Shown here one piece after another: positions 1 through 64,000 of a DNA stretch of 64,000 bases. Numbering within the stretch: position 1 is the first letter of the stretch; each line of letters starts with the position of its first letter. Source of the stretch: Calothrix sp. PCC 7103 (GTDB lineage Bacteria > Cyanobacteriota > Cyanobacteriia > Cyanobacteriales > Nostocaceae); the NCBI RefSeq assembly GCF_000331305.1, contig NZ_KB217478.1, forward strand, positions 5,677,595 through 5,741,594, written 5' to 3'. Under the pieces are notes generated by a model. It had not been told where the DNA came from and searched no databases. It worked only from the letters and a program-made list of their open reading frames with translations. The position numbers and the translations under genes are program-made.

Positions 1-797
1 ACGGTTGCTAATTCTTTATTTTTTATTTGTTTTACTAAAAAGAAAAGTAATACAATCGCCTCACAACAAAGAGTTAAAACAAAGAAATAATGTGTAGCTA
101 TACCCAAAGCGTTAATAACAATCCATGTTAGTGCGACTTTGAGAGGTAATTGACTACGACTTTGAACATGGCGAACGGCACTGATAAAACAAGCAAGCGT
201 TGCCATTACCCACAAAATAGGTAAAGTATAATGCCGTGTTTCTTGAGCCAAAAATATTGCGTAGGGTGAAGTCGCCATAAAAGCAGCAGCTAAATGACTG
301 ACTAAGCGTGAACGATACAACTTAGAGCTTAGTACATAAATTGCTGGAACACTCATAGCACCAAATAGTGCAGCCAACGCACGGGCGGCCCAAACCGATA
401 CCAATCCCGCATCTGTTGGAAATAGCCGCAGCCACAAATGCGTCAATATAAAATAAAGCGGCGGGTGATTACTTTCTGTAAATAAATGCTTCAAGACATC
501 TTGTACACCAGCACCAGCACGCGGTTGCAGTGGCTGTAAAAGTGTATCAATACCAATAGGTTGGTCGAGCGGTACATTTAAGAAGCTATTACCAAGACTA
601 AATACCAAAGTTGAAAACTCATCAGTCCAAGGTGGTTTAGCATCCAAATTAATGAAGCGTAAAATAGTACCAACAGCAAACCAAAATAAAAGTAGAAAGT
701 GCTGAGTGCTGAGTGCTGAGTATTGAGTGCTGAGTATTGAGTGCTGAGTATTGAGTGAAGAGTGAGAGAAAAATTTTTTCAGCATAGACTTCAGCAT
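1..797 (-). CDS. Glycosyltransferase family 39 membrane protein (partial, C-terminus beyond window)
   Basis: The reverse strand is open from 797 to the window edge and encodes a hydrophobic polytopic protein. The N-terminal part contains FINLDAKPPWTDEFSTLVF, followed by TESNHPPLYF and a run of membrane helices. This matches the GT39/PMT (GT-C fold) family, in which an acidic residue of the first periplasmic loop (here in WTDEFS) acts in transfer of a sugar from a polyprenyl-phosphate donor. The start is uncertain: the first ATG after the upstream stop is at 797, but residues about 12 to 35 are encoded by a heptanucleotide repeat. The next gene on the same strand upstream is a GT2-GtrA fusion that could make the polyprenyl-sugar donor. 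The family call is good; the substrate is unknown. Confidence 0.8.
   Translation of the reverse strand, partial: MLKSMLKKFFSHSSLNTQHSILSTQYSALSTQHFLLLFWFAVGTILRFINLDAKPPWTDEFSTLVFSLGNSFLNVPLDQPIGIDTLLQPLQPRAGAGVQDVLKHLFTESNHPPLYFILTHLWLRLFPTDAGLVSVWAARALAALFGAMSVPAIYVLSSKLYRSRLVSHLAAAFMATSPYAIFLAQETRHYTLPILWVMATLACFISAVRHVQSRSQLPLKVALTWIVINALGIATHYFFVLTLCCEAIVLLFFLVKQIKNKELAT
699..764. repeat. Heptanucleotide tandem repeat (STRR) inside the GT39 N-terminus
   Basis: About nine near-perfect copies of the heptamers GAGTGCT and GAGTATT run in tandem. Short tandemly repeated heptamers are a known feature of filamentous cyanobacterial genomes. Three heptamers make 21 bases, so the tract stays in frame and codes for LSTQYSA-like peptide units. 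Single copies of the same motif recur at about 868-885 and 8032-8076. Confidence 0.85.
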
Positions 798-885
798 AGG
801 GTAGAGAACAGCAAGGAGCAGTAAAAATAGAATAACTTAGACATCTAAATCAGTAATAAAGTGTGAAATCAGCACTCAGCACTTT

Positions 886-2124
886 TCACTTCTTCACATC
901 AGTCACACGCCAACTGAGCTTGAGATTAACCCAAAAGTTCCACAAAACCACCACTGCTATCGCAATTAATTTTGCCAGATACTCGTTGACCTTCAAAACG
1001 TTATAGAGCAAGTTTACTATTAAAGCTTGTAAAATCACTCCAGCCAAACAAATAACGTTGAATTTTAAAAATCTTTTTAAACGGGCGCCTTTTCCAGTTT
1101 GCCAACGTGAGATATCGCGGAATGTCCAAATATCATTCCATAGGAAGTTATTAATGATTGCCATTTCCGCCGAAAGTATAGTGCTGCGTGTCAGTCCTAG
1201 CTGGAAAATTTGCCGCAGTATATAAAATACCGTCAAATCTACTCCTAAACCGCTAAAACCAACTACGCCAAACCGCAAAAATCGACCAATCGGAAAGTTA
1301 AAACGTTTATTTATGCGTCCCAATTGTCCTGTAGTTAGACGCAAGCGGATTAAATGGCGTAGGTAATCTATATACTGTTTCCATGTGACTTTGCTTTCAC
1401 CTTCGACACGCTCGTTAAAAACATATCCTACTTCAGCAATTTCCTGAATATCACCTCGTCCAATTATTTCCAACAGTATTTTGTAACCAACCGGATGAAG
1501 TGTAATTTCAGCTATACTATCTCTCCGCACCATAAAATAGCCGCTCATTGGGTCAGACACTCTACCTAAAACCCCTGGTAAAATAATCAAACCTAATACT
1601 TGGGCGCCTCGTGATAAAAATCTTCTGACTACACTCCAACTGCTTACCCCACCTCCATCTACATGACGACTACCAACCGCTAAGTCGGCGCCTTCTTCGA
1701 CAGCACGTAGCAATTGCAACATCACATGCGGTGGATGCTGTAAATCTCCGTCGATAACTCCCAAAATACGTCCCTTTGCCACTTGCCAACCGCGAATTAC
1801 CGCTTGTGATAGTCCTCGTTCTCCAACTCGACGCATTACCCGTAATTGGGGGTATGAAGCCATTAAAGAAGCGGCAACCTCCCAAGTACCGTCAGGACTA
1901 TCATCATCTACAACAACTAGCTCGTAATCTCCATATATCGACGAATCGAGTAACTTCGTCAACACCTGTATAACGTTTGTTATATTGTCGCGCTCGTTAT
2001 AAGTGGGAATTATTAGTGAGAATAAGATACAATCTTTACTACCAGTAGAAATCGACTGATACTTTGGAATCCGTAATGCACCAGATGGCGCCGATAGCAA
2101 TGGATTTGGTTCAATAATACTCAT
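886..2124 (-). CDS. GT2 glycosyltransferase (Dpm1-like) fused to GtrA domain
   Basis: 412 residues. Residues about 33-270 form a GT-A glycosyltransferase 2 domain with SLIIPTYNERDNI at the nucleotide site, VVDDDSPDGT as the DxD-like region and GVIDGDLQHPP. Residues about 285-405 form a four-helix GtrA membrane domain (FGVVGFSGLGVDL to WNFWVNLKLSW). Dpm1-type enzymes load a sugar on polyprenyl phosphate, and GtrA domains are thought to help move such lipid-linked sugars across the membrane. The GT39 gene lies 88 bases downstream on the same strand and may use the product. The likely role is envelope or exopolysaccharide glycosylation; the exact sugar cannot be read from sequence. The ATG start at 2124 is followed directly by conserved coding sequence. 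Confidence 0.88.
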   Translation of the reverse strand: MSIIEPNPLLSAPSGALRIPKYQSISTGSKDCILFSLIIPTYNERDNITNVIQVLTKLLDSSIYGDYELVVVDDDSPDGTWEVAASLMASYPQLRVMRRVGERGLSQAVIRGWQVAKGRILGVIDGDLQHPPHVMLQLLRAVEEGADLAVGSRHVDGGGVSSWSVVRRFLSRGAQVLGLIILPGVLGRVSDPMSGYFMVRRDSIAEITLHPVGYKILLEIIGRGDIQEIAEVGYVFNERVEGESKVTWKQYIDYLRHLIRLRLTTGQLGRINKRFNFPIGRFLRFGVVGFSGLGVDLTVFYILRQIFQLGLTRSTILSAEMAIINNFLWNDIWTFRDISRWQTGKGARLKRFLKFNVICLAGVILQALIVNLLYNVLKVNEYLAKLIAIAVVVLWNFWVNLKLSWRVTDVKK

Positions 2125-2316
2125 TCAATAAGATGGTGGAATGTTCAAGGGTGAGCAGGGAGATGAGGTTACATAAAAATTTATTGCTCTTGATTTTAAG
2201 TCAAAATCAGAATTTCACAAGCATTGGTTACACTTTCTAAAACGATTAATGGTTGTATATATTACAATTAATAAAGTGACTTAATATGAATAAACCCATT
2301 ACAAACAAGTTTAGCT

Positions 2317-3477
2317 GTGGTTGTTATAAGTGTTGACGCTATTTTAGAACGCGCAAAAGAGTATGATTTGTCTCCACATGAAGCCGTGTTCTTATTGAAA
2401 CAAAGTGACCCTAGTATTATTGCTGAAATCCGCATAGCTGCTGATAAATTACGTCAACAGCAAGTAGGAGATACTGTAACATACGTCGTCAATCGCAACA
2501 TCAATTTTACTAACATTTGTGAACAGCACTGTAGTTTCTGTGCTTTCCGTCGAGATTCAAATTCAGATGGTTCATATTGGTTAGATTGGGAGCAAATTAG
2601 AGATAAAACAATTGACGCAGTACAACGAGGCGCCACAGAAATTTGTATGCAGGGTGGTTTAAACCCAGAAGCAAAAATTAACGGCAAATCACTGAACTAC
2701 TATATAAAGCTTGTCGAAATTATTAAACAAGAGTTTCCACAATTACATCTCCACGCATTTTCGCCCCAAGAAATTCAGTTTATCGCCAGACTAGATACAA
2801 TTTCTTACGCCGAGGTAATAACAGCTTTACGCGACTCAGGTCTCAACTCAATGCCTGGAACCGCCGCCGAAGTGTTAGATGATAATGTTCGTGCTGTATT
2901 ATGCCCTGAAAAAATCAATTCAGCAACTTGGTTAGAAATCGTCGAAACAGCCCATAAATTGGGTTTACCCACCACCAGTACAATGTTATCGGGACATATC
3001 GAAACACCTTTACAGCAAATTGAACACTTAGAAAAACTCCGCACGCTTCAGCAAAATGCCATTAAAAACAACTATCCAGCCCGAATTACCGAATTTATAA
3101 TATTACCCTTTATAGGAGCATTAGCACCAAAACCTTTACGGCGCCGTGTCGGTCGTGACCAACCAGTATTACTTGACGCACTTTTACTTACAGCCGTTGC
3201 TCGAATATATCTAGGTAATTACATACCAAATCATCAGCCCAGTTGGGTAAAACTTGGTCTAAATGGCGCCAAAGAAGCATTGAAATGGGGTTGTAATGAT
3301 ATTGGTGGCACCTTAATGGAAGAACACATTACCACAATGGCAGGTGCCCAAGGTGGAACCTGTATGTCCGTCTCAGATTTACAAAACGCAATATCAGAAC
3401 TTGGGCGCCCACACCAACAACGTGACACCCTATATAAAACCCACTTTGTTACCAATCCAAGATACGATAAAGCTTGA
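2317..3477 (+). CDS. cofH: 7,8-didemethyl-8-hydroxy-5-deazariboflavin (F0) synthase subunit 2, radical SAM
   Basis: 386 residues with a radical-SAM cluster [10 protein letters not shown] (CxxxCxxC) at about residue 68, and CofH-type motifs such as [10 protein letters not shown] and HAFSPQEI, ending in a domain with [10 protein letters not shown]. CofH joins a tyrosine-derived radical to the ribityl-uracil; with CofG it makes the deazaflavin F0, which in cyanobacteria serves as the antenna chromophore of DNA photolyases. cofG is not in the window. The start is GTG at 2317; the nearby ATG at 2286 is out of frame. The upstream neighbour is divergent and psb27 follows co-directionally with a small gap. 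Confidence 0.93.
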
Positions 3478-3506
3478 TTTAAGTATTTTTTCACCTTTAA
3501 TTGCTT

Positions 3507-3908
3507 ATGAAGCGCTATTTGTCACGCCTACTTGCCTTGGTTTTGGTTGTAACTATTGGTTTAATGGGTTGTTCGTCTTCTGACCCCAACAGCTTAACGG
3601 GGAATTATAGCCAAGACACGTTAACTGTAGTCAACATTATACGTAATGCAATTGAACTACCGAATGATGCGCCTTCTAAAACAGCAGTTCAAACCGAAGC
3701 ACGTCAAAAAATTAATGACTTTTCGGCACGCTATCAGCGTAACACCTCTGTTGCGAGTTTAAGTTCTTTCACCACCATGCGAACTGCCCTAAATTCTTTG
3801 GCAGGACATTATAGCTCTTATCCTAATCGCCCTGTGCCTGAAAAACTTAAAACCCGTTTAGAACAAGAGTTAAAACAGGTAGAGTCTGCTTTGCAACGTG
3901 GTGCTTAA
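3507..3908 (+). CDS. psb27: Photosystem II assembly lipoprotein Psb27
   Basis: 133 residues from ATG 3507; an in-frame TTG at 3501 would add only two residues, and ATG gives the usual MKRY start. A signal peptide ends in the lipobox LMGC, so the protein should be lipid-anchored on the lumenal side of the thylakoid. The mature part matches Psb27 throughout, with the conserved segments YSQDTLTVVNIIRNAIELP and SSFTTMRTALNSLAGHYSSY. Psb27 binds free CP43 and immature PSII, holding off premature assembly of the manganese cluster during assembly and repair. A hairpin follows about 35 bases after the stop. Confidence 0.95.
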   Translation: MKRYLSRLLALVLVVTIGLMGCSSSDPNSLTGNYSQDTLTVVNIIRNAIELPNDAPSKTAVQTEARQKINDFSARYQRNTSVASLSSFTTMRTALNSLAGHYSSYPNRPVPEKLKTRLEQELKQVESALQRGA

Positions 3909-3943
3909 CAATTTGTCGTGCTGTACTTGCTGTACTCGCTGTG

Positions 3944-3962
3944 GGTTGGGTAACACCCAACC
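3944..3962 (+). terminator. Hairpin after psb27
   Basis: A perfect inverted repeat, GGTTGGGT and ACCCAACC with a 3-base loop, lies 35 bases after the psb27 stop. No T-tract follows, so it may protect the 3' end or act as an imperfect terminator. Confidence 0.5.
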
Positions 3963-4073
3963 TACTATAGAGAACTTTTATATTAAAAGTTATATTAAAA
4001 GATCAAATTTAGATATATAAAAGAATTAATTATTGACTTATCTTGGCTCAATATTTAGAATTAAATTCCATCT

Positions 4074-5561
4074 ATGTCTCTACGTCCTTTGGATGTTGTA
4101 AAAATGTTTTCTTGGCGACGCTTCGGAGCTGCCGCTTTTATTAGTAGCTTATTAATTCCCTTTTTGGGACAACCTTCAGAGGCTCAACTGAACGAGTATT
4201 GTCAGTTACCTAACAAGGCAGTACAAGAAAAGGAAAATTTACGTATATCGGCGCTTCGAGGAAACTTGTCGTCGCATAAAAAGTATCAAAATTTACTACA
4301 AAAACACGGTGAAGCCGTTCGAGATTGCCGTCAAGACAATTGGTTGCAGGTTCAAGCGATTTGGTTACGTTTGTATCCTTGTGATATTCAAGCAGGCACC
4401 CTCGACCGGATTATGGATAGAATCGTCAATAAGGGTTACAACGCTGTCTATGTAGAAACTTTTTATGATGGACGGGTAATGTTACCCTCAAACGATAATC
4501 CTACGGTTTGGCCTTCTGTTGTAAGGGCGCCGGGACAAGAAAATACCGATTTGCTAGGGAAAGCGATTCAGAAAGGACGCGAACGTGGTTTAAAAGTGTA
4601 CGCTTGGATGTACACCGCTAATTTTGGTTTTAATTATGCTCAACGAAAAGATAGAGAAAGTGTAATTGCGCGTAACGGTAAGGGGCAAACCAGTTTGTAC
4701 GTTGTCGATGGTGGTAGTCATGTTTTTATTGACCCATACAGCGTAATCGCTCGAACAGATTATATACGCTTGGTACAAGAAGTCGCTCGTCGGCGCCCAG
4801 ATGGTATTTTATTCGACTATATACGTTATCCGCGTCAGTCTGGTAATAATTCAATCGCCACAAAAGTTACTGATTTGTGGCTATATACAGAATCAACTCA
4901 GCAAGCTTTATTTAAAAGGGCACAAAATAATAAGGGGTTAGATTTAATACGTCGCTTTCTAGGCAAAGGATATGTAACTACTAGTGATATTGCGAATGTG
5001 GATAGATTATATCCATCGGAAGGCGAACCAATGTGGCAAGGACGTAGTTTGCTTGCTTCTAAGTCGCTCTTGTCGGCAAGTCAACGTCAACCCCAACTTC
5101 AATCAGATTTATGGCAGCTTTCGGTTGCTCACGCAATGCAAGGAATTGTTGATTTTATAACTTTAGCCGCATATCCAGCACAACAAATGGGTGTACCCGC
5201 AGGCGCCGTCTTTTTTCCTGAAGGCAACCAAATTCATGGTCAAGGTTACGATTCACGCTTACAACCGTGGGATAGATTTCCTAGTAACTTTGAATGGCAT
5301 CCAATGTCTTACGCGAACTGTGGAAACGTCGCTTGTATTGCTCAACAAGTTCAGCGTGTTTTAAGTATGTCAAGACCCGACACACAAATTATTCCTGCTG
5401 TCGCTGGTACTTGGGGTAAATCTGTTAGCGGGCGCCCATCATTAGAAGTTCAAATGCAAGCACTCCGCCAATTTGCCCCCCGTGTACGTTCCGTTAGTCA
5501 CTTCGCCTACTCTTGGCAAGACCCACAACACGACAGCGAACGTAAATTATGCCGCACTTAG
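4074..5561 (+). CDS. Secreted GH10-like (DUF187/GHL10) glycosyl hydrolase family protein
   Basis: 495 residues. A hydrophobic segment near residues 18-35 ending in PSEA is a probable signal peptide, so the protein is exported; ATG 4104 (MFSWRR) is an equally possible start. The core is a TIM-barrel of the family-10-like glycosylhydrolase type: KGYNAVYVETFYDG, GLKVYAWMYTANFG, FIDPYSV and GILFDYIRYP match the beta-strand motifs of GHL10. The conserved Asp in GILFDYIRYP lies where the acid/base is expected. Related enzymes act on polysaccharide or glycosaminoglycan-like chains, and many cyanobacteria have paralogues of unknown substrate. It stands alone, between psb27 and a convergent broken gene. 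Confidence 0.8.
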   Translation: MSLRPLDVVKMFSWRRFGAAAFISSLLIPFLGQPSEAQLNEYCQLPNKAVQEKENLRISALRGNLSSHKKYQNLLQKHGEAVRDCRQDNWLQVQAIWLRLYPCDIQAGTLDRIMDRIVNKGYNAVYVETFYDGRVMLPSNDNPTVWPSVVRAPGQENTDLLGKAIQKGRERGLKVYAWMYTANFGFNYAQRKDRESVIARNGKGQTSLYVVDGGSHVFIDPYSVIARTDYIRLVQEVARRRPDGILFDYIRYPRQSGNNSIATKVTDLWLYTESTQQALFKRAQNNKGLDLIRRFLGKGYVTTSDIANVDRLYPSEGEPMWQGRSLLASKSLLSASQRQPQLQSDLWQLSVAHAMQGIVDFITLAAYPAQQMGVPAGAVFFPEGNQIHGQGYDSRLQPWDRFPSNFEWHPMSYANCGNVACIAQQVQRVLSMSRPDTQIIPAVAGTWGKSVSGRPSLEVQMQALRQFAPRVRSVSHFAYSWQDPQHDSERKLCRT

Positions 5562-5643
5562 GGTGCCCTCTGCGCTATTACTATCAGTCAATGTAACGCA
5601 AAATTAAACTGCTTTCACGCACCATTAATACGTTAAGTAACTC

Positions 5644-6361
5644 CTAACTTGCAATAGACAATGCAGTTTGTACTCCCGCCATTTCGATAACTCTAAACGT
5701 GAAATCTAAAAGTTCAGCGTCGTTTAACTGTCGGCGTGAAGTTTTTGCGTAATTTTGCTGTAAGTATTTACGCCCCATTTCTGGTGTCCAATTCAACTGT
5801 GCTAAATACTTATCTATCTGTGCCATCATCATGGCGCGAATTTCAGTGTTTTTACTCGTACTGACTTGCGTGGTTGGAGTTTGTGATGCGATAGTCTCTA
5901 TTTTGAAGCTAACTCTCTGCTCTAACGCTTGCAAATCAATTTCTTTGTGTCCACCCCAACTAAAATCAACGACTCGATACGTTGCTGGGTCGTAAATGCT
6001 GCAAAATACTACTGTTTTTTCACCAGGACTGACCGCAATTGTTAAAGGATTACGCAGTTGCTCAACAGTCAAAGCATCAAGCGACAGCAGTAAACTCTTG
6101 GAAAAATACGATGAGTTTCCCGAACGCCCAGATGCAAGGTGTTGGCGCCAAAATTGCTAAGTCGGTTTTATAAGTTAACCCGTACTGCGTTTCAACGCTC
6201 TTATTACACTCAATCCCAGTAATTAAACCTGTTAAAGCTTTTTCATAAATTGGTACTTGCTTCCCCTCTTCGGAGAGACTATACCAGCAAGCATCACCTT
6301 CACGACTCACAAAAACATATTGCGCTTTTGGAACCGTTCCAAAACCTAACTTTATATCCAT
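5644..6361 (-). pseudogene. Conserved cyanobacterial protein of unknown function, broken by one frameshift
   Basis: Two reverse-strand reading frames belong together. The first starts at ATG 6361 (MDIKLGFGTVPKAQYVF), which has a good ribosome site (AGAGGA, about 5 bases upstream) and is preferred over ATG 6409. It drifts off after LAILAPTPC near 6135-6150. In another frame the sequence picks up directly as SGRSGNSSYFSKSLLLSLDA and runs into the second part (TVEQLRNPLTIAVSPGEK to ALSIAS). Restoring the frame there would give about 238 residues. The second piece alone, starting at 6072, has no good start. The two parts show coding-like composition, so the break is either recent or a sequencing error. 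The function is not recognised. Confidence 0.72.
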
Positions 6362-6511
6362 AAGTCCTCTCTTGCACGCTACAGTAAGTGTACCCAGACG
6401 CGAAAACATTCTAACAACGCACGCATCCAGTTATAATTATTCATAGTACTAATATACTGCAAGGGATTAAAAAAGGTAGGATACTTCTCACATATACACC
6501 CTCTTGACTGA

Positions 6512-6811
6512 TTATTCGGGAGATCCTTGAATCATTGTCATCAAGCGGTCTAAAGTTTGTGTAAGCTGCGAAAGCTTTTGTAGAGAATCATCTTGAGTTT
6601 CAGCCAAAGTTTGCACTGCGTCGCACAATGCCAAAATTTGATATCCCTGTTGTTTAATTTGCTTTCCTTGCTCTTCAATCTGTCCGCTTAAATTCTCAAC
6701 ACGGTCTCCCAACCGCTCAATTGTCTCCGTAGTCGCAAGTACTGCTTCTCCGATTTGTTCGACAATCGACTCTAAACGACCAACTTTTACGTCAAATCCT
6801 ACAGCAACCAT
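6512..6811 (-). CDS. Small coiled-coil protein of unknown function
   Basis: 99 residues. Residues about 10-95 have a continuous heptad pattern (LESIVEQIGEAVLATTETI, then repeated I/L/V spacing and many Q and E), so the protein should be a single long helix forming a coiled coil, with no membrane segment or signal. Similar short proteins are common in cyanobacteria without assigned function. It lies 100 bases upstream of the broken gene on the same strand and could be cotranscribed. The ATG start at 6811 is the first in the frame. Confidence 0.6.
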   Translation of the reverse strand: MVAVGFDVKVGRLESIVEQIGEAVLATTETIERLGDRVENLSGQIEEQGKQIKQQGYQILALCDAVQTLAETQDDSLQKLSQLTQTLDRLMTMIQGSPE

Positions 6812-7345
6812 TTCTTTAGCACCTCATCGATAGCACGAGCAGACAGCAATTGTAATTGCCTGTTTTGGAACATATAGTTATTCGGAATTTAAGTGGTAGT
6901 AAAATTTACTACCTAAATCCCAAACTTAATCAAGATTTTATACAATGGTTTCTAATGTTTAACTTAAATTGACATAACAGTCAAATGTATACATAACACT
7001 AAGACGACTTTTTATCAGACATATTGTAAATATTTAAGCTGGATAAGTGTTTTACCCGAAAAATGCGTGTAATTTATACATTGCTGAATAAATTTATTAC
7101 ACGTACTTTACTGGTAGTAAACTATAGCACAATTTTATCAAACATACACAACATAAAAGATTTTTCATCCTTCATAAGATATATTAAATTTACTTCATAT
7201 AAGATTTATAAAAAATCATCATAAGCCGGATGCTGATGAAGATTCAGTGAATATACGGTTGATGGTAATTTTATTTGAGAAAGCAAAGTCTATAGTCTAA
7301 TTAAGCTTACGTAGATATACGTTTTAATAAAAATTCGGCTTTACA
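6812..7345. promoter_or_regulatory. 534-base intergenic region with a palindrome (6895-6913)
   Basis: AT-rich and without a credible gene. It holds a 19-base palindrome, GGTAGTAAA-A-TTTACTACC, at 6895-6913, and a related half-site GGTAGTAAAC near 7112. The 15-mer GGTAGTAAAATTTAC recurs at 36139-36153 beside the Crp-type gene. Both copies contain GTA-N8-TAC, the NtcA consensus spacing, but the palindrome is centred differently, so an NtcA role is only a possibility. The region should carry the promoter of the sugar transferase. Confidence 0.4.
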
Positions 7346-8023
7346 ATGTATCAAATACTATTTACAACCATAGTTCAGGGTGCAGCATCTGAAACTTGGG
7401 ATAATCAAATTCAATACCACCCTTCAGTTAAGTCTAAATTTAAACGTTGTTTAGACGTTGTGGGTAGCATAGTCGGGCTAGTTATTTTAAGTCTCGTATT
7501 CATACCTATAGCCATTGCAATAAAATTTGACAGTCCCGGTTCTGTTTTCTTTGTACAGGAGCGTTATGGGCTACATGGAAAGACATTTAAAATTCGCAAA
7601 TTTCGCTCAATGGTAGTGGAAGCTCCACAGCTAAAGAGCCTAGTAGAGAACGAAGCGAACGGATTATTTTTTAAAAACAAGAACGACTTTAGAGTTACAA
7701 AATTTGGTCGTTTTTTGCGAAGCACAAGTTTAGACGAGTTACCTCAGTTCTGGAACGTTTTAATGGGGGATATGAGCTTGGTTGGTACCCGTCCCCCAAC
7801 AGCAGACGAAGTAATGAACTATAGTCAGCATCACTGGCAGCGCTTAAATGTTAAACCAGGTTTGACAGGTGAGTGGCAAGTCAACGGTCGCTCTCAGGTA
7901 AAAGACTTTGAGGCAGTCGTCGATTTAGACTTACAATATCAAAAGAAATGGTATCCAATGTACGACGTGTTACTAATCGTTAAAACTATTTATGTCATCC
8001 TAACCAAAGTCGGCGCCTTCTAA
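7346..8023 (+). CDS. Polyprenyl-phosphate sugar-1-phosphate transferase (WbaP/RfbP-type)
   Basis: 225 residues. One N-terminal membrane helix (about 38-60) is followed by the bacterial sugar-transferase domain: KRCLDVVGS, DSPGSVFFVQERYG, FKIRKFRSM, DELPQFWNVLMGDMSLVGTRPP and LNVKPGLTGEWQVNGRS. These enzymes move a sugar-1-phosphate from a nucleotide sugar onto undecaprenyl phosphate, the first step of exopolysaccharide repeat-unit assembly at the inner face of the membrane. The protein has only the catalytic half, without the large N-terminal membrane domain of full WbaP. It resembles the heterocyst envelope gene hepC in type, but I cannot assign it. A hairpin follows directly. Confidence 0.88.
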   Translation: MYQILFTTIVQGAASETWDNQIQYHPSVKSKFKRCLDVVGSIVGLVILSLVFIPIAIAIKFDSPGSVFFVQERYGLHGKTFKIRKFRSMVVEAPQLKSLVENEANGLFFKNKNDFRVTKFGRFLRSTSLDELPQFWNVLMGDMSLVGTRPPTADEVMNYSQHHWQRLNVKPGLTGEWQVNGRSQVKDFEAVVDLDLQYQKKWYPMYDVLLIVKTIYVILTKVGAF

Positions 8024-8029
8024 TAGTAA

Positions 8030-8078
8030 AAAGTGCTGAGTTGGTAAGAAGTTATAACTCAGCACTCAGCACTTTTAG
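8030..8078. terminator. Bidirectional terminator built from AGTGCTGAGTT repeats
   Basis: AGTGCTGAGTT (8032-8042) pairs with AACTCAGCACT (8056-8066), with A-runs and T-runs on the two flanks. It lies exactly between the convergent sugar transferase and DUF924 genes. The arms use the same heptamer as the repeat at 699-764. Confidence 0.65.
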
Positions 8079-8654
8079 TTAAAAACTCGATCCTGCTTTT
8101 TTTAAGAACTCTCTTTCTTCTGGAGTCGAAGCACGTCCTAGAATGGCATTACGATGTGGAAAGCGTCCGAACTGCTCAATAACTTCCATGTGGCGAATAG
8201 CGTATTCTACCGTACTTTTACTATCAGGGTCATCACTGAGGTGTTTAAATAACTCTACACTACACCGCTGATGGTCTAAATTTTCGCTATGTTCAAAAGG
8301 TAGGTAGATGAACCAACGCTGCACAGGTAATAACGAGCGGTCATAACCAAGTTTTACAGCATGTTGTGCTGCTGATAGAGCTTCCCAGTCCGTTGCAAAA
8401 GCTTCTTGTGTTCCGCGAAATATATTGCGAGGAAACTGGTCGAGCAATAAGATTAGCGCTAAACATGATTTTGGCACCTCTTTCCACTCATCAAGATAGC
8501 CTAATGCTGCTTTCTCATAATCATTGAGGAAGCGGTTTTTGATTTCGTTATCAAACTCCGCTTCTGCAAGAAACCAAACCTTTCTAGGTTTGCCGTAATC
8601 AGCATCAGTAGAATTACCGAACCAAAAGTCTAGAATTTCGTTTGCCTGAGACAT
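8079..8654 (-). CDS. DUF924 family protein
   Basis: 191 residues covering the whole DUF924 domain: ILDFWFG at the start, then LILLLDQFPRNIFRGT, WFIYLPFEHSE and RFPHRNAILGR. The fold is an all-helical TPR-like bundle; the biochemical role is unknown. The gene ends 55 bases from the sugar transferase on the opposite strand and starts 6 bases after the stop of the SRPBCC gene, so the two probably form an operon. Confidence 0.88.
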   Translation of the reverse strand: MSQANEILDFWFGNSTDADYGKPRKVWFLAEAEFDNEIKNRFLNDYEKAALGYLDEWKEVPKSCLALILLLDQFPRNIFRGTQEAFATDWEALSAAQHAVKLGYDRSLLPVQRWFIYLPFEHSENLDHQRCSVELFKHLSDDPDSKSTVEYAIRHMEVIEQFGRFPHRNAILGRASTPEEREFLKKAGSSF

Positions 8655-8660
8655 CCGTTC

Positions 8661-9233
8661 TTATTGACCTAACATGAGCACTTGTCGCATTTTACGCATA
8701 TTAGCAGGCAATTCAAGGTTCATGGCTTGTTGAATTAAAATTGATGGTACAGGAATTGTCGGTGTTGCCTGAACTGCGTATTTTAACAAGGTTCCATTAC
8801 CAAAATCACATAGCTCAAGATTTGCCGTAAAGTCATGGAAAGTACCCTTCTCTAATTTAAATTGGATACGCTGTCCTAATTCCTCTACTACATTCAGGTA
8901 AATTTCAACTTGGGCAGTCAAAAATAAAAACGCTTTTTGTGCTGCTTGATACAGACGTTTAACTTCTCCCCGTTGTATAATTTCGCTTTTTGTCACATCG
9001 GGGAAATATTGCACCCAGCGAGGATAATCTGTTAGTTGTTGCCATACTTGGTTTCGTTTCATTGGCAAATACATCCACGCTGTCACTGCTCCACCCCAAG
9101 CACTATGAGCGGAAGTTTCAACAAAAACCTCACCTTGTAGCATTTTCGCTTGCTTGTCAGGACTCCAAGCTGTGCCTTCGGTATATATCACTGAATCAGA
9201 AGTATGGGATATAAACATAAAATTTTCAATCAC
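8661..9233 (-). CDS. SRPBCC (START-like cyclase/dehydrase) family protein
   Basis: 190 residues with a single SRPBCC ligand-binding fold of about 150 residues: AVTAWMYLPMKRNQVWQQL, DYPRWVQYFPDVTKSEI and a C-terminal helix NLELPANMRKMRQ. Members bind lipids or other hydrophobic ligands; cyanobacterial ones of this type are mostly uncharacterised. It is the first gene of a likely two-gene operon with the DUF924 gene. There is no signal peptide, so it should be cytoplasmic. Confidence 0.8.
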   Translation of the reverse strand: MIENFMFISHTSDSVIYTEGTAWSPDKQAKMLQGEVFVETSAHSAWGGAVTAWMYLPMKRNQVWQQLTDYPRWVQYFPDVTKSEIIQRGEVKRLYQAAQKAFLFLTAQVEIYLNVVEELGQRIQFKLEKGTFHDFTANLELCDFGNGTLLKYAVQATPTIPVPSILIQQAMNLELPANMRKMRQVLMLGQ

Positions 9234-9697
9234 TCCTCAACACATTTACTACGACACAAACACAAACACACAAATTTGGACAAGACTTTAAAATTGGAAC
9301 GTGAATTTCAGTTAACTCATTAGTTCTCATTCCACTACATTATCTAAATTGTCCGGAAATAGTCCTTTGTTGCCATATTATTCCCGAAAATTCACCAAAA
9401 ATTATGTCTTTTTTATCAACAGCATGTTTTTTATGTAAAAATACTGAAGCCTTTATTGGAATAAGCAACATCAAATGCAATCTTCTGCTATTAGAGACGT
9501 TACAATAGCACAAAAAGCATAACGAATGCGTCTTGTCTCAAGAGTTGCCTAACGTCTGAAATCTCAAATTCTAAGAATTTGAGCCTTCATATGCCATACC
9601 AAGTCTAAAACAACGTTAGCTTATCGTTAATGAACACAAAAAACCAAGATAACTATTTATACTTCATCAAATCTTTATAGTAGTTGGAGAAACTTAA
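9234..9697. other. Intergenic, divergent promoters; hairpin at 9563-9583
   Basis: 464 bases between divergent genes. The only structure is a perfect hairpin, CTCAAATTC-TAA-GAATTTGAG, at 9563-9583, about 115 bases upstream of the small membrane protein, where it could lie in the 5' leader. No GGCGCC site occurs between 8018 and 12005. No gene is seen. Confidence 0.4.
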
Positions 9698-9901
9698 ATG
9701 TCACAGTCTTCTAAATTAAACCGTTTATTAACACAAGCATTTGGAATCTTTTTTGGTATAGCTCTTGCCGTCTGGATACTGCGAGGGCTTGGCGTTGGAA
9801 TTTTAGCTGCCATCCCAGGAGGAATCATTTGGCTACTACTTGGGCTTGCAATTGTATTCGCTATTCTTGCCTACGTACAAAAAACTTGGTGGCGCTTCTA
9901 G
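9698..9901 (+). CDS. Small two-helix membrane protein, conserved in cyanobacteria
   Basis: 67 residues with two hydrophobic helices (about 14-32 and 38-60) joined by a short PGG turn (LAAIPGGIIWLLL), and a basic/aromatic C-terminus KTWWRF. The ATG at 9698 is preceded by TTGGAGAAAC, a good ribosome site. It has the look of a conserved small inner- or thylakoid-membrane protein of unknown function. It stands alone, well upstream of the histidine kinase. Confidence 0.75.
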   Translation: MSQSSKLNRLLTQAFGIFFGIALAVWILRGLGVGILAAIPGGIIWLLLGLAIVFAILAYVQKTWWRF

Positions 9902-10094
9902 GCAACGGATGTCGGACAGGCACCTCAAACTGCTGGATGCGATGGAGGGTTATCCGCAAGTGTACAGTATCAACCTTTTGGTTGTAATATTTAGACATAG
10001 ATATCTTAACAATAGTATACAATTATTAAAAAACTATTAAAAAACTTGTTACTTGAATTTTTTCACGTCAGGTACAAGTATTATTTCGATAATC

Positions 10095-13000
10095 ATGAAT
10101 AAAAACTTTATTAAAATCTTATTGGTAGTAAGCGAGCATGAAGATATCGCTTTGCCAATTAATTTTATCCAAGAAGAAAATTTAGATATCAAAATTGCGA
10201 CTTCAACTCAAGAAGCTATCACAGAAATTGTCTCACCTCCAGATTTAATACTGTTGGATGTGACAACAGATAACATAGATGAAGTTGAAATATATACTTA
10301 TTTAAAAAAAATAAAAGATAAATCAAAAAAAAACCTTAGTGAAATTGCAATTATTTTTATTACCGAGATTAATCATAGTTTTTCGTCCATAAGTAATATT
10401 GATGTTAATAATTTAAATTTTGATTATTTAAGAAAACCGTTTACACAAGATGAATTATTAGTTAGAGTCCGGCAGCATCTGCGAATTATTAAATTAGAAA
10501 ATAATTTAAAAATAAAAAGGCAACAGTTATGTACTGAACGCGAAATAAAATCGATTGTAGCGCAGTTGGAAATTATGGTATCTCAAAGTAAACTTTTTGA
10601 ACATTCCAAACAAGCTCGTCGTGCTGAAGCCAAACTAGCATCGGCTTTTCGCTCATCTCCAGACCCTATCGCTTTAGCAACATTCCCTGATATATATTAC
10701 ATCGAAGTTAACGATAACTTCTGCCATGTATTTGGTTATGAACGTTCAGAAGTTATTGGTAGTAGTACGAAATCTATTGATATTTGGGTGAATCCTTCTG
10801 AATGTAATACTATTCTAGATATTTTACGAAATTCTCGCAGAATTCGTAATTATGAAGTTCAGCTTCGCGGCACCAATAATGAAATAAGAACAATGTTGTT
10901 GAGCGCAGAACTAATTGAACTTGAAGAGCAGCAATATTTATTAGGAACTGCCAGAGATATTACCGAGCGACAAATAGCTTTATCTGCACAGAAATTAAGC
11001 GAAGAGCGATTACAACTAGCACTGGAAGCTAGCGACTTAGGAATGTGGGATTGGAATATTGCTAGCGGTAAAGTATATCGGGACTGGCGCTGGTTAAAAA
11101 TGTTAGGGTATGACTCAACGGAAGTCAACGACACCCGTCAAGGTTTCCTTGAATTAGTACATCCAGATGATTTAAATTCAGTAAATACTGCTTTAGAACA
11201 GTATTTACTTGGTAACACCCCTGTTTACAAAGTTGAATTTCGGATGCGTTCTAAAGCGGGTGATTGGAAATGGATTGAATCGTGCGGTAAAATTTTCGAT
11301 TATAATGAACGCGCTGAACCTTTACGTTTAACTGGCACTCACAAAGATATTACCGAGCAAAAAACTTTAGAGCGGACACTCACAATTCATCAAGCGCGCT
11401 TGGATGCTTTTTTTAAAAATGCTCCAGTTGGTCAGTGTATTGTAGACGAACAAATGCGCTTTGTACAGGTTAACGAGTTGTTAGCACAAATAAATGGACT
11501 AAGCATCGAAGCACATAATGGTAAGTCTATATACGAAGTTTTTCCGGCTCTTGCATCTGTAATTGAACCGATTTATCGACGAGTATTAGAAACAGGAGAA
11601 CCAGTTCTCTGCCAAGACATAAGTGCTTACTCTCCTGACAAACAAAAGTCTTTGCGCCATTTTTTAACTTCTTATTTTGCTATTCAAGGTTTAGACGGGC
11701 GTCCTAGTAATGTCGGCACAGTGGTTGTAGAAATCACAAACCTCAAACGCGCAGAAGCTGCTTTACGCTCTGCTGCTGAACGCGAGCGCGCTATTACACA
11801 AGCAATTCAACTAATGCGGCAAACGCTCGATTTAGAAACAATATTTACCGCCACAACTGAGCAATTACGTCAAGTTATTAACTGTGACCGTGTTGTTGTT
11901 TATCGATTTAATCCTGACTGGAGTGGGGAATTTGTCGCTGAGTCCGTCGGTTCCGGTTGGGTTTCACTTATAGAAGAAAATAATACCAACCCCAACTTAA
12001 TCAAAGGCGCCCTTGATGCGGATACTTGTGTAGTAAAAAAAATGGACAGTAACGATAATCAAGTTATCGATACTCATCTCCAAGACACTAAAGGAGGAGC
12101 ATATAATCGTGGCGCCAGCTTTCTATGTGTGAGAGATATTTACAACGCAGGATTTGAAGACTGTTATATTAAACTGCTAGAACGATTCCAAGCCAAAGCA
12201 TATATTACCGTGCCCATATTTTGCGGCAGCAAACTCTGGGGATTGCTTGGTAGTTATCAAAACAGCAGTTCGCGCTCTTGGGTTCGGGGAGAGATTAATA
12301 TTGTAGTTCAAATCGGCAACCAACTTGGTGTCGCACTTCAACAAGCAGAACTATTAGCACAAACACAACTCCAATCGCAAGCACTGCAACAAGCTGCCGT
12401 TGCTGCTGATGCTGCCAACCGATCGAAAAGCGAATTCCTGGCTTCGATGAGTCATGAGCTACGAACTCCACTCAATGCCATCTTAGGATTTACGCAGCTA
12501 ATGAGTCACGATAATGATTTATCTGAAGAACATCAGCAAAACCTCAGCATTATTAATAAAGCAGGTGAACATCTCCTCAACCTCATTAACGACATTTTAG
12601 AAATGTCAAAAATTGAAGCGGGTCAAAGCCACCTTAACATCACTAGCTTTGATTTAATTAGCTTACTCGACACTCTCAAAGAAATGTTGCTATTCCGTGC
12701 AACAGCCAAAGGTTTAATGCTGACATTTGAATACGAAACTAATGTCCCTCAATATATTCAAACCGATGCTAGTAAACTTCGCCAAGTTCTATTGAATCTT
12801 TTAGGTAACGCAATCAAATTTACAAGTAATGGTAGCGTTAAGCTGCGCGTATGTATAAGACAAAGCAGACAAGGAGACACTCAATACCTTGTGTTTGAAG
12901 TTACAGATACAGGACTTGGAATTTCTCCAAAAGAAATCGGGTTAGTTTTTGAAGCATTTGGACAAACTGAAACTGGTAGAAAATCACAACAAGGAACTGG

Positions 13001-13841
13001 TTTAGGTTTAGCGATTAGTCGTAAATACGTCAAAATGATGGGAGGTGATATTATACTTAATAGTACTTTAAACGTAGGTAGTACATTTACTTTTGATATT
13101 GAAATGTTACCTGCCTTACAAGATGACATTTCCACAAATTCCTTTACCAATCAAATAATTAGTTTGGCGCCTGACCAACCGACTTACCGTATTCTAGTTG
13201 TAGATGATGCCGAAGATAGCCGTATCTTTATCGTAAAACTACTGAGCTTAATTGGTTTTGCAGTCAAAGAAGCAGTAAACGGAAGAGAAGCAATATCAAT
13301 ATGGAACGAATGGCAACCAAGCCTAATATTAATGGATTTGCGAATGCCAATGATGGATGGTTACGCCGCAACGCGAGAAATTAAACTGCGTGACTCACAA
13401 AAACACTTCTCTCCATTAAATCGCACAATCATCATAGCGCTCACAGCCAACGTTTTTTCTGAACAGCGTCACGCAATCCTCGAAGCTGGGTGTGACGACT
13501 TTATTAACAAACCTTTTCGCGAAGAATTTCTCCTCGAAAAAATTAGACAGCATCTCAAGGTGGAATATATATATAAAGATGCAACGAGTCAAACTAGCGA
13601 AGCTCAATATCCCCACACTCTATCCGATGCTCAAGTAGTTAAAATATTGTCCAAGCAACCGCGTGTATGGGTAGAACATTTATATCATGTTGCCGCCAGT
13701 TGTAGCGATAACCTCATTTTCGACTTACTCAAACAAATACCCACACCACATGTTTCGTTACACAACTTTTTACAAGATTTAACGACTAGTTATAACTTTG
13801 AGAAAATTATGGAACTAGCCAATTTAGCTTTGAACTCGTAG
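10095..13841 (+). CDS. Hybrid sensor histidine kinase/response regulator (REC-PAS3-GAF-HisKA-HATPase-REC)
   Basis: 1248 residues from ATG 10095; a TTG at 10053 would add 14 residues. In order: an N-terminal receiver (phosphoacceptor D in LILLDVTTD), a helical linker, three PAS domains (starting near ASAFRSSPDPIALA, RLQLALEASDLGMWDW and RLDAFFKNAPVGQ), a GAF domain (INCDRVVVYRFNPDWSGEF), HisKA with phospho-His in SMSHELRTPLN, HATPase (LNLLGNAIKFT, DTGLGI, GTGLGLAISR), a canonical C-terminal receiver (ILMDLRMPMMDGY), and about 100 residues resembling a degenerate phosphotransfer tail. It is soluble, with no membrane helices. The GAF domain has a Cys-Tyr (GFEDCYIKLLERFQ) at the place where cyanobacteriochromes carry the bilin-binding Cys-His, so light sensing is possible but not shown. 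No partner regulator is adjacent. Confidence 0.93.
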   Translation: MNKNFIKILLVVSEHEDIALPINFIQEENLDIKIATSTQEAITEIVSPPDLILLDVTTDNIDEVEIYTYLKKIKDKSKKNLSEIAIIFITEINHSFSSISNIDVNNLNFDYLRKPFTQDELLVRVRQHLRIIKLENNLKIKRQQLCTEREIKSIVAQLEIMVSQSKLFEHSKQARRAEAKLASAFRSSPDPIALATFPDIYYIEVNDNFCHVFGYERSEVIGSSTKSIDIWVNPSECNTILDILRNSRRIRNYEVQLRGTNNEIRTMLLSAELIELEEQQYLLGTARDITERQIALSAQKLSEERLQLALEASDLGMWDWNIASGKVYRDWRWLKMLGYDSTEVNDTRQGFLELVHPDDLNSVNTALEQYLLGNTPVYKVEFRMRSKAGDWKWIESCGKIFDYNERAEPLRLTGTHKDITEQKTLERTLTIHQARLDAFFKNAPVGQCIVDEQMRFVQVNELLAQINGLSIEAHNGKSIYEVFPALASVIEPIYRRVLETGEPVLCQDISAYSPDKQKSLRHFLTSYFAIQGLDGRPSNVGTVVVEITNLKRAEAALRSAAERERAITQAIQLMRQTLDLETIFTATTEQLRQVINCDRVVVYRFNPDWSGEFVAESVGSGWVSLIEENNTNPNLIKGALDADTCVVKKMDSNDNQVIDTHLQDTKGGAYNRGASFLCVRDIYNAGFEDCYIKLLERFQAKAYITVPIFCGSKLWGLLGSYQNSSSRSWVRGEINIVVQIGNQLGVALQQAELLAQTQLQSQALQQAAVAADAANRSKSEFLASMSHELRTPLNAILGFTQLMSHDNDLSEEHQQNLSIINKAGEHLLNLINDILEMSKIEAGQSHLNITSFDLISLLDTLKEMLLFRATAKGLMLTFEYETNVPQYIQTDASKLRQVLLNLLGNAIKFTSNGSVKLRVCIRQSRQGDTQYLVFEVTDTGLGISPKEIGLVFEAFGQTETGRKSQQGTGLGLAISRKYVKMMGGDIILNSTLNVGSTFTFDIEMLPALQDDISTNSFTNQIISLAPDQPTYRILVVDDAEDSRIFIVKLLSLIGFAVKEAVNGREAISIWNEWQPSLILMDLRMPMMDGYAATREIKLRDSQKHFSPLNRTIIIALTANVFSEQRHAILEAGCDDFINKPFREEFLLEKIRQHLKVEYIYKDATSQTSEAQYPHTLSDAQVVKILSKQPRVWVEHLYHVAASCSDNLIFDLLKQIPTPHVSLHNFLQDLTTSYNFEKIMELANLALNS

Positions 13842-13910
13842 CACAGGCATCTTGCCTATGTAATAAAAGTAATTATTTTTACCACTGAGATACAGAGTAC
13901 ACAGAGAGGA

Positions 13911-14030
13911 TATTTTCCTAGAGGATATATTTACATCCAACTTATCCTCTAGGAATTTGGCGCCATCGATTATTTTCCTAGAGGATATATTTATACCCAA
14001 CTTATCCTCTAGGAATTTTGGCGCCAAATA
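13911..14030. repeat. Two tandem 60-base units, each an inverted repeat with a GGCGCC
   Basis: Units 13911-13970 and 13971-14030 differ at only a few positions. Each contains TTCCTAGAGGATA and its complement TATCCTCTAGGAA around a 17-19-base loop, followed by GGCGCC. The reverse reading frame over it (75 codons, a 20-residue repeat) looks like a by-product of the repeat rather than a gene. Confidence 0.8.
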
Positions 14031-14041
14031 TAAGCTTAACC

Positions 14042-14197
14042 TTACTCTCAAAAGCCAAGAAAAATCTACAGCAAGTGCGATCTCGCGCTTCAGACAACTA
14101 TATTCAACTTAGACCTTCTCGTGGCGAAGTTGGTAAAAAATTTAGCATCGAAGTTAAATTCAACGATGCTACTATTTGCGAAAACTTTGAATTATAA
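14042..14197 (+). pseudogene. Remnant of a protein-coding gene (C-terminal end only)
   Basis: An open frame of 51 codons with no start reads like real protein (LSKAKKNLQQVRSRASDNYI, then RPSRGEVGKKFSIEVKFNDA, ending in FEL and a stop). In this frame a stop precedes it inside the 60-base repeat array at 13979. It is best seen as the tail of a gene whose front was lost when the repeat array arose. The family is not recognised. Confidence 0.4.
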
Positions 14198-14262
14198 AAG
14201 CTAAGTTTTCTTGTGGGGTGTGCATCGTTGCCCGCCCTCACCCTTACTCTCACTATATAACA

Positions 14263-14859
14263 TTACACAGTTTTCAATTCCATAGAATTAATCGAAAAAG
14301 GAATATGAATACCTTGCTCTTTCGCCGATATCACTAACTTCTTAACTCTACCTTTAACATCTAATAAAGTTAAAGGAATGGCACCAGCATCTAGTTGTTG
14401 ACTAAGTGCAGAATGTTTAATTTTATTAATACTAGTGTCTAAGCGGTCGAACGCTTCTATCGAAACCGAATAATCGGGGTCATTGACAACATCTGGCTGA
14501 ATTCTCATGTTGACTCCATATATTGGTTGTTCAAACACGATTGTCATGGGACCAGGATTACCATGACCTGTAGATAAAAGCGCATCACCAATGCAAAAAT
14601 CTAACGGTTCAGAAGATGTTTGGTCTATTCTTAACAAATGTCCAGCAGCAATACTTACTAGAACTTCACGACCTTGACGTGACTTGATTAAAAATGTTGT
14701 TGGCAAAGAAGTCAAAGGTTTACCAAGCACTTGCCAATCAATTACATCATCAGCCTGAAAATCATCTTTATTTTCCTCTCCCTCTGCCTTTATTGAATTC
14801 GATGTCATATTGTTTGCAGTAGTAATATATTGGGTTTTAACGTCAGAACCGATAATCAT
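14263..14859 (-). CDS. Hypothetical protein, probably beta-rich
   Basis: 198 residues, no signal peptide and no membrane segment. Residues about 40-198 alternate short hydrophobic strands (TTFLIKSRQGREVLVSIAAG, PMTIVFEQPIYGVNMRIQP, DYSVSIEAFDRL, KKLVISAKEQGIHIPFSINS), which resembles the beta-sandwich proteins of the PEP-CTERM/discoidin-like sort seen in cyanobacteria, but I recognise no family. The first 35 residues are polar and probably disordered. The ATG at 14859 is the first in frame. Nothing in the neighbourhood suggests a role. Confidence 0.6.
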   Translation of the reverse strand: MIIGSDVKTQYITTANNMTSNSIKAEGEENKDDFQADDVIDWQVLGKPLTSLPTTFLIKSRQGREVLVSIAAGHLLRIDQTSSEPLDFCIGDALLSTGHGNPGPMTIVFEQPIYGVNMRIQPDVVNDPDYSVSIEAFDRLDTSINKIKHSALSQQLDAGAIPLTLLDVKGRVKKLVISAKEQGIHIPFSINSMELKTV

Positions 14860-14988
14860 AATTTTACCCGTGCCTTTTAATATTTACAGATTCTTGAATG
14901 ATAAGCAAGACTTTAATAGCTTCCTAATTGAAACCACACTGATACAATTATTTTCAAGTAGATAAATTTAGATGTCTGTATAAGTTAT

Positions 14989-15195
14989 ATGTCAATTAAG
15001 CAGACTTTGTGACTCATATTGCTTGGTATTGTTATTGTCATAACACTTATTCAAGCATCGATAAAGAAAATATTAGTTGTAATTTTTTGTTGTTTACTGC
15101 TGAGTCTGTTGCTGTTATCTTCAACTGCTAAATTCCTCATTCCGGAAATGTATCTCAACATTTTCCACGACTTTATCAGTGATTTATTATACTAA
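14989..15195 (+). pseudogene. Possible small membrane protein gene with an internal TGA
   Basis: From ATG 14989 the frame reads seven codons (MSIKQTL) to TGA at 15010, then continues in the same frame as a hydrophobic protein (LLGIVIVITLIQASIKKILV, a second helix, IPEMYLNIFHDFISDLLY, stop at 15195). The product would have two membrane helices. It is either a gene inactivated by a nonsense mutation or a smaller gene starting at TTG 15019. Evidence is limited to the membrane-protein-like composition. Confidence 0.3.
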
Positions 15196-15312
15196 ATACT
15201 GGCAATGGAAGTAAATTGACGATTTTTGATTTAATAGTGGCTAATTGACGCTCCCCTGGCTGAAGTTGTATTCCTCCAAACTCCAACTCGTCAAGAGCTT
15301 AATGCTTCTTAT

Positions 15313-15372
15313 GGTGCGTGACGCTTTTAGGGTACTTGCTTCGTTGTAAGATTGTTTATGGCGTCACGCACC
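15313..15372. repeat. Inverted repeat GGTGCGTGACGC / GCGTCACGCACC
   Basis: 12-base perfect arms at 15313-15324 and 15361-15372, ending 6 bases before the ankyrin start codon. The same element with 14-base arms occurs at 21421-21479. It is a dispersed hairpin repeat; here it could affect translation of the ankyrin gene. Confidence 0.7.
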
Positions 15373-15378
15373 CTACTT

Positions 15379-16647
15379 ATGAATCAAAACGTTTTGCTGT
15401 TGGCTGCACAAAGTGGTGATATTAAGAAAGTAAAAATGCTATTGGACACTGGGGCGCCTGTTAATGCCTGTGATAATCATAGTGGTACAAGTGCATTAAT
15501 GTATGCTGCTAATTATGGTTATGTTGAAGTAGTGCGTGCGCTGATTAAAGCAGGAGCAGATGTTAATTTACGACGACGGCAATATGGGTTAACTGCATTA
15601 ATGCTAGCTGCGGCAGCAAACCAGGTTGATGTCGTAAAGTTACTTGTTGCCGCGAACTCGGATGTCAATGCTACCAACGAAGATGGTAGTACTGCTTTAA
15701 TGGTGGCGACGAGTAAGGGTAATGTTGAAGTTGTTAAAATACTTCTTGATAACGGCGCCGACCCAAATATTATAGATAATGACTTAGATACAGCGCTGCG
15801 GTTAGCGGTAAAGCTTGGTAATGTTTCTATTATTAATTTGTTGTTGTCAGCAGGTGTAGATATAAATACTCAAGATTCTGATGGGGAAACTGCGCTGATG
15901 TTAGCAGCAGACTTGGGAAAAATTGATATTATTCAAACTTTGCTTAATGGGGAAGTGGAAGTAAAATTACAAAATCAAGATGCAGGAACAGCACTTTCAG
16001 CAGCAGTGGCAGCGGGGAATAGTACTATAGCATCTTTATTACTAAAAGCAGGCGCTTCGGTCAATCATCAAGATAAAGATGGTGAAACCGCGCTTCATAT
16101 TGCTGCTCTGGAAGGATATGTTGATGTTGCTGAAGTTTTGCTAAACCGAGATGCCGATGTCAATATTAGAAACAAAATTGGTGATACTCCATTACTAGTA
16201 GCAGCATTACAGGGGCATAATCAAATTATCGAAGCTTTACTACGACACGGCGCCGATGTAAATGTTAGTAACTTGAATGAAAATCCTTTAACACTCGCAG
16301 TAGCACAAGGACACACTGATATTGTTAAAACACTATTAGATTTTGGCGCCAACCCCAACACAGTGAACACAGAAGGTAAAAGTGTTTTGCTCAAAGCATC
16401 AGAACGTAGTCATACCGGCATCATTAAATATTTAATAGAAGCAGGTGCCGATGTAAATTTTCAAGATGCAGCAGGTGCAACCCCATTAATGTGGGCAGCA
16501 TCACGGAACTCACTACCAGCATTACAAATATTACTTCAAGCAGGCGCCGATGTCAGTTTAAAAAATAAAGGTGGATATACCGCGCTAATGCTCGCAGAAT
16601 ATAACAATTACCCAGATATCATAAAAGTGCTGAGTGAGTCGTGCTAA
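15379..16647 (+). CDS. Ankyrin-repeat protein
   Basis: 422 residues from ATG 15379; an in-frame TTG at 15352 lies inside the inverted repeat and is unlikely. The protein is almost wholly about 12-13 ankyrin repeats with the usual spacing of about 33 residues (for example GSTALMVATSKGNVEVVKIL, GETALHIAALEGYVDVAEVL, GATPLMWAASRNSLPALQIL). Such domains bind other proteins; no catalytic domain, signal or membrane segment is present, so it should be a cytoplasmic scaffold or inhibitor. Similar full-length ankyrin proteins are common in Nostocales. The repeats carry several GGCGCC sites, often at the GA(D/N) positions (Gly-Ala codons). Confidence 0.92.
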   Translation: MNQNVLLLAAQSGDIKKVKMLLDTGAPVNACDNHSGTSALMYAANYGYVEVVRALIKAGADVNLRRRQYGLTALMLAAAANQVDVVKLLVAANSDVNATNEDGSTALMVATSKGNVEVVKILLDNGADPNIIDNDLDTALRLAVKLGNVSIINLLLSAGVDINTQDSDGETALMLAADLGKIDIIQTLLNGEVEVKLQNQDAGTALSAAVAAGNSTIASLLLKAGASVNHQDKDGETALHIAALEGYVDVAEVLLNRDADVNIRNKIGDTPLLVAALQGHNQIIEALLRHGADVNVSNLNENPLTLAVAQGHTDIVKTLLDFGANPNTVNTEGKSVLLKASERSHTGIIKYLIEAGADVNFQDAAGATPLMWAASRNSLPALQILLQAGADVSLKNKGGYTALMLAEYNNYPDIIKVLSESC

Positions 16648-16655
16648 GTTTTGAT

Positions 16656-16690
16656 TCCTAACTCCTAACTGCTAACTCCTAACTCCTATC
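16656..16690. repeat. Heptamer tandem repeat CTAACTC
   Basis: About five copies of CTAACTC, with one variant CTAACTG, follow the ankyrin stop. Partial copies of the same heptamer lie at about 24976-25012 and 5638-5650. This is an STRR of the cyanobacterial type. Confidence 0.7.
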
Positions 16691-16794
16691 TTCTGACGAA
16701 TTGCACTAGTTACTCCTACTGAACTCATAACTGAGTTAAAAATGTAATATAGATATTTAGGTAATCTAAATTTATATAATCTAATATCTATAAA

Positions 16795-17532
16795 ATGGTT
16801 TCTTTATCTAAACTTGTGAAAGAACGCCAATATCCTCAGCTAGCAGCACTATTGTTACTGATATTGTTACTTGTGTTTGCAGCAGTACCAGGATATTTGA
16901 GCGGAAAATGGCAATGGAAACAACCCCCGGCAATTCCTACGCTCAAAGAATTAAGACAAATACGCAGTCAAGGTTTAAATGTACCAGGATGGCAAACTAG
17001 CGAACAACGCGAACTTACAATTGGTGAGCGCAAATGGTCGTTACAGACGATTCTTAAAGTTGGCGCCGACAATACCGATAATAAAAATAAAGTTATCTTA
17101 CTACTGTTGCCGCAAAATGGGCCAGCAGAGCAACCCCAAGTTGAATGGTCAGAAGTAAATAGTTTTTGGCAATGGGATACTGCTCAAGAACGTGACGTTG
17201 AATTTACCGTTAAACCACCAGCAGGTTCAACTGTAAAAAACGATGTGTTAGTCAAAGCGAGATTTCTTCGGGGTTCAACGAAGCAGCAAACCTTTAGCGT
17301 TTTACAGTGGTATTCTTGGTCAGATGGTGGCAACCCATCACAATTAAAATGGTTTCTTGCCGACCAGTCAGCGCAATGGCATAAACATCGTGCAGCTTGG
17401 GTTGCCGTGAGTGTTCAAATACCAATGGAACCTTTAGGACAAATAGATACAACTTGGGAGCAAGCGAAGTCAATAGGTCAAACCATACAAACTCGATTAA
17501 TGCAAGGTGTGGTGTCAGCAGTTAAGAGTTAA
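16795..17532 (+). CDS. Cyanoexosortase B system-associated protein
   Basis: 245 residues. A single N-terminal membrane anchor (about 15-36, LAALLLLILLLVFAAVPGYL) and a periplasmic/lumenal domain with SEQRELTIGERKWSLQTIL, LQWYSWSDGG and KHRAAWVAVSVQIPMEPLG match the protein that accompanies cyanoexosortase B, an EpsI-like partner. The system anchors PEP-CTERM proteins at the cell surface and is usually linked to exopolysaccharide genes. Here the exosortase itself is not in the window, but the Wza/Wzc-type export genes follow on the same strand, and a PEP-CTERM substrate is encoded at 38750-39556. Recognition is by overall resemblance; moderately sure. Confidence 0.8.
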   Translation: MVSLSKLVKERQYPQLAALLLLILLLVFAAVPGYLSGKWQWKQPPAIPTLKELRQIRSQGLNVPGWQTSEQRELTIGERKWSLQTILKVGADNTDNKNKVILLLLPQNGPAEQPQVEWSEVNSFWQWDTAQERDVEFTVKPPAGSTVKNDVLVKARFLRGSTKQQTFSVLQWYSWSDGGNPSQLKWFLADQSAQWHKHRAAWVAVSVQIPMEPLGQIDTTWEQAKSIGQTIQTRLMQGVVSAVKS

Positions 17533-17824
17533 GAAATCGGTTTCTATCTGAAATTGATAAAGATTTGGTATTGTGCATTTGACAATTTGGCTGTAATTTG
17601 TTCTTTATGCAGCCAAAGAGATAATTTTTTAAATTTCTTGATTATAAGATTAGCAATTAATTGTTACCAAGTATATAACCGTATTTGTGCTTCGCGATTT
17701 TACGTGTGAGGCTCTTTCGGGAACTTCTCAAATGAAACAAGGGACACAAATTACTAGGTTTGGAGAGTAGAATGGCATATCGGCGCCTTGTCTCTCTAAA
17801 AAAGCATCATAGTATCAATAGTTT

Positions 17825-19210
17825 ATGTCTTTGATTTGGAAAATACGTGGGTACCGCGCTTTATGTGTCGCTAGTCTCCAGGTGGTAGTTTATGCAGCAA
17901 CAATTGCGAATGATGCAGCTTTTGCTCAAAACAACCCACAGACAGCACCATCACCAATACAATTACCTGCAACGGGAGAATCACCATTACAACCAGCTCC
18001 ACCTCCATCGAGTGTTGAGTTTACACCAGTAGATATTAATGATGGAAATTCACCACAGTTTAGTCGATACTATTTAGGACCTGGTGATGTAATCAACATC
18101 GCGGTTCAACGTCCTCCTGGTTCTTATGTTTTGGGACCGGGTGACGCTGTTTCTGTTTCAGTACTACGTTTTCCTGATTTAAGCTTTAGCGCACAAATCA
18201 ATCCAGAAGGTAATATCGTCGTACCGCTATTAGGGACAGTACGGTTACAAAATTTGTCGCTTTCCCAAGCGCAAGAAAAAATTCGCGTTGGGTACAATCG
18301 CTTTATTGTCAACCCAGAAGTGGTATTAGCGCTAGCTGGTCAACGTCCTGAACAAACGTTTGCAGTTCAAGTTAATACTGAAGGTAATATCGCGATACCA
18401 CAGTTGGGAACTGTTTCGGTACAAGGTTTGACGTTAGAAGAAGCGCAAGAAAAAATTCGTGTTGGATTGAGTAAAATATTAGTACAGCCTGTAGTTACTG
18501 TATCTATATCTGCCCCACGACCAGTGCAAATTACTGTGAGTGGTGAAGTCTTCCGACCCGGTATTTACCCACTTGGTTCATCTATACCACGTGTAACAGA
18601 TGCTGTATTAATCGCAGGTGGTTCAACAATGATGGCTGATTTGCGACAAGTTCAGGTACGAAGGCGCCTGGTTGATGGTACTGTTATTTCACAGAATATA
18701 AATCTATATGCATCAATACAGAATGGTGGTTCAGTACCAAATTTGCGCTTACAAGACGGTGACAGTATTGTAATACCTCGTCGCGAAGTAGGAACTTCGG
18801 ATGGTTATGACCGCAATTTGGTAGCACGTTCGTCTCTAGCAGTGCCTCAAATTCGCATACGTGTATTAAATTATGCAGGTGGAGGCTTGGTGACACAAGC
18901 ATTACCCAATGGTAGTAACTTTGTTGATGCCATATCAGGAATAAATCCAGATAACGCGAATTTGAGTGATATTGCCCTAGTTAGGTTTGACCCCGAACGT
19001 GGAAAAGCAGTGACGCAACGACTTGATGGCAAAAGGGCACTTTCTGGGGATGTAACGCAAAACGTGCCACTTCAAGACAATGATGTTATCGTGGTTGGTC
19101 GAAACTTACTTGGTAAGATCACGAACGTTTTGAGTACGATTACAAGACCATTTTTTGATATACAATCGTTTATTCGCTTTTTTGAAACCTTCGGTGGAGG
19201 AAGGTTTTAA
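17825..19210 (+). CDS. Polysaccharide export outer-membrane protein (Wza-like, PES/SLBB)
   Basis: 461 residues with an N-terminal signal segment ending near residue 34 (AAFAQ). Then come the polysaccharide export domain, which is partly duplicated (YYLGPGDVINIAVQRPPGS, YVLGPGDAVSVSVLRFPD, then two INPEGNIVVPLLGTV-like units), and SLBB domains (ITVSGEVFRPGIYPL and PQIRIRVLNYAGGG). Wza-type proteins form the outer-membrane/periplasmic channel for exopolysaccharide. No lipobox Cys is seen, as is usual in cyanobacterial versions. The Wzc-like gene starts within about 60 bases downstream, so the pair should be cotranscribed. Confidence 0.92.
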   Translation: MSLIWKIRGYRALCVASLQVVVYAATIANDAAFAQNNPQTAPSPIQLPATGESPLQPAPPPSSVEFTPVDINDGNSPQFSRYYLGPGDVINIAVQRPPGSYVLGPGDAVSVSVLRFPDLSFSAQINPEGNIVVPLLGTVRLQNLSLSQAQEKIRVGYNRFIVNPEVVLALAGQRPEQTFAVQVNTEGNIAIPQLGTVSVQGLTLEEAQEKIRVGLSKILVQPVVTVSISAPRPVQITVSGEVFRPGIYPLGSSIPRVTDAVLIAGGSTMMADLRQVQVRRRLVDGTVISQNINLYASIQNGGSVPNLRLQDGDSIVIPRREVGTSDGYDRNLVARSSLAVPQIRIRVLNYAGGGLVTQALPNGSNFVDAISGINPDNANLSDIALVRFDPERGKAVTQRLDGKRALSGDVTQNVPLQDNDVIVVGRNLLGKITNVLSTITRPFFDIQSFIRFFETFGGGRF

Positions 19211-19266
19211 AAGACTTAGTGGGTGAGACTCCCACTCAAACACTCAAACATTATGCAGTTACGGCA

Positions 19267-21420
19267 ATGGCACCACCAATTGTTAAGCGCTACTTAATAG
19301 CATTTGATAAATATAAATGGATAGGACTAGCAAGTTTCGCGCTAGTTATTGCAGGTTCGACGGTAGTCGCGATGCAACCAGACCCACCTGCGAATTATGT
19401 AGGTGATGCTGCGTTAGCTTATACAGGTCCACCAATCTCGTTTTCAGCAATTGGTAGTGAAATTCAGCAGAAGGGACAAACTTTAACTGAAGCTGATTTA
19501 TTGTCGGAACCAATTGTACGGGTGTTGGTAGATAAAACAAGGTTAAAACCGCAGCAGTTAGCAAATACAATTGCTATCGCGTTTCCCAAGCGTACAAAAA
19601 CAGGCGAGTTAGAATCAAATATTATTGAGCTTAAATATCAAGATACCGACCGAAAAAGAGCAGCAGAAGTTTTAACAATAATGTTAGAAGAATCTGTGAA
19701 ATTGAGTGCCGACCGCAACACAGGTCAATTAAAAACAATTATTAGTAAAATCAACGAGCGCTTACCAGATGCAAAAAAAGAACTTGAAGTTGCTGAAAAA
19801 AAGCTTGAGCAATATGACCGTGTAGAGCGTCCAGCAATTTTAGCAGCAGAAAACGGCAGTTTACTGACCGCTGTTACCGTCAGTCAAAACCAACAGCGTG
19901 AATTGGTACAAACTTTGATTGGTATTGATGCTCAAATTCGTAGTCTCCAAGGAAAATTAGGTATGGACGCAACAAGCGCTTATGTATCCAGTGCGCTTAG
20001 TGCAGACCCAATATTAAATAATTTGCGGGCGCAAATTTTTCAAATCAAGTCACAAATGGAGCCATTGCAAAAGGAAGTACGAGCAGAGTATCCAGCAATG
20101 GTACAGTTAAGGCGCCAGCTTGAAGCAGCAGAGAAGTTATTTAACGAGCGTGTCGCACAAGTTGTAACAGGTGGTGGTAATGCAGCACCTTTACCAGGAA
20201 GAGTTACTTCGCAGCTAGCTCGTAATAATTTAGACCCAGCGCGTCAAGAACTAGCAAATCAACTAGTAGCGCTACAAACTCAACGCGATACACTGCGTCA
20301 GCAATTAGGTAACGAAACACGTCAAGAAGCGCAGTTGCGTCAACAATACGCACTTATTCCTAATAAACAATTAGAGCGCTCGCGTTTAGAGCAGCAAGTA
20401 GTTCTTAAAAGGTCTATTTTCGACCAAATGCAGGTCAAACTAACCGATGCAAGAGCAGCGGAAGCAGAAACAGTAAGTAGTTTGAGTATTGCTCGTCCAC
20501 CGCGAATTCTAGCCGATGCCAAACCACCTAAGAGCGTTCCTATTACCTTAGCAGCAGGTGGATTTTTCGGACTTGTGATTGGAGGTGGGGTGATATTCTT
20601 ACTTGGTTCGCTCGAAGGTACCTTCAAAACCAAAGAAGATATTCGCGACAACTTGAAACAAAAAGAAGTTGCGCTATTGGGAGAATTACCTTTATTACCA
20701 TTTGATTACGGTAAAAATACACTACCTGTAATTGTTTCACCCGATTCAGGATATTTAGAAATATACGAAAAATTCCGTAGTAACCTGCGTCGAGTTGGAG
20801 GTAGCAATATCAAAGTCGTACTCGTAACGAGTACAGGTGCCTCTGAAGGAAAAACAGTAAGTGCTTACAACTTAGGAATAGCCTGTGCGCGTGCTGGAAA
20901 ACGCACTTTAATAATAGAAGCAGATTTACGTTCACCTTCTTACTGTGAATCATTAGGAGTTACGATAGACCCAAATGCAACGACAGAACCGCTACGTTAC
21001 TACGCGAGTTTAGGGGAATGCATTCGTCTTGTTCCCGAAGTAGAAAACTTATACATCGTTCCAAGTCCTGGACCAGTAAGGAATTCAGCAGCAATATTAG
21101 AATCAAGCGAAATGCGGCGCCTAATGGAAGACGTGCGAGCGAGGTTTGATTTTGTCATCTTAGACTCAAACCCCCTTGGTTTATCAAACGATGCCCTACT
21201 AATTCAACCTTACAGCGACGGTATGATATTAGTTGCACGACCCAACTTCACACAAGAAAACGTATTTAGTGAAGCCATAGACCAGCTAGTTGAGTCAGAA
21301 ATGAACTTAATAGGCGCCGTCGTCAACGGAGCAGAAGACATAATTATTACCTTGCAACCAGTAACAACCCTAGAAGACGAAACCGATAAAGTCACAGTAA
21401 ACGGCAAAGGAGTTAGGTAG
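19267..21420 (+). CDS. Polysaccharide co-polymerase with BY-kinase-like ATPase (Wzc/GumC-like)
   Basis: 717 residues from ATG 19267 (MAPPIVKRYLIAFDKYKW); GTG 19219 would add 16 residues. Two membrane helices (about 15-33 and near 445) flank a large periplasmic coiled-coil region of the GumC/Wzz type. The cytoplasmic domain has a Walker-A-like VLVTSTGASEGKTVSA, Walker A' TLIIEADLRSPS and DFVILDSNPLG. The classical C-terminal tyrosine cluster is absent (the end is VTVNGKGVR), so tyrosine autophosphorylation there is doubtful. The protein probably sets chain length and gates export through the Wza-like partner encoded just upstream. Confidence 0.9.
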   Translation: MAPPIVKRYLIAFDKYKWIGLASFALVIAGSTVVAMQPDPPANYVGDAALAYTGPPISFSAIGSEIQQKGQTLTEADLLSEPIVRVLVDKTRLKPQQLANTIAIAFPKRTKTGELESNIIELKYQDTDRKRAAEVLTIMLEESVKLSADRNTGQLKTIISKINERLPDAKKELEVAEKKLEQYDRVERPAILAAENGSLLTAVTVSQNQQRELVQTLIGIDAQIRSLQGKLGMDATSAYVSSALSADPILNNLRAQIFQIKSQMEPLQKEVRAEYPAMVQLRRQLEAAEKLFNERVAQVVTGGGNAAPLPGRVTSQLARNNLDPARQELANQLVALQTQRDTLRQQLGNETRQEAQLRQQYALIPNKQLERSRLEQQVVLKRSIFDQMQVKLTDARAAEAETVSSLSIARPPRILADAKPPKSVPITLAAGGFFGLVIGGGVIFLLGSLEGTFKTKEDIRDNLKQKEVALLGELPLLPFDYGKNTLPVIVSPDSGYLEIYEKFRSNLRRVGGSNIKVVLVTSTGASEGKTVSAYNLGIACARAGKRTLIIEADLRSPSYCESLGVTIDPNATTEPLRYYASLGECIRLVPEVENLYIVPSPGPVRNSAAILESSEMRRLMEDVRARFDFVILDSNPLGLSNDALLIQPYSDGMILVARPNFTQENVFSEAIDQLVESEMNLIGAVVNGAEDIIITLQPVTTLEDETDKVTVNGKGVR

Positions 21421-21479
21421 GGTGCGTGACGCTACTACAATTCTTAAACGAAGCCAATAATCTAATAGCGTCACGCACC
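21421..21479. terminator. Hairpin repeat between convergent genes
   Basis: GGTGCGTGACGCTA (21421-21434) and TAGCGTCACGCACC (21466-21479) are exact complements, 14 base pairs. It occupies the whole gap between the Wzc-like stop and the rhomboid stop and is the same family as 15313-15372, so it may serve as a bidirectional terminator. Confidence 0.65.
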
Positions 21480-21482
21480 TTA

Positions 21483-22154
21483 CTAATATTCATCCTGCCT
21501 AAGCAAACCAAATATAGGGCCAAGAATAATACCAAACACAAACCCGCCAATATGGGCCCAGTAGGCAACACCACCACCACCCATATTAGCGCCTGCTTGC
21601 AAACTAGCTAAACCAGATACAACATTATTAACGACAAAAAGTCCAATCAACACTAATGCTGGTAGACGAATCGTAGTCACAAAAAAGAATAAAAATACCA
21701 GAGTTACAACCTGTGTTTGTGGAAAGCGTATAAGATAGGCACCCAAAATTCCTGCGATTGCACCACTAGCACCTAAAGAAGGAATATTGCCATTTATATC
21801 AATTACCCACTGACACAAAGCCGCCAATGCACCACAACTTAAATAGAAAATTAGATACTTAAAGTGACCCATACGGTCTTCGATATTATTACCGAAAACC
21901 CATAAATACAACATATTAGAACCAAGATGCCACCAACCGCCATGTAAAAATTGTGACGTAAATAACGTTACCCATTCAACATCAGGAAACCGAGTTAGCT
22001 GGCGTGGAATCACAGCATAAAGCTGCAAAAACTGGTCGAGTTGAGCTTCAGACAGGCGTAATTCGTGCAAAAACACCAGAACATTGATACCTATCAGCCC
22101 GTAAGTAATGTACGGAGTGATTCGCGTTGGATTTTCGTCGTATAGAGGAAACAC
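21483..22154 (-). CDS. Rhomboid-family intramembrane serine protease
   Basis: 223 residues, six or seven membrane helices. The catalytic serine lies in SLGASGAIAGILGAY and the catalytic histidine in YWAHIGGFVFG; the conserved loop WWHLGSNMLYLWVFG is present. Rhomboids cut transmembrane helices inside the bilayer; the substrate is unknown. The start MFPLYDENPTR is the usual one for bacterial members of this subtype. It ends against the Wzc-like gene with the hairpin repeat between them. Confidence 0.93.
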   Translation of the reverse strand: MFPLYDENPTRITPYITYGLIGINVLVFLHELRLSEAQLDQFLQLYAVIPRQLTRFPDVEWVTLFTSQFLHGGWWHLGSNMLYLWVFGNNIEDRMGHFKYLIFYLSCGALAALCQWVIDINGNIPSLGASGAIAGILGAYLIRFPQTQVVTLVFLFFFVTTIRLPALVLIGLFVVNNVVSGLASLQAGANMGGGGVAYWAHIGGFVFGIILGPIFGLLRQDEY

Positions 22155-22269
22155 AAGTGGTTTTTTCTATATTGTTATAAATGCACTATAGCCTGAATCT
22201 TTATATAAGCGTCCGTTATAGATATACATACAAAGTAATATTTTTTAAACTCTCTTAACAATATTTTCT

Positions 22270-22352
22270 TGTGGTCTGGTGGAACGGGCATCCTTGCCCG
22301 TCCTAGATATAAAAATATTAAGACGGGCGGGGGACGCCCGTTCTACAAGACA
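22270..22352. repeat. Interspersed hairpin repeats of the GGGCATCCTTGCCC type
   Basis: GGAACGGGCATCCTTGCCCG is followed about 35 bases later by GACGGGCGGGGGACGCCCGT. Related elements lie at 13845-13862, 14212-14235, 42674-42697 and 56464-56492 (reverse orientation), mostly after an ACTTGTGG- or TTGTGG-like lead. This is a dispersed intergenic repeat family of this genome. Confidence 0.7.
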
Positions 22353-22362
22353 AGACAAGATA

Positions 22363-23667
22363 CTATTTCAATAGCAAATAATACAACTGTCCATTACCAC
22401 CAGTAACACCAGCTCTATTACCAGCCATTTCACCAGTACCCATAAAATAATCAACTCTTCCAGGGCCTTTTATTGCACTACCAGTATCTTGGTCGAGAAC
22501 AAAACGACTAACTTGGCGCCTAACCATACCTCCACCTGGTGCAGGAAATGGGAAAGCGTTGTTAACTAAAGCAAGGGCGCCTGGAGGCATTAGTGATTTA
22601 TCGGTAGCAATCGAACGTTCGGCTGTTACTGGTACTCCGATACTACCAGTTGCTGGGGCGCCGTTAGTTTCTTTAAAGAAAACAAACCGCTCCCATTTAG
22701 GTAAATAAACATTCATATCTTCTGGTACGCGGCGGAAGTGACTAATTAAAGCAGGCATAGTAGCATTTTGAGGGTCTAATTTGCCGTCTTTAATTAATGC
22801 TCTACCAATACTCGTCCAAGGGTAGTCAGTGGCGCCTGCAAAACCAACACTTGTTTTTTTACCATCAGCGAGTCTTAGTTGGGCTGACCCTTGAATGTGA
22901 ATCATGTAGGCATCTAAACGGTTGCGGAACCAGAAGATTTCTGAGCCACGTAATGGACTGTTGTCGCCTAACAACCCATTTTCGCCTTCGAGTTGTACTC
23001 GTGTTGGGTGAGGTTTTGCCCATTGGTTAAGGTCAATAGGAGCTCTATAGACTGGATATTTATATTGAGCAGTAGGAACACGGCTAGCAGTATAAACAGG
23101 CTCATAATAAGCAGTAAATTTTACAGTGCCTTGACCATCGTTACCGATTGACTTGTAAAAATCAAACTCACGTTTAACAGCAGTTTGTAATTGTGCAGGT
23201 GACTTGGCGCTAACAACCAATTGCCGGAACCGCACTAAACTTCTGCGTACCCGGTCAAGTGTAATTCCTTCAACAGGAAAATTTTGATACAGTGTAGCCG
23301 CTCTCGGTGTATTCAAATAGCGCAAGCTATGGTCAATTGACGTTAATAACGCTTTGCGGTCTCCTGGCTTACCTTTGCTCCAAAAAAGTTGCTCATCCCA
23401 ACCAATACAACCACGTGCGGGCTGGCAATTCAAATCCAACTTGACTAGTTTGAGTGGTTGAACAGGTTGAGGTTTAACTTCCCCTCCAGGTAATGGAACA
23501 CCTTGAGTAGGTGGTGGTAACTGGGGAGGTAATTGGGGTGGCAGTTGAGGTGGACTACTAGGAATTCGTATTGGAGGTAACGTTGGAACCTGAGCAACCA
23601 CAGATAAAAAAGGTATAAAAGCGGCAATACCTAGCAAACCCGAAAATAAAGCAAGCGTTTTTCTCAT
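22363..23667 (-). CDS. mltA: Membrane-bound lytic murein transglycosylase A (MltA)
   Basis: 434 residues. A signal peptide (about 1-25) is followed by a proline-rich linker with tandem PPQLPPQLPP. Then come the MltA barrel (GTVKFTAYYEPVYTASRVPT, YMIHIQGSAQLRLADG) and the C-terminal 3D domain with its aspartates in FVLDQDTGSAIKGPGRVDYF. The enzyme cuts murein strands with formation of 1,6-anhydromuramic ends during cell-wall growth. No lipobox Cys is evident in the signal. A small conserved gene lies immediately upstream (3-base gap), so the two probably form an operon. Confidence 0.92.
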   Translation of the reverse strand: MRKTLALFSGLLGIAAFIPFLSVVAQVPTLPPIRIPSSPPQLPPQLPPQLPPPTQGVPLPGGEVKPQPVQPLKLVKLDLNCQPARGCIGWDEQLFWSKGKPGDRKALLTSIDHSLRYLNTPRAATLYQNFPVEGITLDRVRRSLVRFRQLVVSAKSPAQLQTAVKREFDFYKSIGNDGQGTVKFTAYYEPVYTASRVPTAQYKYPVYRAPIDLNQWAKPHPTRVQLEGENGLLGDNSPLRGSEIFWFRNRLDAYMIHIQGSAQLRLADGKKTSVGFAGATDYPWTSIGRALIKDGKLDPQNATMPALISHFRRVPEDMNVYLPKWERFVFFKETNGAPATGSIGVPVTAERSIATDKSLMPPGALALVNNAFPFPAPGGGMVRRQVSRFVLDQDTGSAIKGPGRVDYFMGTGEMAGNRAGVTGGNGQLYYLLLK

Positions 23668-23670
23668 CGT

Positions 23671-23925
23671 TTAAGTAAATCGTTCGACACTAGAGCTAAA
23701 AATAGGCTCAACGCGAATTGCCACAACTCTGGAAGGTCGGACAACCATGTATTCACCTTGAATATTTTTTATAGGGACGCTGATGAAATCATCCGAAGCA
23801 GCCTTGGGCATTAATTCGCCACTGTACCACTTTTGGAATTCTTGAATCGTAGGGAAGCGCACCTCCTCCCTATGACCACTTTCCATCATCATATGTACTA
23901 CGTATTCGTTCGGTGTTCTAGGCAT
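23671..23925 (-). CDS. Small conserved cyanobacterial protein of unknown function
   Basis: 84 residues without signal or membrane segment. It begins MPRTPNEYVVHMMMESGHRE and contains FPTIQEFQKWYSGELMPK and YMVVRPSRVVAIRVEPIF. It looks like a complete small globular protein and stops 3 bases before the mltA start, suggesting translational coupling. I recognise it as a cyanobacterial conserved hypothetical but know no function. Confidence 0.75.
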   Translation of the reverse strand: MPRTPNEYVVHMMMESGHREEVRFPTIQEFQKWYSGELMPKAASDDFISVPIKNIQGEYMVVRPSRVVAIRVEPIFSSSVERFT

Positions 23926-24158
23926 AGGTTGAATAATTTATAAATACATCCAACCCCTTTTTAACTTCCCAACTCACTGAATGGGAAGAGCAAAAACAAT
24001 GGTACTTTATGCTATTTCTCATTTGGACGCTCGTTTACCCGAGTACAGTTCCCCCGAATGGTTAAGTAAGCTAACTAAAACCAATAAGCATAATAGTTTT
24101 CATACTTCCCACCAATCCGCATACAATATTTTTGATACTGTGCGAGGTACATACTAGG

Positions 24159-24950
24159 GTGGACGACGATTATCAGACTTATTTAAACCGATTAGCGCGC
24201 ATGACGCTGCCTGAGTCTTACCAAACTCAAGTTCAACACATTCATGAGTCGTACAAATACCAAGCGGCGCCTAATGGATCCCGACAACCTACCCCATTTC
24301 CGGGTTATACAATCATTACCCCACCAAGCGAGGATGATAAGAATAATGCTGACTTCTATGCTGCGTTACAGGAATATCAATCTCAAATACTAGATTCATC
24401 AGTGACTAAAGAGCTTATTGTACCATTGCCATCTACGAGTTTTCACTTGACTGTTGCTGATTTAATATGGGATAGTGCTTACCGCGACGAGCATTCACGC
24501 AATCCTAATTATGAATCAGATTTACAATCATGCTGCGCCAAAATATTTGATACATACAAACAAACGGCGCCTATGAATAATCCGATTCGGTTTGGTGTAC
24601 TAGGAGTTATGGTAATGCCAAGGGCAATTGGTGTTTGTCTGGCACCAAGCCAGCGCAGTAGCTACGAACAAATCATTAACTTTCGTCGTACTTTATACCA
24701 AAACTCGCAATTAATGAGTTTAGGTATTGAACAAAACTACCATTTAACAGCTCACATCACGCTAGGATACTTCGGGGAGGTGGCGCCTGACTTAGACCGC
24801 ACATCTTTAGTCGAAAAAATAACCGACTTAAATAAAAAATGGTTAGGAAATCTTCCCGAATTCGTAGTACATCGTGCCGAACTACGAAAATTCGACGATA
24901 TGACTCGCTATTATCGTCAACCCGAATGGGCAGCAATTGATTTTTCTTGA
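24159..24950 (+). CDS. DUF1868 protein, 2H phosphoesterase-like
   Basis: 263 residues from GTG 24159, chosen because it gives the usual VDDDYQTYLNRLARMTLPE start and has GAGG about 10 bases upstream; TTG 24132 is an in-frame alternative. Two histidine motifs, TSFHLTVADL and HLTAHITLGYF, are the H-x-T signatures of the 2H phosphoesterase superfamily (LigT-like), which act on cyclic or linear 2'-5' or 2',3' phosphodiesters. The physiological substrate is unknown. The gene is followed by surE, another nucleotide-phosphate enzyme, on the same strand 64 bases downstream, so the pair may work in nucleotide or RNA-end turnover. Confidence 0.82.
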   Translation: MDDDYQTYLNRLARMTLPESYQTQVQHIHESYKYQAAPNGSRQPTPFPGYTIITPPSEDDKNNADFYAALQEYQSQILDSSVTKELIVPLPSTSFHLTVADLIWDSAYRDEHSRNPNYESDLQSCCAKIFDTYKQTAPMNNPIRFGVLGVMVMPRAIGVCLAPSQRSSYEQIINFRRTLYQNSQLMSLGIEQNYHLTAHITLGYFGEVAPDLDRTSLVEKITDLNKKWLGNLPEFVVHRAELRKFDDMTRYYRQPEWAAIDFS

Positions 24951-25014
24951 ATAGTAAGGTGGCTTCAGCCACCCTACTCCTAACTCCGCGCCTCTTAACT
25001 CCTAACTCTTCCAC

Positions 25015-25695
25015 ATGACTTTTATTCTTACCAACGACGACGGTATCGACGCTCCAGGAATTCAAGCACTATTAAAAGCCGTAGAAGGTTACGAAACAAT
25101 TATCGCTGCTCCTTCATCGCATCAGTCAGGTTGTGGTCATCAAGTAACTACTACGCATTCAATACCACTTTTACAGCGTTCCGAACGTGAATATGCCATT
25201 GGTGGTACACCTGCTGACTGTTGCCGAATTGCATTAACTCATATTTGTAAGGGCACTAAATATGTTTTATCAGGTATCAACGCAGGTGGTAATTTAGGTG
25301 TTGATGCGTACATTTCCGGTACCGTCGCCGCAGTTCGCGAAGCGGCAATGCTAGGCGTACCAGGCATTGCAATTTCACACTACCGTAAAGGCAAACTCAA
25401 CTACAACTGGGATGCAGCATCAAGATTTACCACAAAAGTTTTGGAAGAATTATTAAATCTTTCATGGGAACCTGGCACATTTTGGAACGTAAACTTACCG
25501 CACTTGCAACCAGGAGAACCAGAACCAGAAATTATATTTTGCCAACCTTGTACAAAACCATTACCCGTAAACTACCGCATTGAAGGTAACGAGTTTTATT
25601 ACGTAGGAGACTACAGCAAACGCGAACGCACAAAAGGAAGCGATGTTGAAGTTTGCTTTTCAGGCAACATCGCAGTCACTCAACTGCGAGTATGA
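25015..25695 (+). CDS. surE: 5'/3'-nucleotidase SurE
   Basis: 226 residues, full SurE family length. Metal-site motifs are clear: FILTNDDGIDAPGI at the N-terminus, AAPSSHQSGCGH, and VLSGINAGGNLGVDAYISGT with the conserved Asn and Ser. SurE hydrolyses nucleoside monophosphates and some polyphosphates. The ATG at 25015 is unambiguous. Its 3' end overlaps the convergent Mrr-like gene by 36 bases. Confidence 0.95.
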   Translation: MTFILTNDDGIDAPGIQALLKAVEGYETIIAAPSSHQSGCGHQVTTTHSIPLLQRSEREYAIGGTPADCCRIALTHICKGTKYVLSGINAGGNLGVDAYISGTVAAVREAAMLGVPGIAISHYRKGKLNYNWDAASRFTTKVLEELLNLSWEPGTFWNVNLPHLQPGEPEPEIIFCQPCTKPLPVNYRIEGNEFYYVGDYSKRERTKGSDVEVCFSGNIAVTQLRV

Positions 25696-26205
25696 CACTT
25701 CATCATTTAATTGACGCGCACACACTATTAATTCAAATAAAATAGCTCTATCCCATAATTCCACATCATTACTATCGGCAAGCTTACGAGCATCTTGTGT
25801 AAACTTACTATTAGTAATGACTATTGCCTTGCTGGCATTATAGTACTGAACGGCGCCCAAAGCTTCTTGTACAGCTTTAATCCCAACAGATTTACTATAC
25901 CTTTTAGCTTGAACAACCATTCTTACACCATTTTTAGAAACTATTAAGTCTGCTCCATAATCTTTACTCTTTGGAGTTGTATACACTCGATATCCTAACT
26001 TTTCCAAAAGACGCTGTAAAAAAGACTCAAATTCTGTTCCAGACATTATGTCAGCACGCTTAAGAAGTTCAAAAGGATTCAAATCAAACATTTTGTTATT
26101 ATCATTTTTGTTCTCCTCTATTGGTTGTAGTTTAAAAATATAAAATATTAAATCGCAATACAGAGAAAATACCATGCAGATCAAAACAACGCTCATTAAC
26201 TCCAT
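25660..26205 (-). CDS. Membrane-anchored Mrr-like restriction endonuclease domain protein
   Basis: 181 residues. An N-terminal hydrophobic helix (about 4-26) is followed by a Mrr_cat/PD-(D/E)xK nuclease domain: MSGTEFESFLQRLLEKLGY, SKDYGADLIVSKNGVRMVVQAKRY with catalytic Asp and the Q-x-K variant, and ALGAVQYYNASKAIVITNSKFT. Proteins of this type cut DNA, often methylated or foreign DNA; membrane-anchored versions are thought to act in defence or DNA uptake quality control. Its reading frame overlaps the end of surE convergently. MFDLNPFELLKRAD is an internal alternative start that would remove the anchor. Confidence 0.85.
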   Translation of the reverse strand: MELMSVVLICMVFSLYCDLIFYIFKLQPIEENKNDNNKMFDLNPFELLKRADIMSGTEFESFLQRLLEKLGYRVYTTPKSKDYGADLIVSKNGVRMVVQAKRYSKSVGIKAVQEALGAVQYYNASKAIVITNSKFTQDARKLADSNDVELWDRAILFELIVCARQLNDEVSYSQLSDCDVA

Positions 26206-26341
26206 TTTAATAATTCCTCAAAATCTTATTATTTATTATTCCCAGATAAATTAAAAAGTTATCACGATAAAAAATATTAAAAAAAAAAGAGTAGGCGCCT
26301 TTGTCCTACCCTAAAAAATTAATTAAATTTGAGAAATATTA

Positions 26342-27913
26342 TTATTCGCTTATAGCAGGTGCCTTAAGCGAAACAGCAGGTGATTCTTTTTGTGCTATCG
26401 TAGGCACTGAATCACGTAATCTTGCGGTTAGCTGTATTGTGGTTGAATCGTAAACTTGGGTTAACATCTTAGGATATAAACCAATTCCGATAATCGGTAC
26501 CAACAAGCAAGCAATAATGAAAATTTCGCGCGGTTCAGCATCAATAAGGTTTTGATGCGATACGAGTTCCTCGTTTTCCTTACCGTAGAAAATCTCGCGC
26601 AGCATCGATAGCAAGTAAATTGGGGTAAGAATAACACCAATTGCCATCAAAAAGATTACAATCACTTTAAAAGTTGGGCTATAAGCATCGCTAGTTGCGA
26701 AACCAACAAATACCATCAATTCCGCAACGAAACCGCTCATTCCAGGCAATGCTAAAGATGCCAGCGAACAAGTTGTAAACATCGCGAAAATTCTACCCAT
26801 ACGCTTACCAACACCACCCATCTCATCAAGCATCAGCGTGTGAGTACGGTCGTATGTGGCGCCAACAAGGAAGAATAAACTAGCCCCTATTAAACCATGA
26901 GATATCATTTGGAGTACGGCGCCATTTAAACCCAAATCGGTAAATGTAGCAATACCAATAGTTACAAACCCCATGTGCGAAATCGAAGAATAGGCGATTT
27001 TACGCTTAAGGTTACGTTGGGCAAACGATGTTAAAGCAGCGTAGATAATATTTACGACACCTAATATCACCAGCACAGGCGCAAAATAAGCATGAGCATC
27101 AGGTAACATCTGAGCATTCATACGAATTAACGCATATCCACCCATCTTCAGCAGAATACCAGCAAGCAACATATGGACAGGTGCTGTTGCTTCACCATGA
27201 GCATCGGGTAGCCAAGTGTGGAGAGGAATGATAGGTAATTTTACCGCGTAGGCAATTAAAAAGGCGCCGTAAAGCAAAAGTTCAACATTGAGCGCATAGT
27301 CTTTAAGTCCTAACGCTTGCATATTAAATGTCACCGTATCGCCATAAAATCCCATTGTTAGGGCAGCGAGTAAAATAAACAGTGACCCACCTGCTGTGTA
27401 CAAAATAAACTTGGTTGCAGCATACTGTCTCTTCTTACCACCCCATATAGACAGCAAGAAGTACACAGGTACCAGTTCAAGTTCCCATACCAGGAAAAAC
27501 AGCAGCATATCCTGCACAGCGAATACGGCTATTTGTCCACCGTACATCGCCAAAATTAAGAAGTAAAATAGCCTTGGTTTGAGGGTTACAGGCCATGCAG
27601 CCAAAATTGCCAGCGTCGTAATAAACCCTGTCAAAATAATAAGGGGCATCGACAAGCCGTCTGCCCCTACTGACCAATTCAAATCAAGTTGTGGTACCCA
27701 AGGGTAGCTTTCAACCAGCTGCAAATCTGGATTAGAAAAATCGTATCCGGTATAAAATGCAGCAACAATCAATGCAAAATCCACCAGTCCAACGATTAGC
27801 GCGAACCAGCGTACTGTTTTGCCATCTTTATCCGGGATAATTGGTACTAGTAGCGACGCCGCAATCGGCAAAAGAATAATCGTCGTCAGCCACGGGAAAT
27901 GAGCTGTATTCAT
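26342..27913 (-). CDS. ndhD1: NAD(P)H-quinone oxidoreductase (NDH-1) chain 4
   Basis: 523 residues, about 14 membrane helices, with the MrpA/NuoM-type motifs [44 protein letters not shown] and [14 protein letters not shown]. It is an antiporter-like proton-pumping subunit of the thylakoid NDH-1 complex used in respiration and cyclic electron flow. It lies downstream of ndhF on the same strand. The pairing with ndhF1 and rbcR is the arrangement known for ndhF1/ndhD1 of Nostoc, hence the paralogue number; the number is less sure than the family. Confidence 0.95.
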
Positions 27914-28118
27914 CGGAAGTTTTTGAGTAACGAATAATCAAGTTTCGGCTATCATCCACTAGCTATTTACTAGCAGTTTTTTTTAGCTTTCGCCCAGATT
28001 GTTAGGTTGATTTAATAAAAATGAAAAAACATGAAGGATAATTACACAATCCCCATGTTTACGTTAAGTATTATTAATATTTTTGTAGATTTGACATCTC
28101 TCGTAGGAAGTAGTAAAA

Positions 28119-28161
28119 AGCGCGCTCGTACTGAGTTTCTTCTACTCAGCACGAGCGCACT
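28119..28161. terminator. Hairpin in the ndhF1-ndhD1 gap
   Basis: AGCGCGCTCGTACTGAGT and ACTCAGCACGAGCGCACT can pair over 18 positions with two wobble pairs and a 7-base loop. It lies just after the ndhF1 stop. T- or A-runs on its flanks are short, so it may attenuate rather than end transcription into ndhD1. Confidence 0.5.
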
Positions 28162-28178
28162 TTAAACTCAGCACTTTC

Positions 28179-30269
<2,091 letters not shown>

Positions 30270-30795
30270 TGGCGCCTACTTTTAGAATTCACAGATTAAG
30301 TTATTTGTCGGAACTGTTAATAATTGTGACACACACCTTTATTCATAAAATACCCCACCAGAAAGGAATCGGGTGGGTAGTTAAGCCCAATGTGAACGAT
30401 TTTGAAGAAATTGTTGGGGTGACAAATTTTGAGTCCTGTACAATAAGACACAAATTATTTTCGTGAGATAGAAAATATTTTACTGGCACCGAAAATAAAC
30501 CTCGCGCTTGTCAAGACTCTACTTCAAACTTAACCCATGATTAAAGCTTTCTACTTGACCATCTTATCTAACCATAAATTGGACAGAAGTCTCATAACGC
30601 TTCGTGATGACAAACATTACTAATATACTTGGCATCAGCACAATGGATGATGTCACATGGGTAAAGCAACCAGTTTATTAGTAAATGAACGTCTATTTTA
30701 TCAATTTGAGATTTATATTCTATTTTTAAACGTGTTAAAAATTTGTAGTGCCACTTACATATGTAAGCACCCTGGAAAGTAAAAAGAATTGCAGG
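30270..30795. other. Intergenic, upstream of ndhF1
   Basis: 526 AT-rich bases between the thioredoxin-like gene and ndhF1. Reading frames here have poor composition and run antisense to ndhF1. It should contain the ndhF1 promoter and any RbcR operator; I could not pick out a convincing T-N11-A LysR box by eye. Confidence 0.4.
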
Positions 30796-31170
30796 CTACA
30801 TTACCTTAGCTGCTTTTGAGCTACTGTAGTTTCGGGGAGAAAGAATATAGCTTTCTTTGATTCGTTCTAAAGCATCGAGCAAATCCTCACGTCCCTTAAA
30901 TCCTTCAAGCCTTTGCCGAACCAGCCCTTGTTCAATCAAGATTAAAGTTGGTAGCGATTTCAGCCTGTACTGATTCGATAGTTTAAAATTTTCATCAGCG
31001 TTGACACCTACGAGTTTGATTTCTTTTCCACACTCTCGGCTGAACTGTAACAGTAGAGGGTGAATAATACGACATAACCCGCACCAAGGCGCCCCAAAAT
31101 TGACTAAGACAGGAACATGAGATTCTAAAACTTCTTGAGTAAATGTCCGCTCACTAACCGACAACACCAT
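30796..31170 (-). CDS. Thioredoxin-like protein with CGLC active site
   Basis: 124 residues with the thioredoxin fold: VPVLVNFGAPWCGLCRIIHP at the active site, KLVGVNADENFKLSNQYRLK and the cis-proline segment SLPTLILIEQG. The active site is Cys-Gly-Leu-Cys instead of Cys-Gly-Pro-Cys, which should change its redox potential. The C-terminal 20 residues are an extra polar tail. Such atypical thioredoxins are common in cyanobacteria; the target is unknown. It lies 178 bases downstream of nnrU on the same strand. Confidence 0.9.
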   Translation of the reverse strand: MVLSVSERTFTQEVLESHVPVLVNFGAPWCGLCRIIHPLLLQFSRECGKEIKLVGVNADENFKLSNQYRLKSLPTLILIEQGLVRQRLEGFKGREDLLDALERIKESYILSPRNYSSSKAAKVM

Positions 31171-31348
31171 GACGCCTCTACGATTTATAGGGTTTTTATA
31201 TTAAAGGTATCTCACAATCCCACACTGACCAGCAGGGCAGTGTAGGCAGTTGACTTCATCGTACATTGATTTCGCTGTATTTGATAACAGCAAACTCTGT
31301 TTTGTAATTAGTTTTGGGCCAGTCTGTCAATAGACTATGTGCTACTAT

Positions 31349-32065
31349 TCAAAACTGTATCCTACTTGTTGACACTAAGAGCAAAGGGTGCAACCACCAA
31401 AACAGCAGTACAAAAAGTGTAACGCCTAAATAGGCAGGACGGACGAATTCTTGCCACTTAAGTGACTGGCGCCCGTCAAGAATTGCTAACAATGGAATAA
31501 TACTAGTGCGTTGTTTTACCAATTCAAAAGCTTCGCCATAGCGTAATTTTAGGCGCCGATCACCGTGCCAAACAGCAAATAAATGGTGCAATATTAGACC
31601 AATCGAAGTAACGAGTGTAAAAGTTGTGCCTATCCATAGAGTATGGGCAATGCACCAAATTACCTGTCCAACCATTTGGGGGTGGCGGGTAATACGAATA
31701 ATACCTGTCTCGTACAAAAGAACTTGGGGCTTTTGAATGGCAGCAATTTCTAGTAGATTGAATGTGGCAGGATACAAGAACAAAAACGATATCGCCGATA
31801 GCACCCAAACGAATGTTTGTACCCCTGGTAGTCCTTGGACTTGCCAAAGTTGCAACCCATCATAACGGTGATTAAAAAAGTAAACAACCAATAGGACAGC
31901 CAAAGGTAGGCTGATTAAAGCAAAAATAACGCGATATAACCTTGCACCTGTATACTTTTCTGCCCACGGACGCAGTGCAGCGCCTCCGCTGTGCGCGATT
32001 GCAAATACTATTTGTAATCCAAGCATCATAAAATGACTAGGGGTTAACCAATCTGGCATCATCAC
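31349..32065 (-). CDS. NnrU family membrane protein, related to 15-cis-zeta-carotene isomerase (Z-ISO)
   Basis: 238 residues with about six membrane helices and the family hallmark IIRITRHPQMVGQVIWCIAH, plus the histidines of FAIAHSGGAALRPWAE and LILHHLFAVWHGDRRLKLRYG that may bind haem. NnrU was named from denitrifiers; the same family includes plant Z-ISO, which isomerises the 15-cis bond of zeta-carotene. In a cyanobacterium the carotenoid role is the more attractive reading but cannot be proved from sequence. It is transcribed divergently from rbcR. Confidence 0.85.
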   Translation of the reverse strand: MMMPDWLTPSHFMMLGLQIVFAIAHSGGAALRPWAEKYTGARLYRVIFALISLPLAVLLVVYFFNHRYDGLQLWQVQGLPGVQTFVWVLSAISFLFLYPATFNLLEIAAIQKPQVLLYETGIIRITRHPQMVGQVIWCIAHTLWIGTTFTLVTSIGLILHHLFAVWHGDRRLKLRYGEAFELVKQRTSIIPLLAILDGRQSLKWQEFVRPAYLGVTLFVLLFWWLHPLLLVSTSRIQF

Positions 32066-32320
32066 ACGACATACGCTCCGGTAATTTAAATCAACGCTTA
32101 TTTCAGTAGAATCAATTTCACAAAGTGTTTAAAGGGGGACAATAGTCAAGATGTTGCTTATGTTGCCTTTTTCAACCAAAGCCTCCAAGCTTAAGATGCT
32201 TAAAAACTCGTCCAGTAGAGTGGAGAATTATTTCAACCGCACTCGTTTTATAACGGGCGCCAATCCTGCACTTAATTATCAATTTTCGTTGCTCCTTTCA
32301 ACGTTTGTGTGTTGAGCCTT

Positions 32321-33331
32321 ATGTCTGACCTTCCTTTTACTCTAGATCAGTTACGTATTCTCAAAGCGATTGCCGCAGAAGGGAGCTTCAAGCGTGCCGC
32401 TGACAGTCTTTATGTTTCTCAACCTGCTGTTAGTTTGCAGGTGCAGAACTTAGAGCGTCAACTTGATGTTCCCTTATTTGACCGTGGAGGTAGACGCGCG
32501 CAATTAACCGAAGCAGGACATTTATTACTTAGCTACGGCGAAAAAATCCTTAGCTTATGTCAAGAAACATGTCGTGCTATCGATGACCTGCAAAATCTCC
32601 AAGGTGGTACCCTAATTGTCGGCGCCTCTCAAACAACAGGCACTTATTTGTTGCCACGAATGATAGGCATGTTTCGACAAAAATACCCCGATGTAGCCGT
32701 ACAATTACACGTCCACTCAACGCGACGCACAGCTTGGGGTGTCGCCAACGGACAAGTCGATTTAGCTATTATTGGTGGTGAAGTTCCTGGTGAACTTGCC
32801 GAGTCGCTAGAAACTATTTCCTACGCAGAAGACGAATTGGCATTGATTTTACCCGTATCTCATCCTTTCGCAAAACTGGAAAAAATTCAAAAAGAAGACT
32901 TATATAAATTACAATTCATTACCCTCGATTCGCAATCCACTATACGCAAGGTTATCGAACAAGTGCTATCGCGCTGTGATATCGATACACGGCGTTTTAA
33001 AATTGAAATGGAGTTGAATTCCATCGAAGCCATCAAAACAGCTGTGCAATCAGGTTTGGGAGCAGCGTTTGTTTCCACCTCGGCAATTTCTAAGGAATTG
33101 CAAATGGGAGTACTGCACCGCTCACCAATCGAAGGTGTAGTAGTCAAGCGAACGCTATGGCTAATTTTTAATCCCAACCGTTATCGTTCTAAAGCAGCAG
33201 AAGCCTTCAGCCAAGAAATTTTACCTCAATTTGCAGCACCGGGCTGGAATATGGAAGTGTTAAAATCAACACATAGAGAAATAGTGGTTGCTGCTTTAAA
33301 TGGTGAGGAGGCTGTTTTGGACGATGATTAA
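32321..33331 (+). CDS. rbcR: LysR-type regulator RbcR
   Basis: 336 residues from ATG 32321; a TTG at 32309 would add four. The N-terminal winged helix ([39 protein letters not shown]) is followed by a LysR effector domain ([20 protein letters not shown] to [19 protein letters not shown]). The sequence fits the RbcR/CbbR branch of cyanobacteria and chloroplasts (Ycf30), which controls RuBisCO and inorganic-carbon genes in response to metabolites such as 2-phosphoglycolate. The gene neighbourhood (nnrU, ndhF1, ndhD1) is the one I know for Nostoc rbcR and supports the name over the paralogues CmpR and NdhR. Confidence 0.88.
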
Positions 33332-33423
33332 GTTCGTTTTGTCATGCAGTCTGGCGCTGTAATACGGGATGCCCACGGCTGCAAGTGGGTTATCTCACGA
33401 AATATAAATGGCAATTGCTAAAT

Positions 33424-34791
33424 ATGGAAGTTTACTGCACTCGTCCGCATTGTCCACGTCCGCTAAATTATTTTGCCGACCTTGACGAAACTACTGTAAT
33501 TAGAACCGTGCAGCAGAAATACTGTACTAGTTGCGGAATGCCATTAATTTTAGCTGGACGGTATATTCCAACTAAAGTACTTGGTAGAGGTGGATTTGGT
33601 GCAGCATTTTTCGCACGTGACCGTTATACGCCAACTATGCGCTCTTGTGTAGTCAAGCAATTTTTGCCATCAACTTCTTTAAGTCCCACACAACTAAAAC
33701 TCGCGCAAGACTTATTTGAACGCGAGGCAGTGGTTTTAGAACAAATTGGCTACCAGCACGACCAAATACCTAATTTGTATGCTTACTTTCCGGTTATTGT
33801 CGAAAGTTCGCCACCTGGACGGCAAGAGCAGTATTTTTATTTAGTCCAAGAGTACATTAACGGAGTAAATCTAGAACAAGAACTAGTACAAAAAGGTCAG
33901 TTTTCTGAGCCTGATGCCGTATTTATACTGAGTTCAATTTTAAAAGTACTTGAGTTTGTTCATAACCAAGGCATCATTCACCGTGATATTAAACCCTCGA
34001 ATATCATGCGTGACACAAACGGCAAACTCTTTTTACTCGACTTTGGCGCCGTTAAATTAGTTACAAATTCTCCAACTGGAACTTTCGGCGCCTCAACGGG
34101 GATTTATTCAATAGGATTTGCACCACCCGAACAAATGTCAGGTGGTCAAGTATTTCCATCCACAGATTTATACGCTTTAGCAGTAACTATAATCATTCTC
34201 ATTACCGCTAAAGATGTTACAGAACTATTTGATTCCTACACCAATCAGTGGAAATGGCAAAATTTTGTTATCACCAGTCCGACGTTAACATCCGTTATAA
34301 ATCGAATGTTACTTCCTGCCGCAAACCAGAGGTTTCAAAGCGCCACTGACGTACTTAAAGCTCTAAGTACACCACAACAACCACAAAAACTACAACATCA
34401 AACACAACTTCAGTCTCCACAGACAGCGACACCTACGACATCAAAACGAAATTTTTCTTTACTAGAAGTATTAACAGGAGCAGGATTTAGTGGCTTTGAA
34501 GGCGGTTTAATTGCAATAGCGGTTTTCACTTTGATTAAATCTACACCAATTAGTTTATTTATATCACTACTAGTAATTAGTGCTATGATATTTGCTCAAT
34601 TTCGACGTTGGGTAGGTGGTTCAGATTTAATTATTTTACCAGTAATAACTTTACCTATAGTCCTATTTTTTCTAAGAGGTTCGCTAACCATACCTGAAGT
34701 TTTATTTTACGCGCTGATTGCTGGCTTAATAGCTATTGCGGTTACTTCACTATTCAAACTGATATATAAAGTTTTATCAATAATTTTGTAA
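33424..34791 (+). CDS. Serine/threonine protein kinase with N-terminal zinc-finger-like Cys motif and C-terminal membrane helices
   Basis: 455 residues from ATG 33424 (MEVYCTRPHCPRPLNYF), the usual start for this subtype; GTG 33385 is less likely. Residues about 4-40 have four cysteines (CTRPHC and CTSCG) forming a presumed zinc ribbon. The kinase domain follows: GRGGFGAAFFARDR, VVKQF, HRDIKPSNIMRD, FLLDFGAVKL and an APPEQMSGG segment, all catalytic residues present. After a Gln/Thr-rich linker come three or four membrane helices (about 370-450). This matches the cyanobacterial 4-Cys kinase group of unknown targets. It is transcribed in the same direction as rbcR. Confidence 0.93.
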   Translation: MEVYCTRPHCPRPLNYFADLDETTVIRTVQQKYCTSCGMPLILAGRYIPTKVLGRGGFGAAFFARDRYTPTMRSCVVKQFLPSTSLSPTQLKLAQDLFEREAVVLEQIGYQHDQIPNLYAYFPVIVESSPPGRQEQYFYLVQEYINGVNLEQELVQKGQFSEPDAVFILSSILKVLEFVHNQGIIHRDIKPSNIMRDTNGKLFLLDFGAVKLVTNSPTGTFGASTGIYSIGFAPPEQMSGGQVFPSTDLYALAVTIIILITAKDVTELFDSYTNQWKWQNFVITSPTLTSVINRMLLPAANQRFQSATDVLKALSTPQQPQKLQHQTQLQSPQTATPTTSKRNFSLLEVLTGAGFSGFEGGLIAIAVFTLIKSTPISLFISLLVISAMIFAQFRRWVGGSDLIILPVITLPIVLFFLRGSLTIPEVLFYALIAGLIAIAVTSLFKLIYKVLSIIL

Positions 34792-34892
34792 TTTTAGAAA
34801 AAATTCATAAAAATTCACGCCGTGTTGAAGACGGTGGAACTTTTGAACTATTTGTCCAACATAATTTTGCGTAGGCAAGCATCTGCTTATGA

Positions 34893-35245
34893 TATGGAAT
34901 TTGTTTCCACAACAACCCAAGCGCTAGCCCAGAAGTCGTTCCTCAATGTTCAATCAAACCAGTGCCGTTGGGGCGGAAGCAAGAGTCAAAAGTTGCTCCA
35001 TACATTGAACCATTCATCCTCCCAGCAGAATGTCCAGGTAAGGGCAACAAATTGAACATTGAGGCATTTCAATCTGGTAAGTACCCCTCGTAGCGCGCAA
35101 TTTGTTCGTAGTCGTCAAACAAAACGGGCAAATTGAGCAACTTTTAGGTGATGCATACTCTAACTTAACTTCTTCCCGAGCAGGGGCAGGAATTGATATC
35201 CCAAGCTGGGGAAAGTCAAAATTCGCTCTCCTCCAGCTGCTTTAA
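34893..35245 (+). pseudogene. Degraded coding remnants in two frames
   Basis: Frame 34893-35093 reads protein-like sequence without a start (SIKPVPLGRKQESKVAPYIE, PAECPGKGNKLNIEAFQSGK, stop). A second piece at 35108-35245, in another frame, reads VVVKQNGQIEQLLGDAYSNL and ends in a stop. Together they look like one broken gene; the 77-codon frame at 34822-35055 overlaps the first piece and looks like chance. The family is not recognised. Confidence 0.35.
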
Positions 35246-35255
35246 AACTAGAATG

Positions 35256-36005
35256 TTAGCTAGCTCGGTTAATCGACTCAGCAGGCAAGCAGATTAAATT
35301 ATCCCCTTGAGTTAATATCAAACCGCGTTGACGCAGTTTACCCATCAAACGAGTTACGGTAACACGGGTCGAACCAATTGCGCTACCAATTTGGGCATGA
35401 GTTAGAGGAAATGGCAAACAATAACCACGAATTACATCTGGGTCGGTTTCGCTCATCGCCGGCTCACCGTATTCCTCAATTAACAAGGTCAGGAAACCGA
35501 GGAGTCGGTCGATAGTGCGTCGTTGTCCCAAGGCACTCAGCCACAATAGCTTGCGTTGGTGCTGGTATCTAAAGGCGTCCATTACTTCGCGACGGAAGTG
35601 TGGCCAGTTGTCCAAGTCGTGCCAATACATCCACAACACTGCAGTTTGGTCAACGTGAGCGTAAGCTTGGAGTGTGAATGGTGACTGAGCAACTATTTCA
35701 AACGGCTGTCCGGCGCCAACAAACCCTAAGAAAGCTTCTTCAGGGGTTCGATTAATACGACGAGACGTTAACTGACTAGCAGTCGCACTAACTTGTGCAG
35801 TCCCTACCATGCGGATAGCACCTCTTTGCACCAAGTACAACAAACCAGGTCTAGCTGGAATGCGTTCATCTTTGCTAAAGGTACGACAGCGATAGTGTTC
35901 TTGTGCCCAGTCAAGAATACGTTGCCAGGTCAAGAAAGGACGTGATGCTTCTGAAAAGGAGGATGGAGATTGCATAGGTAACAAAGAGCGTTCGGCTGAA
36001 GACAA
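35256..36005 (-). CDS. Crp/Fnr-family transcriptional regulator
   Basis: 249 residues, or 239 from the inner start MQSPSSFSEASRPF. Residues about 35-150 form a cyclic-nucleotide-type beta barrel (RPGLLYLVQRGAIRMVGTAQ, EEAFLGFVGAGQPFEIV) without the phosphate-binding cassette arginine expected for cAMP binding. Residues about 190-240 form the winged helix (LTHAQIGSAIGSTRVTVTRL, MGKLRQRGLILTQGD), whose recognition helix is like that of NtcA. It is distinct from NtcA and from cAMP-responsive SyCRP1; it belongs to a conserved cyanobacterial group whose regulon I cannot name. A shared 15-mer (36139-36153) lies about 135 bases upstream. Confidence 0.85.
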   Translation of the reverse strand: MSSAERSLLPMQSPSSFSEASRPFLTWQRILDWAQEHYRCRTFSKDERIPARPGLLYLVQRGAIRMVGTAQVSATASQLTSRRINRTPEEAFLGFVGAGQPFEIVAQSPFTLQAYAHVDQTAVLWMYWHDLDNWPHFRREVMDAFRYQHQRKLLWLSALGQRRTIDRLLGFLTLLIEEYGEPAMSETDPDVIRGYCLPFPLTHAQIGSAIGSTRVTVTRLMGKLRQRGLILTQGDNLICLPAESINRAS

Positions 36006-36138
36006 AGACAGGCGTCGTCAAAAAGGTGCAAGGAGTGTCTTTGCGTTGGCATGTCAGGCTAAACACCTAACGTGCCAGCCATAACAGAGTAGAAATTAAA
36101 TTCTACTATGATTGTTATACTTCTTACTGTACAATGAT

Positions 36139-36153
36139 GGTAGTAAAATTTAC
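36139..36153. promoter_or_regulatory. 15-base motif shared with 6895-6909 (GTA-N8-TAC)
   Basis: GGTAGTAAAATTTAC is identical to the first 15 bases of the palindrome upstream of the sugar transferase, and contains GTA-N8-TAC. It lies between the Crp-type gene and the divergent ArgRS-like gene. A further imperfect palindrome, AGTAGAAATTAAATTCTACT, sits at about 36089-36108. Confidence 0.35.
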
Positions 36154-36276
36154 CCATCTTTCATCAAATTTCATGGAATTCTTATTTTTCTCCCTCTAAA
36201 TTAAAGTTATGTCAAAAGGTAGATAGCAGAAAAATGCGTTGTTTGGTATGTACAGGGGTTCTTACAAGCTTACTAT

Positions 36277-37092
36277 GTGTATAATATGATACTAGTTAGC
36301 AAATACACAGCAATTAGACAGCAAGTAAACAGTTATTTATTAAAACAATTAAGTATTTATACCAACAAAAATAAACTATTGCCGTTTGCAAGATCGGAAG
36401 TTTGGGTACGCAAAAGTAAAGAAACATGTAAAGTTTTGTATATTTCTGAAGTAGCGTTTAAAGCAGCAAAAGTATATGGAATAAGCGCTTCAGTCATTGC
36501 GTCTCAACTTGTCTCTCATTTTTGTGATTGTAACGAGAATTTTATGTTGAAGGCAGTGGCAGGTTTGATTTATATCGAAGTCTCTCCAAATGCTATAGCA
36601 GGCTGTCTACAAAGTGTGGTAGAACAACACCGCTTTCTCGCACTCCCACACTCCCCGACTCCCATACTCCCCGACTCGGACACTCCTCTATTTTTAATCC
36701 AATATGCCCACGCGCGTTGTTGTTCATTGCTGCGGCTAGCTCGGCATGAGGGGTTAATATCATTTGACCAGTCGTTACAAGTTTCTTGGTTAGACAGTCA
36801 AGGTAAATTTCGCTTCAACTCACACGAGTCACAACGTTTAATAGCGACAAGCGTGGAAATAATAGATGATTTGGTATGTACTGATGTACTTTCACCAATC
36901 TACTGGCATTCCAAAGCGTTAAATTTGACAATGGCTTTTATTTGTTTTTGGCGCCATACTCGTATTTGGGGCGAAGTGAAAAAACAACCCGAACTAGTCC
37001 AGGCGTATATAGGACTGATAGTAGTTACTCAAGAAATATTAAGATTTTTGTTAGAAGAGAAATTAAATTCCGCCGCTTGCTTTGAAATATAA
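36277..37092 (+). CDS. ArgRS-derived protein: N-terminal-like plus DALR anticodon-binding domain, no catalytic core
   Basis: 271 residues. Residues about 40-90 (FARSEVWVRKSKETCKVLYI onward) resemble the Add-1 tRNA-binding domain of arginyl-tRNA synthetase. Residues about 140-271 are a DALR anticodon-binding domain beginning LIQYAHARCCSLLRLARHEG. The HIGH and KMSKS catalytic domain of about 350 residues is missing, so it cannot charge tRNA. Proteins of this layout occur in cyanobacteria; a tRNA-binding or regulatory role is an inference. Residues about 124-136 (PHSPTPILPDSDTP) are encoded by an ACTCCCC-type tandem repeat at 36648-36689. Confidence 0.75.
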   Translation: MYNMILVSKYTAIRQQVNSYLLKQLSIYTNKNKLLPFARSEVWVRKSKETCKVLYISEVAFKAAKVYGISASVIASQLVSHFCDCNENFMLKAVAGLIYIEVSPNAIAGCLQSVVEQHRFLALPHSPTPILPDSDTPLFLIQYAHARCCSLLRLARHEGLISFDQSLQVSWLDSQGKFRFNSHESQRLIATSVEIIDDLVCTDVLSPIYWHSKALNLTMAFICFWRHTRIWGEVKKQPELVQAYIGLIVVTQEILRFLLEEKLNSAACFEI

Positions 37093-37196
37093 ATTACTAA
37101 TTGTGAATATTTTTATAAATTAGGCGAACAGGACTTAATCAACTAATTAAATAATTAGCCAAATTATTAGAAATATAAAAAGTTTTGTAAAATCTA

Positions 37197-37225
37197 TTGA
37201 CTCATTAAAAATGTCGAGATATAGT
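37197..37225 (+). promoter_or_regulatory. Near-consensus sigma-70 promoter
   Basis: TTGACT (37197-37202), a 17-base spacer and TATAGT (37220-37225). The expected start is about 37231-37233. It is followed not by a gene but by a short sequence ending in a strong terminator, which argues for a small RNA. Confidence 0.65.
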
Positions 37226-37230
37226 ATCAA

Positions 37231-37303
37231 GTGTGTGAGGAGCGAACCAGTAAGGGCACCGAGACGAAACACGGCCAGTCGTCGGTGCCCTTTCTGATTT
37301 TTT
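37231..37303 (+). ncRNA. Candidate small RNA of about 73 bases
   Basis: The sequence starts at a predicted +1 after a near-consensus promoter and contains no reading frame. It ends in a 9-pair GC-rich stem (GGGCACCGA 37254-37262, TCGGTGCCC 37282-37290, extendable inside by GAC/GTC) followed by TTTCTGATTTTTT, a classical intrinsic terminator. The unpaired 5' part contains GTGTGAGGAG (37233-37242), which is the exact complement of CUCCUCACAC, the core of the conserved cyanobacterial sRNA Yfr1, and is also Shine-Dalgarno-like. I know no described family that it fits. It could instead be only the terminator of the upstream gene, but the promoter makes that less likely. Confidence 0.6.
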
Positions 37304-37409
37304 GTAAAATGTATCTCCTTACATTAATTATTTTCAACTATAGATAAATCTGAATGGTAATGATTAATCAATCGTGATGAGTAATCATTAATCATTAACC
37401 ATTTATATG

Positions 37410-38240
37410 TTAAGCAAGAATAAACTTGTTAATAGCGGCAGCAACTCCATCATTTTCAACAGTTGGAGCAACCCAATTAGCTTCTTCTTTGACTTGCTCA
37501 GGCGCCCCACCCATAGCAACACCAGTACCAGCGTATTGCAGCATTTCGAGGTCATTAAAATTATCACCTATCGTCATCACATTGTTACTGTCAAGACCTA
37601 GCAGTTCTTCAGCTAGATATTGAACGGCTACTCCTTTATTTACTAATGGGTTAGTAGCTTCAAAAAAAGTTGCAACAGATGTAGTAAGGTAAAGTTCAGC
37701 GGGAGTATATTGACGGCGTAAATTACCCAGCAGGTTGTTTATGACATCAGTATCGTCACACAAAGCGAGAATTTTAGTTGGTTCGTTATCAAGGCATAAG
37801 CGTAAGTCTCCAACTGGAATGGGAGTAATGTTGGAACGTTTCGCGTAAATCTTTGTTTCGCGTGTTATCGAGCGCACGTAAAGTTCATCATTTATATAGA
37901 AGTGTACAGAAAGCAACTCGCGCAGTTCTGGTTGCTCGAAATAATCAAGTAACTGTATTGCGGTTGCGCGGTTAACTGGATAATGTCGATGGATTTTATT
38001 TGAAGCTGGATCTTGTATCCAGGCGCCTTGATAAGCTATGAGTGGTAACGTCGAACCAATTTCGAGATGGAATCGTAACGCGGAACGATACATCCTACCC
38101 GTCGCGACAGCAACTTGAACTCCGTGAGCTTTGGCTTCAAAGATAGCATTTTTCACTGCTTGACTGATTTTGTTCGAGTGTCCGGCAATTGTGCCGTCAA
38201 TATCTACTACTAGTAGCTTGATATCTGTTTTTGAGTGCAT
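37410..38240 (-). CDS. Cof-type HAD-IIB phosphatase
   Basis: 276 residues. HAD motif I is LLVVDIDGTIAGHS (DxDGT), motif II lies in VAVATGR, motif III is a Lys near ATNPLVNKGVAVQYL and motif IV is VMTIGDNFNDLEML. The cap between residues about 85 and 190 is the C2B type of the Cof family. Members dephosphorylate sugar phosphates, nucleotides or pyridoxal phosphate; the substrate cannot be told. Standing alone, it ends 107 bases from the candidate small RNA on the other strand. Confidence 0.9.
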   Translation of the reverse strand: MHSKTDIKLLVVDIDGTIAGHSNKISQAVKNAIFEAKAHGVQVAVATGRMYRSALRFHLEIGSTLPLIAYQGAWIQDPASNKIHRHYPVNRATAIQLLDYFEQPELRELLSVHFYINDELYVRSITRETKIYAKRSNITPIPVGDLRLCLDNEPTKILALCDDTDVINNLLGNLRRQYTPAELYLTTSVATFFEATNPLVNKGVAVQYLAEELLGLDSNNVMTIGDNFNDLEMLQYAGTGVAMGGAPEQVKEEANWVAPTVENDGVAAAINKFILA

Positions 38241-38749
38241 ATCTTGTAATGATTTAGGTGAACGAGTACAAGATTATCAATAAATGCCTAAAACAGATTA
38301 ATATTCTAATACTCAAAGTCGTCTTACAACTTCAAAATCAGTATAAACTCGGAATGGTAAAATCTGAATACGGGCCACAATTATAGACATATTCATAAGT
38401 GTATTGTTATATCGTATTCAATTATACAGTGCGTTTAGAGAATTAGATAAGTAATACTGATAAATTTACACTTACTTTCGGTTTGTTGATTCATTAAATC
38501 AGCAATTATACGAAAATTGATCAGTAATTAAACAGAGATTTTCTAGTTTTTATAAGATAATTTACTTGACGTAGATTTGTCAAAGCAAACTAATATAAAG
38601 ACTTTGCGAAAAAGGGTTTTAGGTATCGACATTCATTCTTGTACTGAGTTATCAGATATATATTGAAACAAAATTCTTAAGTAAAAAAATAAGTTTGTTT
38701 CAAGAAATTTAAATAAAAGATATTCAGTAAACGAGAAGGATTTTAAATC
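38241..38749. promoter_or_regulatory. Long AT-rich leader of the PEP-CTERM gene
   Basis: 509 bases with very low GC content and no gene. A ribosome site (GAGAAGGA) lies just before ATG 38750. A long leader is common for cyanobacterial surface-protein genes, but I see no defined riboswitch. Confidence 0.4.
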
Positions 38750-39556
38750 ATGTTTAAGAAAGCTTTAACCGGATTCGCTGCTACTGTAACTGTTGCTGGT
38801 TCTTTGGCTGCAATGGCGCCTGCACAAGCTGCTGGGTTAACTAGCCCAATCCCCCAATTCAAGTGGGAAAACCTTCAAAAACATACAGTCCAAGATAAAT
38901 CTACTGATACCTCCGGTTTCCAAGCTTTGATTCCTAATTTTCAAAAATACGTACAGCAAGAAAGACTTGCTATCAGTGCTGAGAAGCAACAAGCTCAAGC
39001 ATTAGACCCAACAAAGTTATTCATGAAATTTGACCACAACGTTCGCGTTTGGTTCTTAAATGAAGGTGCTGGTTACAAAAACCAATTAGCTTATCAAACC
39101 GTCAAAGATGCTAAAGAAACTAGTAAAGGTGAGATTTTCAATAACATTTCTTGTACCAATGGATGTCAGTTGGGTGAAGGTAGTAACGGCGTATTAGACA
39201 TCGGTGACTATGTTGACATCGGTAAAGTTAGCGCTGGTACACAACTGAACTTCTTATTGAGGTCGGATGGATTTAACGGGGGAAAAGCGGTACTCGGTGG
39301 CGCCGATCCAAGCCAAAACGTTGATAAGTTACAACATTTGATGGCATATTCAGTTGGTGACTACTTGTTAATGGGCTTTGAAGATATCATTGGCGGTGGT
39401 GACTTAGACTTTAATGATGCAGTATTTGTGGTTGACTTCGGTAAAGGTAACTTGACTAATCAAGCAGTACCAGAACCAGGAACAATGGCTGCACTCTTGG
39501 GTGTAACGGGCGCCGGCATGTGGATGCGTCGTCGTAAAAAGGAAGCTTCTGCTTAA
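38750..39556 (+). CDS. PEP-CTERM surface protein with DUF4114-like domain
   Basis: 268 residues. A signal peptide (1-27, ending APAQA) is followed by a domain whose C-terminal part (YLLMGFEDIIGGGDLDFNDA, VFVVDFG) is typical of DUF4114, probably calcium-binding. The end is a PEP-CTERM sorting signal: VPEPGTMAALLG, a short hydrophobic helix, then the basic tail RRRKK. Such proteins are recognised by an exosortase, cleaved and anchored at or released from the surface, usually together with exopolysaccharide. The accessory gene of the cyanoexosortase B system is at 16795 in this window. Two cysteines (ISCTNGC) may form a disulphide. Confidence 0.92.
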   Translation: MFKKALTGFAATVTVAGSLAAMAPAQAAGLTSPIPQFKWENLQKHTVQDKSTDTSGFQALIPNFQKYVQQERLAISAEKQQAQALDPTKLFMKFDHNVRVWFLNEGAGYKNQLAYQTVKDAKETSKGEIFNNISCTNGCQLGEGSNGVLDIGDYVDIGKVSAGTQLNFLLRSDGFNGGKAVLGGADPSQNVDKLQHLMAYSVGDYLLMGFEDIIGGGDLDFNDAVFVVDFGKGNLTNQAVPEPGTMAALLGVTGAGMWMRRRKKEASA

Positions 39557-39608
39557 CTCCCAAGAAAGATGTTCTGTGGCGGAAGCAACTGGTTACAATT
39601 AAAGTATT

Positions 39609-42602
39609 ATGTCAGATACTAAAACATCAAACCAGTTGACTTCCCAATCTATCGCAGAGCAACCCACGTTCATCCTCGTCGATGGACACTCACTAGCATT
39701 TCGTTCCTACTTTGCCTTCGCCAAAGGACGCGATGGCGGTTTACGAACCAAGTCGGGGATTCCCACTAGCGTATGCTTCGGTTTTCTTAAGTCCCTGCTA
39801 GAGGTAATAGCGAAAGAGCAACCCTCGCACATAGCTGTCGCATTTGATTTAGGTTTACCGACTTTCCGTCACGAAGCGGATGATACCTACAAAGCTGACC
39901 GTCCAGGTACTCCCGAAGATTTTATACCCGACCTTAAGAATCTGCATGAGTTACTGGATGCGCTCAATTTAAAAATATTGACTGCATCCGGTTATGAGGC
40001 AGATGACGTACTTGGTACTCTTGCTAAAAAAGCTTCTGATGCTGGTTATCGTGTCAAAATCCTCACAGGAGACAGAGATTTATTTCAACTCGTTGACCCT
40101 GAAAAAGAAATTAAAGTATTGTATTTAAATAAAGAAGCGCTTCAACGTTCTTCAACATCAGGCCCTACCGAGTTTGGATTAGAAGAAGTAAAAAAGAAAC
40201 TCGGTGTCCTGCCATCACAAGTTATTGACTATAAAGCCCTTTGCGGCGATACATCAGATAATATTCCTGGAGTAAAGGGAATCGGTGACAAGACAGCAGT
40301 TGATCTGCTATCTAAATACGGTTCCCTTGATAATATTTATAATTCCCTAGATCAAATCAAAGGCGCCGCTCAGAAAAAGCTCGAAGCGGGTAAAGAAGAC
40401 GCAGAAAAATCCCGTTATTTAGCCACAATAGTTCAAGACGTTCCATTATCCGTAAATCTCGAAGAGTGTAAACTGCAAGGTTTCGACACAAACAACCTTA
40501 CACCACTCCTTGAAAAACTCGAATTTAAATCCTTCCTAGGCAAAATCAATCAAATTCAACAACGTCTTGGTGGCGCCACACAACAATCTCATCAAGAAAA
40601 CGAAACCTCTGGTAGAGACGTGATTAATCACGTCTCTACAAATGGCGCCTCTACAAATCGTGTTTCTTCATCTAGTAGCGATTATGACTTGTGGTTTTGG
40701 AGTGCAGAAGACACCGACGCATTTCAACAGCAAGAAAAATCAGAAATTGAACCACGCATTATTAGTTCTCAGTCTCAGCTAGAAGAACTAATCAATATAC
40801 TTAAGAGCCATACTAGTGCCGAAACTCCTGTAGCTTGGGATACCGAAACTAGCGACTTAGAACCGCGTGATGCAAAACTAGTTGGTATTGGTTGTTGTTG
40901 GGGAACTAAGCCAGATGAAGTTGCCTACATTCCCCTCAACCATAGCAAAGGCGAAAATTTAGATTTAGAAACAGTACTAAATGCGCTGAAATCAATTTTA
41001 GAAAGCGATAAATATCCCAAAACTTTCCAAAATGCTAAATTTGACCGTTTAGTATTTCGTTGCCAAGGAATAAATTTAAATGGGGTTGTATTCGACCCAA
41101 TGCTCGCAAGTTACATTATTAATCCTGATGCATCTCACAGTTTAAACGGAATCACCGAGCGTTACTTAAAGTTAACACTCACAAGCTACCAAGACTTGGT
41201 GTCTAAAACCAAAACGATTGGTGACATAGATATAAAGAGTGTAGCTGATTACTGCTGCTCACAAGTACATGCTACCTACCAACTCGTTCCTAAACTACGT
41301 GAAGAACTCAATAAAATACCGGATTTATCAAAGCTATTATTAGAAGTCGAGCAGCCACTCGAACCAGTTTTAGCTGAGATGGAATATCAAGGTATCCGTA
41401 TTGATAGTGATTATTTAAAAGAACTTTCCAACCAGTTAGAAACTGATTTAGCTAAGTACGAACAACAAGTTTATGACCTTGCTGGTGAAAAATTTAACTT
41501 AGGTTCACCCAAAAAGCTCAGTGAAATTTTATTCACCAAATTAGGATTAGGCACCAGACACTCGCGTAAAATTCAAACAGGCTACTCAACCGATGCAGCA
41601 ACATTAGAAAAGCTGCGCGAAGTGGATGATACAGGCATTATTGAAGCCATCAGCGAATTTAGAACCCTCTCCAAATTAAAATCTACTTATGTAGATGCAC
41701 TGCCATTACTAGTACGTTCAGATACTCATCGCGTCCACACAAACTTTAACCAAACGGCAACATCAACCGGGCGCCTGTCATCATCAAATCCCAACTTACA
41801 AAATATTCCCATACGTACAGCCTTCAGTCGTCAAATTCGTAAAGCCTTCATTCCCGAATCTGGATGGTTACTAGTAGCAGCAGATTATTCGCAAATCGAA
41901 CTACGAATTTTAGCGCACTTGTGCCAAGAACCCATACTAGTAGAAGCATACAAAAACAACGAGGATATTCACACCGTTACCGCACGCTTAATGTTTGAAA
42001 AAGATGACATTACCTCAGATGAACGTCGCGTAGCAAAAACAATCAACTTCGGCGTTATCTATGGAATGGGTTCATTAAGATTTTCCCGTTCCACAGGTGT
42101 AGACAAAAACTTAGCAAACGAATTCATCAAACGCTTTTATACTCGTTACCCCAAAATATTTGAATACTTAGAAGGAGTCAAAAAGCAAGCAATTAGCCAA
42201 GGTTACGTCGAAACAATCATCGGTCGGCGCCGTTACTTTGACTTCACAACAGACAGCTTACGTAAACTAAAAAACAGCAAACCCGAAGACATCGACCTCA
42301 GCAAACTCAAAAACCTCGGAAACTTCGACGCAGGACTACTACGTTCCGCTGCAAACGCACCAATTCAAGGCTCAAGCGCCGACATCATCAAAATCGCAAT
42401 GGTAAAAATGCACCAACTATTGCAAAACTACCAAGCGCGCGTACTCCTCCAAGTCCACGACGAACTAATATTTGAAGTCCCCCCCAGCGAATGGGAAGAA
42501 CTACAACCTCAAATTCAATCAGTCATGGAAAACGCCGTAAAACTAACTGTACCCCTACTAGTAGAAGCACGCGCCGGAGAAAACTGGATGGAAACAAAGT
42601 AA
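39609..42602 (+). CDS. polA: DNA polymerase I
   Basis: 997 residues, three domains. 5' nuclease (about 15-310): FILVDGHSLAFRSYFAF, ASGYEADDVLGTLA, CGDTSDNIPGVKGIGDKTA. 3'-5' exonuclease (about 385-600): VAWDTETSDLEPRDA with the metal Asp/Glu, FDPMLASYIINP. Polymerase (about 620-997): SSSNPNLQNIPIRT, VAADYSQIELRILAHL, RRVAKTINFGVIYGMG and LLQVHDELIFEVP. Both nuclease active sites look intact. The variable linker between the first two domains (about residues 320-375) contains an in-frame copy of a 28-base palindromic repeat. The enzyme serves Okazaki-fragment processing and repair. Start ATG 39609. Confidence 0.97.
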   Translation: MSDTKTSNQLTSQSIAEQPTFILVDGHSLAFRSYFAFAKGRDGGLRTKSGIPTSVCFGFLKSLLEVIAKEQPSHIAVAFDLGLPTFRHEADDTYKADRPGTPEDFIPDLKNLHELLDALNLKILTASGYEADDVLGTLAKKASDAGYRVKILTGDRDLFQLVDPEKEIKVLYLNKEALQRSSTSGPTEFGLEEVKKKLGVLPSQVIDYKALCGDTSDNIPGVKGIGDKTAVDLLSKYGSLDNIYNSLDQIKGAAQKKLEAGKEDAEKSRYLATIVQDVPLSVNLEECKLQGFDTNNLTPLLEKLEFKSFLGKINQIQQRLGGATQQSHQENETSGRDVINHVSTNGASTNRVSSSSSDYDLWFWSAEDTDAFQQQEKSEIEPRIISSQSQLEELINILKSHTSAETPVAWDTETSDLEPRDAKLVGIGCCWGTKPDEVAYIPLNHSKGENLDLETVLNALKSILESDKYPKTFQNAKFDRLVFRCQGINLNGVVFDPMLASYIINPDASHSLNGITERYLKLTLTSYQDLVSKTKTIGDIDIKSVADYCCSQVHATYQLVPKLREELNKIPDLSKLLLEVEQPLEPVLAEMEYQGIRIDSDYLKELSNQLETDLAKYEQQVYDLAGEKFNLGSPKKLSEILFTKLGLGTRHSRKIQTGYSTDAATLEKLREVDDTGIIEAISEFRTLSKLKSTYVDALPLLVRSDTHRVHTNFNQTATSTGRLSSSNPNLQNIPIRTAFSRQIRKAFIPESGWLLVAADYSQIELRILAHLCQEPILVEAYKNNEDIHTVTARLMFEKDDITSDERRVAKTINFGVIYGMGSLRFSRSTGVDKNLANEFIKRFYTRYPKIFEYLEGVKKQAISQGYVETIIGRRRYFDFTTDSLRKLKNSKPEDIDLSKLKNLGNFDAGLLRSAANAPIQGSSADIIKIAMVKMHQLLQNYQARVLLQVHDELIFEVPPSEWEELQPQIQSVMENAVKLTVPLLVEARAGENWMETK
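40612..40639. repeat. 28-base perfect palindrome inserted in frame within polA
   Basis: GTAGAGACGTGATT followed by its exact complement. This GTAGAGACGNGATTAATC-type element is a common intergenic repeat in filamentous cyanobacteria. Here it encodes GRDVINHVST in the interdomain linker of DNA polymerase I, and half-copies (CCTCTACAAATCGTG) follow it. Confidence 0.85.
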
Positions 42603-42673
42603 TAAATTTCCAAAAATTAAATTATCGGCACTTACAAAATGACATTAATCTTGTGGAATAACATTAATTTTGT

Positions 42674-42697
42674 GGAATGGGCATCCTTGCCCGTTCC
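42674..42697. repeat. Dispersed hairpin GGAATGGGCATCCTTGCCCGTTCC
   Basis: Member of the same family as at 22270-22352. It lies between polA and the DUF6884 gene. Confidence 0.7.
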
Positions 42698-42786
42698 ATA
42701 TCAGCAAGTAAAGTTAGAGATGCAGGACAAACAGTCACTATAAATATGCTAGTGACACCGAACCAGTATAATATAATTCTATTTTC

Positions 42787-43590
42787 ATGTGTTTTGATCA
42801 TACCTGCCTCGAAGATAAATTTGATAACCTCACTGCTTCAACTCCCACACATAACCAAAATCTACTGATTCTTGGCTGCTGCCAACGCAAGAGTTTTGAC
42901 TCAGGATTGTTACCAGCTATCTCTAGATACAATGGTCCAACCTTTCAAGTGCTGCGTAAATTTCTGAAGCAGCAGCCCCAAAATTTTAATTTTTTTAGTA
43001 TTTATATATTATCAGCAGAGTTTGGTTTAATTCCTCAAGATTTCCTCATCCCGTATTATGACCGACGAATGACATCAAGTAGAGCTATGGAGTTGCAGTC
43101 AAATACGATAGAAAAATTAGGTGAGATTGCCAATTCTAGACCCTACAAAGAGGTTTTTATTTGCATAGGTCAAAGTTACTATCGTTCTATACAAGGATAT
43201 GAGAAAATACTGCCTGCAAATTTAAATGTACAAGTAGCCTCTGGTAGTTTGGGTAGAAAGTTAGGGGAGTTGCATGAATGGTTGTATGGGAAACCACCAC
43301 AGCTACCCCAAAGCTCTCAAAAAAAGATAGATTTAGGCAAAAACCTAACAATTAAAGGCATAGAAGTTGTACTGACTACACAGCAAGTACTTGATATTGC
43401 TTACCAGTCATTAGAGAAAAATAATAAAGAATTCGCTAACTTCCAATCCTGGTATGTTGTTGTTGGACATAAGCGTGTGGCGCCCAAGTGGTTAGTCAAT
43501 CAAATTACCGGGCTGCCTGTAAGCAACTTTTCCACGAAGGAGGCACTGCGGTTGTTGGTGCAATTAGGTATTGAAATTCACAGAGTATAG
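42787..43590 (+). CDS. DUF6884 (YaaA-like) protein with C-terminal extra domain
   Basis: 267 residues. Residues about 24-175 match DUF6884: LLILGCCQRKS, SRYNGPTFQVLRKFLKQ, YILSAEFGLIPQDFLIPYYD and FICIGQSYYRSI. The C-terminal 85 residues (IEVVLTTQQVLDIAYQSL to TKEALRLLVQLGIEIHRV) form a separate small domain that I cannot name; it looks like a DNA-binding wing-type module. YaaA-like proteins have been linked by gene neighbourhood to TGT-like base-exchange enzymes of DNA modification, and such an enzyme is encoded at 53369 at the other end of the nuclease block. That link is inference. The gene has one GGCGCC site, so it may lie on the boundary of the island. Confidence 0.72.
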   Translation: MCFDHTCLEDKFDNLTASTPTHNQNLLILGCCQRKSFDSGLLPAISRYNGPTFQVLRKFLKQQPQNFNFFSIYILSAEFGLIPQDFLIPYYDRRMTSSRAMELQSNTIEKLGEIANSRPYKEVFICIGQSYYRSIQGYEKILPANLNVQVASGSLGRKLGELHEWLYGKPPQLPQSSQKKIDLGKNLTIKGIEVVLTTQQVLDIAYQSLEKNNKEFANFQSWYVVVGHKRVAPKWLVNQITGLPVSNFSTKEALRLLVQLGIEIHRV

Positions 43591-43645
43591 AAAAAATACT
43601 TAAATGCGCGTGATAAATTAGAGGCAGAAAAAATTTTGCACTTTG

Positions 43646-43806
43646 ACTGTAAGATTTTGTGGGTCTTATGGCAATTCAATATTAGGAGCGATACTTGGAG
43701 GATATTGAATGCGTGAAGTGCGTATATTTTTTGATGACCACTGTAAGAATTTGCCTTGCTCGTGGCAATTAAATATCAGGGGTGATGTTTAGGAGGTGAC
43801 ATTGAA
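43646..43806 (+). repeat. Imperfect direct duplication upstream of the island sigma gene
   Basis: About 65 bases (43646-43709 and 43740-43806) are repeated with roughly 70 percent identity, including the ribosome site and the start region. In reading frame the copies encode DCKILWVLWQFNIRSD and HCKNLPCSWQLNIRGD, so the duplication is of a small coding unit. The second copy is part of a 27-codon frame at 43709-43792. Confidence 0.6.
43709..43792 (+). CDS. Possible 27-residue leader peptide upstream of the sigma gene
   Basis: ATG 43709 with GGAGG about 8 bases upstream opens a frame beginning MREVRIFFDDHC, containing WQLNIRGDV and ending at TAG 43790-43792, 9 bases before the sigma-factor start. 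An upstream, more degenerate copy encodes a similar peptide (CKxLxxxWQxNIRxD pattern). Repeated coding pattern plus a ribosome site support translation; the function is unknown, perhaps a leader that couples translation of the sigma gene. Confidence 0.35.
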   Translation: MREVRIFFDDHCKNLPCSWQLNIRGDV

Positions 43807-44473
43807 ACGACAATTAGGGCAACCAGTACACTCATCCTATGACCCTGAATTGCGCCAGAAACAGCAGTTGCTAAGTCAGGCAGTCCAGGAAGAGTGGCAA
43901 GTTCTTCAAAATACAATTCAAGTTTACGTGATTCGAGTGATAAAGCAATTTGGGGATAAGTTAGGTAAAAGTTGTGATCGCAATTCTATAGAGGCAATAG
44001 CAAAGGAAATTTTGCATGAAACTGTGGAGACGGCTCTCAAAAAAGCTGATAAATTTGACCCTAACCGTTCGCCTCGTTTTTGGTTATTAGGTATTGCCAC
44101 AAAAAAAATCCAACGGTGGCAACGTCAACAAACCCAACAAAATGAGCGAATGATGCCCATCGCTGAACTTCCACTCGCTCGTAAAATTAGACAGCAAAAT
44201 TCAGAAATAATTTCAGAAGAGGAAATTTTAGGAATATTATACGAGTCATCAAATTCATCTGACCCCGAAATGTTGGAATATTTGCTGTCTTTGGTAAATG
44301 ATAGTTATCGAGAAGTACTGAAATTTGTTTTTGTTGACGCTCTAGATGGAGAATCCTTGGCTGCTGCGTTAGGGACAACAGTTGGAACCGCTTACACCAA
44401 AAAGTCTCGTGCGATCGCGCAGTTACGTCAAGCTTATGCCCAAAGTAACAAGTCATCAGAGGAGGGCAGATAA
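43802..44473 (+). CDS. RNA polymerase sigma factor, ECF-like, of the nuclease island
   Basis: 223 residues from TTG 43802, chosen because AGGAGG lies 5 bases upstream; GTG 43796 would overlap that ribosome site. Region 2 is recognisable around residues 50-110 (KADKFDPNRSPRFWLLGIAT, KKIQRWQRQ) and region 4 near 170-210 (LVNDSYREVLKFVFVDALDG, ESLAAALGTTVGTAYTKKSR). It is first in a co-directional series running to Rad50, so it may direct transcription of its own block. The next gene starts one base after its stop, as is typical for sigma/anti-sigma pairs. A GCGATCGC (HIP1) site occurs at 44411. Confidence 0.82.
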   Translation: MKRQLGQPVHSSYDPELRQKQQLLSQAVQEEWQVLQNTIQVYVIRVIKQFGDKLGKSCDRNSIEAIAKEILHETVETALKKADKFDPNRSPRFWLLGIATKKIQRWQRQQTQQNERMMPIAELPLARKIRQQNSEIISEEEILGILYESSNSSDPEMLEYLLSLVNDSYREVLKFVFVDALDGESLAAALGTTVGTAYTKKSRAIAQLRQAYAQSNKSSEEGR

Positions 44474-44474
44474 G

Positions 44475-45128
44475 ATGCACAAACAAAACAACCAGCATCC
44501 AGACTCCCGTGAAAAAGCCATTCAATTATATGTACAGGCTTTAGACGAAGGCGACATGGAAGTAGTAGCCCAAATACTTGATGCTGCTTGCTATGACCCT
44601 GAATTAGAACAAATTATTACGGAAATTAATTCAGCTTACCAGGAGGAAGAACAGATAACACCAATCGCTACCGACGCGGAAATAATTAGAAGTTTACTCC
44701 ACAAGCACCTGTATAGTGCATTTGAAGTTATTCAAGAAGATGAAAAACCTTTAATTTTTGAAGACATTGACGAAGAAGAAAAACCAGTAACAGTTGGCGA
44801 TGTTGTTAAGCGTTTGCAAGATATTAACCGCGTACCGTCAGCAGATAAGGATATTGTCAGTCAATTACTTGACAGTTCCATTCCACTGCCAGTCAAGCTC
44901 AGTATCCAAGCCGTTAGGCAATTAGCGGTCGAATTAGGAATTAATGCGAGCGAGCGATTCTTGGATATATTTCGAGATACCGCCATTACTTTATCGATGG
45001 GACGCAGCCACAATAGAGCGCAATTAGCCGCAGCCCGCCAACAAACAAGTCGGCATAAGTCCATATCGAATAATCGCCAACCAATAGAAAAAAAGCTCAA
45101 AAATAATACTGAAGTCGATAAAACATAG
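44475..45128 (+). CDS. Acidic protein of unknown function, possible anti-sigma partner
   Basis: 217 residues from ATG 44475, which follows the sigma stop by one base and has GGAGGG upstream. The first 50 residues (REKAIQLYVQALDEGDMEVV, DPELEQIITEINSAYQEEE) form an acidic helical module that I recall next to sigma factors in other bacteria. Residues about 125-180 are a second helical part, and the C-terminus is basic and polar. No membrane segment and no zinc-binding HxxxCxxC motif is present. Control of the upstream sigma factor is inferred from coupling only. The next gene follows with no gap. Confidence 0.65.
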   Translation: MHKQNNQHPDSREKAIQLYVQALDEGDMEVVAQILDAACYDPELEQIITEINSAYQEEEQITPIATDAEIIRSLLHKHLYSAFEVIQEDEKPLIFEDIDEEEKPVTVGDVVKRLQDINRVPSADKDIVSQLLDSSIPLPVKLSIQAVRQLAVELGINASERFLDIFRDTAITLSMGRSHNRAQLAAARQQTSRHKSISNNRQPIEKKLKNNTEVDKT

Positions 45129-45926
45129 ATGATACAAGAACATCGTCGTACTATAATTTCTCAGGCTGTAGAATTGGTATATCAAGAAGCTGGACTGGAG
45201 TTAAAAAATCTTAAACCTGGTGTTATCCCACTGTATGACTTAATTCGGGCTTATCCAATTAGGGTAGCGGAAATCAAAGAAATGACCATTCAAAGTGTTT
45301 CTGAATTTTTAGAATTAGAAACTGGGCAAAAGCTACCTTTTACAGATAGCGAAAACCAAGATTTAAAGTTAGCTGGATACTTGTATTTACTAGAATACAA
45401 AGGTTTTTTTTACGGTTGTATTTTAGTCGAACAGAAACCCCATTTAGCTCCTGTATCACGTCGGCGGTTTTCAGCAGCCCATGAGTTAGGACATTACTTG
45501 TTACATTTTCTTCCTTTACTTGAAAGTCATCAAGAAAATAGTTTTAAAGAGCCTTTAATTTTAACAGAGGGTTTATACGTTAAAAATAAAAGTGAAGATG
45601 ATGAAAGCAAAGATGATAACGATAGATCAACGGCAAAATTTACCTTTACAAATGGCATAAAAGCAGTCATTGATTCCCTTAACATAGATGAAAAGCAAAT
45701 GGAAGCCGAAGCCGACCAGTTTGCGGCTGAACTTTTGATGCCAGCTTCGGCTTGTTTCGCCTTAGCTAATAAGTTTCGTGGTCGATTTGGGACAAAAAGA
45801 GATGTTTTAGCGAAACGATTGGCAACCGAGTTTTTAGTTAGTCAGGACGCGATGAAACGACGTCTGAAAGATTTGCAATTACCAGAAACACTTTTAGATA
45901 CTAATTCAAAAACAGCTAGAAAATAA
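45129..45926 (+). CDS. ImmA/IrrE-family metallopeptidase
   Basis: 265 residues. The zinc site is RRFSAAHELGHYLLHFLP (HExxH type) with the third ligand region EAEADQFAAELLMPASACFA, and residues 210-260 form the usual C-terminal helical domain. ImmA cleaves phage-type repressors in mobile elements and IrrE cleaves the repressor DdrO after DNA damage. By analogy this one could cut a regulator and switch on the downstream DNA-end-processing genes when DNA is damaged. The target is not evident: no Xre-type repressor is in the block, so the preceding acidic protein is the nearest candidate. The start is immediately after the previous stop. Confidence 0.88.
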   Translation: MIQEHRRTIISQAVELVYQEAGLELKNLKPGVIPLYDLIRAYPIRVAEIKEMTIQSVSEFLELETGQKLPFTDSENQDLKLAGYLYLLEYKGFFYGCILVEQKPHLAPVSRRRFSAAHELGHYLLHFLPLLESHQENSFKEPLILTEGLYVKNKSEDDESKDDNDRSTAKFTFTNGIKAVIDSLNIDEKQMEAEADQFAAELLMPASACFALANKFRGRFGTKRDVLAKRLATEFLVSQDAMKRRLKDLQLPETLLDTNSKTARK

Positions 45927-45943
45927 GATAAATATACAGAAAT

Positions 45944-47002
45944 ATGGGATTAGATTTTATTAAAAACTACAGTGGTTGTCGCGTAGATCAATATGATGTA
46001 CAGTTTCCTTTATTGGAAGAAGAAATAGACGAAGAACTGGAACAAACCTTAGAAAAAGTTGATTTAGATTATGAAGTCAAACCCCGTGCGATTGATTGGG
46101 AACCTATCAATTTAAGCACCTCACCCAACTGGCGACCAAGTAACTGGCATGAACGTCCAACTCACTTTATAGATGGTAAAGACGTGGGGGAAACAGTTGC
46201 TTCCGTGCGTTCTCCTAGCGGTCAGTTAGTTCCTATTCGCCTTTCCCAAATCGGCAGTATTTCCATGCGGGTAGAAAACGGGGAATGTCGGCGTGAATTT
46301 GAAGTTGTCGATCGCGTGGTATCGATGGCAGTAGACCTTTTTCCTTGGATGGAAGTAGAGAGTTTTGCCGCTGCTTTACAAAACAATGGATTTCGTTTGC
46401 TACCAGTTCGTCCTCCTGGTGGGACATCTTCCTATGATTTTGAAACCATGCGAAAGCGAACTCAAAACCGTTCTAATACGGAAATGGAAGCATTAGAAGA
46501 ATCTGCAATTTCCCAAAGTGGCGGAGAACCAACAGTAATAGATGGACGATTACAACCACGGATGGGTGGTTTTGAAGCTGATGATTCCCCCGTTTTTGGT
46601 GTGATTAAAACCCAACGCCAAAATTACTTACACATCAAAGGGATACAAGTTCTGTACGGTCTTGAAGCTGGTCAACGTACACCAGTATTCACTATATCGA
46701 GAGGATGGCTACCTGTTGTTTCCTGGTTTGTTCGTCTTTCTGGAGGAGGTGGTGGAACTCCCAGCACGGGAATAGTGCGCGTGGAAGCATCAAAAAGCTG
46801 GTTTGAAAAGTATCACAAGCGCAATTGGGACTTTGTGGATAAGTTATCCCGAACTATATACGAGTACCGTTGTAGAGAGCGCAGTTATGGACGTGCTGCT
46901 ATTTCCCTACACCCGATTGTTCGAGCCGAAGAAAGTTTAGGTTCCCTTTTTCAACCACTAAGTATCCTATCTAATCGTTTTTACCATCTAACCCAGCTAT
47001 AA
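45944..47002 (+). CDS. NurA-like nuclease domain protein (partner of HerA)
   Basis: 352 residues. Residue D77 in THFIDGKDVGETV fits the first metal-binding Asp of NurA (IDG motif). A later segment SPVFGVIKTQRQNYLH and the C-terminal RSYGRAAISLHPIVRAEESL resemble the remaining NurA motifs, and the gene sits directly upstream of a HerA-like ATPase gene, the classical NurA position. NurA is a 5'-3' nuclease that works inside the HerA hexamer to resect DNA ends. The assignment rests on motif positions plus context; the protein is divergent, so sequence alone is moderate evidence. It starts 17 bases after the ImmA stop. Confidence 0.68.
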   Translation: MGLDFIKNYSGCRVDQYDVQFPLLEEEIDEELEQTLEKVDLDYEVKPRAIDWEPINLSTSPNWRPSNWHERPTHFIDGKDVGETVASVRSPSGQLVPIRLSQIGSISMRVENGECRREFEVVDRVVSMAVDLFPWMEVESFAAALQNNGFRLLPVRPPGGTSSYDFETMRKRTQNRSNTEMEALEESAISQSGGEPTVIDGRLQPRMGGFEADDSPVFGVIKTQRQNYLHIKGIQVLYGLEAGQRTPVFTISRGWLPVVSWFVRLSGGGGGTPSTGIVRVEASKSWFEKYHKRNWDFVDKLSRTIYEYRCRERSYGRAAISLHPIVRAEESLGSLFQPLSILSNRFYHLTQL

Positions 47003-47024
47003 GGTATAAAATTCAACTAAAAAT

Positions 47025-48893
47025 ATGAGTGATGAAGTTTTAATTCCAGAATTTGATGTCAACGGAAATGGTGCCCATACGGGTACAGCGAACGCCTCGG
47101 AGACAGATAGCATAGAAGATATAAATACATCAGCTAGTACTCCTGGTGTCAGAATTATCGGTAAAGTCGCATCGCCACCGCAGAAAGAATCTACTTCAGA
47201 AAAGTTTCATTTTTGGGTGCGACGAGACGAACTGGTTGAAAAAACTCAAATTGTTCGTACCGAAAGTCATGTTGGCGGTGAGACAATAAATTTTTACGCA
47301 ATTGTAGAAGAAGTCTACCGACAAAGCCGCAAAAAAGATATTGGCGAAGAATTTGACGCTTTTGACGGCAATGTCGATTACCAACCGGAATTTAGAGGAG
47401 AAGGAGTTACTTTTGCTACTGCTACAATTTTGCGTACAGAACGCCCTGTTTTAGCTCCACCTTTAGAACAAAGTTCGGTTTTCTTAGGTGATGAAAATGA
47501 TGCTCAACGTGCGTACAGAGCAGATGAAATCGATAATCCCTTAGCAATTGGTTTGATTAAAAATGGTGGAAGTGCGATCGCCGGACCAGGGGTGATAGAC
47601 CTAGATTATCTACTAGGCATTAATGGCGGACACATGAACGTTAACGGTGTCGCTGGTCGAGGAACAAAATCCAGTTTTTTACTGTTTGTTATTTATCAAT
47701 TATTGCGGGAAGCACGTCGGCGTGCTGAGGAATATCCATCAGACCCAAATCCCCTGATGGTTGTCCCTATAATTCTCAACGTTAAAGGCTATGATTTATT
47801 CCACATTAATCGCTGGAGCAATAGGTACATACCCGAAGAACATTTAGGGGACTGGCGAAGATTGGGTGTCGAGAACCCAAGACCTTTTGAAAATGTCACC
47901 TTTTTTGCTCCGCAAATGCCTGGTGGCAATATAGCTGTTACAACTGGATGTCGTAGTGAAGTGCAGCCTTACAGTTGGAGCCTTGCCAACATTATTGAAA
48001 AAGGTTTATTTACTTACTTATTTGCTGACGATGATTCCATTAACGACAACTTTAGATCTTTAGTTCTGGATTTAGAAGCTTACCTAACACATGAAAGAGT
48101 CGAAAGCGATGGTACTGTAACCCGCAGTTTGCAAAATAATGTACCTCGAACTTTTCAAGAACTGTTAGATTGGTTAGGAAACGGAGAAAATCGAGAACAT
48201 TTACCTGGAGACCATCACAGAGCAACTTGGAGCAAATTACGCCGCAAGTTTCTACTAGTGGTATATGAAGGAAATGGGGTACTACGTCGCTACGACCAAA
48301 ACGGCCATCCTCTCGATTTAGGCCAACGACAAACAACAGACCCGATAGTTGTTGATTTGAACGCTTTAACGCGAGTGCCATCTTTGCAGCGGTTTGTTGT
48401 CGCCACAATTCTCCAACAATTAGTTAATGAACGTACCGGAGCCAACCGCACTGAAGGACTAGCTTACCTAATTGCTTTGGATGAACTGAACCGTTTTGCT
48501 CCCCGTGGTTCCAAAGACCCTATCACGCAATTAATAGAAACCGTCGCAGCTGAGATGAGATCGCAAGGAATAATTTTACTCGGCGCCCAACAACAAGCCT
48601 CAAAAGTTTCCGAAAAAGTAATTGAGAACGCTAGTATCCGCGTAATCGGTCGTAGCGGAAGTCTTGAACTTTCTCAATCTATCTGGCGTTTCTTAAGTAA
48701 AAGTAACGAGCGCAAAGCTGCGGAACTGACTGTCAGCGAAAAAATGGTGATTCAGGATAACGAACCAATGCACGTTCGAGTACCCCTTCCTCCTTGGGCG
48801 ATGAATCCTAGAGAAGCAACAGGTAGTCCCGTTATTGATGTTGATGCAACAACCGTGGAAGAAGACAACGACGATGATATTGCTACTTACTAG
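47025..48893 (+). CDS. HerA-like hexameric DNA-translocating ATPase
   Basis: 622 residues. An N-terminal HAS-barrel (about 40-80, GVRIIGKVASPP, FHFWVRRDELVEKTQIVRTE) precedes an FtsK/HerA-type ATPase. Walker A is GVAGRGTKS (208-216), unusual because Thr stands where Gly normally precedes the Lys. Walker B is YLIALDELNRFAP with D486/E487, followed by an ATPase sensor region (QGIILLGAQQQASKV) and an arginine-rich IRVIGRSGS. HerA forms a ring that pumps DNA and drives NurA. The C-terminus is acidic (EEDNDDDIATY). The gene starts 22 bases after the NurA-like stop and has a GCGATCGC site at 47574. Confidence 0.87.
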   Translation: MSDEVLIPEFDVNGNGAHTGTANASETDSIEDINTSASTPGVRIIGKVASPPQKESTSEKFHFWVRRDELVEKTQIVRTESHVGGETINFYAIVEEVYRQSRKKDIGEEFDAFDGNVDYQPEFRGEGVTFATATILRTERPVLAPPLEQSSVFLGDENDAQRAYRADEIDNPLAIGLIKNGGSAIAGPGVIDLDYLLGINGGHMNVNGVAGRGTKSSFLLFVIYQLLREARRRAEEYPSDPNPLMVVPIILNVKGYDLFHINRWSNRYIPEEHLGDWRRLGVENPRPFENVTFFAPQMPGGNIAVTTGCRSEVQPYSWSLANIIEKGLFTYLFADDDSINDNFRSLVLDLEAYLTHERVESDGTVTRSLQNNVPRTFQELLDWLGNGENREHLPGDHHRATWSKLRRKFLLVVYEGNGVLRRYDQNGHPLDLGQRQTTDPIVVDLNALTRVPSLQRFVVATILQQLVNERTGANRTEGLAYLIALDELNRFAPRGSKDPITQLIETVAAEMRSQGIILLGAQQQASKVSEKVIENASIRVIGRSGSLELSQSIWRFLSKSNERKAAELTVSEKMVIQDNEPMHVRVPLPPWAMNPREATGSPVIDVDATTVEEDNDDDIATY

Positions 48894-48905
48894 GGAGGAG
48901 ATAAG

Positions 48906-50144
48906 ATGAGAATTTTACACACATCTGACTGGCATTTAAACGATAAATTGGGGCGAATACCCCGCCAAGGAGATATTGTAAAACGTTTAGAGGAAATCGC
49001 TAATTACTTGGACGAACATAAGGTAGATGTAATGGTTGTTGCTGGTGATTTATTTAGCCAGTACAACCGACTTGACGAACTAAAATCAGCCGTTGGGGAA
49101 ATGAGGGATGTTTTTCAGCCTTTTCTCTTAGGAGGTGGCACAATTGTCACCATCAGTGGCAATCACGATAACGAAGCCTTCTTTAATTTAATGCGCTTTG
49201 CTCTTGACCTTGCCGACCCAATAGACCCAAATAAAGCAGGTGCAAGACCAAGTGGAAGACTTTATTTAGCAGCACAACCAACTTATTTATTACTAGAAGA
49301 TAAAGCTGGTCAGCAAGTCCAATTTGTTTTGATGCCTTATCCAACTTCGTCCCGTTATTTAAAAGACGAAAAAACGCGATACGGCAGCATAGACGAGAAA
49401 AATAGTTTGCTTCATCAATCCATGCTTCAAACAATTGACCGTATAAAGAATAAATATATAAATCGACAATTACCAAGTGTACTGGTTGGTCATGCACACA
49501 TTCGCGGTAGTCAACTACATAATCTTTATCGTATCAGCGAACGCGAAGATGTCGTTTTCGATGCAGGAGATATCCCTACTAATTGGACTTACGCTGCCTA
49601 TGGTCATATTCACAAAGCACAAGCTTTAGCAGGTACTACCCATGTGCGTTATTCCGGTAGCATTGAGCGTCTCGACTACGGTGAAAGAGACGATGAAAAA
49701 AGTGTTGTTTTAGTTGAAATTGGCACCAAAGGTCGGACTCAAGAACCAGAATATTTACCACTCAATGCCACACCAATATATAGCATAGAAATTAATAATC
49801 CTGAAGAAATAGCAAGCCTTAACCATAAATATCCAGAACTAGAGAGAGCATTGGTTAAGTATAAACTAACCTATAAACCGGGCGAGCATAACCGCGATAA
49901 AATTTGCCGCGAACTGGATAAAATTTTCCCCCGTTGGTACGACCGGGAAATAGTAATTGATGGTTCATCAGTATCCATTAAAAGCTCCACTTTAGTTACC
50001 GATACGCAAGATGTAGCAACAACTGTACGTGAATATTTGCAACAGCAATTAGCAGGGCATCAAGATAAAGACGCGGTATTGGCATTGGCGGAACAATTAT
50101 TAGCTGACGAAAAATTTGTAAATAATTCAGAGGTAGAAATATGA
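48906..50144 (+). CDS. Mre11/SbcD-type DNA nuclease
   Basis: 412 residues with all phosphoesterase motifs: ILHTSDWHLN (I), VVAGDLFSQ (II), TISGNHDNE (III), VLVGHAHIRG (IV) and YGHIHKAQ (V), so the two-metal site should be active. The family is the nuclease of the SbcCD/Mre11-Rad50 complex, which opens hairpins and blocked ends and trims double-strand ends. A ribosome site GGGAGGAGATAAG precedes ATG 48906. The stop overlaps the Rad50 start (ATGA), so the two subunits are translationally coupled. It is distinct from the usual chromosomal sbcD in being linked with HerA and NurA. Confidence 0.93.
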   Translation: MRILHTSDWHLNDKLGRIPRQGDIVKRLEEIANYLDEHKVDVMVVAGDLFSQYNRLDELKSAVGEMRDVFQPFLLGGGTIVTISGNHDNEAFFNLMRFALDLADPIDPNKAGARPSGRLYLAAQPTYLLLEDKAGQQVQFVLMPYPTSSRYLKDEKTRYGSIDEKNSLLHQSMLQTIDRIKNKYINRQLPSVLVGHAHIRGSQLHNLYRISEREDVVFDAGDIPTNWTYAAYGHIHKAQALAGTTHVRYSGSIERLDYGERDDEKSVVLVEIGTKGRTQEPEYLPLNATPIYSIEINNPEEIASLNHKYPELERALVKYKLTYKPGEHNRDKICRELDKIFPRWYDREIVIDGSSVSIKSSTLVTDTQDVATTVREYLQQQLAGHQDKDAVLALAEQLLADEKFVNNSEVEI

Positions 50145-53100
50145 TTCCTGTTCGAGTTTCTGTTAAAAATTTTATGAGCTACCGCGAGGAACAAACATTA
50201 CTTTTTGATGGCGCTCCATTGTGGGTTTTATCGGGAGAAAATGGTACAGGTAAATCGACAATTTTTGATGCAATTCGCTTTGCTTTATATGGCAACCATC
50301 GCGGAGGAGGTGTAAAAACTCAAAAAGACTTAATTAATCATAAAGCTGATGCATTAACTGTTGAATTTGATTTTCTTGTGGATGGCGAAGCCTATCGTAT
50401 TCGTAGAACAGTTCGCAAGCGTGGAAAACCGACAAGAGAAGTTTTTCGCATTAATTCGTCATCAAAAGGAAAACTTTGCATCGAGCCAGAAGCAAATACA
50501 GATAGTGATGCTGGTTTTAAAGACTGGGTAAAACGCAAAATTGGTTTAAATGATGATGCTTTTACGTCATGCATACTGCTGATTCAAGGCAAAAGCGACA
50601 AATTAATAGAAGCTGCACCATCGGAGCGTTACAAAATTCTGAAGCAATTGATAGATTTAACAGCATATGACAAATTACATCAACTTGCAGATACTTGCCG
50701 TAAAGACTGTGAAGTACAGTTAAAAAATTTGAAACAGCAATTTGAAATATCAGAAACAGTGAGTGACGCAGAATTTAATGCGGCTCAAGAAGTACTAAAG
50801 CTAACTGAGGAGAATTGGAATAAATCACAACAAAAAGTAGAAAAATTAGTTACTATACTCGAAAAATCTAACCAATGGCAACAGTTAAATTCCCAAGTAT
50901 CAGAACAGAAAGGTGATTTACAGAAATGGCAAGAATTGATAGCTCATACTGAAGAGATAGAACAAAAATTTACGCGCTACAAAGAACTAGAAACTGTTCT
51001 ACCTCTTCTAAGTTCTATTATTGAGCAACATCAACGCACTATTGATAATGAAAGTCAGATTGAGAAACTTAACCAGAATTGCCAAAGCATAAATGATGAC
51101 TTAAAAATGGTATCTTCTGAAAGAGATGAACTGAATAACCAAATTGAACAAATCAGACATCAAATTGAAAGTAGACAGAATGATAACAACTATATTGCTA
51201 ATCGTTTAGTTGAACTAACTCCTCTAATTGAAAAAGTATTACGGTTAGAGGAAATTCAAGTAAATTTGCAGGAAATAGAGCAAACTTTGGCTGCTTTCCC
51301 TTCTAATTTAGAGAAATTATTACAGCAAGCAGAATCAGAAGGCAAGCAATTGGAGGAGATTGAAAAAACACTGCCTTGGTTAAAACAGCTTGCCCAGGCA
51401 CGTAGTAAATTGATAGATGCTGTACGCATAGAAAAAGAAGCCAATCAAAATTTAGAGTCTTTACAAGATGAGTTAAAGGAATATCAAGCTCAACGAGAAA
51501 AATTAAATATTGATATTGTAGATACTCGTGCAACTGATAAAAAATTATCCCACAATATAACTCGTATTCAAACCGAGTATGAAGCTGTTTTAAACAAACG
51601 TGATAATTTTGAAAAAGCATCTCATCAACCCACATGTGAGTTATGTGGACAAAATATTACACCTGAACACGCTAAAGCAGAGAAAGCACGTCTACATTCT
51701 CAGATAGCGGATGCTGAAGCTAATTTAGATAGTCTTAATAACGCATATCGGAAGGTGCAGGAGAATTTCAATTTACTCTCAACAGAATTAGATAATTTAA
51801 ACAACCAAATTCAAGTAAGAAACAACGATTGTAACCAAACTAAAAATCAGCTAAGTCAAGCGCAACGAGATGCTAAACAGTATACGGAACAAATTAAGAA
51901 TGCATTTTGCAACTTGCCAGTAGCTTACCAGGTAAGTGTTTCTCCGTATGTTATATACGATGATTTAGGCTGGCTTGATACTAGTTACCCAGCAGAAGCA
52001 GATTTGGAAGAGCTAAATCATCTGCTAAGTAATCAACAAACTCATACTCAAAAGTTAAACAAGCTACGCCATCAATTCTCCGAATGGCAAATTGTTAATA
52101 CAGAACAACAAACTTATCGTAAGCAGTTCGTGGAACTTGAGACAAATTTGCCACTATCTGAGGCGACTGAAGCACGTAACGAAAAAAATAAATTACAAGA
52201 ATCACAAAAGGAACTGCAATCAACTCTTAAAGCACTCAAAAACAAACAAACTTTGGCACTTAATAATCTTCAAAAAATTGATGGAGAAGTTAATGCATTG
52301 TCAAATAAATTGCGACAAAATGAAAACGATTTGATTGATAAAAGGGGTTCCCAAAGTGAAACTCAACGCCGCTTACAATCCGATTTAGAAAGTTTACCAT
52401 TGCAGTGGCAAGAACAGGTAACAAGCATTGATACTGAAAAGCTAGAAGAGTTGGTAAGTGAAAAGAATATGTTGGCTAAGTACGAAAAATTATCAAACCA
52501 ATTAAATATTGCTAGTGAATCAGTAACCTTTCTACAGCAGCAAATTAGCAATTTAAGCAACCAGATTGGACAGTTACCTAACGAGGCAAAACGTGCTTCT
52601 CAAGAAGTTGAGCAAGAACTTGCAACTGCTAAATTCGAGCGAGATACTTTTGATGGAAACCGACAGGATGCTCAAAATAGCTTTAATGAGCTTATTCGCA
52701 AACGTAAGTCGTATCAGCAACTTGAACAACAAAAGCTTGAAGCAGAACGTAACCAAAGCTTATATAAAATACTTTGCGATTTACTAGGTAATGGAAAACA
52801 AGGTCTGCAATTAAAATTGTTGCGCGATGCAGAACAGGCTATTGTGCAGCTTGCCAATGAAATTTTAGACGGTTTATCACGCGGAAAAATGCGATTGGAA
52901 TTACGTGGAGAAGTAGAAGAATCTGGTGCAGAGTCTAGCAAAGCTCTTGATTTATTAGCATATAACGAAGAAATTGGGCTGTATCCCACACCAATAGCTC
53001 AAATAAGTGGTAGTCAGCGATTCAGAGTTGCCGTTAGTTTAGCATTGGCAATCGGTCAATACGCTGGACAAGGCGCACGTCATATAGAATCAGTCATCAT

Positions 53101-53293
53101 TGATGAAGGCTTTGGTAGTTTGGACAAAAACGGACGCGATGATATGATTCAAGAACTTAACGAATTACAACATCGTCTAGCGCGCATTATTTTAGTTTCT
53201 CACCTAGAAGACTTTTCCTGTGCTTTTTCTAACGGTTATTCTATTGAGTTAGTTAATCAAGCCTCAACAGTTAGACCTTTAGAACTGCCATAG
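50141..53293 (+). CDS. Rad50/SbcC-type SMC ATPase with zinc hook
   Basis: 1050 residues. The N-terminal ATPase half has LSGENGTGKST (about 31-40). Two long coiled-coil arms (about 180-480 and 515-900) flank a zinc hook with CELC at 499-502 (PTCELCGQNITPEHA). The C-terminal half has the signature ISGSQRFRVAVSLALAIGQ (about 955), Walker B VIIDEGFGSLDKNG (about 985) and the switch LVSHLEDF. The signature shows SGSQRF rather than SGGE. Rad50 bridges DNA ends and gates the Mre11 nuclease. The start overlaps the Mre11 stop by 4 bases. Base composition is AT-rich and GGCGCC is absent. Confidence 0.94.
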   Translation: MIPVRVSVKNFMSYREEQTLLFDGAPLWVLSGENGTGKSTIFDAIRFALYGNHRGGGVKTQKDLINHKADALTVEFDFLVDGEAYRIRRTVRKRGKPTREVFRINSSSKGKLCIEPEANTDSDAGFKDWVKRKIGLNDDAFTSCILLIQGKSDKLIEAAPSERYKILKQLIDLTAYDKLHQLADTCRKDCEVQLKNLKQQFEISETVSDAEFNAAQEVLKLTEENWNKSQQKVEKLVTILEKSNQWQQLNSQVSEQKGDLQKWQELIAHTEEIEQKFTRYKELETVLPLLSSIIEQHQRTIDNESQIEKLNQNCQSINDDLKMVSSERDELNNQIEQIRHQIESRQNDNNYIANRLVELTPLIEKVLRLEEIQVNLQEIEQTLAAFPSNLEKLLQQAESEGKQLEEIEKTLPWLKQLAQARSKLIDAVRIEKEANQNLESLQDELKEYQAQREKLNIDIVDTRATDKKLSHNITRIQTEYEAVLNKRDNFEKASHQPTCELCGQNITPEHAKAEKARLHSQIADAEANLDSLNNAYRKVQENFNLLSTELDNLNNQIQVRNNDCNQTKNQLSQAQRDAKQYTEQIKNAFCNLPVAYQVSVSPYVIYDDLGWLDTSYPAEADLEELNHLLSNQQTHTQKLNKLRHQFSEWQIVNTEQQTYRKQFVELETNLPLSEATEARNEKNKLQESQKELQSTLKALKNKQTLALNNLQKIDGEVNALSNKLRQNENDLIDKRGSQSETQRRLQSDLESLPLQWQEQVTSIDTEKLEELVSEKNMLAKYEKLSNQLNIASESVTFLQQQISNLSNQIGQLPNEAKRASQEVEQELATAKFERDTFDGNRQDAQNSFNELIRKRKSYQQLEQQKLEAERNQSLYKILCDLLGNGKQGLQLKLLRDAEQAIVQLANEILDGLSRGKMRLELRGEVEESGAESSKALDLLAYNEEIGLYPTPIAQISGSQRFRVAVSLALAIGQYAGQGARHIESVIIDEGFGSLDKNGRDDMIQELNELQHRLARIILVSHLEDFSCAFSNGYSIELVNQASTVRPLELP

Positions 53294-53368
53294 TAATATT
53301 TTACTAACTAGTTAGTAGCGAATGAGCTTCTATGCAAAAATAAGTCAAGTTGGTTAGGTAGCCTGTTA

Positions 53369-54394
53369 ATGCAAATTGTTGCTGGTATCAGCCTTAAGGG
53401 AATCAAACCTCGCGTGTGGGATAAAAACTCTCCTTATTATCTTCCACAATTGCGAGCAGTTATGGTTTCCTATGCCGAATTTCATCAAAAACCCGTGCTT
53501 CGACGTAAAGTTATGGAGCAAGGTCTTAAAGAATATCTCAGTATCCCAGAAGAAGTAAAGCTTTACCTTGACAATGGAGCTTTCTACTTTATTAGTCGTG
53601 GTGGAGAAATAGTACCAAACGACTATGAAGAATTTGTTCAAGGTGCTAAACCAGACTGGTGTCCAATTCCTCAAGATTTTATCCCCACTCCAAAAATGTC
53701 ATTGTCCGAGCAGAAAAAATGCTTCTCTCGGACAATGAAAATGAATATTGCTTATAAAGATAATCAATTTATTCCTGTTATTCATGTTAGTAATTTTTTA
53801 GAAGAATATGTTGTAAGAATTAATAAAAATAAGGCACTCAGACAAAAAACAGGTATTGCATTAGGTGGGATTGTTCCCAATTTACTACGGGCGCCAAAAG
53901 CCGTACCATACCAACAAATTTTGGATAATATTCAATATGTCCGAGAAGAATTTAAAGATAAAAAACTTCATGTATTTGGGATTGGAGGTACTGCAACACT
54001 ACACATAGCCGCATTATTAGGAATTAACTCTGTAGATTCAAGCGGATGGAGAAATCGAGCAGCTCGTGGAATAATACAGTTACCTGGGACAGGGGAGCGA
54101 ATAGTTGCTGAGTTAGGGAAATGGAGAGGTCGCAAACTAAGTGAGAAAGAATTTAAAAAATTAGATGAATGCCAATGTCCTGCATGTAAAATCTATGGAA
54201 CAAAAGGTCTTCAAGAAAGTGGTAGCATTGGCTTTTGGAATCGGGCTACCCATAATTTATGGGTACTTATAGAAGAAGCTCGATTGATTGAAGAACATTT
54301 AACACTAGGTATTTATAAAGATTGGTATTCAAGCCATTTAGACAATACTACTTATCGTCCTCTTATTAACAAATTAATTGAAATATGTTTATAA
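53369..54394 (+). CDS. tRNA-guanine transglycosylase-like protein (DpdA-like), predicted 7-deazaguanine base exchange
   Basis: 341 residues with a TGT-type TIM barrel. VKLYLDNGAFYFIS places D68 where TGT has its first catalytic Asp (DSGGF). TGIALGGIVPNLLRAP corresponds to the GGL substrate loop. LHVFGIGGTATLHIAALLGI leads to NSVDSSGWRNRAARG, in which D223 matches the nucleophile. The zinc site CQCPACKIYG (C268, C270, C273) with a later His is that of TGT. Rather than housekeeping Tgt, its short length and divergence suit the DpdA group, which puts preQ0 into DNA. It lies 75 bases after Rad50 on the same strand. PreQ0 synthesis genes would have to be elsewhere. Confidence 0.78.
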   Translation: MQIVAGISLKGIKPRVWDKNSPYYLPQLRAVMVSYAEFHQKPVLRRKVMEQGLKEYLSIPEEVKLYLDNGAFYFISRGGEIVPNDYEEFVQGAKPDWCPIPQDFIPTPKMSLSEQKKCFSRTMKMNIAYKDNQFIPVIHVSNFLEEYVVRINKNKALRQKTGIALGGIVPNLLRAPKAVPYQQILDNIQYVREEFKDKKLHVFGIGGTATLHIAALLGINSVDSSGWRNRAARGIIQLPGTGERIVAELGKWRGRKLSEKEFKKLDECQCPACKIYGTKGLQESGSIGFWNRATHNLWVLIEEARLIEEHLTLGIYKDWYSSHLDNTTYRPLINKLIEICL

Positions 54395-54426
54395 AATTAT
54401 ATTACCATTAAGTTTTTAGCGGAATT

Positions 54427-54462
54427 CGTAACGCACGTGTCTCTTTGAAATAGTGCGTTACG
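54427..54462 (+). terminator. Hairpin after the TGT-like gene
   Basis: CGTAACGCAC and GTGCGTTACG, 10 perfect pairs with a 16-base loop, 33 bases after the stop. No long T-tract follows; it resembles other dispersed GTGCGTTACG-type repeats. Confidence 0.5.
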
Positions 54463-54813
54463 TTGTCCTTAACATCCTACCTATATTTTCAAAAATCAAA
54501 TCGGATTTCTATAGTGCAAGAACATAGTCGTACTAAAAAATCTAATAATGTAGTAACTTTTTACTTTTTAGTACTATATGCCTGGTCGGGGTGGGTTAGT
54601 TTATTTGGGTATCGTAATTCTAATTGACCCATCTTTACCATTTTGCTAAGGTATCCAAGCCTTAGCGTATTATATGAGCGACCTAACAATTCTTGAAGTT
54701 GTTTATGGCTTAAAAATCTTCCTTCACAAACTTGGAGAATTGTTGCCTCCATAACTTGAGTTGATACCTTACTTTTATTTCTGACGGCACCAGCAATTGC
54801 TAAAAGCAATTCC

Positions 54814-54939
54814 CAATCATCAGAGCTAGGCGCCAAATCATCAGAGCTAGGCGCCAAATCATCAGAGCTAGGCACCAAATCATCAGAGCTAGGCACCAAA
54901 TCATCAGAGCTAGGCACCAAATCATCAGAGCTAGGCACC
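54814..54939. repeat. Six tandem 21-base units in the pseudogene
   Basis: Units AATCATCAGAGCTAGGCNCCA are repeated six times plus a partial seventh. Two of the units carry GGCGCC and the rest GGCACC. In the reverse frame each codes for SSDDL(V/A)P. Confidence 0.9.
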
Positions 54940-55019
54940 AAATCATCAAGAATTTCTTCTGATATAACCCCTGACAATAAATCTTCGGGGCTAGTGGTCT
55001 GTGTCAAAAGTTTTGGTGT

Positions 55020-55105
55020 GTTCTCTTCTCTTATTTCTTCCTTTGCGCCCTTCGCGTACTTTGCGGTTCGTTTTTTGTACTCCCCAAAATTAATGACACG
55101 AACCA
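55020..55105. repeat. Dispersed TTTGCG...CTTCGCG-type repeat inserted in the pseudogene
   Basis: The stretch TTCCTTTGCGCCCTTCGCG followed by TACTTTGCGGTTCG is a repeat seen throughout filamentous cyanobacterial genomes between genes. Its insertion separates the two halves of the AlbA/RecG-like gene and adds the basic peptide EYKKRTAKYAKGAKEE to the downstream half. Confidence 0.65.
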
Positions 55106-56076
55106 CTAGTTTTGTCAAAAAAATTATAGTTTTGAGCTACCAGGTCAACTTCCCCGTTAGGTGGTTGCCCAGGAAAAAAATAGAAAGTTCCACGAGCAAT
55201 GCCATCAGATTCAAGGAAGCCATCCCTTACAAGGGTAGACAAAGCCTTGGTTAGATCACGTGGATGAGTAGTACTCATACACTTAAGCCGAGCATGGGTA
55301 ACTTTTCCCTCAAGTGCTACCGTTACTAATGCAAGGCGTTGATCGTCTGATAGTTCACGGAATTTCGAGCCAAATCGCTCATCAAGTGCCTTGATAGTTT
55401 CTTCTGGCAATAGATTAATCATCAACATTGCCAGTAATGTTTGATCTGGCTCTACTTCTTCTGAGAAAGCTGGCAAGCGCCAGTGTTGCTGACTCCAGTT
55501 ACGATAAATTTTGGGAATACCAGAACCAGCTTGTTCTCCAATACCTACAAGCTGAAACATTTTCTGTAACTTGCGATTACGGCAATCACTCGTACCACCG
55601 CGTAAGGCATCTTCTAAAGACAGCCTCATTATGCCAGGGTTGCGAAATACAAACATATCAGGGCGTTTGATAATCTGTATCGGTACTCGCCCAGTATAAT
55701 CAGCGTGAATTATTGTGTTAATTAATGCTTCTCGTAATGCTTCATGTACAGGTGTGTCATCTACTCGTTTGGCGCCTTTAAGCTTGAAGGGAACCTTGAG
55801 ATCAGAGAAAAGTTTTTGAATAATTTTGCGGTAAAAATCGTAAAGGTTTCCTGACCATGTGCCATCTGTGGTAACACGATCTACCCACCGAGTCTCCGTT
55901 CTTGGTTCTGGACGCTCTTGATAATCCACTACATAATGAGGTACTGCTTCAAGGATTGACGGAAGTTTACCAAACATTAACAAACCTGCTATGGTCAATC
56001 CTTCGTTGCCTGTCTGGCGATCACGTAACCAACCACCAATTGATTGTAAAAATTCTTTATCGTCTTGATCTATAAA

Positions 56077-56349
56077 TTACAACAACTATACTGTCTTGAA
56101 ATAGGCTATAAAACTATTGCTTCGCTATTATTTCGATTAAATTTAGATATTATTTAAGTGGTGATAGGCACACTTGAAAACTATTCTGTAAGTTTTGAAA
56201 TATAGTATGGACGTAGCAAGACTTATTTTTAAGTCACCGATACTTAAATATTCAACAATATAATTGTGCAAATAAAATTTGTCACATCTCTAACGATATA
56301 ACGTTGACAAATGATTAGTTTTGCTGTACTAATGTATCACTTAATTAGA
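56077..56349. other. AT-rich gap before tRNA-Pro
   Basis: 273 bases with no gene or obvious repeat. It is where the lost 5' part of the AlbA/RecG-like gene would have begun. Confidence 0.4.
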
Positions 56350-56423
<74 letters not shown>

Positions 56424-56522
56424 GCATAGTATTACTAGCCTTATGTGAGTATATCACATGTTATGGACAGGCAGGATGCCTACCCCACAAGATTAAATCA
56501 TTTATTTTTGCTAATCCTGTAC

Positions 56523-56575
56523 GGGCGGGTTAACCTAACTTTTCAATTATTTACCAGAATATACTAAACCCGCCC
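56523..56575. repeat. Inverted repeat GGGCGGGTT / AACCCGCCC upstream of lipA
   Basis: Nine-base arms 35 bases apart. A second copy with 10-base arms (GGGGCGGGTT at 57510-57519, AACCCGCCCC at 57556-57565) lies after lipA, so the gene is bracketed by the same element. Confidence 0.75.
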
Positions 56576-56632
56576 CTGCACAACTTGCTACCATTAACTT
56601 TGTATATCTATATAAATGGGTAGAAGTTGATT

Positions 56633-57505
56633 GTGGCTGTAAAACCAGATTGGTTGCGGGTTAAGGCGCCTCAATGGGAGCGTGTCGGTAGCGTTAAAGA
56701 AATATTGCGGGATTTAGCTTTAAATACAGTTTGTGAGGAAGCGTCGTGTCCGAATATTGGTGAGTGCTTTAATGCAGGAACCGCGACGTTTCTAATTATG
56801 GGTCCAGCTTGCACACGCGCTTGTCCTTATTGCGATATCGATTTTGAGAAAAAACCTAAACCTCTTGAAGAAACTGAACCCGAACGCTTGGCAGAAGCAG
56901 TGCGTCGCATGAAGCTTAACCATGTGGTAATTACTTCGGTAAACCGCGATGATTTACCTGATGGAGGCGCCTCTCAGTTTGTAAAATGTATCGAAAATAT
57001 CCGCGCACTATCACCTCACACTACTATCGAATTATTAATTCCCGATTTGTGTGGAAACTGGGAAGCGTTAGAAATAATTCTCTCTTCACAACCCGAAGTT
57101 CTCAACCATAATACAGAAACCATTCCACGCTTGTATCGTCGCGTGCGTCCACAAGCTAATTACGAGCGCACTCTAGAATTACTCAAGCGCAGTCGTGAAA
57201 TTGCACCTTGGGTTTATACAAAATCTGGCATTATGGTCGGACTCGGTGAAACTGATGAAGAAATTCGTCAAGTTATGCGAGATTTACGCGCAGTTGATTG
57301 CGATATTCTAACCATCGGGCAATATTTACAGCCTAGCCAAAAACATCTACAAGTTAATGACTTCGTTCGTCCCGAAAAATTTGATGCATGGCAAGCATTC
57401 GGTGAAGAAATCGGTTTTTTACAAGTTGTTTCATCACCATTGACACGCAGTTCGTACCATGCGGAACAAGTTAGAGAATTAATGCAGCGGCACCCACGCA
57501 AATAA
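56633..57505 (+). CDS. lipA: Lipoyl synthase
   Basis: 290 residues from GTG 56633 ([19 protein letters not shown]); TTG 56627 would add two residues. Both iron-sulphur sites are present: the auxiliary cluster [13 protein letters not shown] (C-x4-C-x5-C) and the radical-SAM cluster [11 protein letters not shown] (CxxxCxxC). The C-terminal RSSY motif, whose Ser ligates the auxiliary cluster, is in [11 protein letters not shown]. The enzyme inserts two sulphurs into octanoyl groups on lipoyl-dependent enzymes. Cyanobacteria often have two paralogues; this may be either. Confidence 0.95.
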
Positions 57506-57509
57506 CGTA

Positions 57510-57565
57510 GGGGCGGGTTAACAGATATCCTAAAATTGTATTAAAAATCTAACCAAACCCGCCCC
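57510..57565. repeat. Inverted repeat GGGGCGGGTT / AACCCGCCCC between lipA and gpsA
   Basis: Second copy of the element at 56523-56575. It ends 5 bases before the gpsA TTG start, so it can hide or shape the ribosome-binding region of gpsA and may end lipA transcription. Confidence 0.75.
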
Positions 57566-57570
57566 CTATC

Positions 57571-58530
57571 TTGAACCACCCCAACCCACAACAATTAAAA
57601 ATCCCAAATCCAAAATCAGTAGTTATCCTCGGCGCCGGCGCCTGGGGAAGCAGTCTAGCCTCCTTGGTATCAGCAAACGGTCATAAAGTAAATATCTGGT
57701 CGCGTCGAAGTAACTTACAACTCGCGTCTACAGTTAACGATGCCGATATTATTGTTAGCGCTATATCTATGAAAGGGGTGCCTGATGTCATTGCCCAGCT
57801 TCAACAAATAAAGCTTCCAGATAAAGCAATTTTTGTAACTGCCACAAAAGGTTTGGACACCCAAACTACCTGCACACCCTCACAAATTCTGCAAACAGCG
57901 TTTCCTTCACATCCTGTTGTAGTGTTATCGGGTCCAAATTTATCTAAAGAAATAGAGCTTGGTTTACCTTCTGCAACAGTAGTAGCAAGCCATTCAGGAA
58001 CTGCGGCAGAATCTGTACAACTTGTTTTCTCATCGCCACGGTTTCGAGTTTACACAAATCTTGACCCTTTGGGCGTTGAGCTAGGTGGCACTTTAAAGAA
58101 TGTTATCGCGATTGCAGCAGGCGCCTGTGATGGTTTGCAATTAGGAACTAACGCTAAAGCTGCTTTAGTCACTCGCGGACTTACCGAAATGGTTCGTATC
58201 GGTGTAAGTTTAGGCGCCAAAGCTGAAACATTCTATGGTTTGTCAGGATTAGGTGACTTACTCGCAACTTGTAACAGTTCTCTTAGTCGCAATTACCAAG
58301 TCGGTTATCAGCTAGCTTGTGGCAAAACTCTTCCTGAAATTCTTACCCACTTACAAGGAACTGCGGAGGGGGTAAACACTTGCTCAGTATTAATTACGCG
58401 CGCCAAAGGGCAAAATATCTCAATCCCCATTACCGAACAAGTTTATCGTGTCCTGCAATCAGAATCCACACCCCGTCAAGCTTTAGAAGAATTGATGCTT
58501 CGTAACATCAAGCCTGAGTACCACGAATAA
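57571..58530 (+). CDS. gpsA: Glycerol-3-phosphate dehydrogenase [NAD(P)+]
   Basis: 319 residues. The Rossmann motif VVILGAGAWGSSLASL is near the N-terminus. VVLSGPNLSKEIELGLPSAT, VELGGTLKNVIAIAAGACDG with the catalytic Lys, and ETFYGLSGLGDLLATCNSSL (substrate-binding) follow. It makes sn-glycerol-3-phosphate for lipid synthesis. The start is TTG 57571, the only in-frame choice before the Rossmann motif that I find; no clear ribosome site precedes it because a hairpin repeat ends 5 bases upstream. The sequence contains the overlapping pair GGCGCCGGCGCC at the glycine-rich loop. Confidence 0.95.
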   Translation: MNHPNPQQLKIPNPKSVVILGAGAWGSSLASLVSANGHKVNIWSRRSNLQLASTVNDADIIVSAISMKGVPDVIAQLQQIKLPDKAIFVTATKGLDTQTTCTPSQILQTAFPSHPVVVLSGPNLSKEIELGLPSATVVASHSGTAAESVQLVFSSPRFRVYTNLDPLGVELGGTLKNVIAIAAGACDGLQLGTNAKAALVTRGLTEMVRIGVSLGAKAETFYGLSGLGDLLATCNSSLSRNYQVGYQLACGKTLPEILTHLQGTAEGVNTCSVLITRAKGQNISIPITEQVYRVLQSESTPRQALEELMLRNIKPEYHE

Positions 58531-59104
58531 ATAATATATATATTTCTACTATATGGACAATCGGCGCCTCAATATATCGGGGTTTAGGAGCAATCCTTAG
58601 AAAACACGAACAATACTTAACGCAAAATCAGTCTCGACCCACACTAAAACCTTCAGGAAACTACAATTCGGTTCCTGTATATATAACCATGACACAAATA
58701 AAAAAATATTTCCACTTACTTCTACTTAATTTATGATTATATTACGTCAAAAAAGCTACCGTCAATATCTAAGCTTATAAAAATTAAATTTAACACTGTA
58801 ACCCAGAGCCTGAGTCATTTTTTACCTAAGACAAATCGAATGATTGATCTGTCATAGCGGTCTGTACTCGATAGTAAAACGTATGAAATAATACTAAACA
58901 GGCTCTAAATTAGGAAATTTACCGCAAAAATCTTTTCAGCTGGATGTTAGTTTCTGTGAAATTGCGGGAATGATATCAACAGTTGATTATGCTGACCCTT
59001 TGTTGACCCTTTGGGTTCGCAGTTGCGCTTCGCGGACAACCTCCCTGAATGCGCGTGCTGCCCACCACAATCTATTGTTACCTGGAGCCATTGAGACGAG
59101 CCTT
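58531..59104. promoter_or_regulatory. 574-base leader region of sigC with a distant inverted repeat
   Basis: AT-rich. AGAGCCTG (58805-58812) and CAGGCTCT (58899-58906) could close an RNA domain of about 100 bases, some 200 bases before the sigC start. Between 58970 and 59104 the sigC frame is open but has non-conserved sequence. No other gene is seen. Confidence 0.4.
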
Positions 59105-60355
59105 ATGCCAGCAACATCTTTTTACGCCGCAGATGCTTACGAAGCCCAACAACCTAACCAAGCATTTGACCCAGACCTCGTAGTTGATGAGAATGAGTTG
59201 TCTGTAGAAGATTTGGAGGAGCTGGAAATGGTATCGCAAGACCCAGCCAGCTTTGCTGCAACCCCTAACCGCCGCAGTACCGATTTGGTACGCTTGTATC
59301 TTCAAGAAATTGGGCGGGTTCGTTTGTTAGGACGTGATGAAGAAGTTTCAGAAGCTCAAAAAGTTCAACGATATTTACGCTTACGGATATTGCTATCCAA
59401 TTCTGCCAAGCAGGGCGATGATATTATTACTCCCTACCAACGGATTATTGAAATCCAAGAACGTTTAACATCTGAATTAGGTCATCGTCCTTCGCTCGAA
59501 CGCTGGGCAAAAACAGGTGATATGGATGTTTTTGAACTCAAGCAACTTCTTGCTAAGGGCAAACGTCGCTGGGCAGAAATTGCTAAGTTAACTGTTGAAG
59601 AGTTAGAGCAAATTCAAAGCCAAGGACTTCAATCCAAAGAACACATGATTAAGGCGAATCTTCGTCTTGTTGTGTCTGTCGCCAAAAAATATCAAAATCG
59701 CGGTTTAGAGTTATTGGACTTGGTTCAAGAAGGTACTCTAGGTTTAGAGCGTGCAGTCGAAAAGTTTGATCCAACCAAAGGCTACCGATTTAGTACTTAT
59801 GCTTACTGGTGGATTCGTCAGGGTATCACTCGTGCAATTGCTACAAGCAGTCGTACTATTCGACTCCCTGTCCACATTACAGAAAAACTCAACAAGATCA
59901 AAAAAGCACAGCGTAAAATTGCTCAAGAAAAAGGTCGCACACCGACTTTAGAAGATTTGGCTATTGAACTCGAAATGTCACCAGCACAAGTTAGAGAAGT
60001 ATTACTGCGCGTACCTCGTTCAGTCTCTCTCGAAACTAAAGTTGGTAAAGACAAAGATACCGAATTGGGTGAACTTCTTGAAACTGATGGTGTTACCCCA
60101 GAAGAAATGCTAATGCGCGAATCGCTTCAACGTGATTTACAGCACTTGTTAGCTGATTTAACCAGTCGCGAACGTGATGTTATTCTTATGCGCTTTGGTT
60201 TAGCTGATGGTCATCCTTATTCGTTAGCTGAAATTGGACGCGCTCTAGATTTATCTCGCGAACGAGTACGCCAAATCGAATCCAAAGCATTGCAAAAACT
60301 ACGTCAGCCTAAGCGTCGTAACTTAATTCGCGATTACTTGGAGTCTTTAAGCTAG
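59105..60355 (+). CDS. sigC: Group 2 RNA polymerase sigma factor SigC
   Basis: 416 residues from ATG 59105 (MPATSFYAADAYEAQ), the start used by homologues; the frame extends upstream to ATG 58970 but that part is not conserved. Region 1.2 (STDLVRLYLQEIGRVRLLGR), region 2 (MIKANLRLVVSVAKKYQNRG, FSTYAYWWIRQGITRAI), region 3 and region 4 (LTSRERDVILMRFGL, SLAEIGRALDLSRERVRQIE) are intact, so it recognises standard promoters. SigC in Anabaena responds to nitrogen and carbon supply and is active early in heterocysts. The order sigC-furA-peptidoglycan-binding gene is the same as all1692-all1691-alr1690 of Anabaena PCC 7120. Confidence 0.88.
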   Translation: MPATSFYAADAYEAQQPNQAFDPDLVVDENELSVEDLEELEMVSQDPASFAATPNRRSTDLVRLYLQEIGRVRLLGRDEEVSEAQKVQRYLRLRILLSNSAKQGDDIITPYQRIIEIQERLTSELGHRPSLERWAKTGDMDVFELKQLLAKGKRRWAEIAKLTVEELEQIQSQGLQSKEHMIKANLRLVVSVAKKYQNRGLELLDLVQEGTLGLERAVEKFDPTKGYRFSTYAYWWIRQGITRAIATSSRTIRLPVHITEKLNKIKKAQRKIAQEKGRTPTLEDLAIELEMSPAQVREVLLRVPRSVSLETKVGKDKDTELGELLETDGVTPEEMLMRESLQRDLQHLLADLTSRERDVILMRFGLADGHPYSLAEIGRALDLSRERVRQIESKALQKLRQPKRRNLIRDYLESLS

Positions 60356-60406
60356 TTTTTCACTCTTTCTGTACACTTTAGTGTGACCTTATGACTTATT
60401 ACAATA

Positions 60407-60426
60407 CCCCTCCCAAAAGGGAGGGG
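60407..60426 (+). terminator. Hairpin after sigC
   Basis: CCCCTCCC-AAAA-GGGAGGGG, 8 perfect GC-rich pairs, 52 bases after the sigC stop. No T-run follows. Confidence 0.6.
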
Positions 60427-60929
60427 CGTAATAAAACTCAACTAATTTACTTATGAACCGATTGTTGAGAAATTTACACAACATTTAACTTTTCGTTACA
60501 ATATCGCTTTTTATCTCGATTGAAACTGCAAATATTTTTAAATCAAGACTAATAGCCAATAGTTTACAATAAACAAACACTATGATTTGTATATTATTCG
60601 TAACATTTTGGCAATCTATAGCAACAAATTTGCAACTAATGCAATACTATTTCTCATCAAAACAGTTTGCAATAACTTCTAAACAAAGAAAGTCGTTTGT
60701 TTTACGTTAGTACTATGTCATAGATTCAAGACAAAGAATCTATGGTCAGTAAGCTATAGAGTTTTTATTAGTCCCCCTTTTCCCTTTCCCCCTTCCCCTT
60801 TCCCCTTTCCCTTTTTCCTTTATTCCTTCATAAAGACTTAAAATAATTCTCAATAATGTCTAATTGTTGCAACTTGGCCTAAATATTTGTTATATTCTCA
60901 ATTGACAGCCTTTATTGAGAAAGATTAGT
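60427..60929. promoter_or_regulatory. furA upstream region with hairpin and pyrimidine tandem repeat
   Basis: About 500 bases without a gene. CATAGATTC and GAATCTATG (60719-60744) form a 9-pair hairpin with an 8-base loop. A C/T-only tract (60774-60828) is built of CCCTTTC-like heptamers. The last 100 bases are AT-rich and should hold the autoregulated furA promoter and Fur boxes. Confidence 0.45.
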
Positions 60930-61385
60930 ATGTCTGTCTACACATCTGCTTCGCTTAAGGCAGAGCTTAATGAACGTGGCTGGCGCCTAACTCCCCAAAG
61001 GGAAGTTATATTACATATTTTCCAAGAACTTCCACAAGGTGAACATCTTAGTGCAGAAGACCTTTACGAAAGGTTAGAAGAACAAGGAGAAGGCATCAGC
61101 TTATCGACTATTTACCGCACCCTCAAATTAATGGCGCGGATGGGGATTTTACGGGAATTGGAACTGGGAGAAGGACATAAACATTACGAAATCAACCAGC
61201 CATATCCACATCATCACCATCACTTAATTTGTGTAAGGTGTAACACCACGATTGAGTTTAAGAACGATTCAGTTCTTAAAATTGGCTCAAAAACAGCCCA
61301 AAAAGAAGGTTTTAGCCTTCTTGATTGTCAAATGACTATTCATGCTGTTTGCCCGAAGTGTCAACGCGCTTTAATGCCGTTGTAA
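60930..61385 (+). CDS. furA: Ferric uptake regulator FurA
   Basis: 151 residues from ATG 60930 (MSVYTSASLKAELNERGWRL), the same length as Anabaena FurA; TTG 60915 is unlikely. The winged helix is QREVILHIFQELPQGEHLSA with LSTIYRTLKLMARMGIL. The metal and dimer domain has HYEINQPYPHHHHHLICVRC and the second Cys pair CPKCQ. Besides iron-dependent repression, Anabaena FurA binds haem through its Cys-Pro motif, here VCPKC. It follows sigC on the same strand and converges with the peptidoglycan-binding gene, from which Anabaena produces an antisense RNA covering furA. Confidence 0.93.
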   Translation: MSVYTSASLKAELNERGWRLTPQREVILHIFQELPQGEHLSAEDLYERLEEQGEGISLSTIYRTLKLMARMGILRELELGEGHKHYEINQPYPHHHHHLICVRCNTTIEFKNDSVLKIGSKTAQKEGFSLLDCQMTIHAVCPKCQRALMPL

Positions 61386-61447
61386 TTTATTGGGTAAGTA
61401 CTTGGGTAAGTTTTTTAGGGGAATCTAGAACATATATGGTCATACAA

Positions 61448-61476
61448 AAATCCCACGCTGCTCCCGCGTGGGATTT
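61448..61476. terminator. Strong hairpin between convergent furA and the alr1690-like gene
   Basis: AAATCCCACGC (61448-61458) and GCGTGGGATTT (61466-61476) form 11 pairs with a 7-base loop. On the reverse strand the hairpin is followed by a T-run, so it is best placed to stop transcription coming from the peptidoglycan-binding gene into furA; it may also serve furA. Confidence 0.8.
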
Positions 61477-61523
61477 AGCCATCGTTGATAAATTTTCAAA
61501 TCGATTAACGCGCAATTAATATC

Positions 61524-62678
61524 TTAATAGCGTCCGGTTCTTACATCATTAAGGCTAATGCCGTAAAACTCTTGTGCTTGTTTAATTGCACGCTTCGTAT
61601 CGTTACCCATTACGCCATTGAGTGGACCTTTATAAAAACCTCGTTCTCTCAACCGACGTTGAATTTCCAGCACATTAAATTCGTTACTGTCTCCATTGTT
61701 GGTGCTTGCGTATAACTTAGCACGTGTTGTTGGACCTGCAATTCCGCTGGCTGCTAAATAATTCTCTGCCTGAAAACGTCTGACGGCATCTGCTGTAAAT
61801 GGGCCGAAGTAACCGTTTGGCTGACCTTCTAGGTATCCAGCTTTAATTAATTGTTCCTGTAATACTCGCACGGCTTCACCACGGTCGCCCAAACGAAGTT
61901 TATCGCTTCCTGAGCGCCGATTTTGTGCGTCTTCACCATAACCAACACCTACAGGAGGCAGTCGGCGTAATGTTGCAGGTCCAACTAATCCATCTGCCTC
62001 TAATTTATAAGCTTGCTGGAAGCGTTTAACTGCATCTTCGGTTATTGGTCCGAAAATACCTGTGGAATTGCCATAATAATATCCCGCCACTCGTAACCGT
62101 TCTTGCAAATTACGAACTTCTTCTCCTTCGTCACCTTTACCAATAATTCCGGAAACGAGACGTTTCTTTTGTGATGTCGTTTGCTTCTCAGTACGAGATT
62201 GGGCGTTTTCAGCACGTGGTCTCGAAGTCTGAGTATTGACTACGTTTTGCGCTTGTTGTCTGACTCGGTTATTTTGAGCAACTGGGCGCCAGTTGTCTAA
62301 TTTCCCAATAGTTGTGGGTCCTGCAATGCCGCTAACTTGCAAAGAAGCAGCTTTTTGAAATCGTTTTACAGCATCTTCAGTGCGAACGTCATATACTTGA
62401 GTGATAGGAGCATTATAAAAACCTGCTCGCTTCAAGTCTTGCTGTAATTCGCGAACTGATGGACCCTGGTCGCCTTTTTGTAGTGCAAATGCGCTACTCA
62501 TTGCAGTCATCATCGATAAAGTCAAAGCAAGGGGCAACATATAGCGCCAAGCTCGACTCGATAACTTCTTCCAGTCAGGTGATATTCCCCGATTGACTAA
62601 AAAGCTAAATTTAGCTAACTCAATCGATGGGCAGTCTTCGTAATCGAAAGCTAGGTGTAAATACGCAAGGTTTTCCAT
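61524..62678 (-). CDS. Peptidoglycan-binding protein with four PG_binding_1 repeats (alr1690-like)
   Basis: 384 residues. It starts MENLAYLHLAFDYED and has a membrane/signal segment near residues 48-66 (MLPLALTLSMMTAMSSAFA). It then has four peptidoglycan-binding type-1 domains, each with the D-G-x-x-G/V-x-x-LQ and D-A-V-x-x-FQ pattern (GPSVRELQQDLKRAGFY, GEEVRNLQERLRVAGYYYG, GEAVRVLQEQLIKAGYLEG, VLEIQRRLRERGFYKG). It is probably an exported cell-wall protein. In Anabaena the orthologous alr1690 is convergent with furA, and its read-through transcript alpha-furA represses furA. Confidence 0.9.
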   Translation of the reverse strand: MENLAYLHLAFDYEDCPSIELAKFSFLVNRGISPDWKKLSSRAWRYMLPLALTLSMMTAMSSAFALQKGDQGPSVRELQQDLKRAGFYNAPITQVYDVRTEDAVKRFQKAASLQVSGIAGPTTIGKLDNWRPVAQNNRVRQQAQNVVNTQTSRPRAENAQSRTEKQTTSQKKRLVSGIIGKGDEGEEVRNLQERLRVAGYYYGNSTGIFGPITEDAVKRFQQAYKLEADGLVGPATLRRLPPVGVGYGEDAQNRRSGSDKLRLGDRGEAVRVLQEQLIKAGYLEGQPNGYFGPFTADAVRRFQAENYLAASGIAGPTTRAKLYASTNNGDSNEFNVLEIQRRLRERGFYKGPLNGVMGNDTKRAIKQAQEFYGISLNDVRTGRY

Positions 62679-62770
62679 AGTTATTTTCCTAAAGTTTTCC
62701 TACACCACTTTTTTTCGATGCCTTCTTCACCGACATTTACTTGAAATGCGGCGCCTTGTTTGCGGCTCGT

Positions 62771-64000
62771 TCAGTTAAACCCGAAAGGCACTGGCTGTTC
62801 GATAGCTGCTTCGGCTTGATGTACTAAGTTTCGCAGATTTTCCAATGTTTGTATATTTACATCCTGCCATAAACCACGCTTGTATGCTTCAAGTAATCTC
62901 TCAGCGATATCACGCAGAGCATACGGATTTTTTTCTTCAAGAAATTTACAAACTCTTGAATCAAAAAGGTATGTCTTTGCAATTCCTTCATACATGTGGT
63001 CTTCTACACATCTAGCAGTGGCATCGTAAGCAAACAAAAAATCAACTGTAGCAGCCATTTCAAATGCACCCTTATAACCGTGACGCATCACTCCAGCAAT
63101 CCATTTTGGATTAATTACCCGTGAACGGTATACCCTGGCTATCTCCTCAGATAGTTGACGAACTCGCGGTTTTGCTGGAATTGAGTTATCGCCAAAATAA
63201 GAGGAAGGATTTTCCCCTCGAATCGAACGTACTGCTGCCATCAAACCACCTTGAAATTGATAATAATCATCAGAGTCAAGCAAATCGTGTTCGCGGTTAT
63301 CTTGATTTTGCAGCACTACCTGCGTACTGAGTAAACGTTTCGAGAACGCTTCGGGTGCAGAACGTCCATCACTTTTTCTTGTATAAGCATAAGAACTCCA
63401 ATTTATATAAGCGCTTGCTAAGTCAGAATCATCAGACCAATTTTGCGACTCGATTAACCCTTGGAGTCCAGCACCATATGCACCTGGTTTTGAGCCGAAA
63501 ATTCGGTAGAGAGAGCGTTCTAAAGCTTCTGTTTCACTTAATCCAACTTTCTGCCAGTACTCCATTTCTTCTAAAACTTGAGCGGCGAGTGGATTCAAGT
63601 CCTTCGGTTCATCCAATGCTGCCACAGCTTCTACAGCTTGGTCAAATAAGTTTATCAAATTTCCAAAAGCATCTCGGAAAAAACCCGAAACCCTTAATGT
63701 TACATCCACACGTGGGCGGCCTAGCACTTCTACTGGTAATATTTCTAAATCTACAACACGACGTGCTGCACTATCCCACACTGGCTGTACACCGAGCAAA
63801 GCTAATGCCTGGGCAATATCATCACCCCCAGTTCGCATCGTCGCAGTTCCCCATAAAGATAACACTAGTGTTTTTGGATACTCTCCATGCTCTTGAGTAT
63901 AACATTCTATCAGCGTTTCTGCTGCCTTTCTCCCTACATCCCACGCCGATTCGGTTGGAACTGCACGAATATCAACTGAGTAAAAATTATTACCTGTTGG
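62771..64000 (-). CDS. cobN: Cobaltochelatase subunit CobN (C-terminal part; start beyond window)
   Basis: The frame is open from the window end to the stop at 62771, giving about 409 residues of a protein of roughly 1200-1400. It begins PTGNNFYSVDIRAVPTESAW and continues with LVLSLWGTATMRTGGDDIAQ, RPRVDVTLRVSGFFRDAFG, FGSKPGAYGAGLQGLI and NPKWIAGVMRHGYKGAFEMA. RTGGDDIAQALALLGVQPVW favours CobN over the related Mg-chelatase subunit ChlH, which has KTYGESL here. CobN is the large subunit that inserts cobalt in the aerobic cobalamin pathway; in cyanobacteria it probably works with shared ChlI/ChlD-type subunits. Confidence 0.9.
   Translation of the reverse strand, partial: PTGNNFYSVDIRAVPTESAWDVGRKAAETLIECYTQEHGEYPKTLVLSLWGTATMRTGGDDIAQALALLGVQPVWDSAARRVVDLEILPVEVLGRPRVDVTLRVSGFFRDAFGNLINLFDQAVEAVAALDEPKDLNPLAAQVLEEMEYWQKVGLSETEALERSLYRIFGSKPGAYGAGLQGLIESQNWSDDSDLASAYINWSSYAYTRKSDGRSAPEAFSKRLLSTQVVLQNQDNREHDLLDSDDYYQFQGGLMAAVRSIRGENPSSYFGDNSIPAKPRVRQLSEEIARVYRSRVINPKWIAGVMRHGYKGAFEMAATVDFLFAYDATARCVEDHMYEGIAKTYLFDSRVCKFLEEKNPYALRDIAERLLEAYKRGLWQDVNIQTLENLRNLVHQAEAAIEQPVPFGFN

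Follow-up and report, generated by a model that had tools for sequence, protein, structure and literature searches.

A HerA-NurA-SbcD-SbcC operon with a sigma factor and an ImmA-type protease in Calothrix sp. PCC 7103, a candidate inducible degrader of foreign DNA beside a probable DNA-marking pair

The window analysed here, a 64,000-nucleotide stretch of the Calothrix sp. PCC 7103 genome, carries seven co-directional, close-packed genes between positions 43802 and 53293 (Table 1). All seven open reading frames described in the earlier note are present, and their start regions were inspected. The sbcD and sbcC genes overlap by 4 bases, and for the small protein the ATG at 44475 was preferred over a mechanical TTG reading frame from 44382. 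The same gene order was found again in other Nostocales, on a Chloroflexota (Chlorohelix) plasmid and on an Aulosira plasmid, which indicates that the arrangement is not due to chance and agrees with the linkage that had been expected. The operon is flanked by genes for a DUF6884 protein and a TGT-like transglycosylase, here called the bracket. Both were absent from the block first delimited, and the system most likely reaches out to them.

Table 1. Positions of the operon, its flanking genes and the promoter-like motifs in the window
Feature	Position	Strand	Remark
DUF6884 (YaaA-like) protein, 267 aa	42787..43590	+	upstream half of bracket
Promoter-like motif copy 1	43647..43676	+	CTGTAAGA-N14-TGGCAATT
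Promoter-like motif copy 2	43741..43770	+	94 bp past copy 1, before the sigma gene's GGAGG and TTG
ECF-type sigma factor	43802..44473	+	TTG start after GGAGG
Small mostly helical protein	44475..45128	+	proposed sigma partner
ImmA/IrrE (M78) metalloprotease	45129..45926	+	PF06114, HELGH motif
NurA nuclease, Deinococcus type	45944..47002	+	profile match to 7f6d_H
HerA DNA translocase, Deinococcus type	47025..48893	+	profile match to 7f6d_B
SbcD/Mre11 nuclease	48906..50144	+	TIGR00619, motifs
SbcC/Rad50 ATPase	50141..53293	+	TIGR00618, AAA_23, motifs
TGT-like (DpdA/TgtA superfamily) guanine transglycosylase	53369..54394	+	downstream half of bracket

The proposed identities of the four DNA-processing enzymes were confirmed by profiles and motifs. 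A profile of NurA homologues matched the solved structures of D. radiodurans NurA (7f6d_H; E 1.1e-49) and, more weakly, TM1739 (E 3.8e-19), and a profile of HerA homologues matched D. radiodurans HerA, also of solved structure (7f6d_B), over its full length (E 2.8e-194). As single queries, the window NurA had no Pfam, PADLOC or NCBIfam match and the window HerA gave weak matches only (NF040819, E 0.026; PADLOC likewise). HerA carries a Walker A motif (GVAGRGTKSS) and a DE box (LDELN). NurA residues D77, K222 and R317 are invariant in an alignment of 17 sequences and correspond to D53, K201 and R309, the catalytic residues of the Deinococcus NurA-HerA complex as described in excerpts of PMC9960219. 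SbcD matches TIGR00619 above its cut-off (E 7e-30) and has the DxH/GNHD/GHAH/GHIH motifs. SbcC matches TIGR00618 over its full length (E 1.7e-48), yet below the cut-off of that family, as well as AAA_23 (E 3.6e-23), and its Walker A, CELC zinc hook, signature and DEGFG motifs are present.

Of the earlier description of the operon as archaeal-style, only the part concerning which genes are present is correct. Archaeal HerA-NurA-Mre11-Rad50 resection operons likewise unite these four enzyme types, whereas the window NurA and HerA are of the bacterial sequence type, because both match the Deinococcus complex, and the window system is sporadic and mobile, with a sigma/ImmA switch of its own. Deinococcus-type pairs are characterised by a 6:2 complex that couples nuclease and translocase activity. 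Compared with the Deinococcus pair, the window NurA-HerA is joined to SbcD-SbcC, the sigma factor, ImmA and the small protein in one operon, which lies inside the DUF6884/TGT bracket. Nor is the combination of all four enzymes unique in bacteria, since other bacterial NurA-HerA-SbcD-SbcC blocks exist.

The ECF sigma factor (TIGR02937, E 5.3e-12, above cut-off) has a region 2 match above cut-off (Sigma70_r2, E 7e-6) and a region 4 match below it (r4_2). Its designation as a dedicated factor is supported by the promoter-like motifs: the exact pattern has two matches in the 11.6-Mb genome, namely the tandem copies in front of the sigma gene, and a reversed-pattern control has none. The motif core TGTAA[GT]A-N14-TGGCAATT is present in six distinct loci; upstream of the Chlorohelix operon the motif was not found. 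By eye, a tandem pair, though a more degenerate one, also precedes the homologous sigma gene on Nostoc plasmids L068 and L069.

In two Nostoc plasmids, the N-terminal ~80 residues of the small protein reappear immediately after a homologous sigma gene; in the Calothrix genome itself they also occur fused to response-regulator domains. Given these fusions and the lack of an anti-sigma family match in family searches, the protein need not be an anti-sigma factor; its structure model (mean pLDDT 58) gave no fold match. The full protein was found in one of 386 genomes of the phylum, its own.

The metalloprotease matches Peptidase_M78 above cut-off (E 1.8e-11), and its best PADLOC match is CapP (E 1.3e-17). 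In CapH/CapP, an ImmA-class protease serves as a sensor of damage or infection. The same role is described for PprI/DdrO, where excerpts of PMC10904395 report that ImmA-family PprI is activated by ssDNA. In contrast to both systems, the partner of the window protease is an ECF sigma factor with a small helical protein rather than an HTH repressor.

The DUF6884 protein matches PF21818 above cut-off (E 1.8e-9), PF03883 (YaaA) below cut-off (E 8e-4) and PADLOC PDC-M57A (E 8e-7), and a profile search gave no meaningful PDB match. Its gene is kept upstream of HerA cores. A weak match to DpdC (3e-4) appears solely in the L054 homologue. The TGT matches PF01702 (E 4.7e-8), phrog_887 (E 2.2e-12) and PADLOC DpdA (E 3.4e-8), and a profile of its homologues matches archaeosine TGT 1iq8 (E 7.7e-8) and the DNA-guanine transglycosylase 7ui4 (E 8e-4). 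Aligned with archaeosine TGT, it has D68, D223, C268, C270, C273 and H295, which we take to be the active-site aspartates and zinc ligands. In its full set of active-site residues and in having a YaaA-like protein as partner, it resembles the Dpd 7-deazaguanine DNA modification system, whose DpdC is DUF328/PF03883 according to excerpts of PMC12839542. Unlike in Dpd, however, the TGT falls far short of the DpdA equivalog NF041059 (27 bits; cut-off 200), no DpdB-like partner was detected among the nine window proteins scanned, and HerA cores occupy the bracket. BREX-Related Capture (BRC) systems also associate a HerA/FtsK translocase with a TGT, but they carry PglZ, DUF6079, DUF4007 and STAND parts, and NurA does not occur in the paper describing them (PMC12839542). 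None of PglZ, DUF6079, DUF4007 or a STAND-NTPase was matched among the nine window proteins scanned, which places the system outside BRC.

The content of the bracket was surveyed from TGT loci in two overlapping samples (5 of 386 and 12 of 340 genomes), giving 13 cyanobacterial genomes, 12 of them with sequence upstream. Intact HerA with a partner lies between DUF6884 and TGT in 10 of these 12, and in every genome where both bracket genes are intact (10/10). The cargo belongs to three distinct lineages, core I in six genomes, core II in three and core III in the window, and little sequence separates the core from the TGT. For core II, the partners are unambiguous NurA proteins (PF09376 above cut-off, E 9e-9 to 1e-10). 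In core I, the partner is weakly NurA-like (PF09376 in five of seven members scanned, best E 4.7e-4; the L096 score is below cut-off), and its profile retrieved no nuclease from the PDB. Loci L055 and L101 represent a precise within-genus swap of the NurA-position/HerA pair between flanking genes: their flanks are closely similar (TGT 98%, DUF6884 95%, flanking gene 93%) and their interiors divergent (NurA position 23%, HerA 22%). A second swap separates L010 and L014, where NurA is 99% and HerA 46% identical and homology stops between nurA and herA. Well-supported branches of a 14-row TGT tree force at least four label changes for core I and at least three for core II.

Because the same two genes enclose differing versions of the machine in related bacteria, the gene cluster and its bracket suggest a defence against foreign DNA of a kind not yet described. 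Judged from sequence, there is about an even chance that the block is an inducible, proteolysis-switched, horizontally moving HerA-NurA-Mre11-Rad50 degrader of foreign DNA, associated with two genes that probably serve to mark DNA. During infection, ssDNA, broken DNA or a similar cue would activate the ImmA/IrrE protease, which would remove the small protein otherwise holding the sigma factor; the freed factor would fire the tandem promoters and switch on the entire operon. SbcD-SbcC may open or clean DNA ends and load the HerA ring, which would feed DNA to the NurA dimer to be degraded. HerA pumping DNA into NurA is known chemistry for Deinococcus and archaeal relatives. The bracket, within which the operon usually lies in Nostocales, is most likely a writer of 7-deazaguanine marks in DNA; this predicted mark would aid discrimination between self and foreign DNA but would not be indispensable. 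This reading draws on the enzyme identities and active-site residues, the recurrent gene order, the tandem motif, the exchange of cores within the bracket, the sporadic and mobile distribution, the defence neighbours at two loci and a phage-borne TGT, the last three described below. Against it stand the missing PADLOC match for NurA and the weak ones for HerA, the weak NurA likeness of the core I partner, the small protein's want of an anti-sigma match, the promoter motif not found at the Chlorohelix operon, and intact seven-gene copies outside the bracket in Mastigocoleus and, in a search of the plasmid, on that of Chlorohelix. Release of a sigma factor by a protease within a defence locus, the logic proposed here, resembles CASP (Cas7-11/Csx29/Csx30/sigma), whose protease is known to cleave a sigma inhibitor (excerpts of PMC10028731); in the window, by contrast, no CRISPR part is seen, a metalloprotease replaces the CHAT protease, and the small protein matches no family.

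A broader and more tentative proposal is a new immune-system class, in which the DNA-marking pair would act as a socket for interchangeable HerA-nuclease engines, the most elaborate of which also has Mre11-Rad50 and its own switch made of sigma factor, small protein and ImmA; phages would carry the same TGT to disguise their DNA. If true, this would join HerA-NurA-Mre11-Rad50 end resection, 7-deazaguanine DNA marking and protease-switched sigma factors, so far treated apart, and would offer testable cases of a marking pair reused with differing DNA-degrading engines and of a phage with a presumed mark-writing enzyme.

Strict restriction-modification, in which the DpdA-like TGT and DUF6884 mark host DNA, HerA-NurA with or without Mre11-Rad50 destroys unmarked DNA and the modifier is essential, appears unlikely. 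It would fit the conserved bracket with three exchangeable cores, and a phage contig (P22-type coat protein, terminase) carries a TGT that shares 82% identity with the host copy at L054, as evasion would predict. Distantly related TGTs on haloarchaeal plasmids (25%) have queC-folE-queE and a queD-type gene as neighbours. The preQ0 gene queC scored above cut-off in all five bracket genomes tested, clearly full-length in four and as a 61-position match in G163, but its presence is no more than permissive, as control genomes were also positive (12 of 14). What speaks against this explanation is Mastigocoleus, whose intact seven-gene copy lacks DUF6884 and TGT and in whose genome a search found no TGT. 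In Brasilonema L009, the NurA, HerA, SbcD and SbcC frames are open while DUF6884 and TGT are remnants, on a low-coverage contig where ImmA is also frameshifted. The lack of a DpdB-like partner among the nine proteins scanned points in the same direction.

An auxiliary, damage-induced operon for double-strand-break repair, as in thermophilic archaea, is rather improbable. The same four proteins act in archaeal end resection (excerpts of PMC5715905 and PMC2288612), and an ImmA-type damage sensor would fit, but the system is sporadic and partly plasmid-borne, the same site holds remnants or no trace in six of six congeners, cores are swapped as cassettes, and a second SbcD-like gene lies elsewhere in the Calothrix genome (E 1.8e-9). 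Defence neighbours also argue against repair: HmaC, TIR and a PD-T4-6-type kinase at L013, and Wadjet JetA2-D2 at the Streptomyces block L015, the one among the distant NurA-HerA-SbcD-SbcC blocks with listed flanks that was scanned for defence families. The placement relative to defence islands asked about earlier is thus supported in part, by known defence genes beside these two loci of a mobile, sporadic system. Moreover, knocking out nurA-herA in D. radiodurans raises resistance to high-dose UV and to mitomycin C about 10-fold (excerpts of PMC9960219). The foreign-DNA degrader, if true, would supply a reason for bacteria to have NurA-HerA, the loss of which increased survival in that species.

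It is more doubtful still that the bracket is a mere integration hotspot with which the cores do not cooperate. Mastigocoleus and the Chlorohelix plasmid have core III without it, but the constant HerA cargo of intact brackets, from three lineages, would be unexpected of a neutral hotspot, and the short core-to-TGT gaps also speak against one. A plasmid-borne competition or maintenance module aimed at rival replicons instead of phages is very improbable: although Chlorohelix and Aulosira plasmids carry the system, a Chlorogloeopsis contig matches the Aulosira plasmid over 10 kb at 96%, the plasmid-recombination (Mob-type) gene included, and Wadjet, an anti-plasmid system, adjoins the Streptomyces block, the copy in the window is part of an 8.8-Mb contig and megabase contigs carry some of the distant relatives.

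The operon of Calothrix sp. PCC 7103 belongs to a larger arrangement, in which HerA and a NurA or NurA-like partner are enclosed by two flanking genes and fall into three lineages, here termed cores I, II and III. The earlier note had limited the system to seven genes; these stood, but a DUF6884 (YaaA-like) gene upstream and a TGT-like gene downstream had been overlooked, and the observation was confirmed to be larger than first described. TGT homologues were found in 5 of 386 genomes of the phylum and 12 of 340 of the order, 13 genomes in total because the samples overlap. One genome, G163, with its TGT at a contig end and without upstream sequence, was set aside. DUF6884 sequence lies upstream of TGT in all 12 informative genomes, and an intact HerA and partner protein lie between the two in 10 of them; HerA is broken and the partner frame open in G534, and no pair is recognisable at this position in G575. 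Core I (6 genomes) consists of HerA followed by a weakly NurA-like protein of about 550 aa, with PF09376 detected in 5 of the 7 members scanned, at E 4.7e-4 at best, and absent from locus L054; its profile had no nuclease match in the PDB. Core II (3 genomes) consists of a clear NurA (PF09376, 9e-9 to 1e-10, above cut-off) followed by HerA (DUF87, 2e-23 to 6e-28); this NurA had no match in the PDB as a profile, and none among plasmid sequences at the limits used. Core III is the operon of the window. The HerA proteins of the three cores form one superfamily and are far diverged. The DUF6884 protein gave no meaningful match in the PDB and none among phage sequences at the limits used. In searches of an open-access library, no paper was found that describes the DUF6884/TGT bracket with HerA-NurA, or that names HerA, NurA, SbcC and 'defense island' together.

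Coordinates of the bracket, the operon and associated features
Record	Positions	Strand	Feature
Window	42787-43590		DUF6884 (YaaA-like) gene
Window	43802-53293	+	ECF sigma, small helical protein, ImmA/IrrE protease, NurA, HerA, SbcD/Mre11, SbcC/Rad50
Window	53369-54394		TGT-like gene
Window	54561-55998	-	Pair of neighboring ORFs of 185 and 302 aa; the former contains a 21-bp tandem repeat (6.4 copies)
L114 (congener G005)	3514-5517		Single 667-aa ORF
L010 (Chlorogloeopsis)	6751-7250		Block of about 500 bp, mostly within the sigma gene, 79% identical to L014 (Aulosira)
L065 (own genome, C12)	365000-374000		Small-protein N-terminal domain fused to receiver and LuxR HTH
L066 (own genome, C7)	8754000-8763000		Small-protein N-terminal domain fused to receiver and LuxR HTH

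The seven genes were found at the positions first reported, all co-directional, with 1, 0, 17, 22 and 12 bases between successive genes and the last two overlapping by 4. In family scans, sigma, ImmA and SbcD passed curated thresholds, and SbcC matched TIGR00618 over its full length with a score below cut-off. As single sequences, NurA and the small protein yielded nothing useful, NurA being without a match, and HerA matched weakly. Profile searches of the PDB were more informative: a profile of 17 NurA-like sequences recovered D. radiodurans NurA (1.1e-49) and, less strongly, Thermotoga TM1739 (3.8e-19), and one of 19 HerA-like sequences recovered D. radiodurans HerA (2.8e-194). According to PMC9960219, DrNurA activity requires D53, K201 and R309, which correspond to D77, K222 and R317, invariant in the NurA-like sequences. 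Based on these matches and conserved residues, the NurA and HerA assignments of the earlier note are therefore correct; the sequences of both are, however, of the bacterial and not the archaeal type. An AlphaFold model of the NurA-like protein (mean pLDDT 44) was set aside in favor of the PDB profile match. A second SbcD-like gene is present in the same genome, so the SbcD of the operon is probably accessory.

The linkage of these genes elsewhere, on which the original proposal depended, was borne out, since the order recurs in Nostocales relatives and on plasmids of Chlorohelix and Aulosira laxa. Gene order is identical, as far as the contigs extend, in four close relatives with HerA 84-91% identical: Calothrix CSU_2_0 (low-coverage contig, broken frames in HerA and SbcD), Brasilonema bromeliae (low-coverage contig, broken frame in ImmA), Chlorogloeopsis fritschii and Mastigocoleus testarum. 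All seven genes are also carried by the plasmids of the chloroflexote Chlorohelix (HerA 58%) and of Aulosira laxa (HerA 44%). A shorter order, NurA-HerA-SbcD-SbcC without the sigma/ImmA part, occurs at six loci (L016, L019, L021, L038, L040 and L043), and the actinobacterial loci L015 and L018 carry a shorter block with NurA last. At L020 the two halves of the block lie 7 kb apart, L037 has HerA-SbcD-SbcC with NurA not detected, and five loci (L039, L041, L042, L044 and L045) have HerA relatives with SbcCD not detected. Within the phylum sample, HerA relatives occur in 12 of 386 genomes, including the one studied here, which is also the single genome of the 386 with the full small protein. L017, considered to cover the stretch already represented by L046, was set aside. 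In Mastigocoleus testarum BC008 one 22-kb stretch with the operon lies on two long contigs, duplicated either in the genome itself or only in the assembly; the second copy (L012) was set aside and L011 kept. A contig classed as viral (L121, IMG/VR 3300045912_000930) carries a distant HerA relative (26%) flanked by unassigned ORFs of 391 and 411 aa.

Comparison of two bracket loci from one genus, L055 and L101, illustrates how the contents of the bracket differ. Their TGT, DUF6884 and flanking genes are 98%, 95% and 93% identical, and the proteins at the NurA and HerA positions are 22-23% alike; DNA homology is lost from the stop codon of DUF6884 to a point immediately short of the TGT start. 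In a TGT tree of 14 rows, 5 label changes are needed for core I and 3 for core II, and at least 4 and 3, respectively, remain necessary when well-supported branches alone are counted, about the same as with shuffled labels; core III forms one clade. Core III is itself mosaic: Chlorogloeopsis and Aulosira have 10 kb in common at 96%, ending between nurA and herA, and beyond it HerA, SbcD and SbcC are 46%, 31% and 26% identical. A second, small mosaic tract of the same two loci, mostly within the sigma gene, is bordered on both sides by sequence 96-100% identical.

Inducible degradation of foreign DNA as a defence is considered the best reading of the system, with an even chance of being correct. 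HerA-anchored and TGT-linked defence have both already been described (PMC12839542, PMC10853773). A defence-family scan of flanks, which among the distant blocks covered the one in Streptomyces (L015), placed Wadjet JetA2-D2 beside that block, and HmaC, TIR and PD-T4-6-like genes beside the Chlorohelix copy. The record of the L016 block annotates a cas6 roughly 9 kb away. One rival to this defensive reading regards the bracket as no more than an integration hotspot. Another is plasmid competition; other copies of the operon are plasmid-borne. An ordinary repair operon ranks low.

The window site, after polA and before tRNA-Pro/lipA, was compared in six congeners. No trace of the operon was seen in G001 (far side not reached), G003 or G006, where the two sides lie about 750 bp apart; G002 retains a TGT scrap, G004 DUF6884 and fragments, and G005 a broken DUF6884, the SbcC end and a TGT interrupted by a stop codon. 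Loss or absence of the operon is thus common. The order of loss is inconsistent among decayed loci: TGT is intact and the enzymes broken in G024, and the enzyme frames are open in Brasilonema (L009), with DUF6884, ImmA and TGT broken. The two minus-strand ORFs downstream of TGT in the window are replaced in G005 by a single ORF, so the window copy appears to be split.

TGT profiles matched archaeosine TGT (7.7e-8) and, weakly, the DNA-guanine transglycosylase 7ui4 (8e-4). The two catalytic aspartates and all four zinc ligands are conserved. Against the NCBIfam model for DpdA the protein scored 27 bits, with 200 required, so it does not count as an equivalog. For queC, needed for preQ0, all 5 bracket genomes tested scored over the threshold, 4 of them clearly; as 11-12 of 14 controls did so too, its presence only permits marking. 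A TGT of this family is also encoded on a viral contig (L122, IMG/VR 3300016466_000585) that has genes for a P22-type coat protein and a large terminase; this TGT shares 82% identity with the copy at host locus L054. Distant TGT relatives on haloarchaeal plasmids (L123, L124) lie beside queC-folE-queE, a queD-type gene and a gene whose product carries the annotation BREX ATP-binding. Taken together, these features suggest that the bracket is likely to write a DNA mark. The phage contig also has two PAPS-reductase-domain genes and, by eye, repeated paralogous ORFs upstream of TGT; Csa3 and an HNH endonuclease are encoded nearby on L124. A strict modification-restriction pair is a further rival, against which stand Mastigocoleus, with an intact core and TGT not found in the genome, and Brasilonema, with open enzyme frames next to its broken bracket genes. 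Since cores with open frames occur without TGT, the idea of TGT as an obligatory antidote was discarded. In a Calothrix metagenome-assembled genome TGT was not found, the operon contig ending in SbcD; in Chlorogloeopsis it lies on a different contig from the operon.

The inducible character of the proposed defence would depend on the sigma gene, upstream of which two tandem copies of TGTAA[GT]A-N14-TGGCAATT lie 94 or 95 bp apart. This tandem pair is present in all core III Nostocales loci examined (six distinct loci), and was not found upstream of the Chlorohelix operon. The exact form CTGTAAGA-N(14-22)-TGGCAATT occurs in the 11.6-Mb genome at these two places alone (reversed control 0), and this search gave no wider sigma regulon; the boxes may correspond to -35 and -10 elements. 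On two Nostoc plasmids (L068, L069), a homologous sigma gene (E 3.9e-40 and 2.2e-37) likewise follows a tandem pair, which is more degenerate and was recognised by eye. The next ORF starts with the small protein's N-terminal domain and runs into a protein annotated in the record as a second sigma-70 factor, in which no Pfam sigma domain was found at E 0.01. A Foldseek search with an AlphaFold model of the small protein (mean pLDDT 58) gave nothing at E 0.001 or below. At three other loci of the same genome, a response-regulator receiver is joined to the small protein's N-terminal domain, in two cases together with a LuxR HTH. These observations favor a sigma factor that is dedicated to the operon and controls itself, and a regulatory function for the small protein, which, by analogy with PprI/DdrO (PMC10904395) and CASP (PMC10028731), could be an anti-sigma factor cut by ImmA. 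The two fusion loci with a LuxR HTH have similar gene sets; the third (L067) is a shorter relative with the receiver only.
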